Source of the DNA: Cupriavidus respiraculi
GTDB taxonomy: Bacteria; Pseudomonadota; Gammaproteobacteria; Burkholderiales; Burkholderiaceae
Direction of reading: 5' to 3'
DNA length: 64,000 nucleotides
NCBI RefSeq assembly: GCF_914271545.1
Contig: NZ_CAJZAH010000002.1
Coordinates: forward strand, 620,001 to 684,000
Below the pieces are notes generated by a model that worked only from the letters and a program-made list of their open reading frames with translations, did not search any database and was not told where the DNA came from. Shown in pieces: positions 1 through 64,000 of the stretch (position 1 is its first letter; every line of letters begins with the position of its first letter). The position numbers and the translations under genes were made by a program.

Positions 1-582
1 GAGCAGCTGCGCGAGCGCGGCCTCGCGCCCGATGCCGCGCATCCGCTCTTCGTCTACCTGCCGTGCGGGGTCGGCGGGGCACCGGCCGGCATCGCGTTCG
101 GCCTGAGGCAGCTCTACGGCCCGTATGTGCACTGCTTCTTCGTGGAGCCCACGCAATCGCCCTGCTTCGTCGTGCAGATGATGGCCGCCGGCGAAGGCAA
201 TCCGTCAGTCTACGACTACGGCCTGACCAATCGCACCGAGGCGGACGGGCTTGCCGTGCCGCGCGCCTCCGAACTGGCCGCGCAGGTCATGCGCCAGCAA
301 CTGGCCGGCGTGCTGACCGTCGAGGACGACACGCTGTTCCGCCTGCTGCATCTGGCCGCGACCACCGAAAACGTGCGCGTCGAGCCGTCCGCGGCGGCCG
401 GCATCGCCGGCCCCGCGATGCTGACCGGCACCGCGGCCGGACGCGCCTACCTGGCGCGCCACGGCCTCGATGCGGTCATGCATCAGGCCGTGCACCTGGC
501 CTGGACCACCGGTGGACTGTTCGTTCCCGAAGACGAATACCAGCGCTTTTTCGCCCGCGGCGCGGCACTCGCCGCCGCCTGA
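1..582 (+). CDS. dsdA: D-serine ammonia-lyase, 3' part (5' truncated by window edge)
   Basis: The reading frame is open from base 1 and gives the last 193 residues of a PLP-dependent D-serine dehydratase, which converts D-serine to pyruvate and ammonia in the cytoplasm. Visible family signatures are the glycine-rich PLP phosphate loop [13 protein letters not shown], the [12 protein letters not shown] segment, the EPSAAAG stretch and the C-terminal [15 protein letters not shown] motif, which matches the end of E. coli DsdA. The N-terminal domain and the PLP lysine lie outside the window. The stop codon lies 31 bp before the Bug protein start, so the two genes may share a transcript. Confidence 0.9.
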
Positions 583-613
583 ACCGTATCCCCTCTTCAG
601 CAGGAGAATCATC

Positions 614-1597
614 ATGATGTCGACCGTTTCCAAGTTCACATACCTGGCCGCCGCCTGCTGCATCGCGGTGCTGGGCAGCACCGGCGCCATGGCGCAGGCG
701 TATCCCGCCAAGCCGATCCAGCTGGTGATCCCTTTCCCGCCGGGCGGCGCCACCGACGTGATCGGCCGGCTGCTGGGCAAGCAGCTGAGCGACCGCCTGG
801 GCCAGAGCGTGGTGATCGACAACCGGCCCGGCGCGGGCACCATCGTCGGCGCCAGCTACGTCGCCAAGGCGGCACCGGACGGCTATACGCTGTTCATCAG
901 TTCCGGCACCACCTTCACGGTCAACCCCGCCATCCATGCCAAGCTGCCCTACGATCCGGTCAAGAGCTTCGAGCCGATCGGCCTGACCGGGCGCACCGGC
1001 CTGATCCTGCTGGCCAACCGCGACGTGCCGGTCAACAACATGAAGGAACTGGTGGCCGCGGCCAGGGCCACGCCAGGCAAGTACTCCTATGGTTCGTTCG
1101 GCACCGGCACCACCGCCCACTTCGCCGGCGAGATGCTGTTCCACACGACCGGCATCCAGATGCTGCACGTGCCGTACAAGGGGAGCTCGCCGGCCATGAC
1201 GGATCTGATCGGCGGGCAGATTCCGTTCACCGTGGATACCGTCGCCGCCGCCGTGCCGCAGGTCAAGGCAGGCAAGGTCAAGGCCATCGCCGTGACCACG
1301 GCCAAGCGCTCGACCCTGCTGCCCGACGTGCCGACCGTCGCCGAGAGCGGCTACCCCGGCATGGACGCCGACACCTGGCTCGCCGTGGTCGCGCCGCGCG
1401 GGCTGCCGCCGGAGGTGAAGGCGAAGCTGGAGAAGGCCCTGGAGCAGACCATGGCCGACCCGGACACGCGCAGCAAGCTGCTGGCCAATGGCTTCGAACC
1501 CAGCTTCGGCACCAGCGCCGAGCTGGCAAGCCTGATCACGCGGGAATTGCCGAAGATGCGCGCAGTCGCGCAACGTGCCAACATCACGGCCGACTGA
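614..1597 (+). CDS. Bug/TctC-family tripartite tricarboxylate transporter substrate-binding protein
   Basis: A 327-residue periplasmic binding protein. Residues 1-27 form a typical Sec signal peptide with a hydrophobic core (YLAAACCIAVLG) ending at AMAQA. The mature start YPAKPIQLVIPFPPGGATD is the hallmark of the Bug family, and the VDNRPGAG-like loop (VIDNRPGAG) and LHVPYKG segment follow. An AGGAGA ribosome site lies about 7 bp before the first of two adjacent ATG codons. Bug genes are greatly expanded in Cupriavidus and Bordetella. The ligand cannot be read from the sequence, but the D-serine dehydratase, amidase and amino-acid oxidase neighbours suggest an amino-acid-derived or amide compound. 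No TctA/TctB membrane subunits are in the window. Confidence 0.93.
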   Translation: MMSTVSKFTYLAAACCIAVLGSTGAMAQAYPAKPIQLVIPFPPGGATDVIGRLLGKQLSDRLGQSVVIDNRPGAGTIVGASYVAKAAPDGYTLFISSGTTFTVNPAIHAKLPYDPVKSFEPIGLTGRTGLILLANRDVPVNNMKELVAAARATPGKYSYGSFGTGTTAHFAGEMLFHTTGIQMLHVPYKGSSPAMTDLIGGQIPFTVDTVAAAVPQVKAGKVKAIAVTTAKRSTLLPDVPTVAESGYPGMDADTWLAVVAPRGLPPEVKAKLEKALEQTMADPDTRSKLLANGFEPSFGTSAELASLITRELPKMRAVAQRANITAD

Positions 1598-1676
1598 GGC
1601 GGCCCATCACTGACCGAGCCCCCGGGGCCCGCGGCGCGAATGCCGGCGGGCCCTTCGGCGTATGAGGAGAACGACA

Positions 1677-3206
1677 ATGACGACATCGGACGATCTGGTA
1701 AGCCGCTCGGCGGTGGAATTGCGGCGGCTGATCGGTGGCAAGGAGATCTCGCCGGTGGAATTGCTGGAGGCTTGCATCGCGCGCATCGAGGCGGTGAACC
1801 CGTTCATCAACGCGGTGACCGCCACCTGCTACGAACGCGCCCGCGCCGAGGCGCGCGCGGCCGAACGCGACGTGATGGCGGGCGGCGCGCTCGGCCTGCT
1901 CCACGGGCTGCCGCTGGGCGTCAAGGACCTGGAGGCCACGGCCGGCCTGCTGACGACCTATGGCTCCCCGCTGTATCGCGCCAATGTGCCGGCCGAGGAC
2001 AACGTGCTGGTGGCGCGCCTGCGCGCGGCTGGCGCGGTGGTGGTGGGCAAGACCAATATCCCGGAAATGGGCGCCGGCGCCAATTCGCGCAACGTGGTGT
2101 GGGGCGCCACCGGCAATCCCTTCAACCCCAACCTGAACGCGGGCGGCTCCTCGGGCGGCTCGGCGGCGGCGCTGGCCACCGATATGCTGCCGGTGTGCAC
2201 AGGCTCGGACACCGGCGGCTCGCTGCGCATCCCGGCATCCAAGTGCGGCGTGGTCGGGTTCCGGCCGTCGCCGGGCGTCGTGCCGAGTTCGCGCAAGCTG
2301 CTGGGCTGGACGCCGATCTCGGTGGTCGGCCCGATGGGCCGCACGGTGGCCGATGCCTGCCTGCAGCTGGCCGCGTCGGCGGGGCTGTCGGCGGGCGATC
2401 CGCTGACCTACGAACTGGACCCCGCGTCCTTCCTGGTGCCGCCGCAGGTCGATCTCGGCTCGCTGCGCGTCGCCTGGACCGAGGACTTCGGCGCCTGCGC
2501 CGTCGATGACGGGATCCGCCGCGTCTTCCGCGGCAAGATCGACGCGATGAAGCATCTGTTCCGCAGCTGCGACGAGGTGAAGTTCGAACTCGGCGACGTG
2601 CACCGCTGCTTCGACGTGCTGCGCGCCGAGAGCTTCGTCGCGGGCATGAACGAGGCCTACCAGCGCGATCCGGCCAGCCTCGGGCCCAACACCCGCGCCA
2701 ACTACGAAATGGGCGCGAAGATGTCGCTGGTGGACAGCGCCTGGGCGCAGGCCGAGCAGACGCGTATCCTGGCGCGCTTCCAGCAGGTCTATCGCGACTA
2801 CGACGTGGTGCTGTCGCCGACCACGCCGGTCTCGCCTTTCCCCTGGACCGAGCTGTACGCCGACACCATCAACGGCGAGAAGCAGGAGAACTACTATCGC
2901 TGGCTGGCGCTGACCTACGTGGTCACGCTCGCCACGCACCCGGCCATCACGCTGCCCTGCGGGCTCGACCACGCCGGCATGCCGTTCGGGCTGCAGGTGG
3001 TCGGCGGCTTCCGGCGCGACCGGCATACGCTAGGCGTGGCGCAGGCGATGGAGCAGGCGTTCGCCGCGTCGCCGGCGCTGCGCCGCCCGCTGCCGGACGT
3101 GCGCAACCTGCGCGCGCCGGAGCCCGCGCTGACATCGATCGTCACGTCGCCGCCGGTGCTCGACGGCACGGGCGCCACTGCCGGCGGCAACGCCTCCGCA
3201 GTCTGA
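1677..3206 (+). CDS. Amidase (amidase-signature family)
   Basis: A 509-residue amidase-signature enzyme that hydrolyses a C-N amide bond. The Ser-Ser-Lys triad elements are visible: lysine in LPLGVKDLE, the serine-rich GGSSGGSAAALA, and the nucleophile region GSDTGGSLRIPASKCG. The length is normal for the family. I chose the ATG at 1677 because an AGGAGA ribosome site sits 6 bp upstream; the ATG at 1662 lacks one. It lies 79 bp after the Bug gene and 13 bp before the FAD oxidoreductase, which suggests one operon. The substrate is unknown. GatA is less likely because no GatB/GatC is adjacent. Confidence 0.9.
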   Translation: MTTSDDLVSRSAVELRRLIGGKEISPVELLEACIARIEAVNPFINAVTATCYERARAEARAAERDVMAGGALGLLHGLPLGVKDLEATAGLLTTYGSPLYRANVPAEDNVLVARLRAAGAVVVGKTNIPEMGAGANSRNVVWGATGNPFNPNLNAGGSSGGSAAALATDMLPVCTGSDTGGSLRIPASKCGVVGFRPSPGVVPSSRKLLGWTPISVVGPMGRTVADACLQLAASAGLSAGDPLTYELDPASFLVPPQVDLGSLRVAWTEDFGACAVDDGIRRVFRGKIDAMKHLFRSCDEVKFELGDVHRCFDVLRAESFVAGMNEAYQRDPASLGPNTRANYEMGAKMSLVDSAWAQAEQTRILARFQQVYRDYDVVLSPTTPVSPFPWTELYADTINGEKQENYYRWLALTYVVTLATHPAITLPCGLDHAGMPFGLQVVGGFRRDRHTLGVAQAMEQAFAASPALRRPLPDVRNLRAPEPALTSIVTSPPVLDGTGATAGGNASAV

Positions 3207-3219
3207 CAGGAGTCATGGC

Positions 3220-4371
3220 ATGACCGCATCGCACGCATCGACCGATACCGTCTTCGACTTCGCCGTCATCGGCGCCGGCATCGCCGGTGCCTCGGTGGCG
3301 TACCGCCTGGCCGCCGAGGCCGGCACCGTGCTGCTCGAGCGCGAATCGCAGCCGGGGTATCACACCACCGGCCGCTCGGCGGCGATGTTCATGGAGACCT
3401 ATGGCACACCGGCGATTCAGGCGCTCACGCGCGCCAGCCGCGCGTTCTACGAGCACCCGCCGGCCGTATTCGGCGACGCGCCGATCCTGACCCCGCGCGG
3501 CGTGCTGTACGTCGCCGCGCCCGGCCAGGAAGCGATGCTCGACGCCGCTTACGCCGAGGCGCGCAGCCGCTCGCCGAATGTCGAGCGCATCGGCCGCGAC
3601 GCCATGCTCGCCGCGGTGCCCTGCCTGCGTCCCGAGGCGACGGCGGCCGGCATGAGCGAGCCGGACGCCTGCGACGTCGACGTCCACCACCTGCACCAGG
3701 GCTTTCTGCGCGGCTTCCGCCAGCAGGGCGGCGCGCTGCGCGCGCAGGCCGAGGTAGCGGCGCTGAACCGGCGCGATGGCGTGTGGGAGATTGCGCTGGC
3801 GGACGGGGACATCGTGCGCGCCCGGCGCGTGGTCAACGCGGCCGGCGCATGGGCCGATATCGTGGCCGCGCAGGCGGGAGTCGCGCCGATCGGCCTGCAA
3901 CCGTGCCGGCGCACCGCCTTCACCTTCGCCGCGCCCGCGGGCATGGACATCTCGCGCTGGCCCGCCGTGGTCGGCATCGACGAGAGCTACTACTTCAAGC
4001 CGGACGCCGGCCAGCTGCTGGGCTCGCCCGCCAATACCGACCCGATGCCGCCGCACGACGTGGTGCCGGAGGAGATCGATGTGGCCACCGGCATCTGGCA
4101 TATCGAGCAGGCCACCACGATGACCATCGTGCGGCCCAGCCACACGTGGGCCGGGCTACGGTCGTTCGTGCCGGACGGCGATCTGGTGATCGGCTGGGAC
4201 AACCGCGTGGAGGGATTCTTCTGGCTGGCCGCGCAGGGCGGCTACGGCATCCAGTCCGCGGCGGGGGCGTCGTCGCTGGCGGCGAGCCTGCTGCTGGGCA
4301 GGCCGCTGGAGGAGGCGCTGGTGCGTGAGGGGATTGAGGCCCTGACGCTGGGGGTCGGGCGGATCAGGTAG
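3220..4371 (+). CDS. DAO-family FAD-dependent oxidoreductase
   Basis: 383 residues. The N-terminal Rossmann dinucleotide-binding motif GAGIAGASVAYRLA is followed by LLERESQPGYHTTGRSA, as in D-amino-acid oxidase, glycine oxidase and sarcosine oxidase relatives. The region near residue 205 (RRVVNAAGAWAD) is the second conserved FAD contact of this family. The enzyme probably oxidises an amine or D-amino acid to an imino acid with flavin. It follows the amidase by 13 bp, so the cluster could hydrolyse an amide and oxidise the released amino acid while D-serine ammonia-lyase handles D-serine. The exact substrate is not deducible. Confidence 0.88.
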   Translation: MTASHASTDTVFDFAVIGAGIAGASVAYRLAAEAGTVLLERESQPGYHTTGRSAAMFMETYGTPAIQALTRASRAFYEHPPAVFGDAPILTPRGVLYVAAPGQEAMLDAAYAEARSRSPNVERIGRDAMLAAVPCLRPEATAAGMSEPDACDVDVHHLHQGFLRGFRQQGGALRAQAEVAALNRRDGVWEIALADGDIVRARRVVNAAGAWADIVAAQAGVAPIGLQPCRRTAFTFAAPAGMDISRWPAVVGIDESYYFKPDAGQLLGSPANTDPMPPHDVVPEEIDVATGIWHIEQATTMTIVRPSHTWAGLRSFVPDGDLVIGWDNRVEGFFWLAAQGGYGIQSAAGASSLAASLLLGRPLEEALVREGIEALTLGVGRIR

Positions 4372-4404
4372 TGGCGATGCGGGCCGCGTCGGGATGGCCG
4401 GCGG

Positions 4405-4524
4405 TCACCCTCATCCCCGGCCCTTCTCCCGCGTGGGGGAGAAGGGAGCAGACCAGCAGGGCTTCAAACGGCGGCGGTGTGCTCCCCTCTCCCGCGCGCG
4501 GGAGAGGGGCGGGGGTGAGGGTGA
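4405..4524. repeat. REP/BIME-like palindromic intergenic element
   Basis: The outer arms 4405-4418 and 4511-4524 are inverted copies matching at 13 of 14 bases (TCACCCTCATCCCC against its complement). Inside lie two hairpins: 4421-4446 (imperfect) and a perfect 13+13 bp palindrome at 4484-4509. It sits between the convergent ends of the FAD oxidoreductase and iscX genes, the usual place for REP-like elements. It could also terminate transcription from both sides. It does not code for protein. Confidence 0.75.
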
Positions 4525-4555
4525 GCGCCCGCCATCCTGCCAGCGCTGGACCGAC

Positions 4556-4750
4556 CTACTCCGCTTCCTCGATCCACGCCGCCTGGATCGCCTCCAGAAT
4601 CTTCTCCCCCGAGCGCTCGGGCGCGTCGGCGAAGCCTTCCAGCTCCATGACCCAGCGATGCAGGTCGGTGAAGCGCACCGTCAGCGGGTCGACGTCGGGA
4701 TACTTGTCGTACAGGGCCGCGGCAATGGCGTAGGTGTCGGTCCACTTCAT
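4556..4750 (-). CDS. iscX: IscX, Fe-S cluster assembly accessory protein
   Basis: 64 residues, the usual IscX (YfhJ) length. It begins [19 protein letters not shown] and has the acidic family pattern with the [10 protein letters not shown] segment and an acidic C-terminus (IEEAE). IscX binds IscS and iron and modulates cluster assembly on IscU. It is the last gene of the isc operon, 27 bp after fdx, and ends facing the palindromic element that probably closes the transcript. Confidence 0.95.
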
Positions 4751-4777
4751 CAGCGTTCTCCGGTCCTTGGCGAGGCC

Positions 4778-5116
4778 TCAGTGGCCTTCCTTCGCATGGT
4801 TGATGGTGTACTTGGGGATCTGCACGGTCAGGTCCTCATCGGCGACGATGGCCTGGCACGACAGGCGGGAGTTCGGCTCCAGCCCCCAGGCCTTGTCGAG
4901 CAGGTCCTCTTCCTTTTCCTCGGCCTCGTTCAGCGAGTCGAAGCCTTCGCGCACCACCACGTGGCAGGTCGTGCAGGCGCACGACTTCTCGCACGCGTGC
5001 TCGATCTCGATACCGTGCGACAGCAGTGCGTCGCAGATGCTGATGCCGGGCTCGGCTTCGATGACGGTGCCCTCGGGGCAATACTCGACGTGGGGCAATA
5101 CGACGATCTGTGGCAT
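4778..5116 (-). CDS. fdx: Ferredoxin, 2Fe-2S, ISC type
   Basis: 112 residues, adrenodoxin-like [2Fe-2S] ferredoxin. The cluster ligands lie in HACEKSCACTTCHV (C-x5-C-x2-C arrangement) with the fourth cysteine in RLSCQA near the C-terminus. It supplies electrons for cluster assembly on IscU. It follows hscA by 35 bp in the isc operon and precedes iscX, the normal order in beta- and gamma-proteobacteria. Confidence 0.96.
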   Translation of the reverse strand: MPQIVVLPHVEYCPEGTVIEAEPGISICDALLSHGIEIEHACEKSCACTTCHVVVREGFDSLNEAEEKEEDLLDKAWGLEPNSRLSCQAIVADEDLTVQIPKYTINHAKEGH

Positions 5117-5151
5117 GGGTTGTCCTGAATGATCCGATTCCTGCCTCGGCC

Positions 5152-7017
5152 TCAGCCGAGTTCCTGCACCTTGCGGCCGGCCAGCGCCTGCTTGACCGAG
5201 CGGTCCATGCGGCGGGCGGCGAAGTCGTCGGTGCCGCGCGAGAGCGCGTCCACCGCCGCCTTGATGGCCACGTGGTCGTCGCCCGCGGCGATCTCGCGCA
5301 CCTCGGTGCGCAGCGCTTCGATGGCCGCGCGTTCGTCGTCGCTCAGCAGGTCGCCGTCGGCCTGCAGCGCGCTGCCGGTCGCCTCGAGCAGACGCTGCGC
5401 TTCGACGCGTTCCTCGGCCAGCGCGCGGCTCTTCATGTCGTGTTCGGCCTCGCGGAAGCTGTCCTGCAGCATGCGCGCGATATCGTCATCGGCCAGGCCG
5501 TACGACGGCTTGACGGAGATCGATGCCTCCACGCCCGAATGCGTCTCGCGCGCCGACACGGCCAGCAGGCCATCGGCATCGACCTGGTAGGTCACGCGGA
5601 TGCGCGCGGCGCCCGCCACCATCGGCGGAATGCCGCGCAGCTCGAAGCGCGCCAGCGAGCGGCAGTCGCTCGCCAGCTCGCGCTCGCCTTGCAGCACATG
5701 AATGGCCATCGCGGTCTGGCCGTCCTTGAACGTGGTGAACTCCTGCGCGCGCGCCACCGGAATCGTGCTGTTGCGCGGGATGATCTTCTCGACCAGGCCG
5801 CCCATGGTCTCGACGCCCAGCGACAGCGGGATCACGTCGAGCAGCAGCCAGTCGTCGCCCGGCGCATGGTTGCCGGCCAGCAGGTTGGCCTGCATGGCGG
5901 CGCCCAGCGCCACCACCTTGTCCGGATCGAGATTGGTGAGCGGCGTCTGGCCAAAGAACTCGCCAACCGCCTTGCGGATCGACGGCATGCGCGTGGCCCC
6001 GCCCACGAGCACCACGCCCTGCACCTCGCTCGCCTCGACGCCCGCGTCGCGCAGCGCCTTGCGCACCGGCGACAGCGTCTTCTGCACCAGATGCGCGGTC
6101 ATCTCGCGGAACTGCGCGACGGTCAGCTGCAGGTGCACGATCTCGCCGCTGGCCAGCACCGCGTCGATCACCGTGCTGTCCGAGTCCGACAGGGCCTCCT
6201 TGGCGGCGCGCGCGCGCACCATCAGCAGGCGCATGTCCTCGGCGGACAGCGGCTGCAGGCCGGCCTGCTCGACGATCCAGCACATCAGGCGCTGGTCGAA
6301 GTCGTCGCCGCCGAGCGCGGAATCGCCGCCGGTCGCCATCACCTCGAACACGCCCTTGGTGAGCTTGAGGATGGAGATATCGAACGTGCCGCCGCCCAGG
6401 TCATAGACGGCGTAGATGCCTTCCGACGCGTTGTCGAGCCCGTAGGCGATGGCCGCCGCGGTCGGCTCGTTCAGCAGGCGCAGCACTTCGACGCCGGCCA
6501 GGCGGGCGGCGTCCTTGGTGGCCTGCCGCTGCGCGTCGTCGAAATAGGCGGGCACGGTGATGACCGCGCCGACAAGGTCGTCGCCCAGCGCATCCTCGGC
6601 GCGTTGGCGCAGCGTGGCCAGGATCTCGGCCGATACCTCGACGGGGCTCTTGATGCCGGCCACGGTCTTGATCTGCACCATGCCGGGCGCCTCGACGAAG
6701 TCGTAGGGGCTGTGCTCGACATGCGCGACATCGCGCAGGCCACGCCCCATGAAACGCTTGACCGAGACGATGGTGTTCTTGGGATCGCGCACCGCCTCTT
6801 CCTGCGCGCGATAGCCGATCTGCGCGGTCTTGTTCGGCAGGTAGCGCACCACGGACGGCAGCAGCGTGCGGCCGCTCTCGTCGGCCAGCACCTCGGGAAT
6901 GCTGTGGCGCACGGCGGCCACCAGCGAATTGGTGGTGCCGAGGTCGATGCCGACCGCGAGGCGTCTCTGGTGGGGCGCCGGCGACATGCCGGGCTCGGAA
7001 ATCTGGAGCAGTGCCAT
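5152..7017 (-). CDS. hscA: HscA, Hsp70-type chaperone for Fe-S cluster transfer
   Basis: 621 residues, standard HscA length. The ATPase domain begins with [13 protein letters not shown], carries the second phosphate loop DLGGGTFD and the adenosine motif [10 protein letters not shown]. The substrate-binding domain follows, with the IPRNSTIPV segment. It works with HscB to transfer clusters from IscU to acceptor proteins. It is separated from hscB by 137 bp, longer than other gaps in this operon, with no gene in the gap. Confidence 0.97.
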
Positions 7018-7154
7018 GATGAATCTTGGTTATTCGGCCGGTATTTGTGGGGTCGCGGCGGATGTCGGGGGCGGACGCGACGGGGATACGACAATGCAGG
7101 CCAACCGGCGCCGGGGCGACATTGTGTCACGTCGCCGGCCTGCGCGCCGGGCGC

Positions 7155-7673
7155 CTACCCTTCCAGCCGGTCGATGGCCTCGCTGGTGTCCCGCTCGATC
7201 TTCTCGATGAACATCAGCTGCCGCGCGGCCGCGCCGGCGGCCTCGTTGTCGCCGGCGTCGAGCAGCGCGCCGATCTCGGCGTGGCGCGCCTGCTTCTCGG
7301 CGCGCAGCTCGCGCAGGAAGGCGTCCAGGCGGGCCACGTCGCGCGCCGCGGTGGCGTCTTCCAGCGTCTCGCGCCATTCCATCTGCTGCATCAGGAAGGC
7401 AGGCGCCATCGCGGTATTGCTCTCGGCCTGGATATCCACGCCACGCAGCGACAGCAGATAGATCGCGCGCTTGAGCGGCTGGCGCAGCGTGCGATAGGCC
7501 TCGTTCGCGTGCGCGGCCCACTGCATGGCCACGCGCCGCTCGGCATCGCCTGCATTGGCGAAGCGATCGGGGTGCGCCTGCGACTGCACCGTGCGGTAAG
7601 CGGAATCGAGCGCGGCCTCGTCCACCGCGAACTGCGCGGGCAGGCCAAACAGCGCGAAATAGTCGTCTTTCAA
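7155..7673 (-). CDS. hscB: HscB, J-domain co-chaperone of Fe-S assembly
   Basis: 172 residues when started at the TTG at 7673, matching E. coli HscB (171). This start gives [15 protein letters not shown], the conserved beginning, and has an AAGGA ribosome site upstream; earlier in-frame starts add residues foreign to the family. The J-domain HPD motif is in QAHPDRFAN. The C-terminal helical domain binds IscU. It recruits HscA and stimulates its ATPase. The TTG start may keep its level below that of HscA and IscU. Confidence 0.93.
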
Positions 7674-7731
7674 CACCACGTCCTTCAACAACACACCATC
7701 CAACAAAAAGAGCGGCCATGCCGCCCCTTTG

Positions 7732-8010
7732 TCATGCTTCCGGCGCCGCATCCGGTGCCGGCCCTGGTTCCGCGGCGCCGCCGCGGTCCTTGCCGCCCTC
7801 GTGGCTCCAGGGGGCGCGGGGCTCGCCCCGCTCGCACTTGCGGCAATACAGCGCGGTGCCCAGCTTCGACGCCCTGCCCTGCGCTGTCGTGGTCCACGGC
7901 CGCGACTGCCACGGCGGATCGTGCCGCATATGCTGGCCGTGGCCGCAGGCCAGTTCCGCCACCCAGTCGCCGTGCTCGTCGCGGTGAAAACCCACGATGA
8001 CGCTTTCCAC
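7732..8010 (-). CDS. DUF3565 protein inside the isc operon
   Basis: 92 residues from a GTG start at 8010, chosen because a GGAGAA ribosome site lies 9 bp upstream. The protein begins with [19 protein letters not shown], has [16 protein letters not shown] and a CRKCERGEP pair of cysteines, the DUF3565 pattern, which looks metal-binding. It starts 27 bp after iscA and its tail reaches near hscB. The family has no assigned function. Its place between iscA and hscB implies co-expression with cluster assembly, which is inference. Confidence 0.8.
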
Positions 8011-8036
8011 CGCAGGTTCTCCGCGCTGCCGGCCGC

Positions 8037-8357
8037 TCAGACCCGGAACGACTCTCCGCAGCCGCACTCGTCCTTCACGTTCGGGTTGTTGAAGCGGAAA
8101 CCCTCGTTCAACCCTTCGCGCGCGAAGTCCAGCTCGGTGCCGTCGATATAGGCCAGGCTCTTAGGGTCGACGATCACCTTGACGCCATGCGATTCGAACA
8201 CTTCGTCCTCGGGCATCAACTCGTCGACGTACTCGAGCTTGTAGGCCAGGCCCGAGCAGCCGGTGGTCTTCACGCCCAGGCGCAGGCCGATGCCCTTGCC
8301 CCGGCGATCCAGATAGCGTGCCACGTGCTTGGCGGCTTTTTCGGTGAGTGTGATCAT
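8037..8357 (-). CDS. iscA: IscA, A-type Fe-S carrier
   Basis: 106 residues with the three ligand cysteines of A-type carriers: one in TTGCSGLAY and two in the C-terminal CGCGESF. It carries iron or clusters from IscU to target enzymes. It starts 22 bp after iscU in the isc operon. Its position between iscU and hscB, and its sequence, fit IscA better than ErpA or SufA. Confidence 0.95.
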
Positions 8358-8379
8358 CGCTGCAACGTCCTTCGATCGT

Positions 8380-8784
8380 TCAGGCGGCCTTCTGCTCGGC
8401 GGCGCCCGGGTGCTTCTTCTTGTAGTCCTCGACGGCCGCCTTGATGGCGTCCTCGGCGAGGATCGAGCAGTGGATCTTGACCGGCGGCAGCGCCAGTTCC
8501 TCGGCGATCTGCGTGTTCTTGATCTCCAGCGCCTGGTCCACGGTCTTGCCCTTGACCCACTCGGTCACGAGCGACGACGAGGCGATGGCCGAGCCGCAGC
8601 CATAGGTCTTGAACTTCGCGTCCTCGATGACGCCGGCCTCGTTGACCTTGATCTGCAGCTTCATCACGTCGCCGCAAGCCGGCGCGCCGACCATGCCGGT
8701 GCCGACATCGCCGTCGTTCTTGTCGAACGAGCCGACGTTGCGGGGGTTTTCGTAGTGGTCGAGTACCTTGTTGCTGTATGACAT
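8380..8784 (-). CDS. iscU: IscU, Fe-S cluster scaffold
   Basis: 134 residues. The three cluster-ligand cysteines are in [18 protein letters not shown] and [11 protein letters not shown], and the LPPVKIHCS loop is the HscA recognition site of the family. It is the scaffold on which IscS-derived sulfur and iron form [2Fe-2S] clusters. It follows iscS by 49 bp. Confidence 0.97.
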
Positions 8785-8833
8785 TTGGCTACCTCTGTAC
8801 GTATCTTTTGTGGAGTGAGCGGGTCGGCGCGGC

Positions 8834-10051
8834 TTAGTGCGCGGCCCACTGGATGGAATTGAGGTCCACGCCGTCCTTGAACATTTCCCACAGCGGCGAC
8901 AGGTCGCGCAGCTTGTCGATCTTGCTCTTGAGCAGCTCGACCGTGTAGTCGATCTCCTGCTCCGTGGTGAAGCGGCCCACGGTGAAGCGGATCGAGCTGT
9001 GCGCCAGTTCGTCGTTGCGGCCCAGCGCGCGCAGCACGTACGACGGCTCCAGGGACGCGGAGGTGCAGGCCGAGCCCGACGACACCGCCACGTCCTTGAT
9101 CGCCATGATCAGCGACTCGCCTTCGACGAAGTTGAAACTCACGTTCAGGTTGTGCGGCACGCGGCGTTCCAGGTCCCCGTTCAGGTACACCTCTTCCATG
9201 CTCGACAGGCCGCGCCACAGGCGGTCGCGCAGCATGCGCACGCGCTCGTTCTCGGTGGCCATTTCCTCGCGGGCGATGCGGAAGGCTTCGCCCATGCCGA
9301 CGATCTGGTGCGTGGCCAGCGTGCCCGAGCGCATGCCGCGCTCATGGCCGCCACCGTGCATCTGGGCCTCGATCCGCACCCGCGGCTTGCGCCGCACGTA
9401 CAGCGCGCCCACGCCCTTCGGGCCATAGGTCTTGTGGGCCGAGAACGACATCAGGTCCACCTTCAGCTTCGACAGGTCGATCTCGACCTTGCCCGTGGCC
9501 TGCGCGGCGTCGCAATGGAAGATGATGCCCTTGGCGCGGCAGATCTCGCCGATCTGCTCGATGTCCTGGATCACGCCGATCTCGTTGTTCACGAACATCA
9601 CCGAGACGAGGATGGTGTCCGGGCGCAGCGCCTGCTGGAACACCTCCATGTCGATCAGGCCGTTGTCCTGCACGTCGAGATAGGTGACCTCGAAGCCCTG
9701 GCGCTCCAGCTCGCGCGTGGTGTCCAGCACGGCCTTGTGCTCGGTCTTCACCGTGATGATGTGCTTGCCCTTGCCCGAGTAGAAGTTGGCCGCGCCCTTG
9801 ATGGCGAGGTTGTTCGACTCGGTCGCCCCCGACGTCCACACGATCTCGCGCGGGTCCGCCCCGACGAGCGCCGCCACCTGCTCGCGCGCCTCTTCCACGG
9901 CGCGCTCGGCGGCCCAGCCATAGGCGTGGCTGCGCGAGGCCGGATTGCCGAACTGCTCGCGCAGGTACGGAATCATCTTGTCGGCCACGCGCGGGTCCAC
10001 CGGGGTGGTGGCCGAATAATCCATGTAGATCGGGAAGTGAGGGGTGCTCAT
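8834..10051 (-). CDS. iscS: IscS, cysteine desulfurase
   Basis: 405 residues, as expected. PLP-binding lysine is in [18 protein letters not shown], and the mobile loop with the persulfide-carrying cysteine is in [16 protein letters not shown]. The N-terminal [14 protein letters not shown] is typical. It releases sulfur from cysteine for IscU and other acceptors such as tRNA thiolation. It is the first structural gene of the isc operon, 68 bp after iscR. Confidence 0.98.
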
Positions 10052-10119
10052 CGTTATGACTGCCTTGTTTGGGACCGCTATCTTTTGGTTCGCTTGCTAC
10101 CTTGGTGTCCGCCGCCCGC

Positions 10120-10671
10120 TCAGGACTGGGCCAGACTGAAAACCGAATTCACCACGCGCGGCCGCGGCGCTTTTTCCTTCTCGGCCTTGGACCGCGCCAC
10201 CGCGGGGGCCTGCGTCACCGGTTCCTCGCGCATGTCGTGCAATACCGCCGGCTGACGGGCGCGCTGCTGGTCGACCAGATGCTTGAGCGAAACGGAGTCG
10301 AGATACTCCACCATCTTCTGGTTCAGCGTCGCCCACAGCTCGTGCGTCATGCAGCGGCCGACATTCTCGTCGCCGTGGCAGTTGCCCTTGCCGCCGCACT
10401 GGGTCGCGTCGAGCGGCTCGTCCACCGCGATGATGATGTCCGCCACCGTCACGTCCTCGGCCTTGCGGGCCAGGCTGTAGCCGCCGCCGGGGCCGCGCAC
10501 GCTTTCCACGATTTCGTGGCGGCGCAGCTTGCCGAACAACTGCTCGAGATAGGACAGCGAGATTTTCTGGCGCTGGCTGATGCCGGCCAACGTGACGGGC
10601 CCCTGGTCCTGGCGCATGGCCAGATCGATCATGGCGGTTACCGCGAAGCGGCCTTTCGTCGTCAGTCTCAT
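10120..10671 (-). CDS. iscR: IscR, Fe-S-sensing Rrf2-family regulator
   Basis: 183 residues. The winged-helix N-terminus is MRLTTKGRFAVTAMIDLA. The [2Fe-2S] ligands are the three cysteines around CGGKGNCHGDENVGRCMTH with the following histidine. The C-terminal tail is basic and alanine-rich. Holo-IscR represses the isc operon through type-1 sites; a close match overlaps the promoter just upstream at 10729-10760, so autoregulation is expected. The leader also contains a short A/T-rich hairpin at 10691-10707. Confidence 0.97.
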   Translation of the reverse strand: MRLTTKGRFAVTAMIDLAMRQDQGPVTLAGISQRQKISLSYLEQLFGKLRRHEIVESVRGPGGGYSLARKAEDVTVADIIIAVDEPLDATQCGGKGNCHGDENVGRCMTHELWATLNQKMVEYLDSVSLKHLVDQQRARQPAVLHDMREEPVTQAPAVARSKAEKEKAPRPRVVNSVFSLAQS

Positions 10672-10728
10672 GATTCGGGGGCTTTGTGATAGCTTTTTTG
10701 AAAAGCTAATACCTGATGAATTTCGTCA

Positions 10729-10760
10729 AGTATAAATATCCCGACTAAATCAGTCAACTA
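10729..10760 (-). promoter_or_regulatory. isc operon promoter overlapped by a type-1 IscR site
   Basis: On the minus strand the -35 box TTGACT (10752-10757) and -10 box TATACT (10729-10734) are exactly 17 bp apart. The same DNA, 10736-10760, fits the type-1 IscR consensus: paired GACT/AGTC arms around a short A/T centre, with the flanking RR and STAT-like bases. Holo-IscR bound here would block RNA polymerase. The start codon of iscR is about 58 bp from the -10 box. Confidence 0.85.
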
Positions 10761-10913
10761 CCCTGCCGACTGTGGGGCCGAGGCGCTCTCTGCGCTTTTG
10801 GTGTATGGAAGTGGCGGCGGAGGCTGAAACTCAAGCCCCGGAGCGTGCCGGACGCCGTGCGCCTGTGGCGGCAAGGCCGCATGGAGGAAGGGCGTGGACG
10901 GGCTCGCCGCCCC

Positions 10914-11414
10914 CTACCGCCCCGCCTCGTCCGCCACCAGCCCGCGCTGCCGCAGGTCCGCCACCAGTCCGTCGCAGGCGTCCTCGATGTAGTCGAGCAC
11001 GCGTTCGAAGCCGTCGCCCTCGCCGTAGTAGGGGTCGGGGACTTCCTCGGCGTCGTGCCGGGTGGCGAACTCCATCAGCAGCCGCACCTTGTGTCGGCTC
11101 TCCGGAGGGCACAGGGCGCGCAGCCGTTCCAGATTGTCGCGGTCCATCGCCAGCACGAGATCGAACTGAGCGAAGTCCTCCCGCAGCGCCAGCCGCGCAC
11201 GCAGGCTCGACAGATCGTAGCCCCGGCTCAGCGCGCAACGTTGCGAGCGCGCGTCCGGGGCGTGGCCCAGATGATAGGCGTGGGTGCCGGCGGAATCGAC
11301 ATGCACATGGTCCGCGAGGCCCGCGTCCATCAGCCTGGCGCGCAGCACGCCTTCGGCGGTGGGGGAACGGCAGATATTCCCCATGCAGCACATCAAAACC
11401 GAAAATTTCTTCAT
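10914..11414 (-). CDS. Low-molecular-weight protein-tyrosine phosphatase, 5' end rebuilt by the prophage
   Basis: 166 residues. The catalytic P-loop is C10-X5-R16 in CMGNICRS and the general acid lies in VPDPYYGEG. It is a cytoplasmic phosphatase that removes phosphate from protein tyrosines, with possible roles in surface polysaccharide control. The prophage repeat 11377-11396 lies in codons for LMCCMGN, so residues 1-6 (MKKFSV) and everything upstream are phage DNA. The host's own 5' end, encoding MKRFSILMCCMGNI, is stranded at 58489-58533. The gene stays open and catalytically complete, but its promoter must now come from the phage side. No strong ribosome site precedes the start. Confidence 0.93.
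   Translation of the reverse strand: MKKFSVLMCCMGNICRSPTAEGVLRARLMDAGLADHVHVDSAGTHAYHLGHAPDARSQRCALSRGYDLSSLRARLALREDFAQFDLVLAMDRDNLERLRALCPPESRHKVRLLMEFATRHDAEEVPDPYYGEGDGFERVLDYIEDACDGLVADLRQRGLVADEAGR
11377..11396. other. Left prophage attachment core
   Basis: TTCCCCATGCAGCACATCAA is identical to 58496-58515. A further CAGAT precedes it at both ends with one mismatched base between, so the shared stretch is 25 of 26 bases. It sits in the P-loop codons of the phosphatase gene. The motif TTTTGAACA occurs at 11506-11514 just inside the phage and again at the other end (58437-58445), a candidate arm-type integrase site. Confidence 0.93.
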
Positions 11415-11607
11415 TTAAATCAAAGTGTTATGACGCTTCCGAGCACCGCAAAATGCGGCAAAAAGCGTCGGACACGTCCTAATAAAATCAGTCACTTACG
11501 GTTGGTTTTGAACAGCCGCAGCGGCGCACCTGCCATTTTACCCGGCAGCAGTCGGCGCCGCAGGGGCTCGGCGGCCAGTCGTTTACTCATCGCGCGGCAC
11601 GTCGATA

Positions 11608-11627
11608 TACTGTACATCCATACAGTA
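11608..11627. promoter_or_regulatory. LexA-type SOS box
   Basis: TACTGT-N8-ACAGTA, with perfect CTGT/ACAG half sites in the spacing used by E. coli and beta-proteobacterial LexA. It lies 15 bp before the ATG of the first cargo gene at 11643, so the cargo operon is probably repressed by host LexA and induced by DNA damage. Confidence 0.85.
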
Positions 11628-11642
11628 TTCCCGGAGCCCGCC

Positions 11643-11906
11643 ATGCCTGCCACCTACCCCGCCAAGTCCGTCTTCCTCGAAGTGCAATATTTCGGCGACC
11701 TCCGCGACGAGTTCCGAGTCTCCTGCGACGCGGTCACCGTCCGGTCCGGGTCGATCACGGTATCCGGAGGCGAAGCGCGGCGCCTGGGCGCCATCGGCTG
11801 GACGCCCGACTCCCTGTCCTTCAGCTGCTACGAGCAGAGCCACCGCTTCCCCGTCGGCCGCCCTACCGTCCTCGACGACGGTTCCGCCCGCTTCCCGCTC
11901 CTCTGA
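11643..11906 (+). CDS. Hypothetical protein, first gene of the SOS-box cargo operon
   Basis: 87 residues, starting at an ATG with a GGAG ribosome site 8 bp upstream. The sequence is rich in beta-forming residues (FLEVQYFGDL, GSITVSGGEARRLG) and has no membrane segment. I do not recognise a family. Its start is 15 bp downstream of the SOS box, so it should be damage-induced. The next gene starts 7 bp after its stop. Confidence 0.75.
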   Translation: MPATYPAKSVFLEVQYFGDLRDEFRVSCDAVTVRSGSITVSGGEARRLGAIGWTPDSLSFSCYEQSHRFPVGRPTVLDDGSARFPLL

Positions 11907-11913
11907 GCCTGCC

Positions 11914-12228
11914 ATGGGCAACAGCAAACTCGCCAACGGCTGCCAGGCCGCGTCGGGCACCGACGCCCCTGCCGCCCCTTCCCTGAACGGCATCCTCGCG
12001 CAAGTGCCCGGCGACTACGTCGCTGCGGCCAGCCTCACGCTCGCGCCGCCGACGGCCGCCGGGCCGCTCCACCAGGAGGTCGAGGTCGACGCTGGCCATG
12101 TCGGCCGGGTGCGCCTGTTCTTCGAGCAGAAGGTCGCGCGCCGCGGCCGGCATTCCCACCGGTTCTGGGCGGCGTATCGCGCCGAGCCCGTCCACGGCGC
12201 CTGGGATTCGGATACCCGTCAGACGTAG
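11914..12228 (+). CDS. Hypothetical protein of the cargo operon
   Basis: 104 residues. The N-terminal third (GNSKLANGCQAASGTDAPAA) looks disordered. The rest has a hydrophilic, arginine-rich C-terminus (VARRGRHSHRFWAAYR). No family is recognised. It lies 7 bp after the preceding gene, in the same direction and with the same codon style, so it is probably co-transcribed from the SOS-box promoter. The ribosome site is weak, which suggests translational coupling. Confidence 0.55.
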   Translation: MGNSKLANGCQAASGTDAPAAPSLNGILAQVPGDYVAAASLTLAPPTAAGPLHQEVEVDAGHVGRVRLFFEQKVARRGRHSHRFWAAYRAEPVHGAWDSDTRQT

Positions 12229-12288
12229 ACCTATACCGCCCCGTAGGTGGCCCGCGTACAACGGAAGGGCAACCCATAGGAGAAAACC

Positions 12289-12513
12289 ATGGCTGGGAAC
12301 GTGCATGTGGTGCCGGCAGACGGCGACGGCTGGGCGGTAGAGATCGAGGGCGGCGACGGCCCACTCGCGCGCTTCGACACGCAGGAAGAAGCAATCGCTG
12401 AGGGCACCGAGCGCGCCCAGCAGTACAGGGTCGAGCTGCTGATCCATGGCCGCGATGGGAAGATCCGCGCGCGCAACAGCTTCGGCCACGATCCGCGCAA
12501 CATCAAAGGGTAG
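12289..12513 (+). CDS. DUF2188 family small protein
   Basis: 74 residues with the DUF2188 pattern: an N-terminal NVHVVPADGDGWAVEIEGG strand pair, a helix with the FDTQEEAIAEGTE segment, and a C-terminal LLIHGRDGKIRARNSFG. An AGGAGA ribosome site lies 8 bp before the ATG. The family's function is unknown; members are common in rhizobia and Burkholderia, often near stress or DNA-repair genes. It is followed after 2 bp by the ligase gene. Confidence 0.85.
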   Translation: MAGNVHVVPADGDGWAVEIEGGDGPLARFDTQEEAIAEGTERAQQYRVELLIHGRDGKIRARNSFGHDPRNIKG

Positions 12514-12515
12514 CC

Positions 12516-13130
12516 GTGCCGGCCCCTGCCTTGGCCGACCTCTCGCCCATGCTCCTCACGGAGCGAAAGACCATCCCCACCACAGGCGACTGGCTCTACG
12601 AGATCAAGTACGACGGCTATCGCCTGCTGGCCGCCACGGGCGACCCGCAGCTGCGATCCCGCAACGGCCACGTGGCGACGCGCTGGTTTCCTGAGATCGC
12701 GGAGGCGATGGCGACGCTGGCGCCCGGCTGCGTCCTGGACGGCGAGGTGTGCGTGCTCGACGAGCTCGGCCGGCCGGACTTCGATCGGCTGCACCGGCGC
12801 GCGGCGCGGCGCGGCCGGCCCGCCGGTTCCGATCCCGTTGCCTATTCCGTGTTCGACGTGTTGGTGCTGGACGGCCAAGACATCCGCGACCAGCAAGTAG
12901 AGGACAGGAAAGCGGCGCTGCGCGAGGTGTTGGACTGCTGCGCGTCGGTGCTGCTCTACGTGCAGGATGTGGACGACGGCCACGGGCTGTATCAGCATGC
13001 CTTGGCCCTTGGGCTGGAAGGGATCGTGGGGAAGCGGCTGGGGAGCGCCTACCAGTGCGGCAAGAGGTCGCCGGACTGGGTAAAGGTTAAACGGCCCGGA
13101 GCGGTGCCGGCGGAGCGGTTCAAGCGCTAG
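12516..13130 (+). CDS. ATP-dependent DNA ligase, adenylation domain only
   Basis: 204 residues from a GTG start 2 bp after the DUF2188 stop. It shows the ligase nucleotidyltransferase motifs in order: motif I YEIKYDGYR with nucleophile Lys31, motif III VLDGEV at about 73-78, motif IIIa YSVFDVLVLDG, motif IV LEGIVGKR at about 167-174, and motif V DWVKVK at 187-192. It most resembles the ligase domain of LigD. It stops after motif V, so the OB-fold and motif VI needed for efficient step 1 in most ligases are absent. It may act with a partner, as a reduced nick-sealing enzyme, or be a non-ligating adenylyltransferase. The SOS box upstream of the operon suggests a repair role. Confidence 0.85.
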   Translation: MPAPALADLSPMLLTERKTIPTTGDWLYEIKYDGYRLLAATGDPQLRSRNGHVATRWFPEIAEAMATLAPGCVLDGEVCVLDELGRPDFDRLHRRAARRGRPAGSDPVAYSVFDVLVLDGQDIRDQQVEDRKAALREVLDCCASVLLYVQDVDDGHGLYQHALALGLEGIVGKRLGSAYQCGKRSPDWVKVKRPGAVPAERFKR

Positions 13131-13189
13131 CTCCGACAGGATATTCACGTAGAGTGCAAAGGCGCCCGCTCTCTTAAGGAAAGCGGCCC

Positions 13190-13828
13190 ATGGCAATATA
13201 TGTCGCCCCACCCATCAACGTCCGCTCTCCTTATAGGGCAAAAATGACCGAAGCCAGTATTGAGATCTACCTTTCCGAACTGCGCGCTCAGTGTCTAATG
13301 ACATACGTTGGCACTCAACAACTGGAATTGGCTTTGCAAAACGGGCTGCAGAATATGCAGGCAGGGTTCGGGACGGCGCCGGTTTTTGCCAACTGCCACA
13401 GCATACTGACCCATGCAAGCAACATTTCCAGACTGCTTTGGCCGATCCCCGGCAAGCGAAACGATCCACATAGGGAGTCCAGAGCTGAAAGGGGAGCAAA
13501 GTTGCGAGAATTGCTAGGGGTCGGCGATGATCACCCGCTCCGCAATCGCGCGCTGAGGGACCATCTCGAACACTTTGACGAGAGGTTGGATGACTGGGAT
13601 CGCACAAGCGAACACGGAAATTACTTGCAAGACAACGTGGCCCGATGGGGTGCTATCCCCGGACTCGCTGAGGGCGACTATATGCGCTGGTATGATCCCA
13701 CGACCCATGAGGTTCGCTTCCGCGGCGAAGCGTGGAGCATCGTCGACCTAGTTGAATCGGTGCGCCGTTTGCTGGCCACCATCGAACGTGTCAGCGAGGA
13801 ACGCCAACAGCCACGGACGGCTCGCTAA
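13190..13828 (+). CDS. Hypothetical protein with an Rx4-6H (HEPN-like) motif
   Basis: 212 residues, mostly helical and soluble. GC content is visibly lower than in flanking genes, which suggests separate acquisition. Around residues 122-129 it has RNRALRDH, which fits the R-x4-6-H motif of HEPN ribonucleases, followed by LEHFDERLDDW. This is a motif-level resemblance only. It sits in the cargo zone near the left attachment site, where phage defence and toxin genes are often carried. Confidence 0.6.
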   Translation: MAIYVAPPINVRSPYRAKMTEASIEIYLSELRAQCLMTYVGTQQLELALQNGLQNMQAGFGTAPVFANCHSILTHASNISRLLWPIPGKRNDPHRESRAERGAKLRELLGVGDDHPLRNRALRDHLEHFDERLDDWDRTSEHGNYLQDNVARWGAIPGLAEGDYMRWYDPTTHEVRFRGEAWSIVDLVESVRRLLATIERVSEERQQPRTAR

Positions 13829-13880
13829 ATCTCGAAACGGCGGTACCCTTAGACGGCGGTCCCCGTAGCACAATTGCCAC

Positions 13881-14072
13881 ATGAAGAGCCTCATTTCCCA
13901 TCTCGCAATGCTCCTAGGCATTTCTCGCCGACCGCAGACCGCGTATGAGCGCGGCCGTTCCGCATTCCCCCATGGCCACAATCCATATGAGCCCGGCACG
14001 GTGGCCCAGGCCCAGTGGCAGCGCGGCTACAACGAGCGAGAAGAAGAAGCTGCCCTGAGCCAGCAGTGGTGA
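13881..14072 (+). CDS. Small protein resembling ribosome modulation factor
   Basis: 63 residues. The pattern AYERGRSAF...GHNPYEPG...QWQRGYNE resembles the RMF core (A-x2-RG, then PY, then W-x2-GW). RMF-like small genes occur in several phages. If genuine it could act on ribosomes or dimerise them, but the match is short. It converges with the Rz gene, whose stop lies 8 bp away. Confidence 0.5.
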   Translation: MKSLISHLAMLLGISRRPQTAYERGRSAFPHGHNPYEPGTVAQAQWQRGYNEREEEAALSQQW

Positions 14073-14079
14073 TCCGTCC

Positions 14080-14625
14080 CTACGGCGAACCCGCGCTCAG
14101 GGAGTCGTAGGAGCGCTCGCAGGCCTGTCCGGCAACTCGGGCCGCGTCAGCATATTGAGCCAAGAGCCCCGCTCGACGGTCAGCGCGCTCGAGCACGTCG
14201 GCAAGCATTCCGGCGGGATCGCCGGCTGCCGCGCCTGCGCCGGCAGGGCCGGAATCCTTGCCGGCTCGACTGGCGGCGACCAGCTCGGCGACTCGGTTGC
14301 GCAGCCGATCAGCAGCAGCGCCAGCATCGCGGGCGTCGCGGCGCGCGCCCTCCAGTTCTTCCGTTGCAGCATTCGCTATCTCCATCTGCGCCGCAGTGCG
14401 GCGCTGTTCTTCCAGGCGCGCCGCGTCCACGGCTTTGAGCTGCGCATCGGCCTGTACCCGGCGCTCCTCGGCCTGCTGAGCCACGAGCCGGTCGATCTGG
14501 CTGGCCTTGCGCCAACCGTTGACTGTCCAGCCGATGCCGAACGACAGCACCGCCAGGCCGACGGCGGCGACAGCGCGCCAAGGGATCGCAGCCGCGGCGG
14601 CCCGGATTGCAGTGGTCTGGATCAT
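14080..14625 (-). CDS. Rz-like inner-membrane spanin
   Basis: 181 residues. One N-terminal membrane segment (about 15-33, VAAVGLAVLSFGIGWTVNG) is followed by a long coiled coil rich in Q, E, A and R (LVAQQAEERRVQADAQLKA). This is the Rz architecture: it spans the periplasm and joins an outer-membrane lipoprotein to fuse the membranes at lysis. A second reading frame inside it (14097-14372) encodes the matching lipoprotein. Its start overlaps the stop of the upstream lipoprotein gene by 4 bp. Confidence 0.85.
   Translation of the reverse strand: MIQTTAIRAAAAAIPWRAVAAVGLAVLSFGIGWTVNGWRKASQIDRLVAQQAEERRVQADAQLKAVDAARLEEQRRTAAQMEIANAATEELEGARRDARDAGAAADRLRNRVAELVAASRAGKDSGPAGAGAAAGDPAGMLADVLERADRRAGLLAQYADAARVAGQACERSYDSLSAGSP
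14097..14372 (-). CDS. Rz1-like outer-membrane spanin lipoprotein, nested in Rz
   Basis: 91 residues in a different frame entirely inside the Rz gene. It has a basic N-region (MLQRKNWRARAATPA), a hydrophobic core and the lipobox LLIGC, followed by a proline-rich mature part (SWSPPVEPARIPALP) typical of Rz1. Nested Rz1 genes are classical in lambda. The ATG at 14372 gives a complete signal peptide; the ATG at 14327 would leave almost no n-region. Confidence 0.8.
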   Translation of the reverse strand: MLQRKNWRARAATPAMLALLLIGCATESPSWSPPVEPARIPALPAQARQPAIPPECLPTCSSALTVERGSWLNMLTRPELPDRPASAPTTP

Positions 14626-14828
14626 CGTTCCCTCGTTGCGCAGTCCGCGTACATCGCGGCGGTCTTGTCGATGTGGGCCAGCATCGCCTTGCGGCCGGAG
14701 CCGCGGGGTAGCGTCGGCAGTGGCGGGCATGCGTAGCGCGCGGCCGGCGCCGCGGTTGGCTGGGCCGGTGGCGGCGGCGCGGGCGCGGCGCAGGCGGTCA
14801 GCAGCACGGTCAGCATGAGCGCCCTCAT
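14622..14828 (-). CDS. Second o-spanin-like lipoprotein
   Basis: 68 residues. It has a short signal peptide with lipobox LLTAC at about residue 13, then a Pro/Ala-rich stretch (APAPPPPAQPTAAPAA), and a C-terminal segment ending YADCATRER as in LysC/Rz1-like proteins. It overlaps both neighbours by 4 bp (ATGA), so the three genes are translationally coupled. It makes a second possible spanin pair with the upstream 146-residue membrane protein. Confidence 0.75.
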   Translation of the reverse strand: MRALMLTVLLTACAAPAPPPPAQPTAAPAARYACPPLPTLPRGSGRKAMLAHIDKTAAMYADCATRER

Positions 14829-15265
14829 CGGCCGCCCTCCTGCAGCTTGCGGTTCGCTGCTTCGATGGCGCTGTTGGCCCGCGCCCGCTCGACCTCCGTC
14901 AGCGGCGCCGGCGTGGTCGGCTTGCCCTGCGCCGCGCGCTTGGCGGTCTGCGCCACCTCCGCGGACGAGACGGCCGCCTCTGCCGCAGCGCCGGCCGCCG
15001 CCGAGGCCGTCTCGGCAATGGCGGTGATCTTCGGCGCCAGCGCCTGGAGCGTCAGGGCGTACGTGCGCTGCATGCGCTCGATCTCGGCCACGTGGTCAGC
15101 CCGCAGCTGGATCACCGCTTCCTGCGCCTGCCACTGCGCCAGCGCATAGCCGCCCACGGCGCCGCCCATGGCCACCACCAGCACCAGGGTCACGGTCTCC
15201 AGCATGTGGGCCACGCGGCGAAACACCGTGCGATGCCGTTCCAGCCATTCACGAAGCGTGTCCAT
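14825..15265 (-). CDS. Membrane-anchored coiled-coil lysis protein, possible second i-spanin
   Basis: 146 residues. A single membrane segment at about 24-44 (VTLVLVVAMGGAVGGYALAQW) is followed by a helical, alanine- and glutamate-rich region, the architecture of an i-spanin. The gene starts inside the end of the holin-like gene (17-bp overlap) and its stop overlaps the lipoprotein start. I infer an i-spanin or accessory lysis role from architecture and place; no family motif is recognised. Confidence 0.6.
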   Translation of the reverse strand: MDTLREWLERHRTVFRRVAHMLETVTLVLVVAMGGAVGGYALAQWQAQEAVIQLRADHVAEIERMQRTYALTLQALAPKITAIAETASAAAGAAAEAAVSSAEVAQTAKRAAQGKPTTPAPLTEVERARANSAIEAANRKLQEGGR

Positions 15266-15581
15266 CCAACCTCTCCTTGAGATACCGCACCTCAGCCGTC
15301 AGCTCGGCGATCGTGCGCTTCAGGTCCCCAATCTCGCGCAGCAGGTCGTTGCGCTCCTTGTAGGCGACGTCCGCGCGCTGCTCGGCGAGGTCGGCCCTCG
15401 CGTTGGCCTTGTCGAGCAGCCCCTCCAGCCGCTGGATGATGTCGATCTCGGCTTTGCTCTGCGCCCCTTCGACCTTGTCGTTGCGCCATCCCTTGCGAAT
15501 CAGCCACGCTCCGCCACCAATGGCCGCGAGGATCGCCCCCACCGCCCCGCTCACGCCCCCCGGCACCATCCACTCATTCAT
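15249..15581 (-). CDS. Holin-like small membrane protein
   Basis: 110 residues. The N-terminus carries one glycine/alanine-rich membrane segment (GGVSGAVGAILAAIGGGAWLI), followed by a charged coiled coil ending in a basic C-terminus. It lies directly after the endolysin gene. The start at 15581 has an AAGGGA ribosome site 8 bp upstream. Holins are too diverse for a confident sequence call, so this rests on size, membrane segment and position; the adjacent 146-residue protein is the alternative candidate. Confidence 0.6.
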   Translation of the reverse strand: MNEWMVPGGVSGAVGAILAAIGGGAWLIRKGWRNDKVEGAQSKAEIDIIQRLEGLLDKANARADLAEQRADVAYKERNDLLREIGDLKRTIAELTAEVRYLKERLDGHAS

Positions 15582-15603
15582 GTCCAATCCCTTCCGGTGG
15601 GCT

Positions 15604-16110
15604 TTACGCCTCGATGTCGGTGCCGCCGAAGGCGAGGTACTTCTCGCGCAGCAGCTCGAGCCGATGCTCTCGCTGGCCATACCCGGCGCCGGGCAGGCTG
15701 GCCCACTCCTTCCGGCATTTCTCCACCGCGGCGGCGAACCGGCCTTCGAGCAGATCGGGCAGCGCGCCGCGCCGGGTCACCAGGTAGGCGGCCACCTTGT
15801 CCTGCGACGCGGGCGAGAAATCGAACACCTTGCACGCCCGGCTTGCCCAGTCCCATGTGTCCGTCCGGATCTTCCCCGGGATGGCGGCCATGATCTGGTA
15901 CCGGCCGGCCGCGTCGCTCAGCCCCCAGCGCGTGAGCACCGCGCGGCGCGGGTGCCTGTCGTAGCCCGCGAACAGCTCGCCGCCGACGTTCACGTTGTAG
16001 CCATCGTCGCTGCCGGCAACCGTGGTGGTGCCTTCGCTGAAGCCAAGCATGTCGAGGAAAGCCGCCATGTTCTGGCCGCCGGGCAGTTGATCGGAGTGTG
16101 TGTATGGCAT
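15604..16110 (-). CDS. Endolysin, lambda R-type lytic transglycosylase (GH104-like)
   Basis: 168 residues. It aligns by eye with lambda endolysin R: AAFLDMLGFSEGT with catalytic Glu26, the NVNVGGELFAGYDRHPR segment, AGRYQIM, and WASLPGAGYGQ near the C-terminus. It cleaves peptidoglycan glycan strands, producing anhydro-muropeptides. There is no signal peptide, so export depends on a holin. A GGAGG ribosome site lies 5 bp before the ATG, and a terminator-like hairpin lies just upstream at 16127-16149. Confidence 0.93.
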   Translation of the reverse strand: MPYTHSDQLPGGQNMAAFLDMLGFSEGTTTVAGSDDGYNVNVGGELFAGYDRHPRRAVLTRWGLSDAAGRYQIMAAIPGKIRTDTWDWASRACKVFDFSPASQDKVAAYLVTRRGALPDLLEGRFAAAVEKCRKEWASLPGAGYGQREHRLELLREKYLAFGGTDIEA

Positions 16111-16126
16111 AGGCGCCTCCAGAAAC

Positions 16127-16149
16127 GAAAATGCCCGCTCGGGGCGGGC
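16127..16149 (-). terminator. Rho-independent terminator-like hairpin (minus strand)
   Basis: The stem GCCCGC/GCGGGC (16133-16138 with 16144-16149) is followed in the minus direction by ATTTTCG. It separates the methyltransferase/tail region from the endolysin gene and would limit read-through into the lysis genes. Confidence 0.6.
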
Positions 16150-16228
16150 TACACAGCGGCCATCCAGTCGGCCGGGAATTGCAAAGTAGAATGCGGGCTC
16201 AGCGCGTCGTTTGGCGAAAAGACCACCA

Positions 16229-17587
16229 ATGAACAAGAAAATCGAAGCAGCTCTGAATATCCTCCGTTGTCCCCGCACCGGCACCCGTCTCCACATCGAA
16301 GTCGACGAACTTGTGTCAGAGGCCGGAGAGCGTTATCCGATCGTAGATGGCAAGCCGATTCTCGTGCGGCGCATTCAGCCACTGCACATCACGCCGCCGG
16401 ACGCCGCGGTGGTATCGCAGAACATCGCCACCTATTCACTGCCGCCGGAGATGGCCACGCGCCCGGGTTTCAAAATCCACATCGGTTCGGGCAACGTGCC
16501 CTGCGATGACCCGAGCGTGATCTCGATCGACATCCTGCCGAACACCAACGTCGATATGGTGGCGGAGGCAGAGGCGCTGCCCTTTGCTTCAGACGCCATC
16601 ACCTATGCCGAGTCGGGCGCTGTTTTCGAGCACCTTTACGACCCTCTGGCTGCGGTCAGGGAAGTGCGCCGCGTGCTGAGGCCGGGCGGCCGGTTCTACA
16701 TCGACACGGCTTTCCTGCAGGGCTACCACGGCTTCCCGTGCCACTACTTCAATATGACTCCGCAGGCTGTGGAGACATTTCTTGTCGATGACTTCAAGCT
16801 GGTGAAGTCCGTAGTCCCTGCGAGCGGCAGCCCTGCTATTGCCGTCGAGAACCTGCTGCGCAAGTTCATCGAAGCGCTGCCCCGGACGGACCGCGAGCGA
16901 TTGCTGACCATGCAGACAGCAGACCTGCTTGGCGAGCTTTCGGACGAATCAAGGCGGGCTCCACTGGTGGCTGCCATGTCGGAGCATATGCGCCGCTCGA
17001 TGGCCGCCAGCGCGTACGTGGTCGCGGAAAAGCCCAGCCACTACGCCAGCAGACCGGCCGAATCCGAGGCGTTCGCTGAACTGAAGCGCAACTACTACGC
17101 CGCCCGGGTCGGACTGATGCAGCGGTTCTACGAATTGGAGCACTACCGCGGCCGTGTCTTGGAGATGGATGCCACGATCACTGGCGTGGCCCCCTCGCAA
17201 TCCCTCGATACCCTTCTTCAGGAATCGCTCGTCGACGACACGCTCAGTCCCCTAGCATGGGAGAAGGCCACGCAATCACTGGCCCGAGCCACAGCGGAGG
17301 TCTCTATCGTCCGGGATGACTGGATCAGGAAGTTTCTGACCATGGAAATTCAGCCGGACAAGGTGACGGTCCTAACCTATGTTGATCCTGAGCAGGAGGC
17401 CGCCAGGGAGGCAGAGGTGCTCCGACTGAAAGATGAAAAGCGAGCGGCGTGGGCCCGCGCGCATCAACTCGAGGTGGCGCTGCAAGCGACGTACGCAAGC
17501 AGTTCGTGGCGCATCACGGCGCCGCTACGAAAACTGATGAGCTTGCTACGCGGACGATCGGCTGCCGAAGCCAACGTGCAGCGATGA
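16229..17587 (+). CDS. SAM-dependent methyltransferase with C-terminal surface-glycan-type domain (cargo gene)
   Basis: 452 residues from the ATG at 16229. Residues about 8-45 (ILRCPRTGTRLHIEV, YPIVDGKPILV) look like a Trm112/UPF0434-type lead domain. A class I methyltransferase core follows, with IHIGSGNVP as motif I, an acidic loop (SIDI) and VLRPGGRFYIDT as the motif VI-like strand. A helical region follows. The C-terminus SSWRITAPLRKL is a tail found in glycan-modifying enzymes. It is transcribed opposite to the surrounding late genes and differs in base composition, so it is probably a lysogenic conversion gene altering surface polysaccharide. The substrate is unknown. Confidence 0.75.
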   Translation: MNKKIEAALNILRCPRTGTRLHIEVDELVSEAGERYPIVDGKPILVRRIQPLHITPPDAAVVSQNIATYSLPPEMATRPGFKIHIGSGNVPCDDPSVISIDILPNTNVDMVAEAEALPFASDAITYAESGAVFEHLYDPLAAVREVRRVLRPGGRFYIDTAFLQGYHGFPCHYFNMTPQAVETFLVDDFKLVKSVVPASGSPAIAVENLLRKFIEALPRTDRERLLTMQTADLLGELSDESRRAPLVAAMSEHMRRSMAASAYVVAEKPSHYASRPAESEAFAELKRNYYAARVGLMQRFYELEHYRGRVLEMDATITGVAPSQSLDTLLQESLVDDTLSPLAWEKATQSLARATAEVSIVRDDWIRKFLTMEIQPDKVTVLTYVDPEQEAAREAEVLRLKDEKRAAWARAHQLEVALQATYASSSWRITAPLRKLMSLLRGRSAAEANVQR

Positions 17588-17617
17588 TGCTCTTAGCATA
17601 TGCCGCCTCCGCCAACA

Positions 17618-18028
17618 TTAAGCCGGGGGTGTCGGCCAGACTACGTCGCCACCGGATATGTTCATGCGGTTGAGTGCAATCCGGTACTGCTTCCATGCCA
17701 AAAGGCTTTCCACCTCATCAGTGGTAGCCATATCCAGATCGACAGCATCCTGAAGGGGCGCGATCCGCGTTGCCGCTTCGCGCAAGAGCATGTCGCGCTT
17801 CTGACTCGCAAGAGCCAGCATTGCCTCGTCTGATGGCGCTGGCGGCGGCACTGCCACAGGAAACCCATCCTCACCGGGATGAATCTCGAATCCGGAGGCA
17901 GAAGCAGAGATGAGCGCCTCATACTGGTCCATTGGCACCTCGATCGCGTCTTCGGGGATATTGGAACCATTAACTTCCCGGCAGTAGAAGCCGAGCTTGC
18001 TAGGCGAATAGAGCATTTGGTTTTCCAT
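17618..18028 (-). CDS. Tail fibre assembly chaperone
   Basis: 136 residues. It begins MLYSPSKLGFYCREVNG after a short lead, as in phage tail fibre assembly proteins, and ends with the family's ALNRMNISGGDVVWPTPP. The middle helix (ASQKRDMLLREAATRIAPL) is also typical. It lies directly downstream of the tail fibre gene and helps fibre folding and attachment. Confidence 0.88.
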   Translation of the reverse strand: MENQMLYSPSKLGFYCREVNGSNIPEDAIEVPMDQYEALISASASGFEIHPGEDGFPVAVPPPAPSDEAMLALASQKRDMLLREAATRIAPLQDAVDLDMATTDEVESLLAWKQYRIALNRMNISGGDVVWPTPPA

Positions 18029-18029
18029 T

Positions 18030-18917
18030 TCAATTCCCGAGTTCGATCCAGTGGATGACGGATGTCTGTGAAAAATTGTGCCGCAGCGAGAGTTGCGAGT
18101 TACTGATCGGACTTGCCACCGCATTGACCGTCGCGTCGGTGCCAGCATGGCTGCACACGGCTACCATCCAAGTATTCGGAAACGTAATGGGAAGGGTGAT
18201 TGTCTGCGTCACACCCGCAGGGACGGCCGTGCCACCCCATTGCACGATGAGACCTGGGTTGCCGGGAAATTTCTGGTAGCTGATCGACTGATTTGCACCA
18301 GTGAATTGTCCCAACTGGACCGGGTGGCCACTCTTCGTTGCAGCAACCACCTGGGGGGCGCCTCCAGAACAGCTGACCAGCACCCACGAATTGGCATCGG
18401 CCTTCCACACCACCAATGCCTTACCATTCGCCGCCATTTCCCCACCCTGGAGGGGCGCGTGTCCCATGCCAATCACCGGACGCGCGCCGATGCCGTTGAC
18501 GTTCAGTGTCGAGGCACCCGTGTTTGCCGTGCCGACCCTAAACCATAGCGCCATTCCGTCAATCAGCGTGGCAACCGGGGGCGCATAGTCAACGACATAT
18601 GAGTTTGCGGCGCCGGTGTCTACGCCGGTGATCGCGTCGCCTCGCTGAATGCTGTACCCGATACCAAGCGCCAGCGCATCATCAGCGGCGCTCGACAACT
18701 CGTAGCCACCCTGCTGGGCCAGCGTCTTCATTTGTGCGAATAGCCAGGCCGCCTTCTGGTCGCTGACCTGTTGCACCTTGTTGAACTGCTCGACCGAGGG
18801 CGGCGTCGCACCGATGAAGGCCCACCCCTGGTCGTACTGGTTCTGGTCGATCGCCTCGACGTCCCCGTTCGTGCCCCAGACCCGCTCAAAGTCGTCGAAG
18901 AAATTCACGTCTGCCAT
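18030..18917 (-). CDS. Tail fibre protein
   Basis: 295 residues from the ATG at 18917. The N-terminus (MADVNFFDDFERVWGTNG) should bind the baseplate. The centre has PPSVEQFNKVQQVSDQKAAWL and a repetitive beta-rich region (TGASTLNVNGIGARPV) common in phage fibres. The C-terminus is the probable receptor-binding part (ISNSQLSLRHNFSQTSV). It is followed by its assembly chaperone. Confidence 0.85.
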   Translation of the reverse strand: MADVNFFDDFERVWGTNGDVEAIDQNQYDQGWAFIGATPPSVEQFNKVQQVSDQKAAWLFAQMKTLAQQGGYELSSAADDALALGIGYSIQRGDAITGVDTGAANSYVVDYAPPVATLIDGMALWFRVGTANTGASTLNVNGIGARPVIGMGHAPLQGGEMAANGKALVVWKADANSWVLVSCSGGAPQVVAATKSGHPVQLGQFTGANQSISYQKFPGNPGLIVQWGGTAVPAGVTQTITLPITFPNTWMVAVCSHAGTDATVNAVASPISNSQLSLRHNFSQTSVIHWIELGN

Positions 18918-18918
18918 T

Positions 18919-19581
18919 TCAGATACCCCTTGCCATAACACCCACGCCAAAGCCGAAAAAGCCTTGATTGCGGAAACCGAACGGCCGGTCGTTGGACGCG
19001 GTGATGATGCGCACGCCAACGCCGGCCGCCTTCGGCACCCACCGATACGGATTGCTGAGCAGCACGTCTGCCGGGCCCGGAATCCGGTTGATCCAGACCC
19101 GAATGGAGGCGGTGCCAGCGTCCTCGACGATGACCTGATCCACGCCGAAAATGGGCTTCAGCGAAGCAACGATCTCAGGCGCCGTGCCGTGGCCGTTGTT
19201 CAGGGCAATCTTCCAGTACAGCAGCTTCCGGTACTCCGGATCCTGCAAGGTCGTCGGCGCGGCCAGCGCGTTCTCGTGCGCGCGCCGGATGCGCGCCTGC
19301 CCGAACCCGGCCACGTTCGTCTGCCCGACGAAGCCGAAGAACTTCACATAGACAGCTTCGTCGATGACCCGCGACAGCCCGACGATTTCGCCGATGCCAT
19401 CGAGCTGGCGCCCCTCCGCCGCGTCCAGCCAGCGCTTCTCGTACAGGTCCTTCAGCGCGCCCTGCAGGCCCTGCGCCGGCTTGAGCAGCGCGCGCACCAG
19501 CGCCTCCAGTTCCGTCTTGCCAACGAACTGGCCCAGCCAATTTCCCCAGGCGATGCCGGGATGGTCCTGTTCCAGATCCAT
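18919..19581 (-). CDS. DUF2612 tail/baseplate protein
   Basis: 220 residues. The segments DGIGEIVGLSRVI, EYRKLLYWKIALNNGHGTAPEI and the C-terminal GFGVGVMARGI are typical of DUF2612 proteins, which sit between baseplate J and the fibre in many myophages. It is the likely counterpart of P2 gpI, linking the baseplate to fibres. Its start overlaps the stop of the baseplate J gene by one base. Confidence 0.82.
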   Translation of the reverse strand: MDLEQDHPGIAWGNWLGQFVGKTELEALVRALLKPAQGLQGALKDLYEKRWLDAAEGRQLDGIGEIVGLSRVIDEAVYVKFFGFVGQTNVAGFGQARIRRAHENALAAPTTLQDPEYRKLLYWKIALNNGHGTAPEIVASLKPIFGVDQVIVEDAGTASIRVWINRIPGPADVLLSNPYRWVPKAAGVGVRIITASNDRPFGFRNQGFFGFGVGVMARGI

Positions 19582-21032
19582 CAGGTCACCTCGATGCGGG
19601 ACAGGTCAAACTTCGCCACCTCGAATTCCTGGATGGTGATGTTGCCGTCGCTGTAGTCACCGGGCCCCGGTACGAATGAGGGGTCGTCGGAATGGGCAAA
19701 CGACAGTTCCACGTGAGCGATCCCGGGGGTGGCATAGATGCCACCGAAGAACCTCTGTTGCACCACGTCTTGCCCGATGTCGAGCGTCGCGCCAGTCGCT
19801 GCGATCGCCGCCGCTACCTTCTCGAAGCCGTCCGCCGGAAAGGCTTGCTCGATCGGCGGCAGCAGCGTGAGCACCACCCGCACCCAGACATAGACGCGCT
19901 CCGGCCGATCAAACCGCACCAGGTGCGTCTTCCCGTCGTCCCCGACGACTGCCACCTCGACGGACCCATGCGACGCAATCCCGGCCGCCTTGACGCGGTA
20001 GATGGCGTCCGCGATCTCGTCGTCCAGGCCGCCATCTACCACCACATGAATGCTGTGCGGCGGGCGGCCGACCGCGTCAGTGACGTCGGTGTCGTTTTCG
20101 AAGTCTCGGATGGCCGTGATGCCGGCCACGCGATCTCGGATGTTTGGCGCGATGCTGGGCTTCGTGGCAGCGCCCAGCCGGAACAGGCCGGTCGGATACC
20201 GGGCCCGCAGTTGCGCGTCGTTCTCGGCGAGCCGCCCAGGAGAGCCCTGCTGCAGGTTGTTCACCGCATCCCAGCCCGCCACCGTGGTGACGATGCCATT
20301 GAGGTCGCCCACGGCGGCCTCCTCGCTGCCGGGCTCTACCGTCTGCGCCAGCACCGGCGAGCCGATGCGGGAGAACGTGAGCGGGCCGTCGAGCACCACG
20401 GCGAACGCCACACGCCCATCCGACACCAGGCGCACCGCCGCGCCGTCGCTCGACACCCCCAGGCCGGTCGCGCTCAGGGCGGCCACGAGGCCAGCCAATA
20501 CCTCCGCGATGGTGGCCGTGCCGTCCGACGTGTAGCTGTGGTCGGTGCCGTTGACCCGAACCGTGTAGACCGTACTGGCCATGACCGTCGGCACAATGGT
20601 CACGTCCGCTGCTGCGCCGGCCTGGATGGTCACGTCGGCCGCCGTCGCCCAGATGGTCTGCGTGATGCGGTGGCGAATCTGCGAGCCGGCCGGCACGGTA
20701 ACGCCCGCACCGCCGTAGGCGACCACATAGGCGCGGGAGCGCTCTGCCGCCAGCCGCGTCACGCCCGTGAAGGAGACGGAATTGTCCAGCGATGTGCCCG
20801 AGGCCGATCCGGGGTACATGGCGAAGTAGATGCCCTCGGCCTGTTCCCACAGCGCCGCCTCACGCTCGGCGAACGTGTCGATCAGCAGGCCGAAGATGGA
20901 ATCCGGCCGCGTCTCGATGTCGCCGGCGAATCCGGCGTTGCGCATGCCGGCCACGAGGTCTTCGACGATCTCCTGCCGGATCTCCGGCAAGCGCGGCCGC
21001 ACGAAGCCGTCTGGGGTTACGCCGTATGCCAT
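19581..21032 (-). CDS. Baseplate J / gp47-like protein
   Basis: 483 residues. It opens MAYGVTPDGFVRPRLPEI, carries SASGTSLDNSVSFTGVTRLAA, the family's LARNAQLRARYP-like LAENDAQLRARYP, and a C-terminal TLDIGQDVVQQRFFGGIYATPGI region. Baseplate J forms the wedges that change shape at tail contraction. It lies between the gp25-like and DUF2612 genes, the normal order. Confidence 0.92.
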   Translation of the reverse strand: MAYGVTPDGFVRPRLPEIRQEIVEDLVAGMRNAGFAGDIETRPDSIFGLLIDTFAEREAALWEQAEGIYFAMYPGSASGTSLDNSVSFTGVTRLAAERSRAYVVAYGGAGVTVPAGSQIRHRITQTIWATAADVTIQAGAAADVTIVPTVMASTVYTVRVNGTDHSYTSDGTATIAEVLAGLVAALSATGLGVSSDGAAVRLVSDGRVAFAVVLDGPLTFSRIGSPVLAQTVEPGSEEAAVGDLNGIVTTVAGWDAVNNLQQGSPGRLAENDAQLRARYPTGLFRLGAATKPSIAPNIRDRVAGITAIRDFENDTDVTDAVGRPPHSIHVVVDGGLDDEIADAIYRVKAAGIASHGSVEVAVVGDDGKTHLVRFDRPERVYVWVRVVLTLLPPIEQAFPADGFEKVAAAIAATGATLDIGQDVVQQRFFGGIYATPGIAHVELSFAHSDDPSFVPGPGDYSDGNITIQEFEVAKFDLSRIEVT

Positions 21033-21033
21033 A

Positions 21034-21408
21034 TCAGGCTACCTTTCCAGAAAGGGTGTAGCGGCGGGCCACCAGTCCTTCGGTGGTGTCCGCCTCGAAT
21101 TCGACCTCGAGCGTGCGGCCCGCGCGGTCGACCAGCAGGTCGATCCGGCGCACCAGCGTCACGCCCGGCACCGCGGCGATGCGCGCGCGAAAGATGGCTT
21201 CCAGCTGGGCCCGGTCCGGGCTCTTCACGAGGACGGCGTCCAGATACGGCACGCCGAACGTCTCGTCGAGGAACCACTCGCCAAGGAAGGCCAGCAGCGT
21301 CACCTTGATCTGCTGCGCAATGCGCTCCGCCCCGTCCACCAGCACCAGGTCGCCAAGCGGCGATATCTCCAGCGTGTGGCCGGGTGTCAATGCGATGTCG
21401 ATGGTCAT
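21034..21408 (-). CDS. Baseplate wedge protein, GPW/gp25-like
   Basis: 124 residues. The DLVLVDGAERIAQQIKVTLL segment, GEWFLDETFGVPYLD and the C-terminal beta strands fit the gp25/GPW baseplate family, in which an EPR-like loop nucleates sheath assembly. It precedes baseplate J, and its start overlaps the spike gene stop by 4 bp. Confidence 0.85.
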   Translation of the reverse strand: MTIDIALTPGHTLEISPLGDLVLVDGAERIAQQIKVTLLAFLGEWFLDETFGVPYLDAVLVKSPDRAQLEAIFRARIAAVPGVTLVRRIDLLVDRAGRTLEVEFEADTTEGLVARRYTLSGKVA

Positions 21409-22082
21409 GAGTGCGGGAGCGACGTATTGCCGCCCATGCTGTCGGTGTGTCGGTGGCCATCCTCGATCGGAGCGGTCGATGTGATCACGCCGCCGGTGTG
21501 GGCAACATCGCCCACCAGCTGCATGGCCGGCCCGCCGCTGACACCACGGCCCGCCATGCCCTGTTCGTAGGTGAGCAGCTTCTTGAAGAGGGCCGGCATG
21601 TCCACGATGAAGGTGCCCGGGCCGAGGAGGATGGCATCGCCCCCGGGGGTCAGCTTCAGCGACAGAGCGCCGTACTGCACGCTGACGTTGTCCGTGTCAG
21701 CCGCGGCGGTGCCCGGCCGCAGCATCGGCGTGGCGAAAGCGTCCGACAGATCGAACTGGCGGGGATCGTCCGGCGCCGTGTCGTTGCCCGCCAGCCAGCC
21801 CTCCAGCGCGCGCTCGGAAAAGGACAGCATGACGGCGTCGCCCGGCTTCAGCGGCACGGTGACCAGCGCCTGCTGGCCGTTCATGTCGCCGCACGGCCAG
21901 CACACCGGCACCTGCACGATCTGGGGCGCGGCGAGGATCTGGCCGTTGGCCAGCTGCTTGGGCAGCGCGGGGCGCACCACCGCCGCCGTGCCGTCGTAGG
22001 AGACGATCACGCCGGGCAGCGAGGTGTGGACCTCCGCCAGCTCGGCGGCGATGAGTTGCCTCAGTTCGGTGACGTCCATCAT
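21405..22082 (-). CDS. Gp138-type baseplate spike protein
   Basis: 225 residues. The N-terminal domain (EVHTSLPGVIVSYDGTAAVVRPAL) is an OB-like domain of the Gp138 type. It is followed by PGDAVMLSFSERALEGWL and a C-terminal beta-helix-like part (LKLTPGGDAILLGPGTFIV). It forms the membrane-piercing tip of the tail. It overlaps both neighbouring genes by 4 bp. Confidence 0.83.
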   Translation of the reverse strand: MMDVTELRQLIAAELAEVHTSLPGVIVSYDGTAAVVRPALPKQLANGQILAAPQIVQVPVCWPCGDMNGQQALVTVPLKPGDAVMLSFSERALEGWLAGNDTAPDDPRQFDLSDAFATPMLRPGTAAADTDNVSVQYGALSLKLTPGGDAILLGPGTFIVDMPALFKKLLTYEQGMAGRGVSGGPAMQLVGDVAHTGGVITSTAPIEDGHRHTDSMGGNTSLPHS

Positions 22083-22990
22083 TTCTTCGCCTTGGGAGGT
22101 GCGTACCGGTCAACCAGCTCGAGCTCGGTCTGCCAGTCCCCGCCCTCCGAGTCACCGACATGCTTGACCGACTCGGCCCGGTAGAAGCCTTCCGTGGTGC
22201 GGCTCTCCAGCTTGACTAGGTCTCCGGGGTTGATCTGCGGCAGCAGCAGCGACCGCACGCGCCAGCCGTTGCGCTGTTGCGCCGCGCTGACCAGGTTCGC
22301 CCGGTCGCCGGTGCGCTCGTCCCTGACCCGCGCTTTCTCGCGGGCGCCCTCCCGGGTGCGCTCGGGGTATCCGATCAACCCGCTGTCGGCAGCCAGCGCT
22401 ACGGTGGTGCGCATCGTGGTGCCGCGCTTGGCAACCACCTGCAGCGTCTGGTTCTGGGTCGACCATTCCAGCCCGGTGCCCTGCACCACCTTGTGCAGCG
22501 CCTGGCGCGCGGCGCCGTAGAACGAAAAGCCGTTCTGCCAGACCCGGTCCGGTGCGTTGTCCGGCATCACCAGCGGCAGGCCCATCTGCTTGGCGATGTC
22601 GCGGATGATCATGCTGGCGCGCGCGCCAGGCCCGTAGCCGAGGGACACAGCCGTGTCGCGGATCTCCACGTAGCCGTCGCGCACGTCCAGCTCGGTAACC
22701 ACGTCCGGGCCGTCGTAGAAGGTGTGGCCGAACGTCACGGCGCCGGCGGCCAGCAGCACCGGCCCGTCTTCCTCGGCGTAGCCGGCATACAGCAGGCAAC
22801 GGACGTCCGGCTCCTCCAGCGCGCGCCGCGTGTCCGGCTTGAGGTTGTAAATCCGGATCTTGTACGGGTTCGGCTGCTCGCTTGCGTCCTTGGTGATGTC
22901 GAAGGTGATGCGGATGGGGGGGCGAATCTCGACGCCCTGCTGGCCTGCCTTGCCGAGTTGCAGCCGGTAATCCCTATTGAAGCGTGCCAT
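22079..22990 (-). CDS. Baseplate hub-like phage protein
   Basis: 303 residues from the ATG at 22990. It starts MARFNRDYRLQLGKAG and has IRITFDITKDASEQPNPYKI with an NLKPDTRRALE segment, as in conserved phage hub/tail proteins that sit between the plug and the spike. The C-terminal part (PQINPGDLVKLESRTTEGFY) resembles gp27/gpD-type hub domains. The functional call rests largely on gene order. Confidence 0.72.
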   Translation of the reverse strand: MARFNRDYRLQLGKAGQQGVEIRPPIRITFDITKDASEQPNPYKIRIYNLKPDTRRALEEPDVRCLLYAGYAEEDGPVLLAAGAVTFGHTFYDGPDVVTELDVRDGYVEIRDTAVSLGYGPGARASMIIRDIAKQMGLPLVMPDNAPDRVWQNGFSFYGAARQALHKVVQGTGLEWSTQNQTLQVVAKRGTTMRTTVALAADSGLIGYPERTREGAREKARVRDERTGDRANLVSAAQQRNGWRVRSLLLPQINPGDLVKLESRTTEGFYRAESVKHVGDSEGGDWQTELELVDRYAPPKAKK

Positions 22991-23309
22991 CGACCAGGTC
23001 CTGTTCATCGAGATACACCAGCGCCACCTCACCCGCCGGCAGCGCTTCCCTGCTGATGTGGTCCCGGCCATCCGGCGTCAGCGCAACGAGCTCGCCGGCC
23101 GGGACATCCAGATGGCGGAACCGGTTCAACAGCCGGGTGTCCGGCACCACGGCCACGCCGGCGATCACGACCTCGTTGTTCGCGTTTTCGATGGTCAGCG
23201 CCCACAGCTCAGCTTCGCTGTTCCAGGACAGCCGCAGGAAGAACGTGCGGTCATCCAGCACGACCTCGGCCAAGCTGTCGTTCGCGTCCAATACGGGAAT
23301 GGTGAACAT
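22974..23309 (-). CDS. Baseplate plug-like protein
   Basis: 111 residues. A short beta-rich protein beginning MFTIPVLDANDSLAEVVLDD with FLRLSWNSEAELWALTI and a C-terminal GEVALVYLDEQDLVDG. This is the pattern of the phage baseplate plug family, which closes the central baseplate channel. It overlaps the hub gene by 17 bp. Confidence 0.75.
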   Translation of the reverse strand: MFTIPVLDANDSLAEVVLDDRTFFLRLSWNSEAELWALTIENANNEVVIAGVAVVPDTRLLNRFRHLDVPAGELVALTPDGRDHISREALPAGEVALVYLDEQDLVDGTLQ

Positions 23310-23315
23310 CTGGGA

Positions 23316-23876
23316 TCAGCCGAAAATGCGTTTAAGGTCGGACCGCTGGCGCGGCGTGGCGTCCTTGGGCGTCACCTTGCCGGCGTTCGTCTTGGTGGCG
23401 CCGGCCTTCTGCTTGGCTTTGCCGGCGCGCACCTTGTCGGGCGGTATGGCCACCGTGCGCAGCGTGGCCTTGCGGATCTTCCGGAAGCCAGCCGCGATGT
23501 GGAAGAACTCGCCCTTGCCGTCGCGGCTGATCTTGCAGGTCTCCATCACCATGTCGACATACATGTCGATGCCCGTCATCACGGTGAGGGTCGAACGCGC
23601 GGCATGGATGGCGCGCAGCGCGTCCTTGGCGCTGATCAGCTTGCTCCGCCCGCCGGCGCCAAAGAGCAGCGTTCCGGCACCCGTGATCCAGCCGGACAGG
23701 TCCAGCCTCTCCGATTCCAGGACAACGTGATCGGTAATCGGTGAACCCTCCTCGACCGCATACTCGGTCGCCCGGCTGGCCAGCTCGGTGTTCTCGTCGA
23801 GCAGCGCGTCGAGCATGATGGCGCCGACGCTGGTCTGGGCCACCCCATCCTCGAAAACCAGCGATACCGTGCTCAT
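23316..23876 (-). CDS. Baseplate/tail tip protein (Dit-like N-terminus)
   Basis: 186 residues from the ATG at 23876. The N-terminal half (LMLDALLDENTELASRATE-like, then EEGSPITDHVVLESERLDLSGW) fits the Dit-like N-terminal domain found in myophage baseplate proteins. The C-terminus is lysine- and threonine-rich (AGKAKQKAGATKTNAGK). It starts in a 4-bp overlap with the tape measure stop, and the plug gene follows by 6 bp. Confidence 0.75.
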   Translation of the reverse strand: MSTVSLVFEDGVAQTSVGAIMLDALLDENTELASRATEYAVEEGSPITDHVVLESERLDLSGWITGAGTLLFGAGGRSKLISAKDALRAIHAARSTLTVMTGIDMYVDMVMETCKISRDGKGEFFHIAAGFRKIRKATLRTVAIPPDKVRAGKAKQKAGATKTNAGKVTPKDATPRQRSDLKRIFG

Positions 23877-25756
23877 GCCCCTGCCTCCACCATTGGCAAC
23901 GCGGCCGCTGCCCGAGGCGCGCGGGTGCTGGCCATAGCGCTGTTGATGCCGCGCTCGGTGGCTGCCGCTACCGACGCCGGATTGGCGTTGGGCGCGTTCA
24001 CGGTCACGCCGGCGATGTTGTTCTGGACCGTCACCGGCGCCGACGACGGCGGCACGCGCTGTACGTCCGCCGCGCTTGCACCGCCGCCGAGCTTGTTGCC
24101 CACCCAAGATGCGGCATTGCGAAGCCAGTCAGGCGCCAGGCCGGCCAGCATGCTCTTCGCCTGCTCAACCTTTGCCAGCACCCATGTGGAAATGGCCTCG
24201 CCGATCGAAGCGAAGATCTGCCGCCCCACCTCGCCGATGCTCAGCAGCCATTCCTTCCATTTTCGGAAGCCTTCCTGCAGGTGGAACCACGCCGCATCCC
24301 AGTCGCCGCGGAACGCCGCCGCGACGGCGCTGATGAGCGACGACAGCGTCGACAGCGCCGCGCCGACGTAGGCCAGGATGCCGGCGAACACGGCACGCGC
24401 CACGTCGCCCCAGCTGCCAAACACGGTACCGAGGCCTGCGGCCTCCGCGATCCAGTTGCCGAGCGCGGTGATGCCATCGCCAATAGATCCGGCGATGGAC
24501 TGCATGCCCTCCCAGATGAGGCGCAGCGGTGTCGTGATGCCGTTGAGCGCGCCGCCCCACTCCTCGACGCCGCCCACCAGGTCGCCAAGCAGCGAGTCAC
24601 CACCGCTCAGCCACGTGTAGATGTCTTGACCGATCAGGTAGATGACGCCAAGAGCGGCCGCAATCGCGACATACGGGCCCAGAGACGCCCACGAGGCGAC
24701 CGCCAGCCGCCGGAACATCGCCAGCAGCCCGCCCGCGGCGCTCGTGGCCGAGCTCAGCGCAGCGTTCAGCCGCACGATGGCCACGCTCGCGCCGATCAAC
24801 GCCAGCACCTTCAGCACGTCCGTCAGGTTTCCCGCAAGGAATTCCACACCCTTGGCAAACCGGGCGGCCGCGCCCGTGGCGCTGTTCAGGCGGCTGATCT
24901 CTCGGCCGACGGCGTTGCGCAGCACCACCATCGCCCCGCCGAACGTGCGCGGCATGCGCTCGAACTCGGCGTTGATCTTGTCCGCCTGCTTCAGCAGTCC
25001 CTGCGCCAGCCCCTTGCTGGTGAGCTTGCCTTCCTTGCCGAGGTCCTTCAGCTGGCCGACCGTCACGCCGAAGGAGTCGGCGATCGCCTGTGCGAGCCGC
25101 GGCGCCTGCTCAATGATCGAGTTCAGCTCATCGCCGCGCAGCCCGCCGGCGCCGAGCGCCTGGCCGAGTTGCATCAGCGCCGCCTGCTGGGCGCCGGTGT
25201 CGCCGCCGCCGATGGTCATCGTCTTGCCGATGATCTCGGTCAGGTTCAGCGAGTCGGCCATGGCAAGGCCGAGGTCGCCGGCGTTGCGCTGCACCTTCTG
25301 GAACAGGTCGCCGGTGGCCGTGTATTCCTGCCGGGTGCGCTGGGCGATCGCGTAGATCTCGGCCAGCGCCGTCCGCTGCTCCTCCACGCTCTTGGTGGCC
25401 AGGCCGACGCGCCCTTCGACGCTCGACCACTCGTCCGCGATCCGGGCGGCCGAGATGATCGAATAACCGGCCACCAGCTGGCGCACAACGCTCGCGATGC
25501 CGGTATAGCTCTGGCCCATCTGCGCCGCGCTCTGCACGCCGCGCGCCTGCGCTGTGTTCAGCGAGCGCTGCGCCGTCAGCACGTCCTGCAGCCCCTGCCG
25601 CGCGCCGTCGAAGAAGCCAGCCGTGAACTCCCGCACGTTCGTGGCGCCGGTCCGTAGGCGGCCCATCGCCGTCTTGTAGATGCTCTGGTACCGCCGCAGA
25701 CCGGAGTTGTCCACCTGGTACCGCAGGACGGTGACCAGTTCTCGAATGGCGTTCAT
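23873..25756 (-). CDS. Tape measure protein
   Basis: 627 residues. The N-terminal half is helical with coiled coil (LRYQVDNSGLRRYQ, TSKGLAQGLLKQADKIN) and contains the tape-measure core segment GDELNSIIEQAPRLAQAIAD. Hydrophobic segments at about residues 310-390 (VLALIGASVAIVRL, VAIAAALGVIYLIG) would insert in the host membrane. It sets tail length and helps DNA passage. It lies directly after the frameshifted chaperone genes, the invariant order in long-tailed phages. Confidence 0.93.
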   Translation of the reverse strand: MNAIRELVTVLRYQVDNSGLRRYQSIYKTAMGRLRTGATNVREFTAGFFDGARQGLQDVLTAQRSLNTAQARGVQSAAQMGQSYTGIASVVRQLVAGYSIISAARIADEWSSVEGRVGLATKSVEEQRTALAEIYAIAQRTRQEYTATGDLFQKVQRNAGDLGLAMADSLNLTEIIGKTMTIGGGDTGAQQAALMQLGQALGAGGLRGDELNSIIEQAPRLAQAIADSFGVTVGQLKDLGKEGKLTSKGLAQGLLKQADKINAEFERMPRTFGGAMVVLRNAVGREISRLNSATGAAARFAKGVEFLAGNLTDVLKVLALIGASVAIVRLNAALSSATSAAGGLLAMFRRLAVASWASLGPYVAIAAALGVIYLIGQDIYTWLSGGDSLLGDLVGGVEEWGGALNGITTPLRLIWEGMQSIAGSIGDGITALGNWIAEAAGLGTVFGSWGDVARAVFAGILAYVGAALSTLSSLISAVAAAFRGDWDAAWFHLQEGFRKWKEWLLSIGEVGRQIFASIGEAISTWVLAKVEQAKSMLAGLAPDWLRNAASWVGNKLGGGASAADVQRVPPSSAPVTVQNNIAGVTVNAPNANPASVAAATERGINSAMASTRAPRAAAALPMVEAGA

Positions 25757-25989
25757 GTCTTTCCCCGGGCGGCCTGCGCGGCCTTCTCTTCAGCCGCCGC
25801 AACCGCGTCCAGCAGTGCGTTGGCCTTGAGCACGTCGACCAAGTCGATATGCCCCTGTCTGGCAGCCTCAAGGCTGTACATCCCCGCCTTGATGGGCCGC
25901 CAGATGATCAGCTCAGATTCGAAGTCGGCGCGGAACCGTCCGACAGCTTGCCCAGCAGCTTTTGGGCCGACCCAGAAAGGCCGACCCAC
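25753..25989 (-). CDS. Frameshift extension of the tail assembly chaperone (gpT-like part)
   Basis: The -1 frame is open from the slip site at 25995-26001 to a stop at 25753 and gives about 80 residues after the shift, ending LLDAVAAAEEKAAQAARGKT. It overlaps the end of the upstream chaperone gene and has no good independent start: only a GTG at 25989 without a ribosome site. This is the gpG/gpGT arrangement of lambda and most long-tailed phages. The fusion product would be about 214 residues. The stop overlaps the tape measure start by 4 bp. Confidence 0.82.
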   Translation of the reverse strand: MGRPFWVGPKAAGQAVGRFRADFESELIIWRPIKAGMYSLEAARQGHIDLVDVLKANALLDAVAAAEEKAAQAARGKT

Positions 25990-26396
25990 CGCGCCAAAAA
26001 ATCGGCGAAATTGTGGTGGATGACGTGTGCCATCAGTTCCAGAATCTCGCCGGCGTCGCGGAACACCAGGGCACGCGTGTCCTTGGTCAGCTTCGTGTCA
26101 CGGCCGTTGAGGGAAACGGCGATGCACTCGGGATCGAGAAGCCGGCCGGCCCACATCTCCAGCGAGGCGCCATCCAGCCGCGCGGACAGCGCCGTGATGG
26201 CCTCGGCGATCGAGGCATCGGACAGGTCCGCCGACGCGGGCCCCGGCTTGCCCTCGTCGCCCACGGCGGCCTGCAGCAGGCGGCCCACCGCGGGCAGGAT
26301 GTCGCGCTGCAGATCCCCGAACACGCGCAGTGCCGTGAACGGGTCCATCCGCTGGATGAAGTACTCGGTCTCGCCGATGGTGACTTGCTTGCGCAT
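25908..26396 (-). CDS. Tail assembly chaperone (gpG-like part)
   Basis: 162 residues. A helical soluble protein (MRKQVTIGETEYFIQRMDPF, LTKDTRALVFRDAGEILELM) located between tube and tape measure genes. Most ribosomes should end at 25908; a minority should slip at TTTTTTG and make the longer form. In lambda the two forms coat the tape measure protein during tail assembly. Its start overlaps the tube gene stop by one base. Confidence 0.85.
   Translation of the reverse strand: MRKQVTIGETEYFIQRMDPFTALRVFGDLQRDILPAVGRLLQAAVGDEGKPGPASADLSDASIAEAITALSARLDGASLEMWAGRLLDPECIAVSLNGRDTKLTKDTRALVFRDAGEILELMAHVIHHNFADFLARWVGLSGSAQKLLGKLSDGSAPTSNLS
25995..26001 (-). promoter_or_regulatory. -1 programmed frameshift slippery site TTTTTTG
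   Basis: On the minus strand the zero frame reads GAT TTT TTG, so T TTT TTG matches the X XXY YYZ heptamer in the correct phase. Slipping back one base continues as GGC GCG GTG into the open frame that runs to 25753. It lies 13 codons after VIHHN at about codon 132-134 of the chaperone gene. Confidence 0.85.
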
Positions 26397-26821
26397 CAGG
26401 CGTTACCCCCGACGAAGTAGTTGCTCTTGCCCGTCTCGATCACCCATTCACGGTTGCCGACGGTGATGCCAAACTCGGCGTTCGGAAGCTTCGTCACCCA
26501 GGCCTCCGAGGCGTTGAAGACCGTCCGACCGCGCAGGTCCGCCACCGTGATCGGGAAGATCCCGTCGCCGCCGCTGATCCGGTCCACTTGGAGCAGCGCG
26601 GACAGGATGTCGTTGCCTGTGCTGGTCTGCTGCAGCGTGATGGTGACGCGGCACCGGCGGTCCGAGGACATCGCCCGGGCCACTTCTCCGTCCGCGCCGG
26701 ACACCGAGGTCACCCCGTCGCCGACCTCCTCGATGCTGATGAAGGTGTCCTCGGCGAAGCCGGACAGCACCGCCGCGCCGACGGTCACGGTCACCCGCGA
26801 CGGGTCATAAGTTCCAGTCAT
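26396..26821 (-). CDS. Tail tube protein (DUF3277-like)
   Basis: 141 residues, beta-rich (VTVTVGAAVLSGFAEDTFIS, RRCRVTITLQQTSTGND) with the C-terminal GNREWVIETGKSNYFVGGN. The pattern matches the DUF3277 phage structural protein family, which follows the sheath in this phage type and forms the tail tube. It lies 15 bp after the sheath gene. Confidence 0.85.
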   Translation of the reverse strand: MTGTYDPSRVTVTVGAAVLSGFAEDTFISIEEVGDGVTSVSGADGEVARAMSSDRRCRVTITLQQTSTGNDILSALLQVDRISGGDGIFPITVADLRGRTVFNASEAWVTKLPNAEFGITVGNREWVIETGKSNYFVGGNA

Positions 26822-26836
26822 GTTCGTCTGCTCCGA

Positions 26837-28192
26837 TTAGAGGGCGTAGGTCAGCGTGCCCTTGATGTTGACGGCGTGGATGGCGCCGGCCAGGCGCGCG
26901 GTGAAGCTGACGTCGTTGAGCACCCGGTTCGCCTTGTCGTTGAACGGGACGTTGGCCGCACGCGGCGCGCTGATCGTGTACGACGGGATCTTCCGGCCGG
27001 TGTCGTCCAGTTCCTCCGGAGCGATGCCCCCGCGCGTCACGCCAAGGTCCAGCGTCTGGCGCATGGCGGTGGTCACCACCTGGATACCGCCGTCGGTGTA
27101 CGGCACCTTGCCGTTCGCATTGATCAGCGCCGACACGACGCTGATCTTCATCTGCTCGGCGAGCCAGTCGCGGAAGCGGATCACGTCGATCCACTCGCCC
27201 GCGGCAACCCGCCCGTTCTGCGTGATCGCGAAGTTGCGGAACGGCTCGAACGTGTTGGCGTTCTTGTTGTGCGCAGTGATCGCCTCGCCCTCGGCCAGGT
27301 TGTCCGCCGTGATGCCGGTGAGCCGGACGTTCGCCCAGGTCTCGCCGCCGGGGTAGAAGGTGAACCGGTTCGCGGCTACGGCCGCTTCCAACCACTCCAG
27401 CGCCGCGCGCTCGTGATACCAGACGGCCGTGCGGAAGAACTGGCGCTCCTGCAGCTTCGATGCGATGTCGGTGTCCACGCCGGCGTCGAGGATGCCTGCC
27501 TGCGCCGAGCCGACGCCCATCAGCTTGGCGTTGGACTCGACCCACTCGGCAGCGCTCAGGACGTCCGCCTCGACCCGGCTGGTCAGCACCACGCCATACC
27601 AGTCGTCGTTCTCGCGGCGGCACGCGGCCAGGGCGTCGGTCATCGACTCCGTGCTGGTCGGCACCTGCAGCGCCAGGTTGCCCGCGACGTCCACCGAGAA
27701 CGCCGCACCGTCGACATCGGCCGTCAGGGTGATGACCGCGCCGGCCGCCACGGCTTCGACCGGCGCCGCGGTGGCGGCGATGGCGCCCGCCAGCCCGGTT
27801 GCGATCAGCGCCGGGGTATCCGCCGGCAGCCCGGTATAGGTGGCGGTGGCCGACTGCGCGGCGCCGGTCTCGTCACGCCACTGCAACGTCGCGCGATAGA
27901 CGCTCTCCGACGCGCGCGTGACGTCAATATCGACGGTGTCGACGTGGCGCCGGCCCACGAAGCAGCGGTTCAGCGTCGGGATCTGCGCGAACACGTCGCG
28001 CACCGCCATATAGAGCGGGTCCGTGCTGGAGATGCCCAGCTCCAGCAGCTGGTCGGCGCCGGTGACGGCCATCACGCGCGGCAGCGCCACCGCGTGTGGC
28101 CCGATCACCAGCAGGTCGGAGAAGGACTGCTCCTTGATCGCCGTGGTGTTCAGGCTGATCTGAACGTTGACGATACGGTCGAGTGTTGCCAT
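26837..28192 (-). CDS. Tail sheath protein (DUF3383-like)
   Basis: 451 residues from the ATG at 28192. It begins MATLDRIVNVQISLNTTAI and contains DWYGVVLTSRVEADVLSAAEW and a C-terminal part ending HAVNIKGTLTYAL, the DUF3383 sheath pattern. Its presence shows the tail is contractile. A terminator-like hairpin lies just upstream at 28206-28228, so it may have its own promoter or depend on antitermination. Confidence 0.9.
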   Translation of the reverse strand: MATLDRIVNVQISLNTTAIKEQSFSDLLVIGPHAVALPRVMAVTGADQLLELGISSTDPLYMAVRDVFAQIPTLNRCFVGRRHVDTVDIDVTRASESVYRATLQWRDETGAAQSATATYTGLPADTPALIATGLAGAIAATAAPVEAVAAGAVITLTADVDGAAFSVDVAGNLALQVPTSTESMTDALAACRRENDDWYGVVLTSRVEADVLSAAEWVESNAKLMGVGSAQAGILDAGVDTDIASKLQERQFFRTAVWYHERAALEWLEAAVAANRFTFYPGGETWANVRLTGITADNLAEGEAITAHNKNANTFEPFRNFAITQNGRVAAGEWIDVIRFRDWLAEQMKISVVSALINANGKVPYTDGGIQVVTTAMRQTLDLGVTRGGIAPEELDDTGRKIPSYTISAPRAANVPFNDKANRVLNDVSFTARLAGAIHAVNIKGTLTYAL

Positions 28193-28205
28193 GCGTGGCT
28201 CCAAT

Positions 28206-28228
28206 GAAAAATGCCGCCCTCAGGCGGC
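28206..28228 (-). terminator. Terminator-like hairpin before the sheath gene (minus strand)
   Basis: Stem GCCGCC/GGCGGC (28213-28218 with 28223-28228), then ATTTTTC in the minus direction. It overlaps the stop codon of the tail-terminator gene at 28220. Confidence 0.6.
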
Positions 28229-28747
28229 TGGTGTCTGTTCCACGCTGGCGTGGATCGTGATGGTTGGGCCGGGCAGTGCCGCGCCTTCGGTTGTTCCTTC
28301 CGCGTTGACGGTCTCGATCAGCCCCACGTCGTCGGCCAGCGTCAGGGTGTAGCGGATGCCCAGCTCGAGCACCGCGCGCGGCTCATATGTCGTCGCGTCG
28401 CGCAGTACCGGCGCGTGCCGCACCTCTCCGACCTGGAATACGGCGAGGTCCAGCACCTCCGCCCGCTGCGCCGCGTCATTCATGTGCAGCCGCTGCCCTA
28501 GGGAGTCCAGCACGTCGAAGCTGCCCGCTCCGAAGCACTGCAGTTCCACTTGCGCATCCCGGTGGCTGGACACCGCCTGCATGCCATCCGTATCGACGGG
28601 GCCACGATGCACGGGCAGGCGTGGCGCGGCAGCGACGCGCAGCGCGATGTAGGGCTTCTCGGGCCGGCGGCCGTTCTCGTTCGCGAAGATGACGGGCACG
28701 GTCGCCGTCAGGCTTACCAGCTCGTAGATGGCCTGCTCGGGGGTCAC
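28220..28747 (-). CDS. Tail terminator/completion protein (LIC_12616-like)
   Basis: 175 residues from a GTG start at 28747, chosen because a GGAGG ribosome site lies 6-7 bp upstream. The sequence TPEQAIYELVSLTATVPVIF, the RPEKPYIALRV segment and DAQVELQCFGAGSFDVLDSL fit the LIC_12616-like phage family placed just before the sheath gene in contractile phages. It probably caps the tail. Its start overlaps the previous gene stop by 4 bp. Confidence 0.75.
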   Translation of the reverse strand: MTPEQAIYELVSLTATVPVIFANENGRRPEKPYIALRVAAAPRLPVHRGPVDTDGMQAVSSHRDAQVELQCFGAGSFDVLDSLGQRLHMNDAAQRAEVLDLAVFQVGEVRHAPVLRDATTYEPRAVLELGIRYTLTLADDVGLIETVNAEGTTEGAALPGPTITIHASVEQTPAA

Positions 28748-29106
28748 GGTTCCACCTCCAGCACCGCCAGGTAGCGGTAGTGCGGGATCACGCCGGACTG
28801 CCACGGGCTCACCGCGCGCACCAGGTAGTCGCCCGGCCGGGGACCGTGCGGCCAGACGATGCGATCGCCGTTGCCGTCGTCGGCGCCGGCGACGTCGAGC
28901 ACCGCGTCCGTGTAGACGCGCACCATCGCCTCGATGCGCCGGCCCTCCGGGAACGCCTGCAAGGTGTTGTAGTCGGACAGCGTTGCCGGCTGGACGGACG
29001 CCATGATCGTCTGCGCCGGCACGTCGCCGCCGTCCACCCACCGGCCGGCCAGCCATTGCCCTGCCGCGCGCCGCTTCACGGTGACGGGTCTGCGAAAGCT
29101 GCTCAT
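28744..29106 (-). CDS. Neck/head-tail connector protein
   Basis: 120 residues from the ATG at 29106. It begins MSSFRRPVTVKRRAAGQWL and has a C-terminal GDYLVRAVSPWQSGVIPHYR. I infer a connector or head-closure role from size and its place between the tail-completion and neck genes. No family name is certain. It overlaps neighbours at both ends by 4 bp. Confidence 0.65.
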   Translation of the reverse strand: MSSFRRPVTVKRRAAGQWLAGRWVDGGDVPAQTIMASVQPATLSDYNTLQAFPEGRRIEAMVRVYTDAVLDVAGADDGNGDRIVWPHGPRPGDYLVRAVSPWQSGVIPHYRYLAVLEVEP

Positions 29107-29558
29107 AGCTTCTGGTACCGGATGGCGTTGACAAGGGTGCCGTGGTCGATGAGCGGCGTGCTGCTGCCCTTCTGCTGGACCGTGGCGGGTGCGTTGGGCA
29201 CTGCCCACGATCGGGACTGCTGGACATGGCGCCGCTGGTGCTTCTCGACCCACAGGCCGAGCGAGTCCATGGCCTGGCCCGCACTGGCGCCGCCGGCGAC
29301 GGCATCAGCCTGCCGGTCCATGGCCGTCGCCAGCACGGTGCGGTTGCGCTCGAAGAAGTCGCGAACGAACGGGCGGGCCGGGATGGTCTCGGTGCCGTAT
29401 TCGTTGAAGATGGCGATGTCGAGCAGGTCCACGCCACTGGCGGCATCCTTCCCGGCATCGGCCTGAACCCCGACCTTTACGCCGCGGCCGGCCAGCTTCG
29501 ACATGCCGCGCACGTACTTGGCCAGCCCTCGATCAATAACCTTCACATCCGCAGCCAT
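29103..29558 (-). CDS. Neck/tail-completion protein (gp10-like)
   Basis: 151 residues. The N-terminal half (RGMSKLAGRGVKVGVQADAG) is followed by IAIFNEYGTETIPARPFVRDFF, the hallmark of the phage minor tail/neck proteins of the HK97 gp10 type. The C-terminus STPLIDHGTLVNAIRYQ is also typical. It helps join the tail to the head. Confidence 0.8.
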   Translation of the reverse strand: MAADVKVIDRGLAKYVRGMSKLAGRGVKVGVQADAGKDAASGVDLLDIAIFNEYGTETIPARPFVRDFFERNRTVLATAMDRQADAVAGGASAGQAMDSLGLWVEKHQRRHVQQSRSWAVPNAPATVQQKGSSTPLIDHGTLVNAIRYQKL

Positions 29559-29925
29559 AGGCGTGCCTCCCGACGGTGATCGCGCCGGCGCCGCAGAGGT
29601 CGGCCAGGCGCTTGTACTGGCCGTAGAAGCCGAGCGGGTCGACGACGCCGCTGCCGCCGGTGGTGTCGCCGAAGGTCCGGGACAGGTCCCCTTCCTTCTC
29701 GCTCACCACGCCCGCGACAATGACGCCGCCGCCGCCGGCCGTCTGCTGCTTGCGCCCGTACAGCAGCCAGGCCGCATACCATGCCTGCGCCTCGTCCTGC
29801 TTTGGCGCGGACAGGCAGGAAGGTCGATAGGCGGCCGCCATCTCCAGCGCTCGGGCCTTGTCTGCCTCCGGCACGTCAGCGACCGCCGGCGCGAGAAAGT
29901 CGAGCAGTTCGATGGTGGCCGCCAT
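29533..29925 (-). CDS. DUF4054 head-tail connector protein
   Basis: 130 residues from the ATG at 29925, with GGGAAG upstream. The C-terminal GFYGQYKRLADLCGAGAITVG and central EAQAWYAAWLLYGR fit DUF4054, a head completion protein found after the capsid gene. It overlaps the preceding gene's stop and the next gene's start (26 bp). Confidence 0.78.
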   Translation of the reverse strand: MAATIELLDFLAPAVADVPEADKARALEMAAAYRPSCLSAPKQDEAQAWYAAWLLYGRKQQTAGGGGVIVAGVVSEKEGDLSRTFGDTTGGSGVVDPLGFYGQYKRLADLCGAGAITVGRHAYGCGCEGY

Positions 29926-29927
29926 GC

Positions 29928-30200
29928 TCACTTCCCGGCGTCGTACAGCGCCTGCAGGTCAGGCTTCTTCGCGTCGTCGGGGTACTCAACGCCCATGGCG
30001 GCCAGCGCCTCCTTCAGCTCCGCCACCGTGCGCGGCTCGTCGCCTGCCGCCTCGCCGTCGCCCACCTGCTCGAGCACGCCGCGCTTGATCAGCACGTCGA
30101 CGCCCTTGGACTTCTCGGGCACCTCGCGCACCGCCAGCGGCGGGATGACGATCTTGCCGGCGATGGTGACGACGAACGCCTCCTTGTTTCGGACTTTCAT
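29928..30200 (-). CDS. Small head protein with HeH/LEM domain
   Basis: 90 residues from the ATG at 30200. The N-terminal strands (EAFVVTIAGKIVIPPLAVREV) are followed by a helix-extended loop-helix module (TVAELKEALAAMGVEYP, KKPDLQALYDAGK), the HeH/LEM pattern that can bind DNA or RNA. It lies between the capsid and DUF4054 genes. Its exact role in the head is unknown. Confidence 0.72.
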   Translation of the reverse strand: MKVRNKEAFVVTIAGKIVIPPLAVREVPEKSKGVDVLIKRGVLEQVGDGEAAGDEPRTVAELKEALAAMGVEYPDDAKKPDLQALYDAGK

Positions 30201-31162
30201 CACAGGCCCTCCGCCTTGGTGAGCGCCAGCGGGTAGTACACGGTCACGCCCGCGGTGCGGGCGAGGCACGGCACGACCAGTTCCAGGTTGCGCGCCTGGG
30301 CCGGCAGCTGGTTGAACGGCATGGGGTTCTCCATGCTCAGGTTCTCCTCGCCGAACTCGTACATCACGGCCAGGCTGGTGCCGCCGGTGCCGGCAGTGGC
30401 CAGCTCGGGCGCTTCCTCGTACTGCATCTGCGGGTACTTCCGCTTGAAGAACTCGGCCACCGTCAGGCCGTTCGAGTCCGGCAGCCGCTTCGACGTCATG
30501 GCTGCGTACTGCTCGTTGGGCAACGCGAAGCGGTTCGGCGTGTGGATTCCGCTCGACTGCACGCGGACGGCGCCGTAGAGCGCGTCCAGATCCGCCAGCA
30601 TCTGGTCAGCGGTGGTGGCCGGATTCGCCCAGTCGCCGTTCAGACCGACCGTCAGCCCGATGTTCGGGTGGTTGGTCAGGCCGAACAGGCCGTACTGCAC
30701 GTCGCCCACCATCGCGATCTGGTTCAGCTTCACCTCGATGGCGCGGCGCGCGGCGCTGGCCTTGCGGGTCGGCAGATTGGCGCCCAGCGCAGTGCTGGCG
30801 CGCAGCTCGGCGATGTTGTAGCCGTAGCTGTCGCCGATGTCCTTGATGCGGACCGTCTTCTCGGCGCCCTTCACGTCCGCGCGCGGCAGGTCATCCGCGT
30901 AGTTCGCCACCACCTTGGCCATGCCGACCTGGTCGTAGTAGCGGTAGGTGAAGGTCTCGGCCCATTCGGGGACCTCGGAGGTCTGCGGAACCAGCGTCAG
31001 GCCCTTCATCGGGGGCAGCTTGCGGTCGTAGGTGCGCGCCTTGACATAGTCCAGCTGGCGCGCGGCGAAGACCGACTCGTCCTCGCGCAGGCCGCCCATC
31101 TGGGGCGAGAACGCCTGAACGGCCGCCAGATCGGCTTCGTCGTAGTGCTCGTGTTGATCCAT
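30200..31162 (-). CDS. Major capsid protein (DUF2184-like)
   Basis: 320 residues. The segments MKGLTLVPQTSEVPEWAETF, the GLFGLTNHPNIGLTV stretch and RAIEVKLNQIAMVG match DUF2184 capsid proteins. It builds the head shell. The gene is preceded by a hairpin (31184-31207) and follows the cement gene, with DUF2213 protease/scaffold farther upstream. Confidence 0.9.
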   Translation of the reverse strand: MDQHEHYDEADLAAVQAFSPQMGGLREDESVFAARQLDYVKARTYDRKLPPMKGLTLVPQTSEVPEWAETFTYRYYDQVGMAKVVANYADDLPRADVKGAEKTVRIKDIGDSYGYNIAELRASTALGANLPTRKASAARRAIEVKLNQIAMVGDVQYGLFGLTNHPNIGLTVGLNGDWANPATTADQMLADLDALYGAVRVQSSGIHTPNRFALPNEQYAAMTSKRLPDSNGLTVAEFFKRKYPQMQYEEAPELATAGTGGTSLAVMYEFGEENLSMENPMPFNQLPAQARNLELVVPCLARTAGVTVYYPLALTKAEGL

Positions 31163-31183
31163 GATTTCCTCGTGGAAATGAAG

Positions 31184-31207
31184 AAGGCCCGCGCTATGGC
31201 GGGCCTT
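31184..31207. terminator. Bidirectional hairpin between cement and capsid genes
   Basis: A perfect 9-bp stem (AAGGCCCGC with GCGGGCCTT) around a 6-base loop. The plus side continues TTCTT; the minus side continues CTTC, a weak U-run. It lies in the 76-bp gap between the cement and capsid genes. Confidence 0.55.
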
Positions 31208-31238
31208 TCTTGCTCGATTGCGTGAAGGTGGTGGGCTG

Positions 31239-31688
31239 TCAGGCGGCCGGCGGCACCGCGAACGGGTTGTGCAGCTCCACCGCGGCGATGGCCGTGCCGT
31301 CGAGGAGCGTCACCTTGGCGCTGCGGAACACCGCATTCGCCAGCGTGTTGGCGCCCGCGTCCGCGACGGTGCCGTCGGCGGCGTACTTCACCGGCCCGTC
31401 CTTCGTCACCGCGCCGGCGGCCGTGACCTTCCCCCACACCAGGCCGCGCGTCATGACAGACGCGCAGTCGGTCGCGATGTACTTGTTGACGTCGAACGGG
31501 ATGGTGTGGGTCTGCAGCGAGATGCCGCGGACCTTGGTGCCCGGGCCGGGGACGACGAGTCCCTGCGCGTTCGTGCCGCAGACCAGGCCAAAGCCCAGAT
31601 CGGCGCCCACGGGGAACGACTCGACGCGGTCATCGCCCGAATCGACCTTCATGCCCGCGAAGGCGGGTTCCATTTGCTCTTCGTACAT
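31239..31688 (-). CDS. Structural cement/decoration protein (Gp24-like)
   Basis: 149 residues. The segments FPVGADLGFGLVCGTNAQG, KVRGISLQTHTIPFDV and the C-terminal AKVTLLDGTAIAAVELHNPF fit phage structural cement proteins of this capsid type, which stabilise the shell. It lies directly between the DUF2213 gene and the capsid gene. Confidence 0.8.
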   Translation of the reverse strand: MYEEQMEPAFAGMKVDSGDDRVESFPVGADLGFGLVCGTNAQGLVVPGPGTKVRGISLQTHTIPFDVNKYIATDCASVMTRGLVWGKVTAAGAVTKDGPVKYAADGTVADAGANTLANAVFRSAKVTLLDGTAIAAVELHNPFAVPPAA

Positions 31689-31690
31689 GC

Positions 31691-32758
31691 TCAGCCTCCG
31701 CGTTGTTGCTTGATCATCGCGGCGCGGGCTGCGGAAGCCGACTGGCTGCCACCACCGTTACCGTCCTTGCCGTCCTGGCGCGCGCCCGGCGGCGTCATTT
31801 CCTTGCGCTGGCGGCCCAGCGCATCCGCGCGCGCGCCTTTCTCGGCCACGGCCATGTCGTAGGCCACCTCGAGATAGGCGTCGGACTTGCCCGCCACGTG
31901 GAAGCCGTCGCCGCGCACCGCCTTGATCACGGCCACGCGGATGTCCTTGTCCGCCATGTCCTGCTTGACCTCGACGCCGAGCGCCTTGGCCTGGCCCTCC
32001 AGCGCCGTGCGCGCCAGCGCAGCAGCCCGGGCCTCGGCCTTCGCCTTCTCGATATCGGCGGTCGCTTGGTCGGCGCGCGCCTTCTCGGTGTCGGCACGGG
32101 CGTCGGCGGCGTCGGCGCGGGCCGTCTCCGTCTTCAGCTTGCCGCGCAAGGCCTCCAGTTCCTGGGCTACCTCGGGCGCGGCGTCGTACGACAGTCCCGA
32201 GTCCAGCCGCACTTTGACAGTCGTCATGTCGCTTTCCTCATCGTTGGTCAAATCGGCATCCGCCGCGTCCAAATTCAAGCGGGCATTGCCTGCCCGCCCT
32301 GCTCGCACCAGGGCTTGGTGGTTGTACCTGATGTTCCGTTGCACAGCGTGGTAGCGCTGGCCATTCCACTCACCGGGCGTCTCGTCCAGCGTCAGGGTGT
32401 AGCCGGACGACAGCTCTTTCTTGCCAGCTGCAATCGGGCCCGTGTCGTAGATCACCACGTCACCGACCACGTTGTCGCCGTCTTGGCGCCCTTCCGACAA
32501 CACGGAGCCGACGGTGTGCTGCTTGGCGTTCTTCGCGTTGACCAGTCCCGGGTGGCCGTCCGTGATGGGGATGCCCTTCAGACTCGCGAGGGTGTCGGGG
32601 TGAAACACTTCCTCGGGCGGCCGCAGCTCATACCGCGTGCTGCCGTCCGCGCGCTTGTAGGGGAAGACGCCAACCCGCGTCAGCACCGGCGTGTCGCGCA
32701 AGAACCCCTCCGGCGTGCTCGTCGCCTTGAGCGGCACGGTGTCGAATCGCATTTCCAT
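31691..32758 (-). CDS. DUF2213 prohead protease/scaffold-like protein
   Basis: 355 residues. The N-terminal half (LRDTPVLTRVGVFPYKRADG, SLKGIPITDGHPG) is the DUF2213 domain, related to phage prohead proteases. The C-terminal part is a long charged coiled coil (ARADAADARADTEKARADQA), which is how fused scaffold domains look. It probably matures the prohead and serves as scaffold. Confidence 0.83.
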   Translation of the reverse strand: MEMRFDTVPLKATSTPEGFLRDTPVLTRVGVFPYKRADGSTRYELRPPEEVFHPDTLASLKGIPITDGHPGLVNAKNAKQHTVGSVLSEGRQDGDNVVGDVVIYDTGPIAAGKKELSSGYTLTLDETPGEWNGQRYHAVQRNIRYNHQALVRAGRAGNARLNLDAADADLTNDEESDMTTVKVRLDSGLSYDAAPEVAQELEALRGKLKTETARADAADARADTEKARADQATADIEKAKAEARAAALARTALEGQAKALGVEVKQDMADKDIRVAVIKAVRGDGFHVAGKSDAYLEVAYDMAVAEKGARADALGRQRKEMTPPGARQDGKDGNGGGSQSASAARAAMIKQQRGG

Positions 32759-32768
32759 CGGTGTTTCC

Positions 32769-33623
32769 TCAGTGGACGATCAGGGCGTCCAGGTCGTCGA
32801 GATCCGGAAGCACCGGCTCTGCCCAGCAGCGGCACCGGATCGGCTCGCCGGGGTGGCCGTCGTCGGGCGGCGCATCCCAGGCGATCACCTTGCCCTCGCG
32901 CGCCACGTGCGCATCGCGCTCCCGGGCATCGAGCGTGCCGCGCCACCGGTATTCGGTGACGCCGACATTGGCCTGGCGGTAGCCGGTCAGCCGGCCGTTC
33001 AGCTTGCCGACCTGGTCGCGTGCGATCAGCTCCGCGCGCTCGGTCGGCAGCCGGTAGGTGTCCCGCACGAAAGCGGTCAGGCTGCGCAGCGACTCGCCGC
33101 GCGCGACGGCAGCGACAATCCGCCCCTGCAGCGTGTCCAGATACTGGACCGGGATGGACTTGATCAGCCGCAGGTTCTCCGCCTCCCAGACTCGCAGCAG
33201 CGCCGCAATGCGCGGCTCAGCCGTCACGATGTCGACGCCGTAGGCGCCGCGCAGAAGCGCGTGAAACTGCGCACTGTTGAAGGCGTCCACGCGGCCGGCG
33301 AACAGCGCGATCACGTTGCGCACGGCCTCGTCCGACACTGCGGCGGCGGCAAGCGCCTCGGTGAAGGCCAGTTCCAGCGCGTTGTACCAGCGGTCATCCT
33401 CCGGCGGGCGGTTCAGATCGTCGCCTCGCACGGCCGACAGCGCCGGGATGACGAAGCGCTCGACCGCCTGGACGGTCTGGTCCGCCACGCCGCGCACCGC
33501 GCGCACATATTCGCGCTCGATGGCGGCCGGATGCAGCCACTTCTTCGGCTTTCGCGGCCGGCTACGTCTGCGAGGCATAGCTCGTTGCCGCTGCGCGCGT
33601 GCCAGTAGTGCGTTCCAGTCCAT
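32769..33623 (-). CDS. Minor head protein (Mu F / SPP1 gp7-like)
   Basis: 284 residues from the ATG at 33623. The C-terminal half carries the family signature: RAELIARDQVGKLNGRLTGY, YRWRGTLDARERDAHV and a PGEPIRCRCWAEPVL cysteine motif. These proteins enter the head at the portal vertex. The gene overlaps the portal gene by 62 bp. Confidence 0.87.
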   Translation of the reverse strand: MDWNALLARAQRQRAMPRRRSRPRKPKKWLHPAAIEREYVRAVRGVADQTVQAVERFVIPALSAVRGDDLNRPPEDDRWYNALELAFTEALAAAAVSDEAVRNVIALFAGRVDAFNSAQFHALLRGAYGVDIVTAEPRIAALLRVWEAENLRLIKSIPVQYLDTLQGRIVAAVARGESLRSLTAFVRDTYRLPTERAELIARDQVGKLNGRLTGYRQANVGVTEYRWRGTLDARERDAHVAREGKVIAWDAPPDDGHPGEPIRCRCWAEPVLPDLDDLDALIVH

Positions 33624-34839
33624 ACCTGCCCTTCTCGGCCAGATAGTCCTTGGCCTCTTCCTCGCTGACCACGCTGCGATCAACCAGTGCGCCGAGCGCG
33701 TCAGCCTCGGCCTTCGCTGCGTCGGCCCTCGTCTTGTCGACGTCGGCCTCTTCCTTCGCCGTCGGGCTATGCAGGGGCGGCCACGTGACCGACCACTGCT
33801 TCGGCGGCGCCGTGAACTGCTTCTGCGCGACGATCAGCGATACCAGCCGCTCCATCGCCGGCGTAGCGCGGTTGCGCTGGATGTTCTCGACCAGGTCGTA
33901 GTAGCCCTCGAAGTCGGACTCGCCGGTGGCGTTCTGCCCGGCCGGCGAGCGGCCGAACAGCAGGGTCACCGGAATGCCGGTCTCGACCGACAGCGCGATC
34001 TGGAACTCGGCGATGATGTCCTTGACGCCGCTGACGTTGGTGTCCTCTATGCGGTAGGTGTCCTCGCTGTCCACCGCCACGGTGTTTAGGATGTTCCGAG
34101 CAGCGTCGACCAGGCCGATGCGCTTCTGCACCACCGGTTCCATCTCGGCCACGATCAGGTCGGCGAGCCCTTTCATGCCGTAGATGGCCTGCTGCTTGCG
34201 CTCGAGGATGCTCAGCGCCCACCTCAGCGACTGGCGGTACTGGCTGACCACGCCGAATGCGCGGCTTACCGCACTGCGGCCGGCCCACGGCACGCCCTTG
34301 ATCGCGGCAATGCGCCGCGGCACAGGGTCGCCCGGGATGGGGATGAGGCGGGTCTCGTGCACGATGAATTCGGCATCGGTCCCGGCTGTCGCGCCAGTGC
34401 GCACGCGGTAGCGCTCCGGCCGGCCGAAGTTCGCTTTCGTCGCGTCGCGGTACCGGTCATCCGTGGCGCTGATGTCGTCCAGGTCGAAGACCTTCAGCTC
34501 CTCGATACGCTGCAGGCGGTCGGTGCTGAGCGGGTCACGCAGCAGGCCGCCGTCGTCCGCCACCAGCAGGATGGCCGCGCCGCCGGTCAGCCGGGCCCAG
34601 CGGATGCCATCGGCCAGGGCCGGCAGCACCTTCAGGCGGTCCAGTTCGTTGGCAATGCCCTTGTCCGCATCGCCCTCGATCACCACACCGCGCGCGACAG
34701 CACTGTCGGCCGGCATGTCGACGATTCGGCCATAGATGCCGCCGGTCGCGTACAGCTGCACATCGGTCTGCGCCGGGACCGCCTGCGCCGCCAGGGCGCG
34801 GTGCCCGAGCAGCGCTGATTCGTATCCGTCGTGTCTCAT
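33562..34839 (-). CDS. Portal protein (DUF1073-like)
   Basis: 425 residues from the ATG at 34839. It begins MRHDGYESALLGHRALA. RRIAAIKGVPWAGRSAVS and the GIPVTLLFGRSPAGQNATGE segment are hallmarks of the phage portal of the DUF1073 (anti-CBASS Acb1-related N-terminus excluded) group. The stem and clip region is FEGYYDLVENIQRN. It forms the 12-fold portal ring for DNA entry. It lies 5 bp after the terminase gene. Confidence 0.88.
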   Translation of the reverse strand: MRHDGYESALLGHRALAAQAVPAQTDVQLYATGGIYGRIVDMPADSAVARGVVIEGDADKGIANELDRLKVLPALADGIRWARLTGGAAILLVADDGGLLRDPLSTDRLQRIEELKVFDLDDISATDDRYRDATKANFGRPERYRVRTGATAGTDAEFIVHETRLIPIPGDPVPRRIAAIKGVPWAGRSAVSRAFGVVSQYRQSLRWALSILERKQQAIYGMKGLADLIVAEMEPVVQKRIGLVDAARNILNTVAVDSEDTYRIEDTNVSGVKDIIAEFQIALSVETGIPVTLLFGRSPAGQNATGESDFEGYYDLVENIQRNRATPAMERLVSLIVAQKQFTAPPKQWSVTWPPLHSPTAKEEADVDKTRADAAKAEADALGALVDRSVVSEEEAKDYLAEKGRYGLERTTGTRAAATSYASQT

Positions 34840-34844
34840 GTGTG

Positions 34845-36386
34845 TCAGCTTGCGAGTGCCAGATGGCGGGCCAGCAACGCCGTGGCGCCGCCCTCGGCCA
34901 GCGCGTAGACAGCGCTGTCGCCCTTGTCGGGGCTGCGGCCGATCCGCTTCTTGATTTCGTCCTTCGATTCGACCTGAATGCCGCGCGCGGTCATCTTCCA
35001 CCGCGGCGCGCACAGGTCGGCCGTAAGCTGCGGGTCGGGCGGTAGGGCCAAGTCGTCGCCGTGCACCGGGTCCAGCGCTTCACGCATGTGCCACCACCAT
35101 TCCGCGCGCCTGTTCACGAAGCCCAGATGCCCGGTGCGGTCGGTGGCGTCGCTGCCCTCGGAGCCGTTCAGCGCGACCGCATACACCTTGATCTTCCCCT
35201 TCAGGATGTCGTACGGGCTGCTGCCAACGCCGATCACGTCGATGTTGACCGCCGTGCGCGCCTGGCGCAGCAGCAGGACCTGCGCAGCGACCGCCTCGCC
35301 GTCGGGCGTTTCCGTGCCAGGCATCGAGACCTGCGGGGCGAACCAGTTGCCGTGCCGGGGCGAAAGGATCGTCTTGTCCTGTCCGCCGCGCGCCACGTCG
35401 ACGCCGAGCGCCGTCATCGGCGCCGCGCACTCCGGCCGCTCCACCCAGCGCTTTTGCGCCAGCCGAACCCATTCGCTGGGGATGATCTGCCAACGATCGT
35501 CCTGCCGGCCGGCGCCAAAGTCGCCGTACAGCATCTTGCTGCGCAGCGGCTCAGGTAGCGCCTGAAGCTTGGCCACGTAGCCGGAGTCCGCGTAGAACGG
35601 GTTGTCCGTCACGCGCGCCGGGATGAACGTTCGGGTCAGCGGCCGGATGATGTCGACCTTCTTAACCTGGCTGGCGTCGAAGTCGTAGACGCGCCGGCCA
35701 TCCACGAGGATGAACGGGTCGCCCGTCTCGCACTCGTGCTGCTCGCCCTCGATAGAGGCGAACCACCGCAGCTCGCCGGGCGCCGCGGGCCGGGGGTGCG
35801 CCGGGTCGAGCCAAGGCGCGAACCACTTGATCAGCCAGTCGCCGGTGGCGTCCGTGGGCGGATTCGAGCAGAGCAGCACCTGGCAGTGCTGGTCCGGATC
35901 CTCGCTCCGGTTCCAGCCGGCGATGAACTCGACTTGCGACTCCAGGAAGTTGGCCGCCTCGTCGAATACCTTCAGATCGTGCGGCCGTCCCTGGAACTTG
36001 TTCTTGTCAGCCTCGTGCTGGACAGAGCCAAACTCGACGATACGGCGCTTGCCGGCGAACTCGCAGCGCCAGACCTTGTCGCCGTAGCTGCCGTATTCCC
36101 CATAGAGGTCTTCCGCCCGCTGCAGGATGCCCTTCAACTGCGGGAACTCGCGGCGCAGGATCAGCGATCGCTGGTGCTGCGTGAGCGCCTTGCCCAGCGC
36201 GAGGTCAGTCTTGCCACCGCCCGCGGCGCCGCCGTACAGCAGCACGTCCGCTCGGCAGGCGTAGGCCATGGACTGCGGCCCGGGCAGCGGCTTCCAGTTC
36301 AGCCGGTTGCGCGCTTTAAGAGTCTGGAGCAGCGCCAGTTTGTCGGCCGCGCCCCAGTTGCGCCAGTTCTGCCTCGATTGCTGCAT
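34845..36386 (-). CDS. Terminase large subunit
   Basis: 513 residues. The Walker A loop is GGAAGGGKT at 52-60, the adenine/Walker B region includes LILRREFPQLKGI and KVFDEAANFLES, and the C-terminal nuclease domain starts at ALGVDVARGGQDK. It cuts the concatemer and drives DNA into the head with ATP. Its start lies 71 bp inside the small-subunit gene. Confidence 0.93.
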   Translation of the reverse strand: MQQSRQNWRNWGAADKLALLQTLKARNRLNWKPLPGPQSMAYACRADVLLYGGAAGGGKTDLALGKALTQHQRSLILRREFPQLKGILQRAEDLYGEYGSYGDKVWRCEFAGKRRIVEFGSVQHEADKNKFQGRPHDLKVFDEAANFLESQVEFIAGWNRSEDPDQHCQVLLCSNPPTDATGDWLIKWFAPWLDPAHPRPAAPGELRWFASIEGEQHECETGDPFILVDGRRVYDFDASQVKKVDIIRPLTRTFIPARVTDNPFYADSGYVAKLQALPEPLRSKMLYGDFGAGRQDDRWQIIPSEWVRLAQKRWVERPECAAPMTALGVDVARGGQDKTILSPRHGNWFAPQVSMPGTETPDGEAVAAQVLLLRQARTAVNIDVIGVGSSPYDILKGKIKVYAVALNGSEGSDATDRTGHLGFVNRRAEWWWHMREALDPVHGDDLALPPDPQLTADLCAPRWKMTARGIQVESKDEIKKRIGRSPDKGDSAVYALAEGGATALLARHLALAS

Positions 36387-36849
36387 CGATGTCTTTCATG
36401 TCCGCAGGCGTAGCCGCGTCGAGGCCTCGAATCTTTCGGATCGCTGCCACGGCTGCCGATGCCGCTTCCACGATGGTCCTGATCTCTTTCGGGTCTGCCG
36501 CCTTCGTGGCGACCGTCTCAAGGTTCCGCAGGCAGGACCGATGGATGCGCAGGCCGCGCTCCATGTCGTCGATGTCCTGGCGGGCGGCATCGGCAATAGT
36601 TTCACGGGTTAAACCTGAAACCTCGGCTGAAACTCCAGGCGCCGGCTCGCCGCCCGCCCCGCTGAAATGCGCCTCCACCAAGGCCCGCTTGGCGGTGCCC
36701 GGGTTGCGAATCCAGCCTTGCGTCTTCGCCCGCTTGTTCACTGCGGTATGGCTGATGCCGTGCTTCGCGGCAATGGCGGTCACTGGCTCAGTGCCGGCGC
36801 GATACGCCGCCTCGACTGCGACCCAGTCGATGTCCTTTGCCTTTGCCAT
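36316..36849 (-). CDS. Terminase small subunit-like protein
   Basis: 177 residues from the ATG at 36849. The N-terminus has a helix-turn-helix (WVAVEAAYRAGTEPVTAIAA, GISHTAVNKRAKTQGW), the DNA-binding part of small terminases that recognise the pac site. A long helical region follows (DIDAAIEAELAQLGRGRQTG at the end). It overlaps the large-subunit gene by 71 bp. Confidence 0.82.
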   Translation of the reverse strand: MAKAKDIDWVAVEAAYRAGTEPVTAIAAKHGISHTAVNKRAKTQGWIRNPGTAKRALVEAHFSGAGGEPAPGVSAEVSGLTRETIADAARQDIDDMERGLRIHRSCLRNLETVATKAADPKEIRTIVEAASAAVAAIRKIRGLDAATPADMKDIDAAIEAELAQLGRGRQTGAAPDS

Positions 36850-36883
36850 GGTGTGAATGAGGTGAGATGCCGTCGCCCGTCGC

Positions 36884-36906
36884 CGAAAATGCCCGCACGG
36901 GGCGGG
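36884..36906 (-). terminator. Terminator-like hairpin upstream of terminase (minus strand)
   Basis: Stem CCCGC/GCGGG (36892-36896 with 36902-36906), followed in the minus direction by ATTTTCGG. It separates the membrane-protein gene unit from the terminase operon. Confidence 0.6.
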
Positions 36907-37040
36907 AGGAGACCGGCTTACGCTACGTCGGCTGCTGCGGGAGTTTTGCCCCACCGCCGGCCGGGGCTGGGCATTACGAAGAATATTCTGGTGCTAGGGC
37001 GAAACTCATCCCGCCCCGCCCTACGCAGCCGCAGGTGCCC

Positions 37041-37748
37041 TCACGTCGTCTGGCGTCTGCGCAAAGCCGCCCTCGCCATTGACTTGGCCGTTCTGATGGC
37101 CGTCTGTCGCCAACGAGCAAGCAAAGGCGTGGATGGGAGGTGCGGGCGCCAAAAAGCTTCCGCGCTACCCACGATCGAGTCCATTCGTGGCGTCACCTTA
37201 TCCTTGGCGCCGTGCCACCAAAAAAGCTCCTCGCGTTCGCGCTGCCCGTCCCGATGGACCTTGAGTTGTTCCGCTTCGGCGGATTGAAAGCCATAGTCTT
37301 GAGCCGCCATGACATAGCTTTGGGCCGCCACCAGTATCTCGTTCACGAGGGACACCAGGTCTTTGAAAGGCTTCTCCGACGCAGGTCCGAGGAGAGCCAT
37401 GGCCTTATACCGCGTCGTCCTCAGTGCAGCGAACAGTTCGCTATGCTCGTTGTAGCGTTTGAAGAGAGGCGCCACAGCTTGACGTGCCCGAAACCTTGTC
37501 TCGGACTCCTGATCGCCGCGGACAACATGGTTAGACTCACCATCGAAAGCCACGGGGCTTCGCATGTGTGCGACGGCGTCCGCGGCCTGATAGAACAAGC
37601 GCAAAGACTCCTCCGCTAATTCGATCTTGCGCTTTCCGGTGAAATCCCGCCGCCATGCGTTAATGCCATATACAGCAAGGGCCGCTGCTACCAGCGTAGC
37701 CCCCTTGCTGAGCATTTCTATCCAATCCTTTGCGGTAGTCAGATCCAT
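37041..37748 (-). CDS. Membrane-anchored protein of unknown function in its own transcription unit
   Basis: 235 residues from the ATG at 37748 (GAGGCGG upstream). A single membrane segment at about 16-30 (KGATLVAAALAVYGINAW) is followed by a long helical cytoplasmic part (RKIELAEESLRLFYQAADAV) and a basic C-terminus (ARAALRRRQTT). Terminator-like hairpins lie on both sides, so the gene is insulated from the late operon. This is the pattern of a phage moron, possibly superinfection exclusion or abortive infection. No family motif is recognised. Confidence 0.6.
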   Translation of the reverse strand: MDLTTAKDWIEMLSKGATLVAAALAVYGINAWRRDFTGKRKIELAEESLRLFYQAADAVAHMRSPVAFDGESNHVVRGDQESETRFRARQAVAPLFKRYNEHSELFAALRTTRYKAMALLGPASEKPFKDLVSLVNEILVAAQSYVMAAQDYGFQSAEAEQLKVHRDGQREREELFWWHGAKDKVTPRMDSIVGSAEAFWRPHLPSTPLLARWRQTAIRTAKSMARAALRRRQTT

Positions 37749-37816
37749 TCCGCCTCTCCCATAAAAAGCACGCCGAGTATGGTAGCGAAATGGGGAGACG
37801 CAAGGTACGCGGATGA

Positions 37817-37852
37817 GCAAAAAGCCCGCGCGGCGGAAACCGTGCGGGCTTT
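37817..37852 (-). terminator. Terminator between the early operon and the membrane-protein gene (minus strand)
   Basis: A 9-bp stem AAAGCCCGC/GCGGGCTTT (37821-37829 with 37844-37852), followed in the minus direction by TTGCTC. It would stop early minus-strand transcription just before the insulated gene. Confidence 0.7.
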
Positions 37853-37902
37853 GGTGGCATTTCTGGAATTTGGGAAAATTCTAGGGCCGCTGTAACACGG
37901 TG

Positions 37903-38562
37903 TCAAGCGACACTTTCCTCCGCCTCGATCAGCCCCGTCCTCTCGAAGTATGGCGTCAGCCGGCCGACCGCAACCTTCTCCAGTTCGATCAGCCGCGCGC
38001 GCAGCTTCGGGTATGCCCGGGCGTAGGTCATGTGGTTGCCGCCGAACGCGGTGGCCATGTCCCGGAAGCTGATGGCCAGCTTCTCGCCGTCGGCGAACAC
38101 CCGCGCGGTCAGCATGTCCAGCGCCAGGCCGGTAACCGGGCACAGCCCTTCAGGGAGCCAGCGGGCGAGCTGGCGGATCGCCTCGAGCCGGTCCCGGCTG
38201 TAGAAATAGCGCTTCGTCCGAGACCCGTGCGCCCCGACGTCCTCGTGCTCGGTCGGGATGAACCGGGCCCGCACTACCCACTGCTCCGGCGCCGGCAGCT
38301 TCGAATTGACCGCCGAGATGACCGCCGAGCATTGCGCGCGCACCTCGTCGCTGGTCAGCCCGCCGAAGTTCACCGTGCTCTCCGCCGGCGTGCCGCGGAG
38401 CTGGGCGAGCCAGGCCTCCTGCTGGCCTGTCAGATGTTCCTGGGCCTCCATGGCCCGGATCAGCGCCTTGCGGAACGGCGCCGGCTGGCGCGGCTCCAGT
38501 GCGCTCACCATGTAGGCAATCAGCAGCGCCTGCCTCGTGTCTGCGAAAACCGCGTCGCTCAT
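37903..38562 (-). CDS. Hypothetical protein at the early/late boundary (possible antiterminator position)
   Basis: 219 residues from the ATG at 38562, in a 4-bp overlap with the gene before. The C-terminal segment FGGNHMTYARAYPKLRARLI looks like a helix-turn-helix. It is the last early gene before the terminase region, the place held by Q antiterminators or late activators in lambdoid phages. A regulatory role is inferred from position; no family was recognised. Confidence 0.55.
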   Translation of the reverse strand: MSDAVFADTRQALLIAYMVSALEPRQPAPFRKALIRAMEAQEHLTGQQEAWLAQLRGTPAESTVNFGGLTSDEVRAQCSAVISAVNSKLPAPEQWVVRARFIPTEHEDVGAHGSRTKRYFYSRDRLEAIRQLARWLPEGLCPVTGLALDMLTARVFADGEKLAISFRDMATAFGGNHMTYARAYPKLRARLIELEKVAVGRLTPYFERTGLIEAEESVA

Positions 38563-38756
38563 AACTTCTCCCCGAAAAACTGGCATCGTTTGCCGTGATT
38601 CCGCCGCTTGCCGTTGGGCAGCAGCTTGGTGCAGACCCTAAGCGTGGTGCCGAACAGCCGGGCGGTCTTCTCCCAGCAGCATCCTTTGCAGCTGCGCGCC
38701 TCCGCGCGCTCGTAGACCTCGGCGGGGTCACGGTAACAGTGGCTCGGCAGCGCCAT
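38559..38756 (-). CDS. Small cysteine-rich protein
   Basis: 65 residues with cysteines in HCYRDP, CKGCCWEKT, VCTKLL and KRCQFF, a probable zinc-binding protein. The ATG lies immediately after the stop of the previous gene and its stop overlaps the next start (ATGA), so it belongs to the compact early operon. Function unknown. Confidence 0.65.
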   Translation of the reverse strand: MALPSHCYRDPAEVYERAEARSCKGCCWEKTARLFGTTLRVCTKLLPNGKRRNHGKRCQFFGEKL

Positions 38757-39101
38757 CTATCGCCCCCTGCTGATGCGCGTCATCTCGCCGCAGTGCTCGC
38801 ACTTCGTTCGGCTGCGCTCCGCCAGGCGCTTCATCTCGTCCTGATACTGCGCCGCGTGGTTGTGCCAGCGCGTCTCCATGCGCGAGAGCTGCTGCAGCAC
38901 CCACATCGGATTCAGGCGCTCCCCGCACGCCGTGCACTCGACCGTGTCCAGCTTCTCGTCGATGGTGAAGCCCGCGCGGTGCTGGCAACCCGGCTGGTAG
39001 TGGACCTGGCGCAGGTACGGCCCCTCGTCGGCCGGCGCCTTCTTCTTGCCCGGGAAGGAGAGCACCGCGGCCTTGTCGTCCTCGTTCAGGTCCACGATCA
39101 C
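38757..39101 (-). CDS. Zinc-ribbon protein downstream of NinB
   Basis: 114 residues from a GTG start at 39101, in a GTGA overlap with the ninB stop. Two cysteine pairs, ECTACGERL and KCEHCGEM, suggest a zinc ribbon. An early C-x10-C-like element (GCQHRAGF) may add a ligand. The function is unknown; the tight coupling to NinB suggests a role in recombination or replication. Confidence 0.65.
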   Translation of the reverse strand: MIVDLNEDDKAAVLSFPGKKKAPADEGPYLRQVHYQPGCQHRAGFTIDEKLDTVECTACGERLNPMWVLQQLSRMETRWHNHAAQYQDEMKRLAERSRTKCEHCGEMTRISRGR

Positions 39102-39517
39102 GCATGCACCCCGTCGAAGCTGACGCCGAACTCGTTGGCCGCGTGCGCCTGCACCTTGGCCACGTACTCGCTGAACTCGCCGACGGTGAATTCCGACGTC
39201 GACTTGCGCCGCGTGCAGAGCCGGCCGTCGGGCAGCCGGAATTCCGCCTTGGGCGCGAACAGGTCCGCGTAGTACTCGTGCCACGTCGCGCGCTTGAACT
39301 GCTGGCCGTCGACCCATGCCTGCTCCTCGATGTCACGCAGCACCGGGCCAAAGTAGAAGGCGTTCTGCTCGGCAGTGCGCCGGCGCTCCTCCGCGGTGAC
39401 GATGATCCGTAGCGGTCGACCCTTCTCGATGCACGCAGCGGCGTTGGCCTTGACGAATGCAACGACGGTCGGCCACACGCGCGGGCCTGTGAGTGGGAAT
39501 TCGCGATAGAGAGCCAT
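39098..39517 (-). CDS. NinB-like recombination protein
   Basis: 139 residues from the ATG at 39517. The hallmark AEQNAFYFGPVLRDIEEQAW and TWHEYYADLFAPK match NinB (Orf), a lambda recombination mediator acting on ssDNA-bound SSB. It lies in the same minus-strand early operon as DnaB and the RuvC-like gene. Confidence 0.88.
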   Translation of the reverse strand: MALYREFPLTGPRVWPTVVAFVKANAAACIEKGRPLRIIVTAEERRRTAEQNAFYFGPVLRDIEEQAWVDGQQFKRATWHEYYADLFAPKAEFRLPDGRLCTRRKSTSEFTVGEFSEYVAKVQAHAANEFGVSFDGVHA

Positions 39518-39636
39518 CACCGCCCTCCCCGCGCCAGGGCCTTGTCGACCGCGGCAAACGGCAGCAGCACCACCGCAGCGGACAGCCACAGGGCGGTCAT
39601 CAGCGCTCGGGCCCCAAGTTCCAGGAACGTTGTCAT
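39517..39636 (-). CDS. 39-residue single-pass membrane protein
   Basis: The ATG at 39636 has GGAGG 5-6 bp upstream and overlaps the previous stop (ATGA); the stop overlaps the NinB ATG by one base (TGATG). The protein is one membrane helix (ARALMTALWLSAAVVLLPFAA) with a basic tail (ALARGGR). The double coupling supports a real gene. Function unknown. Confidence 0.65.
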   Translation of the reverse strand: MTTFLELGARALMTALWLSAAVVLLPFAAVDKALARGGR

Positions 39637-40013
39637 GCGACCTCCAGTTCGTCTTCTTGCGTCGCCATGCGGTGATGGCGGGCGGGCAGCGCGATGTTGA
39701 CCACGCGCATGCCCCAGGCTTCCAGCAGCGCAGATGCCGCGTGCGCTTTGCTCGGGCGGGTGCGGATCGGGATGAATCGGCGCTTGGGCTTCCACAGCCG
39801 CATCGCGTCGGTGTCGACGCAGGCCCATTCGGTGCCCTTTGCCGTGCCCGCCACCGCGCTTGCGCGCACCATGGGGCCAAACTGCTTCAGCGCCAGCGAC
39901 ACGGCCGTGCGCGAAACGCCGATGCGTGCGCCGAACTCCGGCGGCCGGACGGTCTCGCCGCGCAGGAACGCCGCCCGGAGGTGCTGACCCACGCTGATCT
40001 CGGTGGCGGACAT
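39633..40013 (-). CDS. Hypothetical helix-turn-helix protein
   Basis: 126 residues. Residues about 25-45 (VRPPEFGARIGVSRTAVSLA) form a likely helix-turn-helix. The start at 40013 is fixed by AGGAGG 7 bp upstream and a TGATG overlap with the RuvC-like gene. A DNA-binding role in replication or regulation is inferred. Confidence 0.62.
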   Translation of the reverse strand: MSATEISVGQHLRAAFLRGETVRPPEFGARIGVSRTAVSLALKQFGPMVRASAVAGTAKGTEWACVDTDAMRLWKPKRRFIPIRTRPSKAHAASALLEAWGMRVVNIALPARHHRMATQEDELEVA

Positions 40014-40573
40014 CACGCGGCCTCCTGCTGCCGGGCATACTCGAGCAGCGCCAGCGCGTCGGCGTGGTTATCGTCGTCCACGCGGTAGCCGCGCGCCTTC
40101 ATCTCGCCGATCATTGCGAACTTGTCGGCGTTGCCCTTGCCGGTGGCCGACTTCTTGATGACCGGCACCGGCACGCCGACCAGACGGATGCGGTTGCGGT
40201 CCGCCCAGGCTTGCAGGTGCGCTTCGAAGCCTCCGTAGACGTGGGCAGCCTGGACGGCGGTATGGCGGAGCACGCGCTCGTAGTAGACGACCTGAATCTC
40301 GCCCGCCTGCCGCGCGCGCTCGCCGAGCCAGGCCCCGAACTTCAGCCAGCGCTGGCCGGGGCCGTCGTCGCGCCGCGGAGCGAAAGATTGGCTGCCGCCG
40401 TGCACCGCACCGTCGCGCATGCCGAGCGCCCAGCCGGTGGTGGTGCCGATATCGATGGCCAGGATGGTCATGTTGCAGGCCGGCGTACCCAACGCTGCGA
40501 GGCCATTGCCTTTGCAATCAACAGCTTCGACTGCGGCGTCGCGCGCGGTCACGGTGTCGAAAAAGTCAGTCAT
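40013..40573 (-). CDS. RuvC-like Holliday junction resolvase
   Basis: From the ATG at 40471 the protein (152 residues) begins TILAIDIGTTTGWALGM, the first strand of the RNase H-like fold with the catalytic aspartate. IQVVYYERVLRH supplies the second acidic residue, and the C-terminal DDDNHADALALLEYA supplies the last acidic pair. The frame is open to an ATG at 40573, which adds 34 residues (MTDFFDTVTARDAAVEAVD...) not typical of the family. With the long start there is no empty 110-bp gap in an otherwise overlapping operon. The start is uncertain. It would resolve recombination intermediates before packaging. Confidence 0.8.
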   Translation of the reverse strand: MTDFFDTVTARDAAVEAVDCKGNGLAALGTPACNMTILAIDIGTTTGWALGMRDGAVHGGSQSFAPRRDDGPGQRWLKFGAWLGERARQAGEIQVVYYERVLRHTAVQAAHVYGGFEAHLQAWADRNRIRLVGVPVPVIKKSATGKGNADKFAMIGEMKARGYRVDDDNHADALALLEYARQQEAA

Positions 40574-40582
40574 GGAGTGCTC

Positions 40583-41953
40583 TCATTCAAAGCCGCGCGT
40601 CGTGGTGGCAGCGCGCCGTGGAGGGGCCGGGTGCCAAGTGCTCGCCAGCGTTTCGAACCGGGTCTGTGCGCCGATGTAAGCCAGCGCAACACGACCCGGC
40701 TGTCCCTGACGGTTCAGCGCCACGTCGACCTCACAGATGCCCTTGTCATCGGTGTCGGGGTGGTAGACCTCGTCGCGGTACAGGAACATCACGACGTCGG
40801 CGTCCTGTTCGATCGCACCGGAGTCACGCAGATCGGACGGCTGCGGCCGTTTGTTCGGGCGGCGCTCCAGCTCGCGGTTGAGCTGTGACAGCAGCACGAT
40901 GGCGATGTCCAGCTCTTTGGCCAGCGCCTTAAGGCCGCGCGTGATGCCTTCGATCTGGGCGTTTCGGTTGTCGCCCTCTCCTTCCATGAGCTGGAGATAG
41001 TCGACCACCAGCACGTCGAGACCCGCCCGGCGCTTGACCTGCTTAGCCTTCATGCGCACGTCGAGCAAACGCAGCCCACCCTGGTCGTCGAGCCACAGTC
41101 CCATGCCCTCAAGCACGCTCATCGCCTGGGAAAGTCGGCTCCACTCGGCATCGGCCATGCTGCTCGGGGTAAGCAGGTGGGATAGCGGGATCTGCCCTAT
41201 CGCGGCGAGGTTGCGGTCGTCCAGCTGCGCGCGGGGCATCTCCATGGAGAGCACCAGCACCTGATGCCCACGAGCGGCGTGGCGAGCGACACCGAGTGCG
41301 AAGGCGGTCTTGCCCATCTTCGGGCGCGCGGCGACAACAACCAGCTCGCCGGGGCGGATGCCGCCATTGAGCAGCGCGTCGATATCGCGGAATCCTGTGG
41401 AGATCGCACGCGCGCCTTCGGTCTCTCGCAGTTGCAGCTGCTTGGCGTACTCGATCAAGCTCTGCGACACATGTGTCGGCTCCTTGCGAACGCGTGCCTG
41501 CGCCAACGCCTCCAGGCGGCTGGTAGCTCGGTCGATGAGAGCGGCCGATTCGTCGGCAGATGACTTCGCTTCCTGGGCGAGCTCGCTGCCAAGCGCCAGC
41601 AGCGCGCGGCGCACTGCCCTCTCGCGCACGATGGCGGCGTGCCGCGAGACGCTGGCGGTGCCCGGTGTGTTCTGTGCGAGCGCCGTCAGGTATGCCAAGT
41701 CCGCCGCGCCCTGGCCGGCCGCCTTGAGGCGCTCGAAGACCGTGACGCAGTCGGTGGCCTTCCCCGCTTGGATCTGGCGCGACAGCTCGGCGAAGACCGC
41801 GCGGTGGTCCCCGACGGTGAAGTGCTCAGCCTGAAGGTCACCTACGCGATCGAAGCACTCGCTGTCGATCAGCAACGCGCCCAGCACGGCCTGCTCGGAC
41901 GCAACCGCCGTCATGCGGTCGTCGTGGGCGGCGGGGGAGACGGGCGCGTTCAT
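40583..41953 (-). CDS. dnaB: Replicative DNA helicase, DnaB family
   Basis: 456 residues. The N-terminal DnaB domain (EQAVLGALLIDSECFDRVGD) is followed by the RecA-like ATPase with Walker A ARPKMGKTAFAL at about 209-220, LVVDYLQLM as Walker B and LLSQLNRELE. It unwinds the phage fork. It is encoded just after the replication protein with a 4-bp overlap, so the phage brings its own helicase rather than only a loader. Confidence 0.94.
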   Translation of the reverse strand: MNAPVSPAAHDDRMTAVASEQAVLGALLIDSECFDRVGDLQAEHFTVGDHRAVFAELSRQIQAGKATDCVTVFERLKAAGQGAADLAYLTALAQNTPGTASVSRHAAIVRERAVRRALLALGSELAQEAKSSADESAALIDRATSRLEALAQARVRKEPTHVSQSLIEYAKQLQLRETEGARAISTGFRDIDALLNGGIRPGELVVVAARPKMGKTAFALGVARHAARGHQVLVLSMEMPRAQLDDRNLAAIGQIPLSHLLTPSSMADAEWSRLSQAMSVLEGMGLWLDDQGGLRLLDVRMKAKQVKRRAGLDVLVVDYLQLMEGEGDNRNAQIEGITRGLKALAKELDIAIVLLSQLNRELERRPNKRPQPSDLRDSGAIEQDADVVMFLYRDEVYHPDTDDKGICEVDVALNRQGQPGRVALAYIGAQTRFETLASTWHPAPPRRAATTTRGFE

Positions 41954-42978
41954 GCCGCGTCTCCGTGCAGGCGGCGGGCCTGCTCGCCGACTGTCGTGAG
42001 GCTCACAGTGCCGTCACCGGCGATGTACCAGATCCGGAACCAGTTGCCACGCACCGACTTGCGATGCACCGCGGCCCAGTCCTTGTACCGCTTGGCGTCC
42101 GGTTGGCCGTAGCGTGCCTTGAACTCGAGCCAGTGCAACCGCAGGAATTCCAGCGGGATCCCGACCTGGTCGGCGTAGGCGAACACGGCATCGCCCTCGG
42201 CGATGGGCTTCACGCCGGACTGCCTGCAGGACTGCAGGTAGGACAGCAGACCGACCGCAGATCGCTTGGGCTTGCCCGGTTTCTCGATCGCCGTGGGTTG
42301 GCCCCCTTGGGGGGTATGGGGGGTTCTGTTACTCCCTTCTTTATCCTCTCCCTTCCTCTCCGTAGGCGAGTCACCATCGAGACACCTTGCGTCACCTTGC
42401 GTCACCTGCGCGTCACCAGATTGAGTTTTGCGCTTGCACGATGCGCACACCAACCGGAACCCTTTGAATTCATTGGCTTCGTCGGGTGACACGTCGGTGA
42501 CGCGAGCCAGCGTGACACCTTGCGCGTCACCACACAGGTGACACACGTCACCCTTTGCCTCGCGCAATTTCTTCAGGAGCAATTGACGCTGCTTGCCACC
42601 CAGCCTTTTATGGTGACGCGTGTCACCTGCGTCACCATGCGCGTCACCCGTGTCACCGATTGGGTGCCGCAACGTTGGTTGGTCGATGCGTTGGTGGTGC
42701 CAGCCGGTGACGTGCCAGAACTCCTTGCCGTCCGCCTCATACTCGACGACGAGTTGCTGTTCGATCAGTTCGTCGATCCACTGCATGACAGTGGAAGCGG
42801 TGACATCGTCGTCGCCGGGAAATACCTCGGCCTTGAGCGTCTTGGGGCTGGCGGGATGATTGCCGCCGTCGTCGGAGAAGGTCCAGAGACCGATGAAGAG
42901 AAGCCGCGCGTCGCGCGACACTTCCATGACCTGCTCGGAGGTCCAGTACTCGGGCTTGATGGAGCGGATGCGGGCCAT
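41950..42978 (-). CDS. Phage replication initiation protein with embedded iterons
   Basis: 342 residues. The N-terminus MARIRSIKPEYWTSEQVMEV and LLFIGLWTFSDDGGNHPA is the winged-helix start of phage O-like initiators. The middle has a Gly/Asp/Thr-rich, low-complexity stretch (IGDTGDAHGDAGDTRHH), which is the coding face of an iteron array, and a two-CxxC segment (VCHLCGD, VCASCKRK) that looks like an HNH or zinc insert. The C-terminus (YKDWAAVHRKSVRGNWF) is the part that recruits helicase. It overlaps dnaB by 4 bp. Confidence 0.8.
   Translation of the reverse strand: MARIRSIKPEYWTSEQVMEVSRDARLLFIGLWTFSDDGGNHPASPKTLKAEVFPGDDDVTASTVMQWIDELIEQQLVVEYEADGKEFWHVTGWHHQRIDQPTLRHPIGDTGDAHGDAGDTRHHKRLGGKQRQLLLKKLREAKGDVCHLCGDAQGVTLARVTDVSPDEANEFKGFRLVCASCKRKTQSGDAQVTQGDARCLDGDSPTERKGEDKEGSNRTPHTPQGGQPTAIEKPGKPKRSAVGLLSYLQSCRQSGVKPIAEGDAVFAYADQVGIPLEFLRLHWLEFKARYGQPDAKRYKDWAAVHRKSVRGNWFRIWYIAGDGTVSLTTVGEQARRLHGDAA
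42370..42657. repeat. Iteron array, candidate phage replication origin
   Basis: The hexamer GTCACC or its complement GGTGAC begins at 42370, 42391, 42401, 42412, 42485, 42496, 42526, 42537, 42547, 42612, 42622, 42631, 42643 and 42652: 14 copies in 288 bp, many within TGCGTCACC. Two pairs are inverted with a 4-base spacer (42537-42552 and 42612-42627). The array lies inside the initiator gene, as lambda ori lies inside O. Confidence 0.8.
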
Positions 42979-43026
42979 GTCAGACCCCCACCCACAGTGT
43001 CGCCGGCGCGAACGGCCGGCAGTGGC

Positions 43027-43266
43027 TTAGAGCCCGGTGAACTTCTTCGCGATGTTGATCAGTGCCGTACCGACCTGCTCGGCACAGTCCAGCGGTATCT
43101 GAACCACGTCCGAGTCCACTGAATCCCGCTCGTCGCGCATCTGGGTTACCACGATCGAAATTTTCTCGTTCTTGGCGATGAACACCTGGATTTCCGGCCG
43201 CGCCTCCAGAATGAACGTGTGGTGACCCTGATCCGGCATATCGTCGTGCGCTTCCTTCTCTGCCAT
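43027..43266 (-). CDS. Hypothetical early protein
   Basis: 79 residues from the ATG at 43266. The N-terminal MAEKEAHDDMPDQGHHTFIL is charged; the rest contains beta-forming segments (EIQVFIAKNEKISIVVTQMR) and IPLDCAEQVGTALINIAKKF. It is not recognised. It lies between the ydaT-like region and the replication gene in the early operon. Confidence 0.6.
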   Translation of the reverse strand: MAEKEAHDDMPDQGHHTFILEARPEIQVFIAKNEKISIVVTQMRDERDSVDSDVVQIPLDCAEQVGTALINIAKKFTGL

Positions 43267-43374
43267 TGCTTGCCTCGCATCCTGCCTGGTTGATGGGTCG
43301 GGCGAGCGCGACATGGCAGGCGTCTGCCGCGCGCTGGTGGCCACCAGCTGCCCGAAAGCGAAAAGTGTAGTCCA

Positions 43375-43545
43375 TTACTGCTTGCTCCCCGCCCGGCTGT
43401 CCAGCAGCTCGGCGATCGCCTGTTTCGTCTCGGTGCACAGCTGCACGCGCACGGCCTTGGTGTCGGCCACGGTCATGTGGTGCAGCAGCTCGTTCACCCA
43501 GGCGGCCTGCGCCGCTTCCTGTTGCTGTGCGTCCATGGTGTTCAT
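43375..43545 (-). CDS. Small hypothetical helical protein
   Basis: 56 residues from the ATG at 43545, 14 bp after the ydaT-like stop; the next ATG (43536) is equally possible. It is helical and charged (QAAWVNELLHHMTVADTKAV, CTETKQAIAELLDSRAG). No family is recognised. Confidence 0.5.
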   Translation of the reverse strand: MNTMDAQQQEAAQAAWVNELLHHMTVADTKAVRVQLCTETKQAIAELLDSRAGSKQ

Positions 43546-43558
43546 CCGGGCCGGGCCG

Positions 43559-44137
43559 TCAGGCCACTGCCTTGAGACCAGTGGCGCGCGCGGCGGCTGC
43601 AGCCACGTCAGCGCGCGCACGCCGGATCGTCTCCTCTGCCTCGGCCAATTCGCGGTCCGCGGTGTGGAGCTCGGAAGCCGTGGCGCCGTCGATCAGGTTC
43701 GCAACCGCGGTCTGCGCTTCGGCCGTTTCCTTGGCGATGGCAATCAGGTGCTGCGTCGCGTTCAGACCGCTGCCATCCGACCCGTCCACGCCGCGCACGC
43801 ACAGACCGAACTTCGCCAAGCGCTCGTTCTCGTAGGCGATCAGCAGATCCCGCGGCATGGCGGCCAGGATCGAGTCCTCGAAGTTGGCCGGCATGAAGTT
43901 CGTGTCCTTGGACTTGTCGTCCAGCCAGCGGAAGATGCGGTCCGCGGCGTTCTTGGCCAGCGTGAAGTGGTCGCCGGCTGTCTCGAAGGCCAGCTTCGGC
44001 AGCCGGTCCAGACCCAGCTTCCGATGCGCGGCCACGATCTCGATCGCTACCGTCTCCCGGCTCCCTGCCCTGTCCCGCCAAGCGCAAACCGCGTCCATGA
44101 GGCGCGCAAGTCTCGTTTTCTGCGATTCGCTTCGCAT
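43559..44137 (-). CDS. YdaT/CII-like early regulator
   Basis: 192 residues. The block SRETVAIEIVAAHRKLGLDRLP followed by KNAADRIFRWLDDKSKD resembles YdaT, the CII-position protein of Rac-type prophages. It is the second gene of the minus-strand early operon after the Cro-like gene, the position of cII. It may activate lysogeny promoters or, as reported for YdaT, be toxic when expressed alone. The C-terminal coiled coil (ELHTADRELAEAEETI) is an addition. Confidence 0.75.
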   Translation of the reverse strand: MRSESQKTRLARLMDAVCAWRDRAGSRETVAIEIVAAHRKLGLDRLPKLAFETAGDHFTLAKNAADRIFRWLDDKSKDTNFMPANFEDSILAAMPRDLLIAYENERLAKFGLCVRGVDGSDGSGLNATQHLIAIAKETAEAQTAVANLIDGATASELHTADRELAEAEETIRRARADVAAAAARATGLKAVA

Positions 44138-44344
44138 GCTTTTCTCTCCACCTTCGCCAATACTGGCTTCACATCAAAAACAACACCGGGTCACACATGA
44201 AAACCGCTTCTCACCCGCCTCACGGTTACCCGCAATGGCCATCTTTTAGGGCTTGGCTTTCGTGGCCGAGCCGGTACATGCCGCGCGGAAACCTTGCAGC
44301 GACACGCCGCTTGGAAAGCCGAGGCCATAGCGCAGATCTCGGAC

Positions 44345-44578
44345 CTAAGCGGGCTCGCGTTCGCGCGAGCTGCGGATAAACGCCCAATCCACCTTCGAGT
44401 TCAGCTCTTCGCAGGTCACTGCTCCATCCGTGAGCCGCTCGATGGACGGGCATTGCTCCGCCGACACGGGCCGTTTGCCAGTGATCCACTGATGCACGAG
44501 TCCCTGTGTGACGCCCAACCGCTTGGCAAAGGCCGCTTGACTGGTCTTGGTCGAGTCGAGGTATTCAGCGAGTTTCAT
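44345..44578 (-). CDS. Cro/YdaS-like repressor
   Basis: 77 residues from the ATG at 44578. It is almost entirely one helix-turn-helix domain: KLAEYLDSTKTSQAAFAKRL and GVTQGLVHQWITGKRP, matching YdaS/Cro of Rac-type phages. It is divergent from cI across the operator region. No ribosome site precedes it, and the candidate promoter (TTGACT at 44608-44613, TAGTAT at 44586-44591) would start RNA about at the ATG, so the messenger may be leaderless. Confidence 0.87.
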   Translation of the reverse strand: MKLAEYLDSTKTSQAAFAKRLGVTQGLVHQWITGKRPVSAEQCPSIERLTDGAVTCEELNSKVDWAFIRSSREREPA

Positions 44579-44585
44579 ACCGCAA

Positions 44586-44653
44586 ATACTAGCATTGCTT
44601 ATGGATAAGTCAACAGCTTTGCTTGTTGCTGAAATTAATAGCATTGCTACACT
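44586..44653. promoter_or_regulatory. Right operator region (OR-like) with divergent pR and pRM
   Basis: Three palindromes of the AGCA-T-TGCT type occur at 44591-44599, 44615-44623 (one mismatch, AGCTTTGCT) and 44640-44648, centres 24 and 25 bp apart, as in lambda OR. The cro promoter is TTGACT-16 bp-TAGTAT on the minus strand. A weaker cI promoter, TTGCTG (44626-44631)-16 bp-TACACT (44648-44653), points right. The operators overlap both. Confidence 0.82.
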
Positions 44654-44660
44654 CGCGCGC

Positions 44661-45656
44661 ATGATCCGGCCCTCCTACACACTCGAGCCATGGCAAGTCG
44701 AAGACGCTCAGCGTCTGAAAGGTCTTTTCGCCGCCCGAAAAGGCAAGATGAGCCAGGAGGAGTTCGGTAACCGCTACTCGCTCGGCAGCCAGTCGATGGT
44801 GTGGCAGTACCTCAACGCTAAGCGCCCCCTAAACATCCGAGCGGCGACCGCCTTCGCGCGCGGGCTGGGCGTCGATGTGGACGACTTCAGTCCCCGGCTA
44901 GCCGCAGAGATTCGGCGCGCTTCCGCCGAGGTCGTCGATACCGTGCCCACCGCAAAAACAGCCGAAGGAACCACTCCCGCGGGCCGGCTCGCACAGGTCA
45001 TGGCCGAGCAGAATCTTGACGTGGAAAGAATGGCAGAGGTGCTGAAGGTGGAACCCGCTGTCGTCCGGGGATGGCTCGAGGGAGAAGGAACGAAGCTGCC
45101 CGTACACCACGCGATTAAGCTCCATGAGATCTACGGTTACAGCCCTCCGTGGCTTGTGAACGGAAAAGGCGATCGCCTGGCAAAGGGCGTGGAAGCGGAT
45201 CTGGATGAGCCAAGCCTGTCGCTCGACACAATCCGCATCCCGGCAGAGGCCTTCAAACGAATACCGGTAAGAGGAATGGCGCAACTCGGGGACAACGGGC
45301 ATTTCTGCGAGATCGAATATCCGGTCGGTGATGGCGATGGCTTCTTGTACTTCCCTACCCGGGACCCCGACGCCTATGGCTTGCGCTGCAATGGCGACTC
45401 CATGCGCCCTCGCGTAAAGCATGGCGAATTCGTTGTCGTAGAACCGAACACCCCCGTAACCAACGGCGATGAGGTCCTTGTTAAATCCCAGGACGGGCGC
45501 GTCATGGTGAAAGAACTCGCCTACATACGCGACGGCAGTCTGCACCTCGCGTCTGTCAACGAAAAGCACGGCATGCTCAGGATCCCGCAGGCGGAGGTGG
45601 AACGCCTCCACTTCGTGGCTGGAATTGTGAAGCGGTCGGCCTGGCGGCCGGATTGA
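44661..45656 (+). CDS. CI-type repressor, two helix-turn-helix domains and S24 peptidase domain
   Basis: 331 residues from the ATG at 44661; an earlier in-frame ATG at 44601 would put operators inside the gene. A first helix-turn-helix lies at about 13-75 and a second at about 106-165. The C-terminal S24 domain has catalytic Ser247 in CNGDSMRP and Lys284 in VMVKEL. Where LexA and lambda CI have an Ala-Gly cleavage pair, this protein has Arg204-Gly205 (PVRGMAQLG), so self-cleavage may be altered. It maintains lysogeny by binding the shared operators. Confidence 0.9.
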   Translation: MIRPSYTLEPWQVEDAQRLKGLFAARKGKMSQEEFGNRYSLGSQSMVWQYLNAKRPLNIRAATAFARGLGVDVDDFSPRLAAEIRRASAEVVDTVPTAKTAEGTTPAGRLAQVMAEQNLDVERMAEVLKVEPAVVRGWLEGEGTKLPVHHAIKLHEIYGYSPPWLVNGKGDRLAKGVEADLDEPSLSLDTIRIPAEAFKRIPVRGMAQLGDNGHFCEIEYPVGDGDGFLYFPTRDPDAYGLRCNGDSMRPRVKHGEFVVVEPNTPVTNGDEVLVKSQDGRVMVKELAYIRDGSLHLASVNEKHGMLRIPQAEVERLHFVAGIVKRSAWRPD

Positions 45657-45743
45657 AGGGCTCCATGGGCAGCTTGCCTGTGGCCGCCTCACCGGCCTAA
45701 GAGGGCTCGGGGAGTCGGACGATTTTTTGGATGGAGCTAAGCT

Positions 45744-45971
45744 GTGACAAAGACTGAATTGGAACTGCTACGCGTGTGCATCTACCAGAACTCGATGCTG
45801 GTCGGGCTGCGGGCAATGGCAGTGCAACTCTATGAGCACGCCATAAGCGGGAAGACTATAGACCTCGAAGAATTTAAGGAGCTCGGTCAGGAGTTCACCG
45901 AGGATCGCCGCATCGTATCTGAATCGATCGACAACCTCATTAAGCAAGCCGAAAAAGGGGTAGGCGAATGA
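45744..45971 (+). CDS. Hypothetical helical protein downstream of cI
   Basis: 75 residues from a GTG at 45744 with GGAG 8 bp upstream. It is helical throughout (LELLRVCIYQNSMLVGLRAM, RRIVSESIDNLIKQAEKG). It is coupled to the next gene by a 4-bp overlap. Both are probably expressed in the lysogen with cI, so an immunity or exclusion role is possible. Confidence 0.6.
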   Translation: MTKTELELLRVCIYQNSMLVGLRAMAVQLYEHAISGKTIDLEEFKELGQEFTEDRRIVSESIDNLIKQAEKGVGE

Positions 45972-46270
45972 TTCATGATCGGTTTGTCGAGCGGATAGAG
46001 CAGTTGCGCGCCCAGAGAGGCAACGTTGACAACGGCGGCGAGCCGCCCGATGATGGTGCCATGGAAAAGCGTGTGAAGGCTCTCGAGGACTCAATCGCGG
46101 CGGTCAAGACAGACCTTGCCGTGATCAAGGCTACCCACGCTACCAAGGCTGACATCGAGGGCACGAAAGCCAGCATCGCCGATGCAAAAGCCACCATCAT
46201 TCTGTGGGTCGTGACAGCGATCTTCCTCGCACAGCTGCTGCCTGGGGTGCTGAAAAAGTTCGGCCTCTGA
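45968..46270 (+). CDS. Coiled-coil membrane protein downstream of cI
   Basis: 100 residues. A coiled coil (MEKRVKALEDSIAAVKTDLA, TKADIEGTKASIADAKATI) is followed by a C-terminal membrane helix (IILWVVTAIFLAQLLPGVL). This layout is common in phage exclusion-type membrane proteins carried next to repressor genes. A strong terminator follows, making cI and these two genes one lysogenic transcript. Confidence 0.65.
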   Translation: MIHDRFVERIEQLRAQRGNVDNGGEPPDDGAMEKRVKALEDSIAAVKTDLAVIKATHATKADIEGTKASIADAKATIILWVVTAIFLAQLLPGVLKKFGL

Positions 46271-46290
46271 TCTCCCCTGCCTCACAAAGA

Positions 46291-46314
46291 GCCCGCCCAT
46301 GGCGGGTTTTTTTT
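46291..46314 (+). terminator. Strong terminator of the cI transcript
   Basis: Stem CCCGCC/GGCGGG (46292-46297 with 46301-46306) is followed by eight T residues (46307-46314). It ends the lysogenic transcript before the left operators. Confidence 0.9.
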
Positions 46315-46335
46315 CGCCTAGCTACTATTAGAAAA

Positions 46336-46408
46336 AGCAACGCTATTAATACAATCAATCGCAAATAACAGCATTGCTGTTGAATCCATCCAAAAGCATT
46401 GCTAGTAT
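46336..46408. promoter_or_regulatory. Left operator region (OL-like) and pL promoter
   Basis: Palindromes related to those at OR lie at 46336-46344 (AGCAACGCT), 46370-46378 and 46395-46403 (both AGCATTGCT). The plus-strand promoter TTGAAT (46380-46385)-17 bp-TAGTAT (46403-46408) overlaps the last one. The flank AGTATT after 46403 is the inverted copy of the flank at OR (44585-44590). Thus one repressor controls both early operons. Confidence 0.82.
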
Positions 46409-46438
46409 TCCTCCATCGACACACCGATGGAGCGAGCG

Positions 46439-46753
46439 ATGGATCACCACCAAGCAGTTGACGCGATCGAGCAAGACCTCCGCGCTGGCGCGGTGGACGC
46501 CTATCTCTCTGGCGACGACGCCCTCGAGATCCTGGGCGACCTCTTCCTCCTGCACTTGCAGCGCGCCGAGCCTGGCGAAGGGCTGGTCGAGCACCTGCGT
46601 CGCAACGCGGCCGCCGTCGGCAACTACCTCGACACCAAGTTCGGGAAGATCGTGGCCGACAACGTCGCCTTCGTGATGGAGGAAGCCGCGAAGGCCAAGC
46701 AGCACGCCCGCAGCGACTACCGCGAGCTCACCACCGAACGGGTGGCGGCATGA
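46439..46753 (+). CDS. First gene of the left early operon, hypothetical
   Basis: 104 residues. I chose the ATG at 46439 (GGAG 6 bp upstream) over the ATG at 46427. It is helical and acidic (DHHQAVDAIEQDLRAGAVDA, YLDTKFGKIVADNVAFVMEE). It is the first product of pL, where lambda-type phages put N or other early-acting proteins; no arginine-rich N motif is seen. It overlaps the next start by 4 bp. Confidence 0.62.
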   Translation: MDHHQAVDAIEQDLRAGAVDAYLSGDDALEILGDLFLLHLQRAEPGEGLVEHLRRNAAAVGNYLDTKFGKIVADNVAFVMEEAAKAKQHARSDYRELTTERVAA

Positions 46754-47055
46754 GCGCGCCCGCAAACCAGTGGAGCGACGCCGGGCTGGCGCGCCTGGCA
46801 AAGGCGGTGAAGAGCAAGGCCCCGACCGCCGACCAGTGCGCGTGCCGGCAAGCGGAGCGCGACAACCTCGTTTCGGAGCTGGCGACTTCTTTGAAGTGGG
46901 CCGCCGGCGCCCTGCAGACGGTCTCCAACGAGTTGCCAGCGGCCCACGAGTTCGACCGCATCACCAGGCACGACATCGGCCAGACCATGACCATCGGGCA
47001 GATCCTCGACAAGGCGGATTCGCTGCTGGCCCGCGTCAAGGAGCAACAGCGATGA
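46750..47055 (+). CDS. Hypothetical early protein
   Basis: 101 residues. Helical (LARLAKAVKSKAPTADQCAC, GQILDKADSLLARVKEQQR). The DLAKVVKS-like start and central NLVSELATSLKWAAGALQTV do not match a family I know. It is coupled by 4-bp overlaps on both sides. Confidence 0.58.
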   Translation: MSAPANQWSDAGLARLAKAVKSKAPTADQCACRQAERDNLVSELATSLKWAAGALQTVSNELPAAHEFDRITRHDIGQTMTIGQILDKADSLLARVKEQQR

Positions 47056-47150
47056 GCCGTGACGCGATTTTCCTCGCCGTGCTGGCGTACTTGGCCGGAC
47101 CGTTCCTCGCGCTTCTATTCGTCGCGCTCAGCGCATGGTGGCCGCTATGA
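47052..47150 (+). CDS. 32-residue membrane peptide
   Basis: MSRDAIFLAVLAYLAGPFLA followed by LLFVALSAWWPL: one hydrophobic helix. The start and stop both overlap neighbouring genes by 4 bp, which supports translation. Function unknown. Confidence 0.5.
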   Translation: MSRDAIFLAVLAYLAGPFLALLFVALSAWWPL

Positions 47151-47368
47151 GCCGGCGCACCCTCGTCCGCGAATGCAGCGACGGCCCGGCGATCTGCCCT
47201 GACTACGAACTGGTCGTCGACTTCGAGGACGAGGGCGGCCACATCGACATTCTGTCCGTGGCCGTGGTCTTCCCCGGCAGCAATACCGAAGCGCGGCTCG
47301 GCCCGCGCAACTACGACCGCGCGGCTGTGCTCGCGCTGTGCCTCGATCAACTGGAGCGCCAATCGTGA
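47147..47368 (+). CDS. Hypothetical early protein
   Basis: 73 residues from the ATG at 47147 (ATGA overlap). Beta-rich and acidic (ICPDYELVVDFEDEGGHIDI), with a C-terminal helix (RAAVLALCLDQLERQS). Its stop overlaps a GTG start. No family is recognised. Confidence 0.52.
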   Translation: MSRRTLVRECSDGPAICPDYELVVDFEDEGGHIDILSVAVVFPGSNTEARLGPRNYDRAAVLALCLDQLERQS

Positions 47369-47487
47369 AGATCCTTTCCGCCCTCGCCTTCTGGTTCGCT
47401 GTCGCCGCCGGCGCCATTGCTCTGTCGGGCCTGTACGCGTGGATGAACGAAGACGCATCGGCCACGGCTGTCTGGAGGTCGGCATGA
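47365..47487 (+). CDS. 40-residue membrane peptide
   Basis: A GTG start at 47365 overlaps the previous stop (GTGA) and the stop overlaps the next ATG. One membrane helix (LAFWFAVAAGAIALSGLYAW) with an acidic tail. Coupling on both sides supports a real gene. Confidence 0.48.
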   Translation: MKILSALAFWFAVAAGAIALSGLYAWMNEDASATAVWRSA

Positions 47488-47624
47488 CCTACGACCCGGC
47501 ATCCAACACCCTGCTGGCCGTGGCGAAGTGCTCGCGCGGCCGGCAGTGGGCCGCCATGGCCGCCACCGGCATCGCCGTGGGCGTCTTCTGGTATCTCGCC
47601 GTCGCGCTGCGCGTCGGCACCTGA
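47484..47624 (+). CDS. 46-residue membrane peptide
   Basis: MTYDPASNTLLAVAKCSRG followed by a membrane helix (WAAMAATGIAVGVFWYLAVA). It is the last of a run of coupled tiny genes (47052-47624). Such runs in left early operons often hold host-takeover or exclusion peptides; the role here is not known. Confidence 0.48.
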   Translation: MTYDPASNTLLAVAKCSRGRQWAAMAATGIAVGVFWYLAVALRVGT

Positions 47625-47649
47625 CCTGTCCTACCAACTGGAGAACAAC

Positions 47650-47928
47650 ATGGACATCGAAATCAAGCCGCGCACGATCAACCTCGACGCCGTCGAGTCG
47701 TCGCAGATCCACAGCATCGGCCACGACGCCGGGAGCAACACGCTGGCGATCCGCTTCAAGAACAAGGCCGGCCAGCCCACGTCGCTCTACCACTACAGCC
47801 ACGTCAGCGCGGAAGACTTCGCGGCGTTCCGCGGCGCCGAGTCCATCGGCTCGCACTTCTACGCGCATATCAAGCCGCACGCCGAGAAGTACCCGTACGT
47901 GAAGGTCGAGTCGTCGCCGGCCGCCTGA
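47650..47928 (+). CDS. KTSC domain protein
   Basis: 92 residues. The KTSC pattern is visible: ESSQIHSIGHDAGSNTLAIRF, then PTSLYHYSHVSAEDFAAF and a C-terminal SIGSHFYAHIKPHAEKY. KTSC domains occur with lysyl-tRNA synthetases and in many phages; the function in phages is unknown. A GGAG ribosome site lies before the ATG. Confidence 0.85.
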   Translation: MDIEIKPRTINLDAVESSQIHSIGHDAGSNTLAIRFKNKAGQPTSLYHYSHVSAEDFAAFRGAESIGSHFYAHIKPHAEKYPYVKVESSPAA

Positions 47929-47955
47929 TCACCCACACCCACCGGAGAACCCGTA

Positions 47956-49020
47956 ATGTCCAATGCCCTCGCTGTGCGCAACGAGTTTGGAGCGCAGCAG
48001 ACCACCACCGCCCTTGTCGAGACCGCCTCGACGGCCGTCGCCGCGCAGGCGAAGGCAATGGTCGAAGCCCGATACATCATGGCGATGCAGCGCCCGCGCA
48101 ACTGGGACCAGGTGCGGCAGACCCTGCTCCGCGAGTGCCGCCGGCCGTCGTTCGCGCACAACAAGAGCGCCTACTACCGCAAACCGATCGGTCAGGGCGT
48201 CGAGGGCCTGGGTATCCGCTTCGTCGAGGTGGCACTCCGCTGCATGACCAACGTCTTGGTCGAGACGACCATGATCTTCGAGGACGACAGCAAGGAAGTC
48301 CACCGCGTTTCGGTCACCGATCTGGAATCGAATTTGACCTACCCGCTGGACGTGCGCGTCTCGAAGACCGTCGAGCGCTCCAAGCCGGCCGACGACGGCA
48401 GCTATATCTCGGTGCGCAAGAACAGCTATGGCAAGGACGTCTACACCGTCCCGGCGAACGACGATGACCTGCTGAACAAGCGCGCCGCACAGATCTCGAA
48501 GGCGATCCGCACGCTTGGCCTGCGGATCATCCCGGGCGACATGCAGGACGAGGCCGAGGACATCATCAAGAGTGTCCGCATGGACGAGGCAGCGCGCGAC
48601 CCCGACGCCGAGCGTAAAAAGGTGGCCGACGCGTTCGCTGGTATCGGCGTGAAGGTCTCCGACCTGGTCGCATACCTGGGCCATCCGCTGGACAGCTGCT
48701 CTCCGGCCGAGCTTGTCGATCTGCGAGGCATCTACGGCGCGATCAAGGATGGCGAGGCCACGTGGAAGTCCGTCATGGACAACAAGGCCGAGCAGTCTGG
48801 AGGAACGCCCGCTGACGCGCCGGCCGCCCGCGGCGATGGCAAGAAGCCCGCCTGCAGCCCCGATTCCTTTGCAAAGAAGGCACCCGGCTGGAAGAAGGCG
48901 ATCGAGGCCGGCAAGCCGGTCAACGACCTCATCGCCATGATCGAAACCAAGGAAACCCTGACCGCGGACCAGAAGATCGAGATCGCGTCGTGGGCGCCTG
49001 CCGCCTCGGAGGGCCAGTAA
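47956..49020 (+). CDS. Candidate single-strand annealing recombinase
   Basis: 354 residues. It has conserved phage-like segments ARYIMAMQRPRNWDQVRQTLL, RRPSFAHNKSAYYRKPIGQG and FVEVALRCMTNVLVET, followed by a helical C-terminus with low-complexity linker (SGGTPADAPAARGDGKKPA). It directly precedes the YqaJ nuclease, the position of Redbeta/RecT/Erf annealing proteins. The sequence resembles neither classical Redbeta nor RecT closely, so the call rests mainly on pairing with the nuclease. Confidence 0.62.
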   Translation: MSNALAVRNEFGAQQTTTALVETASTAVAAQAKAMVEARYIMAMQRPRNWDQVRQTLLRECRRPSFAHNKSAYYRKPIGQGVEGLGIRFVEVALRCMTNVLVETTMIFEDDSKEVHRVSVTDLESNLTYPLDVRVSKTVERSKPADDGSYISVRKNSYGKDVYTVPANDDDLLNKRAAQISKAIRTLGLRIIPGDMQDEAEDIIKSVRMDEAARDPDAERKKVADAFAGIGVKVSDLVAYLGHPLDSCSPAELVDLRGIYGAIKDGEATWKSVMDNKAEQSGGTPADAPAARGDGKKPACSPDSFAKKAPGWKKAIEAGKPVNDLIAMIETKETLTADQKIEIASWAPAASEGQ

Positions 49021-50613
49021 GTGCAGATCCACAACCTCACGCAAGGCAGCCCGGACTGGCAGCACTTCCGCCTCTCGTATCACGGCGCCAGCGAGGCCGC
49101 GGCCATGTTGGGCCTGTCGCCGTACATGAAGCGCACCGAGCTGCTGCACATCAAGCACACCGGCACGCCGAAGGAATTCAGCGACTTCGTGCAGGAGCGC
49201 ATTCTCGACCGTGGCCACGAGGTGGAGGCACTGGCCCGCCCGCTGGTCGAGGAAGACCTGTGCGAAGACCTGTATCCCGTCACCTGCTCGGACGGCGACC
49301 TGTCAGCGTCCTGCGACGGCCTGACGATGGCCGGCGACATCGCCTTCGAGCACAAGCAGTGGAACGAGGAACTGGCGGCCAGCGTGCGCGCCGGCCTCGT
49401 TCCGGACAGCCACATGCCGCAGTGCCAGCAGATCATGCTGGTGACCGGCGCCGAGCGCGTGCGGTTCGTGGTGTCGGATGGCACCCGCGATCGCTTCGTC
49501 TGGACCGACGTCACGCCCGACCCGGGATGGTTCGATCGCATCCGCGCCGGCTGGGACCAGTTCCGCAAAGACCTGGCCGAGTACGTGCCACAGCCGGCGG
49601 AGGTGAAGCCCGTCGGCCGCACGCCCGAGACCCTGCCGGCACTGCTGGTGGAAGTCACCGGCCATGTGACGGCCAGCAACCTGACGGAATTCCGCGACCA
49701 TGCGGTCGCCGTGTTCCGCGGGATCAATCGCGACCTGTCGACCGATCAGGACTTCGCTGATGCCGAGAAGACGGTGAAGTGGTGCGGCGAGGTGGAAAAC
49801 CGGTTGGCAGCCGCCAAGCAGCACGCCCTGTCGCAAACCGCGAGCATTGACGCGCTGTTCCGCACCATCGACGACATCAGCGCCGAAGCACGGCGCGTGC
49901 GGCTCGACCTGGACAAGCTGGTAACCCAGCGGAAAACGGAGATCAAGGAATCGATCATCCGCGGCGGCCGTCAGGCGTACGACAAGCACGTCGAGGCGCT
50001 GAAGACCGAGACCGGTGGCGCATGGCTGCCGCTGGGCATGCCGGACTTTGCCGGCGCGGCGAAGGGCAAGCGGTCGGTGGCAAGCATTCAGGACGCCATC
50101 GACACTGTCCTGGCGAACGCGAAGATTGAAGCCGACGCGGCGGCGAAGCGCATTCGCGCCAACATGGTCTTCCTGGACGGCGCGACCGCCGGGCACGAGT
50201 TCCTCTTCGCGGACCGCATCTCGCTGGTCACGAAGCAGCTGGACGACCTGCGCCTGGTGGTATCGAGCCGCATCGACAAGCACAGGGCAGACGAACAGCG
50301 CAAGAAAGAAGCTCAGCGCGAGCGCATCCGGGCCGAGGAACAAGCAAAGCTGCAGCAGGAGGCCGCTGCCGCCCGAGCGGCGCCCCCTGCAGCCGCGGCG
50401 CCTGACCGAGCACCGAGCCTTGGCGGAACGCCTGCACCGGTTCGCCGGCAAGCCGCAGCTGTCATGCCGATCGCCAGCCGGCCGCGCCCGCCGGCTCGCC
50501 CCACCGACGCAGAGATCGTAGACGCGCTGGTCAGCCACTTCGAGTCCACCGAGGCCGAAGTCATCGGCTGGCTTTGCGAACTGGACCTGTCGGCGCTCGA
50601 TCACGCCGCCTGA
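49021..50613 (+). CDS. YqaJ-type recombination exonuclease with C-terminal coiled-coil extension
   Basis: 530 residues from a GTG immediately after the previous stop. The YqaJ/lambda-Exo-like domain (about 1-215) has GASEAAAMLGLSPYMKRTEL, SASCDGLTMAGDIAFEHKQW with the catalytic D/E-x-K, and QCQQIMLVTGAERVRFVVSD. A long helical and coiled-coil region follows (EQRKKEAQRERIRAEEQAKL), then a Pro/Ala linker and a C-terminal helix. The nuclease resects DNA ends for the annealing partner. Ordinary YqaJ proteins are about 200-320 residues, so the extension is notable. Confidence 0.85.
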   Translation: MQIHNLTQGSPDWQHFRLSYHGASEAAAMLGLSPYMKRTELLHIKHTGTPKEFSDFVQERILDRGHEVEALARPLVEEDLCEDLYPVTCSDGDLSASCDGLTMAGDIAFEHKQWNEELAASVRAGLVPDSHMPQCQQIMLVTGAERVRFVVSDGTRDRFVWTDVTPDPGWFDRIRAGWDQFRKDLAEYVPQPAEVKPVGRTPETLPALLVEVTGHVTASNLTEFRDHAVAVFRGINRDLSTDQDFADAEKTVKWCGEVENRLAAAKQHALSQTASIDALFRTIDDISAEARRVRLDLDKLVTQRKTEIKESIIRGGRQAYDKHVEALKTETGGAWLPLGMPDFAGAAKGKRSVASIQDAIDTVLANAKIEADAAAKRIRANMVFLDGATAGHEFLFADRISLVTKQLDDLRLVVSSRIDKHRADEQRKKEAQRERIRAEEQAKLQQEAAAARAAPPAAAAPDRAPSLGGTPAPVRRQAAAVMPIASRPRPPARPTDAEIVDALVSHFESTEAEVIGWLCELDLSALDHAA

Positions 50614-50637
50614 TCACCTAACTACCGGAGCCACCGA

Positions 50638-51138
50638 ATGCTGGAACTCGATACCGAACTGGTCAAGATCAACCACATCAACACCCGCAACGAGAAGCAC
50701 GGCGACGACAACGTGCTGGGCGTCGACCTGAAGCTGCAGGCGCGGCTGTCGAACGACGTCCTGTCGTTGTTCGCCCCCTCGCTGAAATTCAGCCTTTACC
50801 ACAAGGACGAGTCCGTGCAGGGCGACCTGGTGACCGATGCCGGCTATGTGCCCAACCTGAAGTTCCCGAGCCTGGGCGTCCTGAAGTGGGATGGCGACTG
50901 GGAGCACCAGCGCTTGGCCATCCACAACGGCGTGCGCGCGGCCGACGACATCGTGCTGAGCGACGCGCGCATCAACAAGCTCCAGTTCGACCTGCAGGAA
51001 GGCGGCACGGTGTTCGTCAACTTCCGCGTGCAGGCGCACCCCGACGAGAAGACTACGGCGCGGCTGCTCTCCCTGCTCGGCCAGGAAGTGCATATGAGCC
51101 TGACCGCCGAAGAGCCGGCGCAGCAGGAAGCGGCGTAG
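50638..51138 (+). CDS. Hypothetical protein of the recombination module
   Basis: 166 residues. Beta-rich with repeated hydrophobic strands (LFAPSLKFSLYHKDESVQGD, VFVNFRVQAHPDEKTTARLL). It has the size of an SSB or an OB-fold protein and lies just after the annealing/nuclease pair, where phages often encode an SSB-like protein. No clear OB-fold signature is seen, so the role is inferred. Confidence 0.58.
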   Translation: MLELDTELVKINHINTRNEKHGDDNVLGVDLKLQARLSNDVLSLFAPSLKFSLYHKDESVQGDLVTDAGYVPNLKFPSLGVLKWDGDWEHQRLAIHNGVRAADDIVLSDARINKLQFDLQEGGTVFVNFRVQAHPDEKTTARLLSLLGQEVHMSLTAEEPAQQEAA

Positions 51139-51142
51139 CGCC

Positions 51143-51550
51143 ATGCCGAAGGAGAAGCTCTGCCGCTACTGCAAGCAGCCCGCACGCCTCACTGCAGCTG
51201 GCGACCAGGGCTATCCCTATCAACGCAACTACGGGCCTGTGTGGAGCTGCTCTCCATGCGCGGCATGGGTCGGTTGTCACCCGGGCACCACGAAGCCCCT
51301 CGGCGGCCTAGCAAATGCAGAGCTGCGTGAATGGAAGGTCAAGGCACATGCAGCCTTCGATCCTCTCTGGAAGCGAAAGATCGCCAAGGAGGGATGTTCG
51401 AAAGGGTATGCGCGGCGCGCCGGATATCGATGGCTCTCTGAGCAGCTCGGACTGCCGATCGAGAAGACCCACATCGGCTACATGAGCGTCGACGAATGCC
51501 GCCGCGTGGTCGAGGTTTGCGCAGCAGTCCAAGGAGTAACGAAACCATGA
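51143..51550 (+). CDS. DUF3268 zinc-finger protein
   Basis: 135 residues. The N-terminal zinc site CRYCKQPARL and CSPCAAWVGCHPG (two cysteine pairs) and the KAHAAFDPLWKRK segment match the DUF3268 zinc-finger-containing family found in phages. Function unknown; a nucleic-acid-binding role is plausible. It overlaps the next gene by 4 bp. Confidence 0.82.
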   Translation: MPKEKLCRYCKQPARLTAAGDQGYPYQRNYGPVWSCSPCAAWVGCHPGTTKPLGGLANAELREWKVKAHAAFDPLWKRKIAKEGCSKGYARRAGYRWLSEQLGLPIEKTHIGYMSVDECRRVVEVCAAVQGVTKP

Positions 51551-51879
51551 GCTGGCCCATCGGAACCCCCGTCCGCGCCGCGCAGCACGTCGATGCAGAC
51601 ATCGTCGACCTGGCGCGCGAGTCCACCGAGCTGAAGCGTCAGAACGCGGAACTGCGCCGGCAGCTGCTGGCCGCCGAGCGCGCGGCCGCCACCGCGGACG
51701 AAGCGCGACAGATCGCGCACCAGGCGCACGCCGTCATGTCGCTGCAGATCGCGCAGCTCGAAAAGCTGGCCATCGAGGTAAAGCGCGCAGCGGTGAAGAA
51801 CCCGCACTGGCCAATCTCGCGCTGGGTGAAGTTTGGGCCGATGGCCGGCCTGCTGGCAACGATCAAAGAGGAAAGCTGA
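51547..51879 (+). CDS. Hypothetical coiled-coil protein
   Basis: 110 residues. A strong central coiled coil (ESTELKRQNAELRRQLLAAE) with a C-terminal WVKFGPMAGLLATIKEE. The ATG overlaps the previous stop by 4 bp. No family is recognised. Confidence 0.58.
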   Translation: MSWPIGTPVRAAQHVDADIVDLARESTELKRQNAELRRQLLAAERAAATADEARQIAHQAHAVMSLQIAQLEKLAIEVKRAAVKNPHWPISRWVKFGPMAGLLATIKEES

Positions 51880-51880
51880 G

Positions 51881-52528
51881 ATGCACGACGACAACCGAGC
51901 CGCGCACATTGCCGCAGTGGCGTGGGTTCACGAGGATGACCCGGCCCGCGTCATTTCTGCCGCACAGAAGGCCCAGGCGTTGAAGGACGGAGGCGCCAGC
52001 GCGTCGTCCGTCCGCCCCTACTCGCTCGCGGCCGTGCTGGCTGGCGCCGAGCAGCAGGGGCGGGAGCGGGTGGCGTGGAAAGGGCTGAGCCAGGAAGAGC
52101 AGTTGCGGTTCGTTAACGAGATTCTGGATTACGGCATGGGCTTCGTCGCGCCGCTCCATGGCGTGGTGGTCTCCATCGAAAACACGCTGCGCGAACGGAA
52201 TGGCACCCCCGCCCCCGCATCGCAGCCGGTGGGCGAGGCTGTGGCTGAACTGTTCCGAGAAGCCATCGCGTGGGGCAGGGCCTACGGTGCCGTTCTGGCG
52301 GACCCTTTGTGGTCGGAAATGCGGGACAAGGTGGCCGGCGATTTTGCCGACAGGCTCGCACAAGCCGCCCCATCGGTGGCGCAGGCGGGGCTGTCGGACG
52401 CCGAGATCATGGACATTGCGCGCCAGCACTTCCGTGAAGGGCATAAACCGGAGGCAGAGGCTGCGTTCCTCGCGTGCGTTCGCGCCATCCTCGCCCGCTC
52501 CGGACAACCCGCGCAGGAGGGGAAGTGA
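51881..52528 (+). CDS. Hypothetical early protein
   Basis: 215 residues from an ATG one base after the previous stop. It is helical with an alanine-rich C-terminal half (SDAEIMDIARQHFREGHKPE). The N-terminal WVHEDDPARVISAAQKAQAL resembles mosaic phage accessory proteins. No function is inferred. Confidence 0.58.
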   Translation: MHDDNRAAHIAAVAWVHEDDPARVISAAQKAQALKDGGASASSVRPYSLAAVLAGAEQQGRERVAWKGLSQEEQLRFVNEILDYGMGFVAPLHGVVVSIENTLRERNGTPAPASQPVGEAVAELFREAIAWGRAYGAVLADPLWSEMRDKVAGDFADRLAQAAPSVAQAGLSDAEIMDIARQHFREGHKPEAEAAFLACVRAILARSGQPAQEGK

Positions 52529-52956
52529 TGGCACGCCTGAGCAAAGCCGAACGTGAGCAGGTGCGCCGCATGTTCGACGGCCGGTGCGCCTACTGCGGCG
52601 AGCCGCTGCCCGCACGGTGGCACGTCGACCATATCGAGCCCGTCATGCGCGCTGCCGTATCCGTGAAGACGCCGGCCGGCTGGCGGCTGCGCGCCGGGCC
52701 GATGCTGAACCCCGAGCGCGACACGGCGGACAACTACATGCCGGCCTGCCCGCCGTGCAACATCAGCAAGAGCACCTTTTCCGTCGAGCAATGGCGCCAA
52801 TCGCTTCAGCGGCATCTGGACTCGCTGAGCAGCTACACGCCCATCTATCGCATGGTGAAGCGGTTCGGTCTGATCGCCGAAACAGGCGCCGCTGTGATCT
52901 TCTACTTCGAGCGCGCCCGCGCCAACCAACAGGAGGGCCGCGACAATGGCAACTGA
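52528..52956 (+). CDS. HNH endonuclease
   Basis: 142 residues. The HNH motif is clear: CAYCGEPLPARWHVDHIEP (zinc cysteines and catalytic histidine) followed by NYMPACPPCNISKST. It starts in a TGATG overlap with the previous gene. It may nick or cut DNA during recombination or act against competing phage DNA; packaging-type HNH proteins normally lie next to terminase, so that role is less likely. Confidence 0.87.
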   Translation: MARLSKAEREQVRRMFDGRCAYCGEPLPARWHVDHIEPVMRAAVSVKTPAGWRLRAGPMLNPERDTADNYMPACPPCNISKSTFSVEQWRQSLQRHLDSLSSYTPIYRMVKRFGLIAETGAAVIFYFERARANQQEGRDNGN

Positions 52957-54046
52957 CCTGAAACCGTGCCCGTTCTGCGGGTCTGATGAAATCACCGTAG
53001 GCAGCTTCGCATCGGCGGAATTCGAGCGGCACTACGTGAAGTGCGAGGAATGCGACTGCGCGGCCCAGGGACACGACTGCGAGGCCGACGCCATTGCCGC
53101 CTGGAACCGCCGCGCCGCGCCGGCTGACAAGCAAGGCGGCGGGCTGATGCTGCACGCCAGCGATGTGGATTTCCTCGCGGAACGGTTTCGTCGGCTGTTC
53201 GACGCCTGCGGATACCCGTTGCCGAAGTTTGCGGACAATGGCGTCGCGCTGATCGAAATCGCCGGCTCCTGCATCGGCGGCGTCCTCGCCAATGCCGAAA
53301 TGCTCGCCCGCGTTGCGCCGAGCGTGCCGGAGGCGACGGTATATGCAGAGTGCCGCGAATGCAGCAACTGCTTGCATATCGGGATCAACGACGCGCACAA
53401 CGAGGATGCATCCTGCTCGAACTGTGACTGGACTGGTCCGTCACCGAAAGAGGATGTCTGTCCCGGCTGCGCTCAAACCGGAACAATGGGCGCAGCCTGC
53501 CCGAAGTGCAGCAGCGCATATCGTCTTCTTTGCGACACGAACATCGCCGCCCCGCAGCCGAGCGAGCAGCAGGCCGACTGCAAGTGCCGTCGTCTTGGCG
53601 GATGGACTGGCACGCATCACCCGTTGTGCGACTCGGCCGAGCAGCCAGCCGAGGAAGCGCGCGGCTACGAGTTCAAGCCGAGCCGGCACGACAAGGGCGC
53701 CGTGATATGGGCCGTCGCAACGATGCTGCGCAAATGGAGCGCATTGGGCGATAACCTCGCCGCGCACGACGATTTCACTACGGCCATGGCGCAAACGATG
53801 ATCGAATACGATTCCGTTGCGAAGACCGCCGAGGAAGCGCGCGGGGTGGATGCGGTGAAGGCGCTGACGCGCCTGATCGACGCCGTCGAGAACGCGCATA
53901 GCGACCTGTTCGCGCAGTGCGCGTCCAACCCGATCCGCAACGCATGGGGCAAGGAAGTCAGCGTTGCGAAGCTGAACGAGGCGGCAGAGCTTGCGCTTTC
54001 CCTGCGCGCCGCCCTCGCCGCCTCGCGGAAGGGAGCCAGCGTATGA
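52946..54046 (+). CDS. Lar-like restriction alleviation protein with added zinc-ribbon and C-terminal domains
   Basis: 366 residues. Residues 1-57 match the Lar family (LKPCPFCGSDEITV, VKCEECDCAAQGHDCEADA, IAAWNRR), which protects phage DNA against type I restriction. The middle contains further cysteine pairs (CRECSNCLHI, CPGCAQTG, CPKCSSAY) that look like extra zinc ribbons, and the C-terminus is helical. Classical Lar proteins are under 100 residues. The composite structure suggests module fusion. It precedes the methyltransferase gene in a 4-bp overlap. Confidence 0.7.
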   Translation: MATDLKPCPFCGSDEITVGSFASAEFERHYVKCEECDCAAQGHDCEADAIAAWNRRAAPADKQGGGLMLHASDVDFLAERFRRLFDACGYPLPKFADNGVALIEIAGSCIGGVLANAEMLARVAPSVPEATVYAECRECSNCLHIGINDAHNEDASCSNCDWTGPSPKEDVCPGCAQTGTMGAACPKCSSAYRLLCDTNIAAPQPSEQQADCKCRRLGGWTGTHHPLCDSAEQPAEEARGYEFKPSRHDKGAVIWAVATMLRKWSALGDNLAAHDDFTTAMAQTMIEYDSVAKTAEEARGVDAVKALTRLIDAVENAHSDLFAQCASNPIRNAWGKEVSVAKLNEAAELALSLRAALAASRKGASV

Positions 54047-55839
54047 TCCGCGACCAATTCCTCCTCGACATCAGCCACGAACTGATCGTCGACAACTTCG
54101 CCGGCGGCGGCGGTGCGAGTTGCGGCATCGAGCTGGCGCTCGGCCGCCACGTCGACATCGCCATCAACCACGACCCCGAGGCCGTGGCCATGCACGCGAT
54201 CAACCATCCGCAGACGGAGCACCACTGCGAATCCGTATGGGACGTGGACCCGTTGGCGCTGACGCGCGGCCGCCCCGTCGGCCTGGCGTGGTTCTCGCCC
54301 GACTGCAAACACTTCAGCAAGGCGAAGGGCGGCAAGCCGCGCGACAAGAACATCCGCGGCCTCGCTTGGGTAGCCATGCGCTGGGCGGCGCTGGTGCGCC
54401 CGCGCGTGATCATGCTGGAGAACGTCGAGGAATTCAAAACGTGGGGCCCGGTGCTCGCCGACGGCAACCCGTGCCCGAAGCGCAAGGGCGACACCTTCCG
54501 CTCGTTCGTGCGGCAGCTGCAGGAGAAGGGCTACGCCGTCGAATGGCGCGAGCTACGCGCCTGCGACTATGGCGCGCCCACCATCCGCAAACGCCTCTTC
54601 CTGGTCGCCCGCTGCGATGGCCAGCCCATCGTCTGGCCGGAGCCGACCCACGGCGCGCCGGACAGCGCCGCGGTGGTGGCCAAACAGCGCAAGCCGTGGC
54701 GCACCGCCGCTGAGTGCATCGACTGGTCCATCCCGTGCCCGTCCATCTTCGAGCGCGCGAAGCCGCTGGCCGAGGCCACGCAGCGGCGCATTGCGCGCGG
54801 CCTGCAACGGTATGTCATGGACGCAGCGGACCCGTTCATCGTAGGCATCGATCACCGCGGCTCAGGCACGGCCCCGGTGTGGCCCGGCCGGCAGCTGATA
54901 ACCACGATCACCGCCGAGGCGCGGCACGCCGTCGTGGCGCCGCACCTCACGAAATTCCGCACGGGCAGCACCGGAGCGGACCTGCGCACGCCGATGCCGA
55001 CGATCACGGCGGGGCCGAAGGAGAACCCCGCTGGCGCGCCGCACGCGCTCGGCATCGTGGCACCCACGCTGGTGCAGACCGGATACGGCGAGCGCCCGGG
55101 CCAGGCGCCGCGCGCGCCGGGACTCGACAAGCCGCTCGGCACGGTAGTGGCCGGCGGCGCCAAGCATGCGCTGGTGTCCGCCTTCATGGCGAAGCACTTC
55201 ACAGGCGTGGTCGGCCACGAGCTGCGGGACCCCCTGCACACCGTGACGGCGACCGACCACCACGCGCTGGTGTCGGCGCAGCTGGTCGGCTGCGGCGGCC
55301 GCGCGGGCCAGAGCCGGCCCCGCGACGCTGGCGAGTCAATGCAGACCATCACGGCCAAGGGCGACACGGCCATCGCGACGTCGCACCTGGTGAAGCTGCG
55401 CGGCGAATGCACCGGCAGCGCGACGGCCGAGCCTGTGCCGACCGTCACCGCCAGCGGCACGCATATCGGCGAGGTCCGTGCTTTCCTCGTGAAGTACTAC
55501 AGCGAGGGAGGACAGGATCAGGACTGCCGCGACCCGATGCACACCATCCCGACCAAGGACCGGCTGGGCCTGGTCACTGTGGCGGGCGAGCAGTACCAGA
55601 TCGCCGACATCGGTATGCGCATGCTTGAGCCGCACGAGCTGTACGCCGCGCAAGGGTTTCCCAGCAGCTACGTGATCGCGCCAGTCATCAACGGCCGCCG
55701 GCTGCCGAAGCACGCGCAGGTCCGCATGTGCGGCAACAGCGTGAGTCCGCCGATGGCCGCGGCACTGGCGCGCGCAAATGTGCCGGAGTTGGCGAGCTGG
55801 TCGGCGCGAGAAGCGAAGCGGATTAAGGAAGCTGCGTAA
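54043..55839 (+). CDS. C5 cytosine-specific DNA methyltransferase with repeated recognition region
   Basis: 598 residues from the ATG at 54043. Motif I is DNFAGGGGASCGIE, motif IV is SPDCKHFS with catalytic Cys88, motif VI is MLENVEE (126-130), motif VIII is IRKRLFLVA, motif IX is MLEPHELYAAQGFP and motif X is MCGNSVSPP. Between VIII and IX, about residues 270-515, are about six imperfect repeats built on P-x2-T-(I/V)-T-A followed by ALV-type strands. That region holds the target recognition domain in this family. It modifies phage DNA against host restriction. Confidence 0.9.
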   Translation: MIRDQFLLDISHELIVDNFAGGGGASCGIELALGRHVDIAINHDPEAVAMHAINHPQTEHHCESVWDVDPLALTRGRPVGLAWFSPDCKHFSKAKGGKPRDKNIRGLAWVAMRWAALVRPRVIMLENVEEFKTWGPVLADGNPCPKRKGDTFRSFVRQLQEKGYAVEWRELRACDYGAPTIRKRLFLVARCDGQPIVWPEPTHGAPDSAAVVAKQRKPWRTAAECIDWSIPCPSIFERAKPLAEATQRRIARGLQRYVMDAADPFIVGIDHRGSGTAPVWPGRQLITTITAEARHAVVAPHLTKFRTGSTGADLRTPMPTITAGPKENPAGAPHALGIVAPTLVQTGYGERPGQAPRAPGLDKPLGTVVAGGAKHALVSAFMAKHFTGVVGHELRDPLHTVTATDHHALVSAQLVGCGGRAGQSRPRDAGESMQTITAKGDTAIATSHLVKLRGECTGSATAEPVPTVTASGTHIGEVRAFLVKYYSEGGQDQDCRDPMHTIPTKDRLGLVTVAGEQYQIADIGMRMLEPHELYAAQGFPSSYVIAPVINGRRLPKHAQVRMCGNSVSPPMAAALARANVPELASWSAREAKRIKEAA

Positions 55840-55842
55840 ATG

Positions 55843-56079
55843 CTACCTGCGCAAATCGTCAACGAAGCGACGACCTTGGTCGATCCCAACCTTGGCCGCT
55901 TCTTCAAAGGTCGGCTTTCCGCCATCGTGCGAGCGGACTGGAGGAAGCACCTGACGCCCGTCAGGGTCGCGCACAGTAACTTCGTACTCCCAGGGCCCGG
56001 ACTGCCGATGCTGAATGCACTCGACGGCGATTTCGAACCCGTGGAAGTCGTCAATTTTGGTCTTGCTGTCGTATGGCAT
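55843..56079 (-). CDS. Small hypothetical protein, opposite to the early operon
   Basis: 78 residues from the ATG at 56079 with GGAG 8 bp upstream. It has a compact alpha/beta pattern (FEIAVECIQHRQSGPWEYEV, RQVLPPVRSHDGGKPTFEEA, VGIDQGRRFVDDL) that reads like a real small domain. It lies alone on the minus strand between two plus-strand genes. The plus-strand frame over the same bases is also open but reads less like a protein. Confidence 0.62.
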   Translation of the reverse strand: MPYDSKTKIDDFHGFEIAVECIQHRQSGPWEYEVTVRDPDGRQVLPPVRSHDGGKPTFEEAAKVGIDQGRRFVDDLRR

Positions 56080-56110
56080 AGCTATCGCTCCAAAGTGAGG
56101 CAATCGTAAC

Positions 56111-56779
56111 ATGACGAACTACCCCCTCTCCTGGCCCTCTGGCTGGCCGCGCAAGACCGACGCCCAGCGCGCGGACGCACGCTTTGGCCGCAAGGACCGC
56201 CGGACGGTGCAGTACACCAACGGCGCCAGCTCGTCGTGGACCACCACCAAGGCCCTGACCGTCGCCGACGGCGTGAAGCGCGTGCAGGACGAGCTCAGCC
56301 GTCTCGGCGCGCGGCCCGGCTCGGCCATCATCAGCACCAACGTCGTGGTCCGGCTGGACGGCCTGCCACGCTCGGGCCAGCGCGAGCCCGCCGACCCGGG
56401 TGCCGCGGTCTACTGGACGGACCGCGCCGGCGCGCCGCGCGTCATGGCGATCGACCGGTACCGCGCTGTGGCGGACAACCTGGCCGCCATTGCGGCTACG
56501 CTGGAAGCGCTGCGCGCGATCGAGCGGCACGGCGGCGCGCAGATCCTCGACCGGGCCTTCACCGGCTTCACCGCCCTGCCCTCGCCCGCTGCCGGGATCT
56601 CGTGGCGCGAGGCCATCGGCGTCGGCCCGGGCGAGCGGGATATTGCCGCGGTTCGGGCGGCTTACCGCCGCCACGCGCAGGCCGCTCACCCGGATCGCCC
56701 GGGCGGCTCGCACGACGAAATGGCGCGGCTCACCGCAGCGATGCGGCAGGCGGAGCGGGAACTCAGCGCAGCACCATGA
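56111..56779 (+). CDS. J-domain phage protein
   Basis: 222 residues. The C-terminal 60 residues form a J-domain: ERDIAAVRAAYRRHAQAAHP with the HPD motif and RPGGSHDEMARLTAAMRQAE. The N-terminal half (RADARFGRKDRRTVQYTNG, VTVADGVKRVQDEL-like) is specific to these phage proteins. It probably recruits host DnaK, perhaps for replication complex remodelling as with lambda P, but that is inference. Confidence 0.82.
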   Translation: MTNYPLSWPSGWPRKTDAQRADARFGRKDRRTVQYTNGASSSWTTTKALTVADGVKRVQDELSRLGARPGSAIISTNVVVRLDGLPRSGQREPADPGAAVYWTDRAGAPRVMAIDRYRAVADNLAAIAATLEALRAIERHGGAQILDRAFTGFTALPSPAAGISWREAIGVGPGERDIAAVRAAYRRHAQAAHPDRPGGSHDEMARLTAAMRQAERELSAAP

Positions 56780-57009
56780 CCATGCAGACGGAGACGCATA
56801 TGGACCAGGTAACACGCAAGCGCATGCACAACGGCCTGATCACCCAGTTCGATCGGGCCGTCTCGAACATCGAAGCAACGACGCTGATGCCGGCGCGCGC
56901 CATGCACCCGGTGGGCATGGTGCGCATCAATGGCGAGGTCTACCGGGTGCAGGTCGTTCTGGAGATGCCGCGCGCGGATGGCAACTATGAGCCCGACACC
57001 GCCGCTTGA
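56776..57009 (+). CDS. Hypothetical early protein
   Basis: 77 residues, starting in a 4-bp overlap with the J-domain gene. It has MDQVTRKRMHNGLITQFDRA and a beta-rich C-terminal half (VRINGEVYRVQVVLEMPRAD). No family is recognised. The ATG at 56800 is an alternative start. Confidence 0.55.
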   Translation: MTMQTETHMDQVTRKRMHNGLITQFDRAVSNIEATTLMPARAMHPVGMVRINGEVYRVQVVLEMPRADGNYEPDTAA

Positions 57010-57144
57010 CGCATACATCAAGAGGGACGCCCCCGAGCGCCGGCGATGCGCCGGGACTTGACGCAAATATCAAAATCGAATGGAAGCAGCAGCAAAACGC
57101 ATTATCGAATTGACCCGTCTGGCATGGCGGATCGGAGCAAAGGA

Positions 57145-57339
57145 ATGAAGAAGCGCCTCGATGAATGGCTGAAGACCCAGTTTGACCCGCCGCCGGCCGT
57201 GCGCACCGCGCGCCTGTGGATCAAGGACGGCAAGATCTACCCGCCACCGGTGAAGGTTGGCAGGGCCTACTACGTCGAAGAGACTGCCGTATTCCAGGAC
57301 GGCGCGAAGCCGCGCCTTGCACAACGGGTGTTCGGATAG
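57145..57339 (+). CDS. Excisionase (Xis-like)
   Basis: 64 residues. The sequence RLDEWLKTQFDPPPAVRTAR, then DGKIYPPPVKVGRAYYVEE, matches lambda-type excisionases with a winged-helix DNA-binding fold. The ATG at 57145 has GGAG 8 bp upstream. It lies 2 bp before the integrase start and promotes excision. Confidence 0.88.
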   Translation: MKKRLDEWLKTQFDPPPAVRTARLWIKDGKIYPPPVKVGRAYYVEETAVFQDGAKPRLAQRVFG

Positions 57340-57341
57340 CA

Positions 57342-58424
57342 ATGGCCGCCAGACCGAGAATCAGGAAGCGGGCCCATTTCCCGCCGCACCTCCACGAGCC
57401 CCGCACCGGGTATTACACCTGGCGCAATCCCTTGGACGGAAAGACGCACGTGATCGGCCGCGTGCCGCTCGCGCAGGCCATTCAGGAAGCGAACGAGGCG
57501 AATGCGCACGCGGACCGCGTCGCGCCGCGGCGATCGCTGGTCGAGCGGATGGACATGTCAGCGGAGACGGTGGCCGATCTGCTGGGCCGGATGCCAAAAG
57601 GCGATCTCGCTGCGAACACCCTGCGCGCTCACAAGGCGCAGGACAAGGCGATCGCCGCCGCGCTCGGCGAGAAGCGCTGTGCAGAGCTGACGACCAAGGA
57701 TATCGCCGATTTTCTGGAGACCGTAAAGGCTGAGGGAAAACTACGGTGGGCGCAATCCCTGCGGAGCAGGCTCATTTCGGCGTGCACGAAGGGGGTCGCC
57801 CTCGGATGGATGCAGACGAACCCCGCTCAGGTGACGGAAGCCCCGCGGGTCAAGGTCAAGCGCGGCCGGCTGACCATGGAGGCGTTTCAGGCGATCTACG
57901 CGCGCGCGCCGGAGGTGGCGGAGTGGCTGCAGAACGCGATGATGCTGGCGCTCATCAGCGGCCAGGATCGCGTCACGATAGCGACGCTGGAACGGACCGC
58001 GGCGCGCGACGGCGTGCTGAATGTCGTGCGCCCGAAAACCGGAGTAGCGATCGCTATCCCGCTCGAACTGCGGATGGATGCCGTCGGCGTCAGCTTGGCG
58101 GAGGTGGTGGCGAACTGCCGCACGTCAGTGGTGAGTAAGTACCTCGTCCACCATGTGCGCGTGTGGGGCAATGCGCCGCGCGGGTCGAAGGTTCATCCGG
58201 ACCGCATCACGCACGCCTTCAGCGAAGCGCGAGCCCTCGCCGGCATCACCGGCGAAGACGCCCCGACCTTCCACGAGATCCGGAGCCTGTGCAAGCGCAC
58301 GTATCTGGAGCAGGGCAACGTCGACACCAAGGCGCTGCTGGGGCACAGCACCGAACGTATGGCAGCGCTCTACGAGAATCCGCGGGGCATCGCGCCCATC
58401 AAGGTCCGCATTTCGGCCGCCTGA
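57342..58424 (+). CDS. Lambda-type tyrosine integrase
   Basis: 360 residues from the ATG at 57342. The N-terminal arm-binding domain (RKRAHFPPHLHEPRTGYYTW) is like lambda Int, followed by a core-binding domain and the catalytic domain. Visible catalytic residues are Arg210, Lys232, His311, Arg314 (HEIRSL), His335 (LLGHSTERM) and Tyr344. It ends 71 bp before the right attachment core. It inserts the phage in the phosphatase gene. Confidence 0.94.
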   Translation: MAARPRIRKRAHFPPHLHEPRTGYYTWRNPLDGKTHVIGRVPLAQAIQEANEANAHADRVAPRRSLVERMDMSAETVADLLGRMPKGDLAANTLRAHKAQDKAIAAALGEKRCAELTTKDIADFLETVKAEGKLRWAQSLRSRLISACTKGVALGWMQTNPAQVTEAPRVKVKRGRLTMEAFQAIYARAPEVAEWLQNAMMLALISGQDRVTIATLERTAARDGVLNVVRPKTGVAIAIPLELRMDAVGVSLAEVVANCRTSVVSKYLVHHVRVWGNAPRGSKVHPDRITHAFSEARALAGITGEDAPTFHEIRSLCKRTYLEQGNVDTKALLGHSTERMAALYENPRGIAPIKVRISAA

Positions 58425-58429
58425 GTTTC

Positions 58430-58457
58430 GAACGAATTTTGAACAAGTATTGAACAC
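58430..58457. repeat. Candidate arm-type integrase sites at the right end
   Basis: Short direct repeats with about 10-bp spacing: CGAACGA, TTTTGAACA (58437-58445) and TATTGAACA (58449-58457). TTTTGAACA also occurs at the left end (11506-11514). They lie between the integrase stop and the core. Confidence 0.4.
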
Positions 58458-58488
58458 CCCCCGGTGCCATGCGGGTTTCCGGGAGGTG

Positions 58489-58533
58489 TCAGATGTTCCC
58501 CATGCAGCACATCAAGATGGAAAAGCGCTTCAT
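58489..58533 (-). pseudogene. Stranded 5' end of the host tyrosine phosphatase gene
   Basis: On the minus strand an ATG at 58533 gives MKRFSILMCCMGNI and then a stop formed by phage DNA. This is the original host 5' end of the phosphatase gene whose body is at 10914-11414. Two residues differ from the phage-supplied replacement (R3K, I6V). Confidence 0.92.
58496..58515. other. Right prophage attachment core
   Basis: The same 20 bases as 11377-11396, 71 bp after the integrase stop. Phage DNA lies to the left (integrase side) and host DNA to the right. Confidence 0.93.
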
Positions 58534-58550
58534 GGCAACGGCTCCGCGGC

Positions 58551-60635
58551 TCAGTCGGGCAGCAGCCCGGTATCCCCACCTGTGCCGAACACCTGCGCCT
58601 TGAGCTTGGCCAGCTGGTCGCGCACCTGCGCAGCTTTCTCGAATTCGAGGTTGCGGGCATGGTCGAGCATCTGCTTTTCCAGCTTCTTGATTTCCTTGGC
58701 GACCTGCTTCTCGCTCATGTCCTCGTACTTCGCGCGCTCCTCGGCGGCGAGCAGCGTGGCCTTGACCTCGTTGGGATCGTAGACGCCGTCGATGATGTCC
58801 TTGATCCGCTTGATCACGCCCCGCGGCGTGATGCCGTTGGCTTCGTTGAAGGCGATCTGCTTGGCACGGCGCCGCTCGGTCTCGTCGATGGCCTTGCGCA
58901 TGGAGTCGGTGATGCGGTCGCCGTAGAGGATGGCGGTGCCGTTGACGTTACGCGCCGCGCGGCCGATGGTCTGGATCAGCGACCGCTCGGCGCGCAGGAA
59001 GCCTTCCTTGTCGGCATCGAGGATCGCGACCAGCGAAACCTCGGGAATATCGAGGCCCTCGCGCAGCAGGTTGATGCCCACCAGCACGTCGAAGGTGCCC
59101 AGGCGCAGGTCGCGGATGATCTCGACCCGTTCGACGGTGTCGATGTCCGAATGCAGGTAGCGGACCTTGATGCCGTTTTCGGACAGGAATTCCGTCAACT
59201 GCTCGGCCATGCGCTTGGTCAGCGTGGTCACCAGCACCCGCTCGCCCACCTTGAGCCGCAGATGGATCTCGGACAGCAGGTCGTCGACCTGCGTTGCCGC
59301 GGGGCGGACATGGATGATCGGGTCGACCAGCCCGGTCGGGCGCACCACCTGCTCGACCACCTGGCCGGCGTTGGCCTGCTCGTAGTTGGCCGGCGTCGCG
59401 GAGACGAACACCACCTGCCGCATCTTGCGCTCGAATTCCTCGAACTTCAGCGGGCGATTGTCCATCGCCGACGGCAGCCGGAAACCATATTCGACGAGCG
59501 TCGTCTTGCGCGCGCGGTCGCCGTTGTACATCGCGTTCAGCTGGCCGATCAGCACGTGGGATTCGTCCAGGAACATCAGAGAATCGGACGGCAGGTAATC
59601 GACCAGCGTCGGCGGCGGGTCGCCCGGCCGCGCGCCGGACAGATGCCGCGAATAATTCTCGATGCCCTTGCAGAAACCCAGTTCGGAAAGCATTTCGAGG
59701 TCGAACCGGGTGCGCTGCTCCAGCCGCTGTGCCTCGACCAGCTTGTTGTCCTTGTAGAACGTCTCCAGCCGCTCTCGCAGTTCCGCCTTGATATTCTCGA
59801 TGGCGCGCAGCACCGTTTCGCGCGGCGTGACGTAATGGCTGGACGGATAGACGGTAAAGCGCGGGATTTTCTGCTTGACGCGGCCGGTGAGCGGATCGAA
59901 GAACTGCAGCGAATCGACCTCGTCGTCGAACATGTCGACGCGCACGGCCACTTCGGCGTGCTCCGCCGGAAAGATATCGAGCGTGTCGCCGCGCACGCGG
60001 AACGTGCCGCGCTGGAAATCCGTTTCGTTGCGCGTGTACTGCATGGCGATCAGCCGCGCGATGACGTCGCGCTGGCTGATCTTGTCGCCCGCGCGCAGCG
60101 TCAGGATCATCTGGTGGTATTCGCTCGGATTACCGATACCGTAGATCGCCGACACCGTCGCCACGATGATGGTGTCGCGCCGCTCCAGCAGGCTCTTGGT
60201 CGCCGACAGCCGCATCTGCTCGATATGCTCGTTGATCGACGAATCCTTCTCGATGAACAGGTCGCGCTGCGGGACGTAGGCCTCTGGCTGGTAATAGTCG
60301 TAATAGCTGACGAAATACTCGACCGCATTGCGCGGAAAGAACTCCCGGAACTCCGAATAGAGCTGCGCCGCCAGCGTCTTGTTGGGCGCGAATACGATGG
60401 CCGGCCGGCCCATGCGGGCGATCACATTGGCCATCGTGTACGTCTTGCCGGACCCGGTCACACCGAGCAGCGTCTGGAACGACAGCCCGTCCTCGATCCC
60501 TTCGATCAGCTGGCGAATCGCCTCGGGCTGGTCGCCGGCCGGCGGATAGGGCTGATAGAGCTGGAACGGCGAATCGGGAAAGCTGACGAACCTTTCTTCG
60601 TCCAGGGCGGGCGCGACTTCGGCAAGATTCGACAT
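58551..60635 (-). CDS. uvrB: UvrB, excinuclease ABC subunit B
   Basis: 694 residues. Walker A is [11 protein letters not shown], the helicase DEAD-like box is [10 protein letters not shown], the beta-hairpin region includes [18 protein letters not shown] and motif VI is [10 protein letters not shown]. The C-terminal UVR domain ([19 protein letters not shown]) binds UvrC. It checks DNA damage handed over by UvrA. It lies directly upstream of the original phosphatase gene, so the prophage has cut this gene pair apart. Confidence 0.97.
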
Positions 60636-60786
60636 AAGGACTAGGGGAAAACCTCAGGAAAACGGGCGGATACGCTAGAATCTCGGGGCTGACGCGGCCA
60701 AATTCAAGCCAATTTCGCCCGAGCCAGCGCAGTGCGAAGCATTCTACGCCTACCGATTTCTTTCATAGCCGACCACGAGATCCCAA

Positions 60787-61983
60787 ATGAGTTTGTTTTC
60801 TGCCGTCGAGATGGCCCCGCGCGACCCGATTCTGGGCCTGAATGAAGCTTTCAATGCCGATACCCGCGCCAACAAGGTCAATCTGGGCGTTGGCGTGTAC
60901 TTCACCGACGAAGGAAAAATCCCCCTGCTGCGCGCCGTGCAGGAAGCGGAGAAAGCGCGCCTGGCCTCGGCCACGCCGCGCGGCTATCTGCCCATCGAAG
61001 GGATCGCCGCCTATGACCAGGCCGTGCAGACCCTGCTGTTCGGCAAGGAGTCGCCGCTGATCACCGAAGGTCGCGTGGTGACGGCTCAGGCACTCGGCGG
61101 TACCGGCGCGCTGAAGATCGGCGCCGACTTCCTCAAGCGCCTCTACCCGGACGCGAAGGTCGCCATCAGCGACCCGAGCTGGGAAAACCACCGCGCCCTG
61201 TTCGAATCGGCCGGTTTCCCCGTGGTCAACTACGCCTACTACGACGCCGCCAGCCACGGCCTGAATTTCGCCGGCATGGTGGAGTCGCTCAAGTCCTACC
61301 CGGCCAATACCATCGTGGTGCTGCACGCCTGCTGCCACAACCCGACCGGCGTGGATCTGTCGACCGAGCAGTGGAAGCAGGTCGTGCAACTGATCAAGGA
61401 ACGCAACCTGATCCCGTTCCTGGACATGGCCTACCAGGGCTTTGCCGACGGCATCGCCGAAGACGGCGCCGCGGTGCGCCTGTTCGCGGAATCGGGCCTG
61501 CCCTTCTTCGTGTCGAGCTCGTTCTCGAAGAGCTTCTCGCTGTACGGCGAGCGCGTCGGCGCGCTGTCCATCGTCACGACCGGCAAGGAAGAATCGCAAC
61601 GCGTGCTGTCGCAGGTCAAGCGCGTGATCCGCACCAACTACTCGAACCCGCCGACGCACGGCGGCACCGTGGTTGCGGCCGTGCTGAACAGCCCCGAGCT
61701 GCGCGCGATGTGGGAACAGGAACTGGCCGAGATGCGCGACCGCATCAAGCAGATGCGCCATGCGCTGGTCGACAAGCTGGCCGCCAAGGGTGTGTCGCGC
61801 GACTTCTCCTTCGTGAAGGCGCAGCGCGGCATGTTCTCCTATTCAGGCCTGAACGCCGAACAGGTCGATCGCCTGCGCAACGAGCACGGCATCTATGCAG
61901 TGGGGACGGGCCGCATCTGCGTGGCGGCGCTCAATACCCGCAACATCGATGCAGTCGTGGACGCCATTGCTGCGGTGCTGTAA
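60787..61983 (+). CDS. Aspartate/aromatic amino acid aminotransferase (class I)
   Basis: 398 residues. The PLP lysine is in SSSFSKSFSLYGERVG, the substrate-binding HNPTG in CCHNPTGVDLS, and the C-terminal arginine region is YSGLNAEQVDRLRNEHGIY. The family exchanges an amino group between aspartate or aromatic amino acids and 2-oxo acids. It is divergent from uvrB with a 151-bp gap and closed by a strong terminator. Confidence 0.92.
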   Translation: MSLFSAVEMAPRDPILGLNEAFNADTRANKVNLGVGVYFTDEGKIPLLRAVQEAEKARLASATPRGYLPIEGIAAYDQAVQTLLFGKESPLITEGRVVTAQALGGTGALKIGADFLKRLYPDAKVAISDPSWENHRALFESAGFPVVNYAYYDAASHGLNFAGMVESLKSYPANTIVVLHACCHNPTGVDLSTEQWKQVVQLIKERNLIPFLDMAYQGFADGIAEDGAAVRLFAESGLPFFVSSSFSKSFSLYGERVGALSIVTTGKEESQRVLSQVKRVIRTNYSNPPTHGGTVVAAVLNSPELRAMWEQELAEMRDRIKQMRHALVDKLAAKGVSRDFSFVKAQRGMFSYSGLNAEQVDRLRNEHGIYAVGTGRICVAALNTRNIDAVVDAIAAVL

Positions 61984-62004
61984 CCCCGCGCTGCACGATA
62001 TACC

Positions 62005-62038
62005 AACAAAAAAGCGGCCTCCGGGCCGCTTTTTTGTT
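62005..62038. terminator. Bidirectional terminator after the aminotransferase gene
   Basis: Stem AGCGGCC/GGCCGCT (62013-62019 with 62024-62030) flanked by A-runs on the left and T-runs on the right (GCTTTTTTGTT). It ends the aminotransferase transcript. Confidence 0.93.
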
Positions 62039-62176
62039 GTACTGCGGAAATACAGCCATTGTCCTACTGTTTTTTTGCCGTTTGATTAGTAACGTAGGTC
62101 TATATGCTGCAAGCGCACGACCGTTCGATTGCGCGCATAATCCGTAACATCCTCGAATTGCAAGGCAGGTTTAGCG

Positions 62177-63418
62177 ATGCTCTATCAACTCCACGAATTT
62201 CAGCGCACGATTCTCAATCCGCTGACGGCATGGGCCCAGGCGACCGCCAAGACCTTCGCAAACCCGCTGAGTCCGCTCTCTTTGGTGCCCGGCGCCACGC
62301 GTCTGGCCGCGGGCTACGAACTGCTGTACCGGCTCGGCAAGGAATATGAAAAGCCGGCCTTCGACATCAAGTCGGTGCGCTCCAACGGACGCGATATCCC
62401 GATCGTCGAACAGACCGTGGTCGAGAAGCCGTTCTGCAAGCTGGTGCGCTTCAAGCGCTATGCCGACGACTCCGAAACCATCAAGCTGCTCAAGGACGAA
62501 CCGGTGGTGCTGGTCTGCGCGCCGCTGTCGGGCCACCATGCCACGCTGCTGCGCGACACCGTACGCACGCTGCTGCAGGACCACAAGGTCTATGTGACGG
62601 ACTGGGTCGATGCCCGCATGGTGCCGGTCGAGGCCGGGCCCTTCCACCTGTCCGACTACATCCATTACATCCAGGAATTCATCCGCCATATCGGCGCGGA
62701 CGAACTGCACGTGATCTCGGTCTGCCAGCCGACCGTGCCGGTTCTCGCGGCGATTTCGCTGATGGCGTCGGCTGGCGAGAAGACGCCCAAGACGATGATC
62801 ATGATGGGCGGCCCGATCGACGCCCGCAAGAGCCCGACCGCGGTCAACTCGCTGGCGACCAACAAGTCGTACGAGTGGTTCGAGAACAATGTCATCTACA
62901 CGGTGCCGGCCAACTATCCCGGCCATGGTCGCCGCGTCTATCCGGGCTTCCTGCAGCACGCCGGCTTCGTCGCGATGAATCCGGACCGCCATCTGACCTC
63001 GCACTACGACTACTACCTGAGTCTCGTGCAGGGCGATGCCGACGACGCCGAAGCCCACGTGCGCTTCTACGACGAATACAACGCGGTGCTCGACATGGCG
63101 GCCGAGTATTACCTCGACACGATCCGCGAAGTGTTCCAGGAATTCCGCCTCGCCAACGGCAACTGGACGGTGGACGGCGAACTGGTGCGACCGCAGGACA
63201 TCGCCCGCACGGCGCTGCTGACCATCGAAGGCGAACTGGACGATATCTCGGGCGCCGGCCAGACCGCCGCGGCGCACGACCTGTGCAGCGGCATCGCCAA
63301 GACGCGCAAGCACCATATCACCGCGGCCCGCTGCGGCCACTACGGCATCTTCTCGGGACGCCGCTGGCGCGAGGACATTTACCCGCAGCTGCGCGACTTC
63401 ATCCGCAAGTATCACTGA
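62177..63418 (+). CDS. phaZ: Intracellular poly(3-hydroxyalkanoate) depolymerase
   Basis: 413 residues. It begins MLYQLHEFQRTILNPLTAWA, like PhaZ1 of Ralstonia eutropha. The lipase-box-like active site has Cys183 in VISVCQPTVP instead of serine, as in that enzyme. The catalytic histidine lies near ARCGHYGIFSG and the aspartate near EGELDDISG. It degrades stored poly-3-hydroxybutyrate in the cytoplasm during carbon limitation. Confidence 0.95.
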   Translation: MLYQLHEFQRTILNPLTAWAQATAKTFANPLSPLSLVPGATRLAAGYELLYRLGKEYEKPAFDIKSVRSNGRDIPIVEQTVVEKPFCKLVRFKRYADDSETIKLLKDEPVVLVCAPLSGHHATLLRDTVRTLLQDHKVYVTDWVDARMVPVEAGPFHLSDYIHYIQEFIRHIGADELHVISVCQPTVPVLAAISLMASAGEKTPKTMIMMGGPIDARKSPTAVNSLATNKSYEWFENNVIYTVPANYPGHGRRVYPGFLQHAGFVAMNPDRHLTSHYDYYLSLVQGDADDAEAHVRFYDEYNAVLDMAAEYYLDTIREVFQEFRLANGNWTVDGELVRPQDIARTALLTIEGELDDISGAGQTAAAHDLCSGIAKTRKHHITAARCGHYGIFSGRRWREDIYPQLRDFIRKYH

Positions 63419-63465
63419 GCCCGCGGGCCCGCCGCCGCGCGACGCGGCGGTCCTGCCAGCGTGGC

Positions 63466-64000
63466 TCAGCGCCGGGTGAGATAGGACAACAGCATGTCCG
63501 AATGCAGGCTGGCAAAGCGCGCGTGCTCGTCCTGCGAGGCCACGTCGCGGCCGATCACCGCGCTGATGGTGTAGCGGTTCGAGAGCACGTAGTACCCCAG
63601 CGCGGAAATGGTCAGGTAGAGCTGCGAGACATCGACGTCGTCGCGAAACACGCCCTGCCGCTGCCCCCGCCGCACGATATCCTCCAGCACCTTCACCACC
63701 GGATTGATCAGCTGGTGCAACTGCGTGGATTTCTTCAGGTGGCGCGCCTCGTGCAGATTCTCGCTGTTGACGAGGCGAATGAAGTCGGGATGCTCGTAGT
63801 ACCAGTCCCACACGAAGCGGGCCAGCGTACGTACCGCGTCCTCGGGGTTCTCGTCGACGATATGCAGTTGCTCCTCGGCGGCGCGAAAATCGGCGTACTG
63901 CCGCTCGAGCACCGCGAGAAACAGACCTTCCTTGCTGCCGTAGTAGTAATACAGCATCCGCTCGTTGGTCTCGGCGCGGCGAGCAATCTGATCGACGCGC
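63466..64000 (-). CDS. TetR-family regulator, 5' truncated by window edge
   Basis: The last 177 residues are present; the frame is open to the right edge, so the start and part of the DNA-binding domain lie outside. The remaining helix-turn-helix end reads IARRAETNERMLYYYYGSKE, a common TetR pattern (YYYFGSKEGLF-like). The ligand domain contains FVWDWYYEHPDFIRLVNSEN. It ends 48 bp from phaZ, tail to tail. The regulated genes are not visible. Confidence 0.9.
   Translation of the reverse strand, partial: RVDQIARRAETNERMLYYYYGSKEGLFLAVLERQYADFRAAEEQLHIVDENPEDAVRTLARFVWDWYYEHPDFIRLVNSENLHEARHLKKSTQLHQLINPVVKVLEDIVRRGQRQGVFRDDVDVSQLYLTISALGYYVLSNRYTISAVIGRDVASQDEHARFASLHSDMLLSYLTRR

Follow-up and report, generated by a model that had tools for sequence, protein, structure and literature searches.

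How can a host gene remain a complete reading frame when one end of a prophage lies within the codons of its active site? This question is raised by the ORF at 10914..11414 (minus strand) of the window, that is, the whole 64-kb stretch of DNA that was analysed. The ORF, which begins MKKFSVLMCCMGNICRSPTAEG... (minus strand, 11414-10914) and encodes 166 aa, matched the Pfam family LMWPc (9.5e-41), and its best solved relative was PDB 4lrq (5e-44), with CMGNICRS and DPYYG kept. We take these motifs to be the C-x5-R-S loop and the DP(Y/F) acid motif. With the P loop C-MGNIC-R-S near the N-terminus and DPYYG present, the protein has the features of a low-molecular-weight protein tyrosine phosphatase, and its frame stays complete, as a preliminary description of this DNA had claimed. 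We consider it very probable that a prophage is integrated at the active-site codons of this gene and that its attP rebuilds the N-terminus.

The attachment core and the rebuilt phosphatase frame

A 20-bp att core, TTCCCCATGCAGCACATCAA, was found as an exact repeat at 11377-11396 (left core) and at 58496-58515 (right core, the int-side junction). A third site was absent from the 64-kb window even when up to 3 mismatches were allowed, and 0 of 100 shuffles matched. To the left of the core, CAGAT was also common to both copies, beyond one mismatch at 11376. In the phosphatase, the core takes up codons 7-12 plus two bases of codon 13; it contains the catalytic Cys codon, and the Arg codon lies beyond it. 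The preliminary description had placed an attachment core in the P-loop codons, and the exact repeat at both ends, with the integrase (int) and excisionase (xis) genes beside one copy, bore this out. Of the residues LMCCMGN that the core was said to encode, L-M-C-C-M-G stood, whereas only two bases of the N codon belong to the core. Both junctions carry the identical core, as in a lambda-type integrated prophage, and no tRNA gene was found in the 64-kb window. As a structural reading, attachment of the prophage within the phosphatase gene is hardly in doubt.

Subsequently, the reading frames at the two junctions were compared. In the hybrid phosphatase gene, host DNA makes up everything from the core to the stop codon, and phage DNA the first six codons; the translations of the left and right ORFs, together with the joined flanks, confirmed that the phosphatase body to the left of the core belongs to the host. 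Translation and 18-mer scoring assigned to the phage an ATG and five further codons (MKKFSV; 11397..11414, minus strand). At the other junction, translation revealed the stranded native N-terminus, MKRFSILMCCMGNI, followed by a phage-side stop (58489..58533, minus strand). When the host flanks were joined as the predicted empty site, a single open phosphatase frame, MKRFSILMCCMGNICRSP...AGR, was obtained, whose ATG lies 17 nt past the uvrB stop codon. When the phage ends were joined as the predicted attP, a 14-codon ORF, MKKFSVLMCCMGNI, was read before a stop. Since the joined host ends and the joined phage ends read as such frames, integration exchanges six codons, and both hybrid frames agree with the earlier proposal of a phage-supplied start and six-codon N-terminus (MKKFSV for MKRFSI). 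These findings suggest the following mechanism: the P-arm flank of the attP core would bring an ATG and the next five codons, compatible with the host enzyme; each integration would swap the N-terminal codons of the phosphatase and leave the frame whole; and the native start would be left behind uvrB as a 14-codon stub. The exchanged codons presumably form the first beta strand of the fold.

The phage codons fit the phosphatase N-terminus beyond chance. MKKFSV scored 25 (BLOSUM62) against the N-termini of the genus plus the host's own, a score reached by none of the 94,164 other prophage 18-mers (both strands) and by 1 of 200,000 random 18-mers of equal composition. The reference set consisted of 54 of 55 loci, including three duplicates; the locus of G068 was missed by the pattern. 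Because the phage codons lie outside the exact core, homology for recombination alone does not explain the kept N-terminus. The phage 18-mer was identical at 12/18 positions to its own host and at 14/18 to two other species, which may be no more than a hint that it was derived from another lineage. The caller used for genes in the window, a simple script based on hexamers, preferred a phosphatase start at 11384, which lies within the core and past the phage codons; the start was taken as 11414 because relatives have the same frame and start. The target thus remains a full open frame with an element-supplied N-terminus, as in integrators of the dusA/prfC kind.

The prophage, its integrase and the unoccupied locus

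The element between the cores (11397..58495; 47,119 bp core to core, delimited by gene calls and PHROGs) is a prophage of the contractile-tail type, 47.1 kb in length, with int and xis at the end far from the phosphatase. All 10 phage proteins scanned matched PHROGs as structural, replication and other phage genes (integrase, excisionase, terminase, portal, major head protein, tail sheath, baseplate, DnaB-like helicase, endolysin, and RecE-like exonuclease). The xis gene (57145..57339, plus strand; Pfam Exc, 1.4e-16; phrog_629 excisionase, 8.3e-15) adjoins int (57342..58424, plus strand). The latter encodes a lambda-family integrase of 360 aa, which matched lambda Int (1z1b, 3.8e-43) over residues 4-355; the domains Arm-DNA-bind_1 and Phage_integrase were detected, and the arm-binding, core-binding, and catalytic parts are full length. 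Aligned to lambda Int, the protein has Asp at the position of the first catalytic Arg and an Arg one residue later. This GQDR, against GQR in lambda Int, was also observed in seven relative loci (L006, L007, L009, L010, L042, L043, and L047); the motif strings were identical in L007, L009, and L047, and those of L006 and L043 were alike around GQDR. The identity of Int was 34.5-35.6% among the best 20 matches of 115 phage records, and that of the head protein was 41.7% at most among the best 12 of 1375 records; by neither protein was a close phage relative on record among the matches listed. As separate observations, the phage encodes a cytosine-5 methyltransferase-like protein (54043-55839) that did not reach the NCBIfam cut-off, and amid minus-strand genes lies a plus-strand ORF (16313-17587) that matched a methyltransferase weakly.

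Both arms carry candidate integrase sites. The exact arm-type sequence TTTTGAAC occurs twice in 64 kb, once per arm (11506-11513, plus strand, in the P arm, and 58437-58444), and in the P' arm the near copies TTTCGAAC and TATTGAAC stand beside it, giving three arm-type repeats, TTTCGAAC, TTTTGAAC, and TATTGAAC, between int and the right core (58426..58455, plus strand). The shorter TTGAACA has one extra copy at 8877, in host DNA. With the IHF consensus used for motif search, WATCAANNNNTTR (AATCAAAGTGTTA), the window gave a single strict match, which is located beside the left core (11418..11430, plus strand). At the level of motifs, the arm-type sites in both arms and the IHF site correspond to a lambda-type attachment region. 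Following the lambda convention as we apply it here, the P arm adjoins the phosphatase and the int (P') side adjoins uvrB; the phage leader of the phosphatase is, judged by these motifs, the P arm of attP. Int presumably recombines at this core, and excision of the prophage would still work.

The host genes that flank the element are uvrB (58551..60635, minus strand), which in the empty site lies directly upstream of the phosphatase, and iscR (10120..10671, minus strand), which lies downstream of it, as determined by locus comparison. The phosphatase was present (E <= 1e-30) in 53 of 60 genomes of the genus Cupriavidus, this one included, and uvrB was located upstream on the same strand in all 52 others, at 17 to 1969 bp (last to first residue). 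By the same measure, the distance in this host is 20; the nearest value is 17, in G033, and the next is 113. The survey of distances covered 55 loci, of which two duplicated genomes already counted and one (L040) came from another family. The unoccupied locus was accordingly confirmed to be uvrB-phosphatase-iscR, as previously proposed, and a phage-free relative with the phosphatase not beside uvrB, a case that would speak against the proposal, was sought among the 52 and not found at gaps of up to that maximum. The gene was missing in the remaining 7 of the 60 genomes. In 5 of these it is absent between uvrB and iscR; the contig of G015 stops past uvrB, and the G011 assembly has a completeness of 54%. 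Broken-looking phosphatase frames were also noticed, with an in-frame TAG in G009 (L069) and frameshifts in G028 (L039/L068) and G079 (L064); in G079 a sequencing error is likely, because its uvrB is split too.

Two core motifs (at most 1 mismatch) were detected in 1 of the 60 genomes of the genus, namely this one, and at least one motif in 52 of the 60. The exact 20-bp core was present in 0 of 52 relatives, five of which differ at one base (three duplicate loci were dropped). No phage-free genome of the same species was found. Among 249 genomes of the family, the motif without mismatch was confined to this genus, and two exact copies occurred only in this genome (search at up to 2 mismatches); six other genomes of the family had two or three matches, and in every one of the six at least one match carried 2 mismatches.

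We also searched for other users of this site, as the preliminary description had suggested, in viral contigs and in the genomes of the genus and the family, and none was found. The exact core had 0 matches in viral contigs. A degenerate core matched two viral contigs, which look like filamentous-type phage contigs; judging by their listed ORFs, neither match falls in a phosphatase gene. Neither viral contigs nor phage records yielded this attP. The closest relatives of Int in genomes and viral contigs were 58-62% identical, and one of them is carried by C. gilardii CCUG 38401; weaker matches were found in G063 and G016 (36-38%), plus two partial ones. Neither uvrB nor a phosphatase gene was found at the int-side flanks of the relatives at L009/L047/L093, L010, L042/L091, and L043/L092, so the phosphatase target is not a trait of the integrase group: its members use several sites, and the phosphatase site was observed in one case. 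In the C. gilardii element, no 13-mer was common to the int-side junction and 60 kb of the phage side; in that of G034, only four 13-15-mers were common to the junction and the phage side, and these look like chance. L006 and L007 end at int. Since att repeats were not found and these two loci end at int, the targets of the relatives are known only from the neighbours of int. At L009 (7093-8070; C. gilardii), the int relative abuts an ORF that is amidohydrolase-like by sequence reading, with its N-terminal part apparently cut.

The phage leader and phosphatase expression

In the lysogen, the leader of the phosphatase is phage DNA. The preliminary description had stated that both promoter and leader become phage DNA, and the latter part held; as to the promoter, none was detected on the minus strand of the leader in a simple sigma-70 scan. 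The best -10-like hexamer, TAAAAT, ends 120 nt upstream of the phosphatase start, with no -35 that passed the scan. The calculated pairing with the anti-Shine-Dalgarno sequence was +0.6 kcal/mol for the phage leader, compared with -5.8 at the host's own native start, and the phage leader paired more weakly than all 54 genus loci scored. Lysogeny may change phosphatase expression: transcription of the hybrid gene would start in phage DNA and differ from the native, uvrB-linked state. The hybrid phosphatase is presumed to be made and active.

The same features are, however, what would be expected if the integration silenced the gene, with an attP leader that has no working promoter or ribosome site and lysogens that make little or no phosphatase. 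The open frame would then reflect a resemblance of attP to the conserved coding DNA around the crossover. Such silencing may be tolerated, because 5 of the 60 genus genomes have uvrB and iscR with no phosphatase between them, and for function we regard it as a serious rival, albeit a rather unlikely one. Against it, the in-frame ATG and the kept N-terminus lie outside the core and go beyond what recombination matching alone explains. Moreover, the missing Shine-Dalgarno sequence is weakened as a proof of silencing by the native loci themselves, 27 of 54 of which (two duplicates) pair at -0.5 or weaker, although the phage leader is still the weakest. In addition, TANAAT ends 7 nt before the native ATG in 11 of 52 genus genomes (e.g., L020, L024, and L036), which suggests that the native phosphatase mRNA may be leaderless in those 11 genomes.

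We also considered, as a quite unlikely alternative, that the phosphatase is a reporter of the prophage state, in which occupation of the P arm by Int, Xis, and IHF would cover the start, uvrB transcription would run antisense into int, and the phosphatase, uvrB, and excision would interact. The start codon sits between the core and the IHF site, with three bases between the IHF consensus and the ATG, and the P-arm site TTTTGAAC is 91 bases from the ATG. uvrB and int converge across a gap of 126 bases (58424-58551), in which a simple scan found no terminator-like site, and antisense transcription from uvrB into int is possible. Furthermore, a LexA-type palindrome, CTGTACATCCATACAG (11610..11625), lies in the same leader region ahead of a divergent phage gene at 11643; the window has one other LexA-type match, a less canonical one at 46202. 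The proposal, however, draws on motif matches, and gene order alone could yield this layout. A full circuit that senses the integration state, in which the P arm doubles as the phosphatase leader and uvrB, cut off from the gene, reads antisense into int, would be doubtful at best. As a last alternative, the repeats would be no attachment site but old duplicates of a phosphatase start that have nothing to do with a mobile element. This would be consistent with the 84% identity of the wider 44-bp repeat pair around the core, but it is scarcely credible: the matching bases cluster in the core, int and xis adjoin one copy, and a second copy was found in none of the other genus genomes.

The cassette that follows the LexA-type box (11610-13130, plus strand) encodes 87-aa and 104-aa proteins of no known function, a DUF2188 protein, and a LigD-like ligase domain. 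In the same genome, L002, L003, and L005 have a LexA-type box and homologues of one to three of the cassette proteins; at L005 the box is not directly ahead of the DUF2188 homologue.

Comparison with known elements

Among the phage matches listed for Int, the integrase of Escherichia phage D2 ranked top (34.7%). In the record of this phage, the one examined for the group, a partial CDS for isocitrate dehydrogenase is annotated close to int. Phages of the D2 kind rebuild the 3' end of icd and are in this the mirror case of the prophage described here.

Insertion into the 5' end of a gene with replacement of its codons is better documented for dusA. In the portions of the reports available, elements in the 5' end of dusA replace N-terminal codons, including a beta strand, and restore the frame (PMC4482086; for IMEVchUSA3, PMC8409611), and IMEVchUSA3 was shown to bring a new promoter, with a drop in expression in E. 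coli (PMC8409611). As far as these portions go, the present prophage is like the dusA elements in that it enters a conserved enzyme gene at its 5' end, replaces codons, and restores the frame. It differs in its target and integrase; with a phosphatase as the target, it falls outside the integrase family defined by dusA. In addition, the dusA residues affected are, in those portions, not known to act in binding, whereas the phosphatase core spans the catalytic Cys codon, with the encoded residues unchanged. Similarly, the available text on SXT/R391 ICEs describes insertion in the 5' end of prfC with a new promoter and N-terminus (PMC2791158, PMC8409611); unlike the prophage here, SXT/R391 is a conjugative element with another gene and another integrase.

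Phage HK022 is located between torS and torT, and prophage DNA drives torS, according to the part of the report available (PMC6814406). In both cases, att-adjacent phage DNA takes over a neighbouring host gene, although here this is seen for the leader, and transcription would follow it. As that part describes it, the HK022 site is between genes, with torS on the int (P') side and no rebuilt codons, whereas the phosphatase is on the P-arm side. The accessible part of a report on the PhiM247 prophage of Lactobacillus crispatus describes an attB that includes 96 nt of the msrA 5' end (PMC10763512); to that extent it is alike in having attB in the 5' end of a coding gene, and it differs in gene and phage. 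The attachment sites given in the available part of PMC7266877 are selC and one intergenic site. No report of a phosphatase attB was found among the open-licence PMC papers listed, and three that name a tyrosine phosphatase do so, in the parts available, in other contexts.

Insertion at a 5' end with rebuilding of the gene is thus already known (dusA, prfC), and what is new is the phosphatase target; a core that lies in active-site codons is unusual. The phosphatase is an added target gene for elements that enter 5' ends with replacement codons. Because the core runs through the codons of the catalytic nucleophile, the host and phage copies of the core should be held fixed, and a core constrained by the enzyme would provide the phage with an attB that is stable within a genus. 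The anatomy of the leader makes it directly testable whether the excision machinery contends with the host-gene start for one stretch of DNA. If the circuit on the P-arm leader were true, lysogeny would rewire a repair-phosphatase pair to sense the integration state of the prophage.
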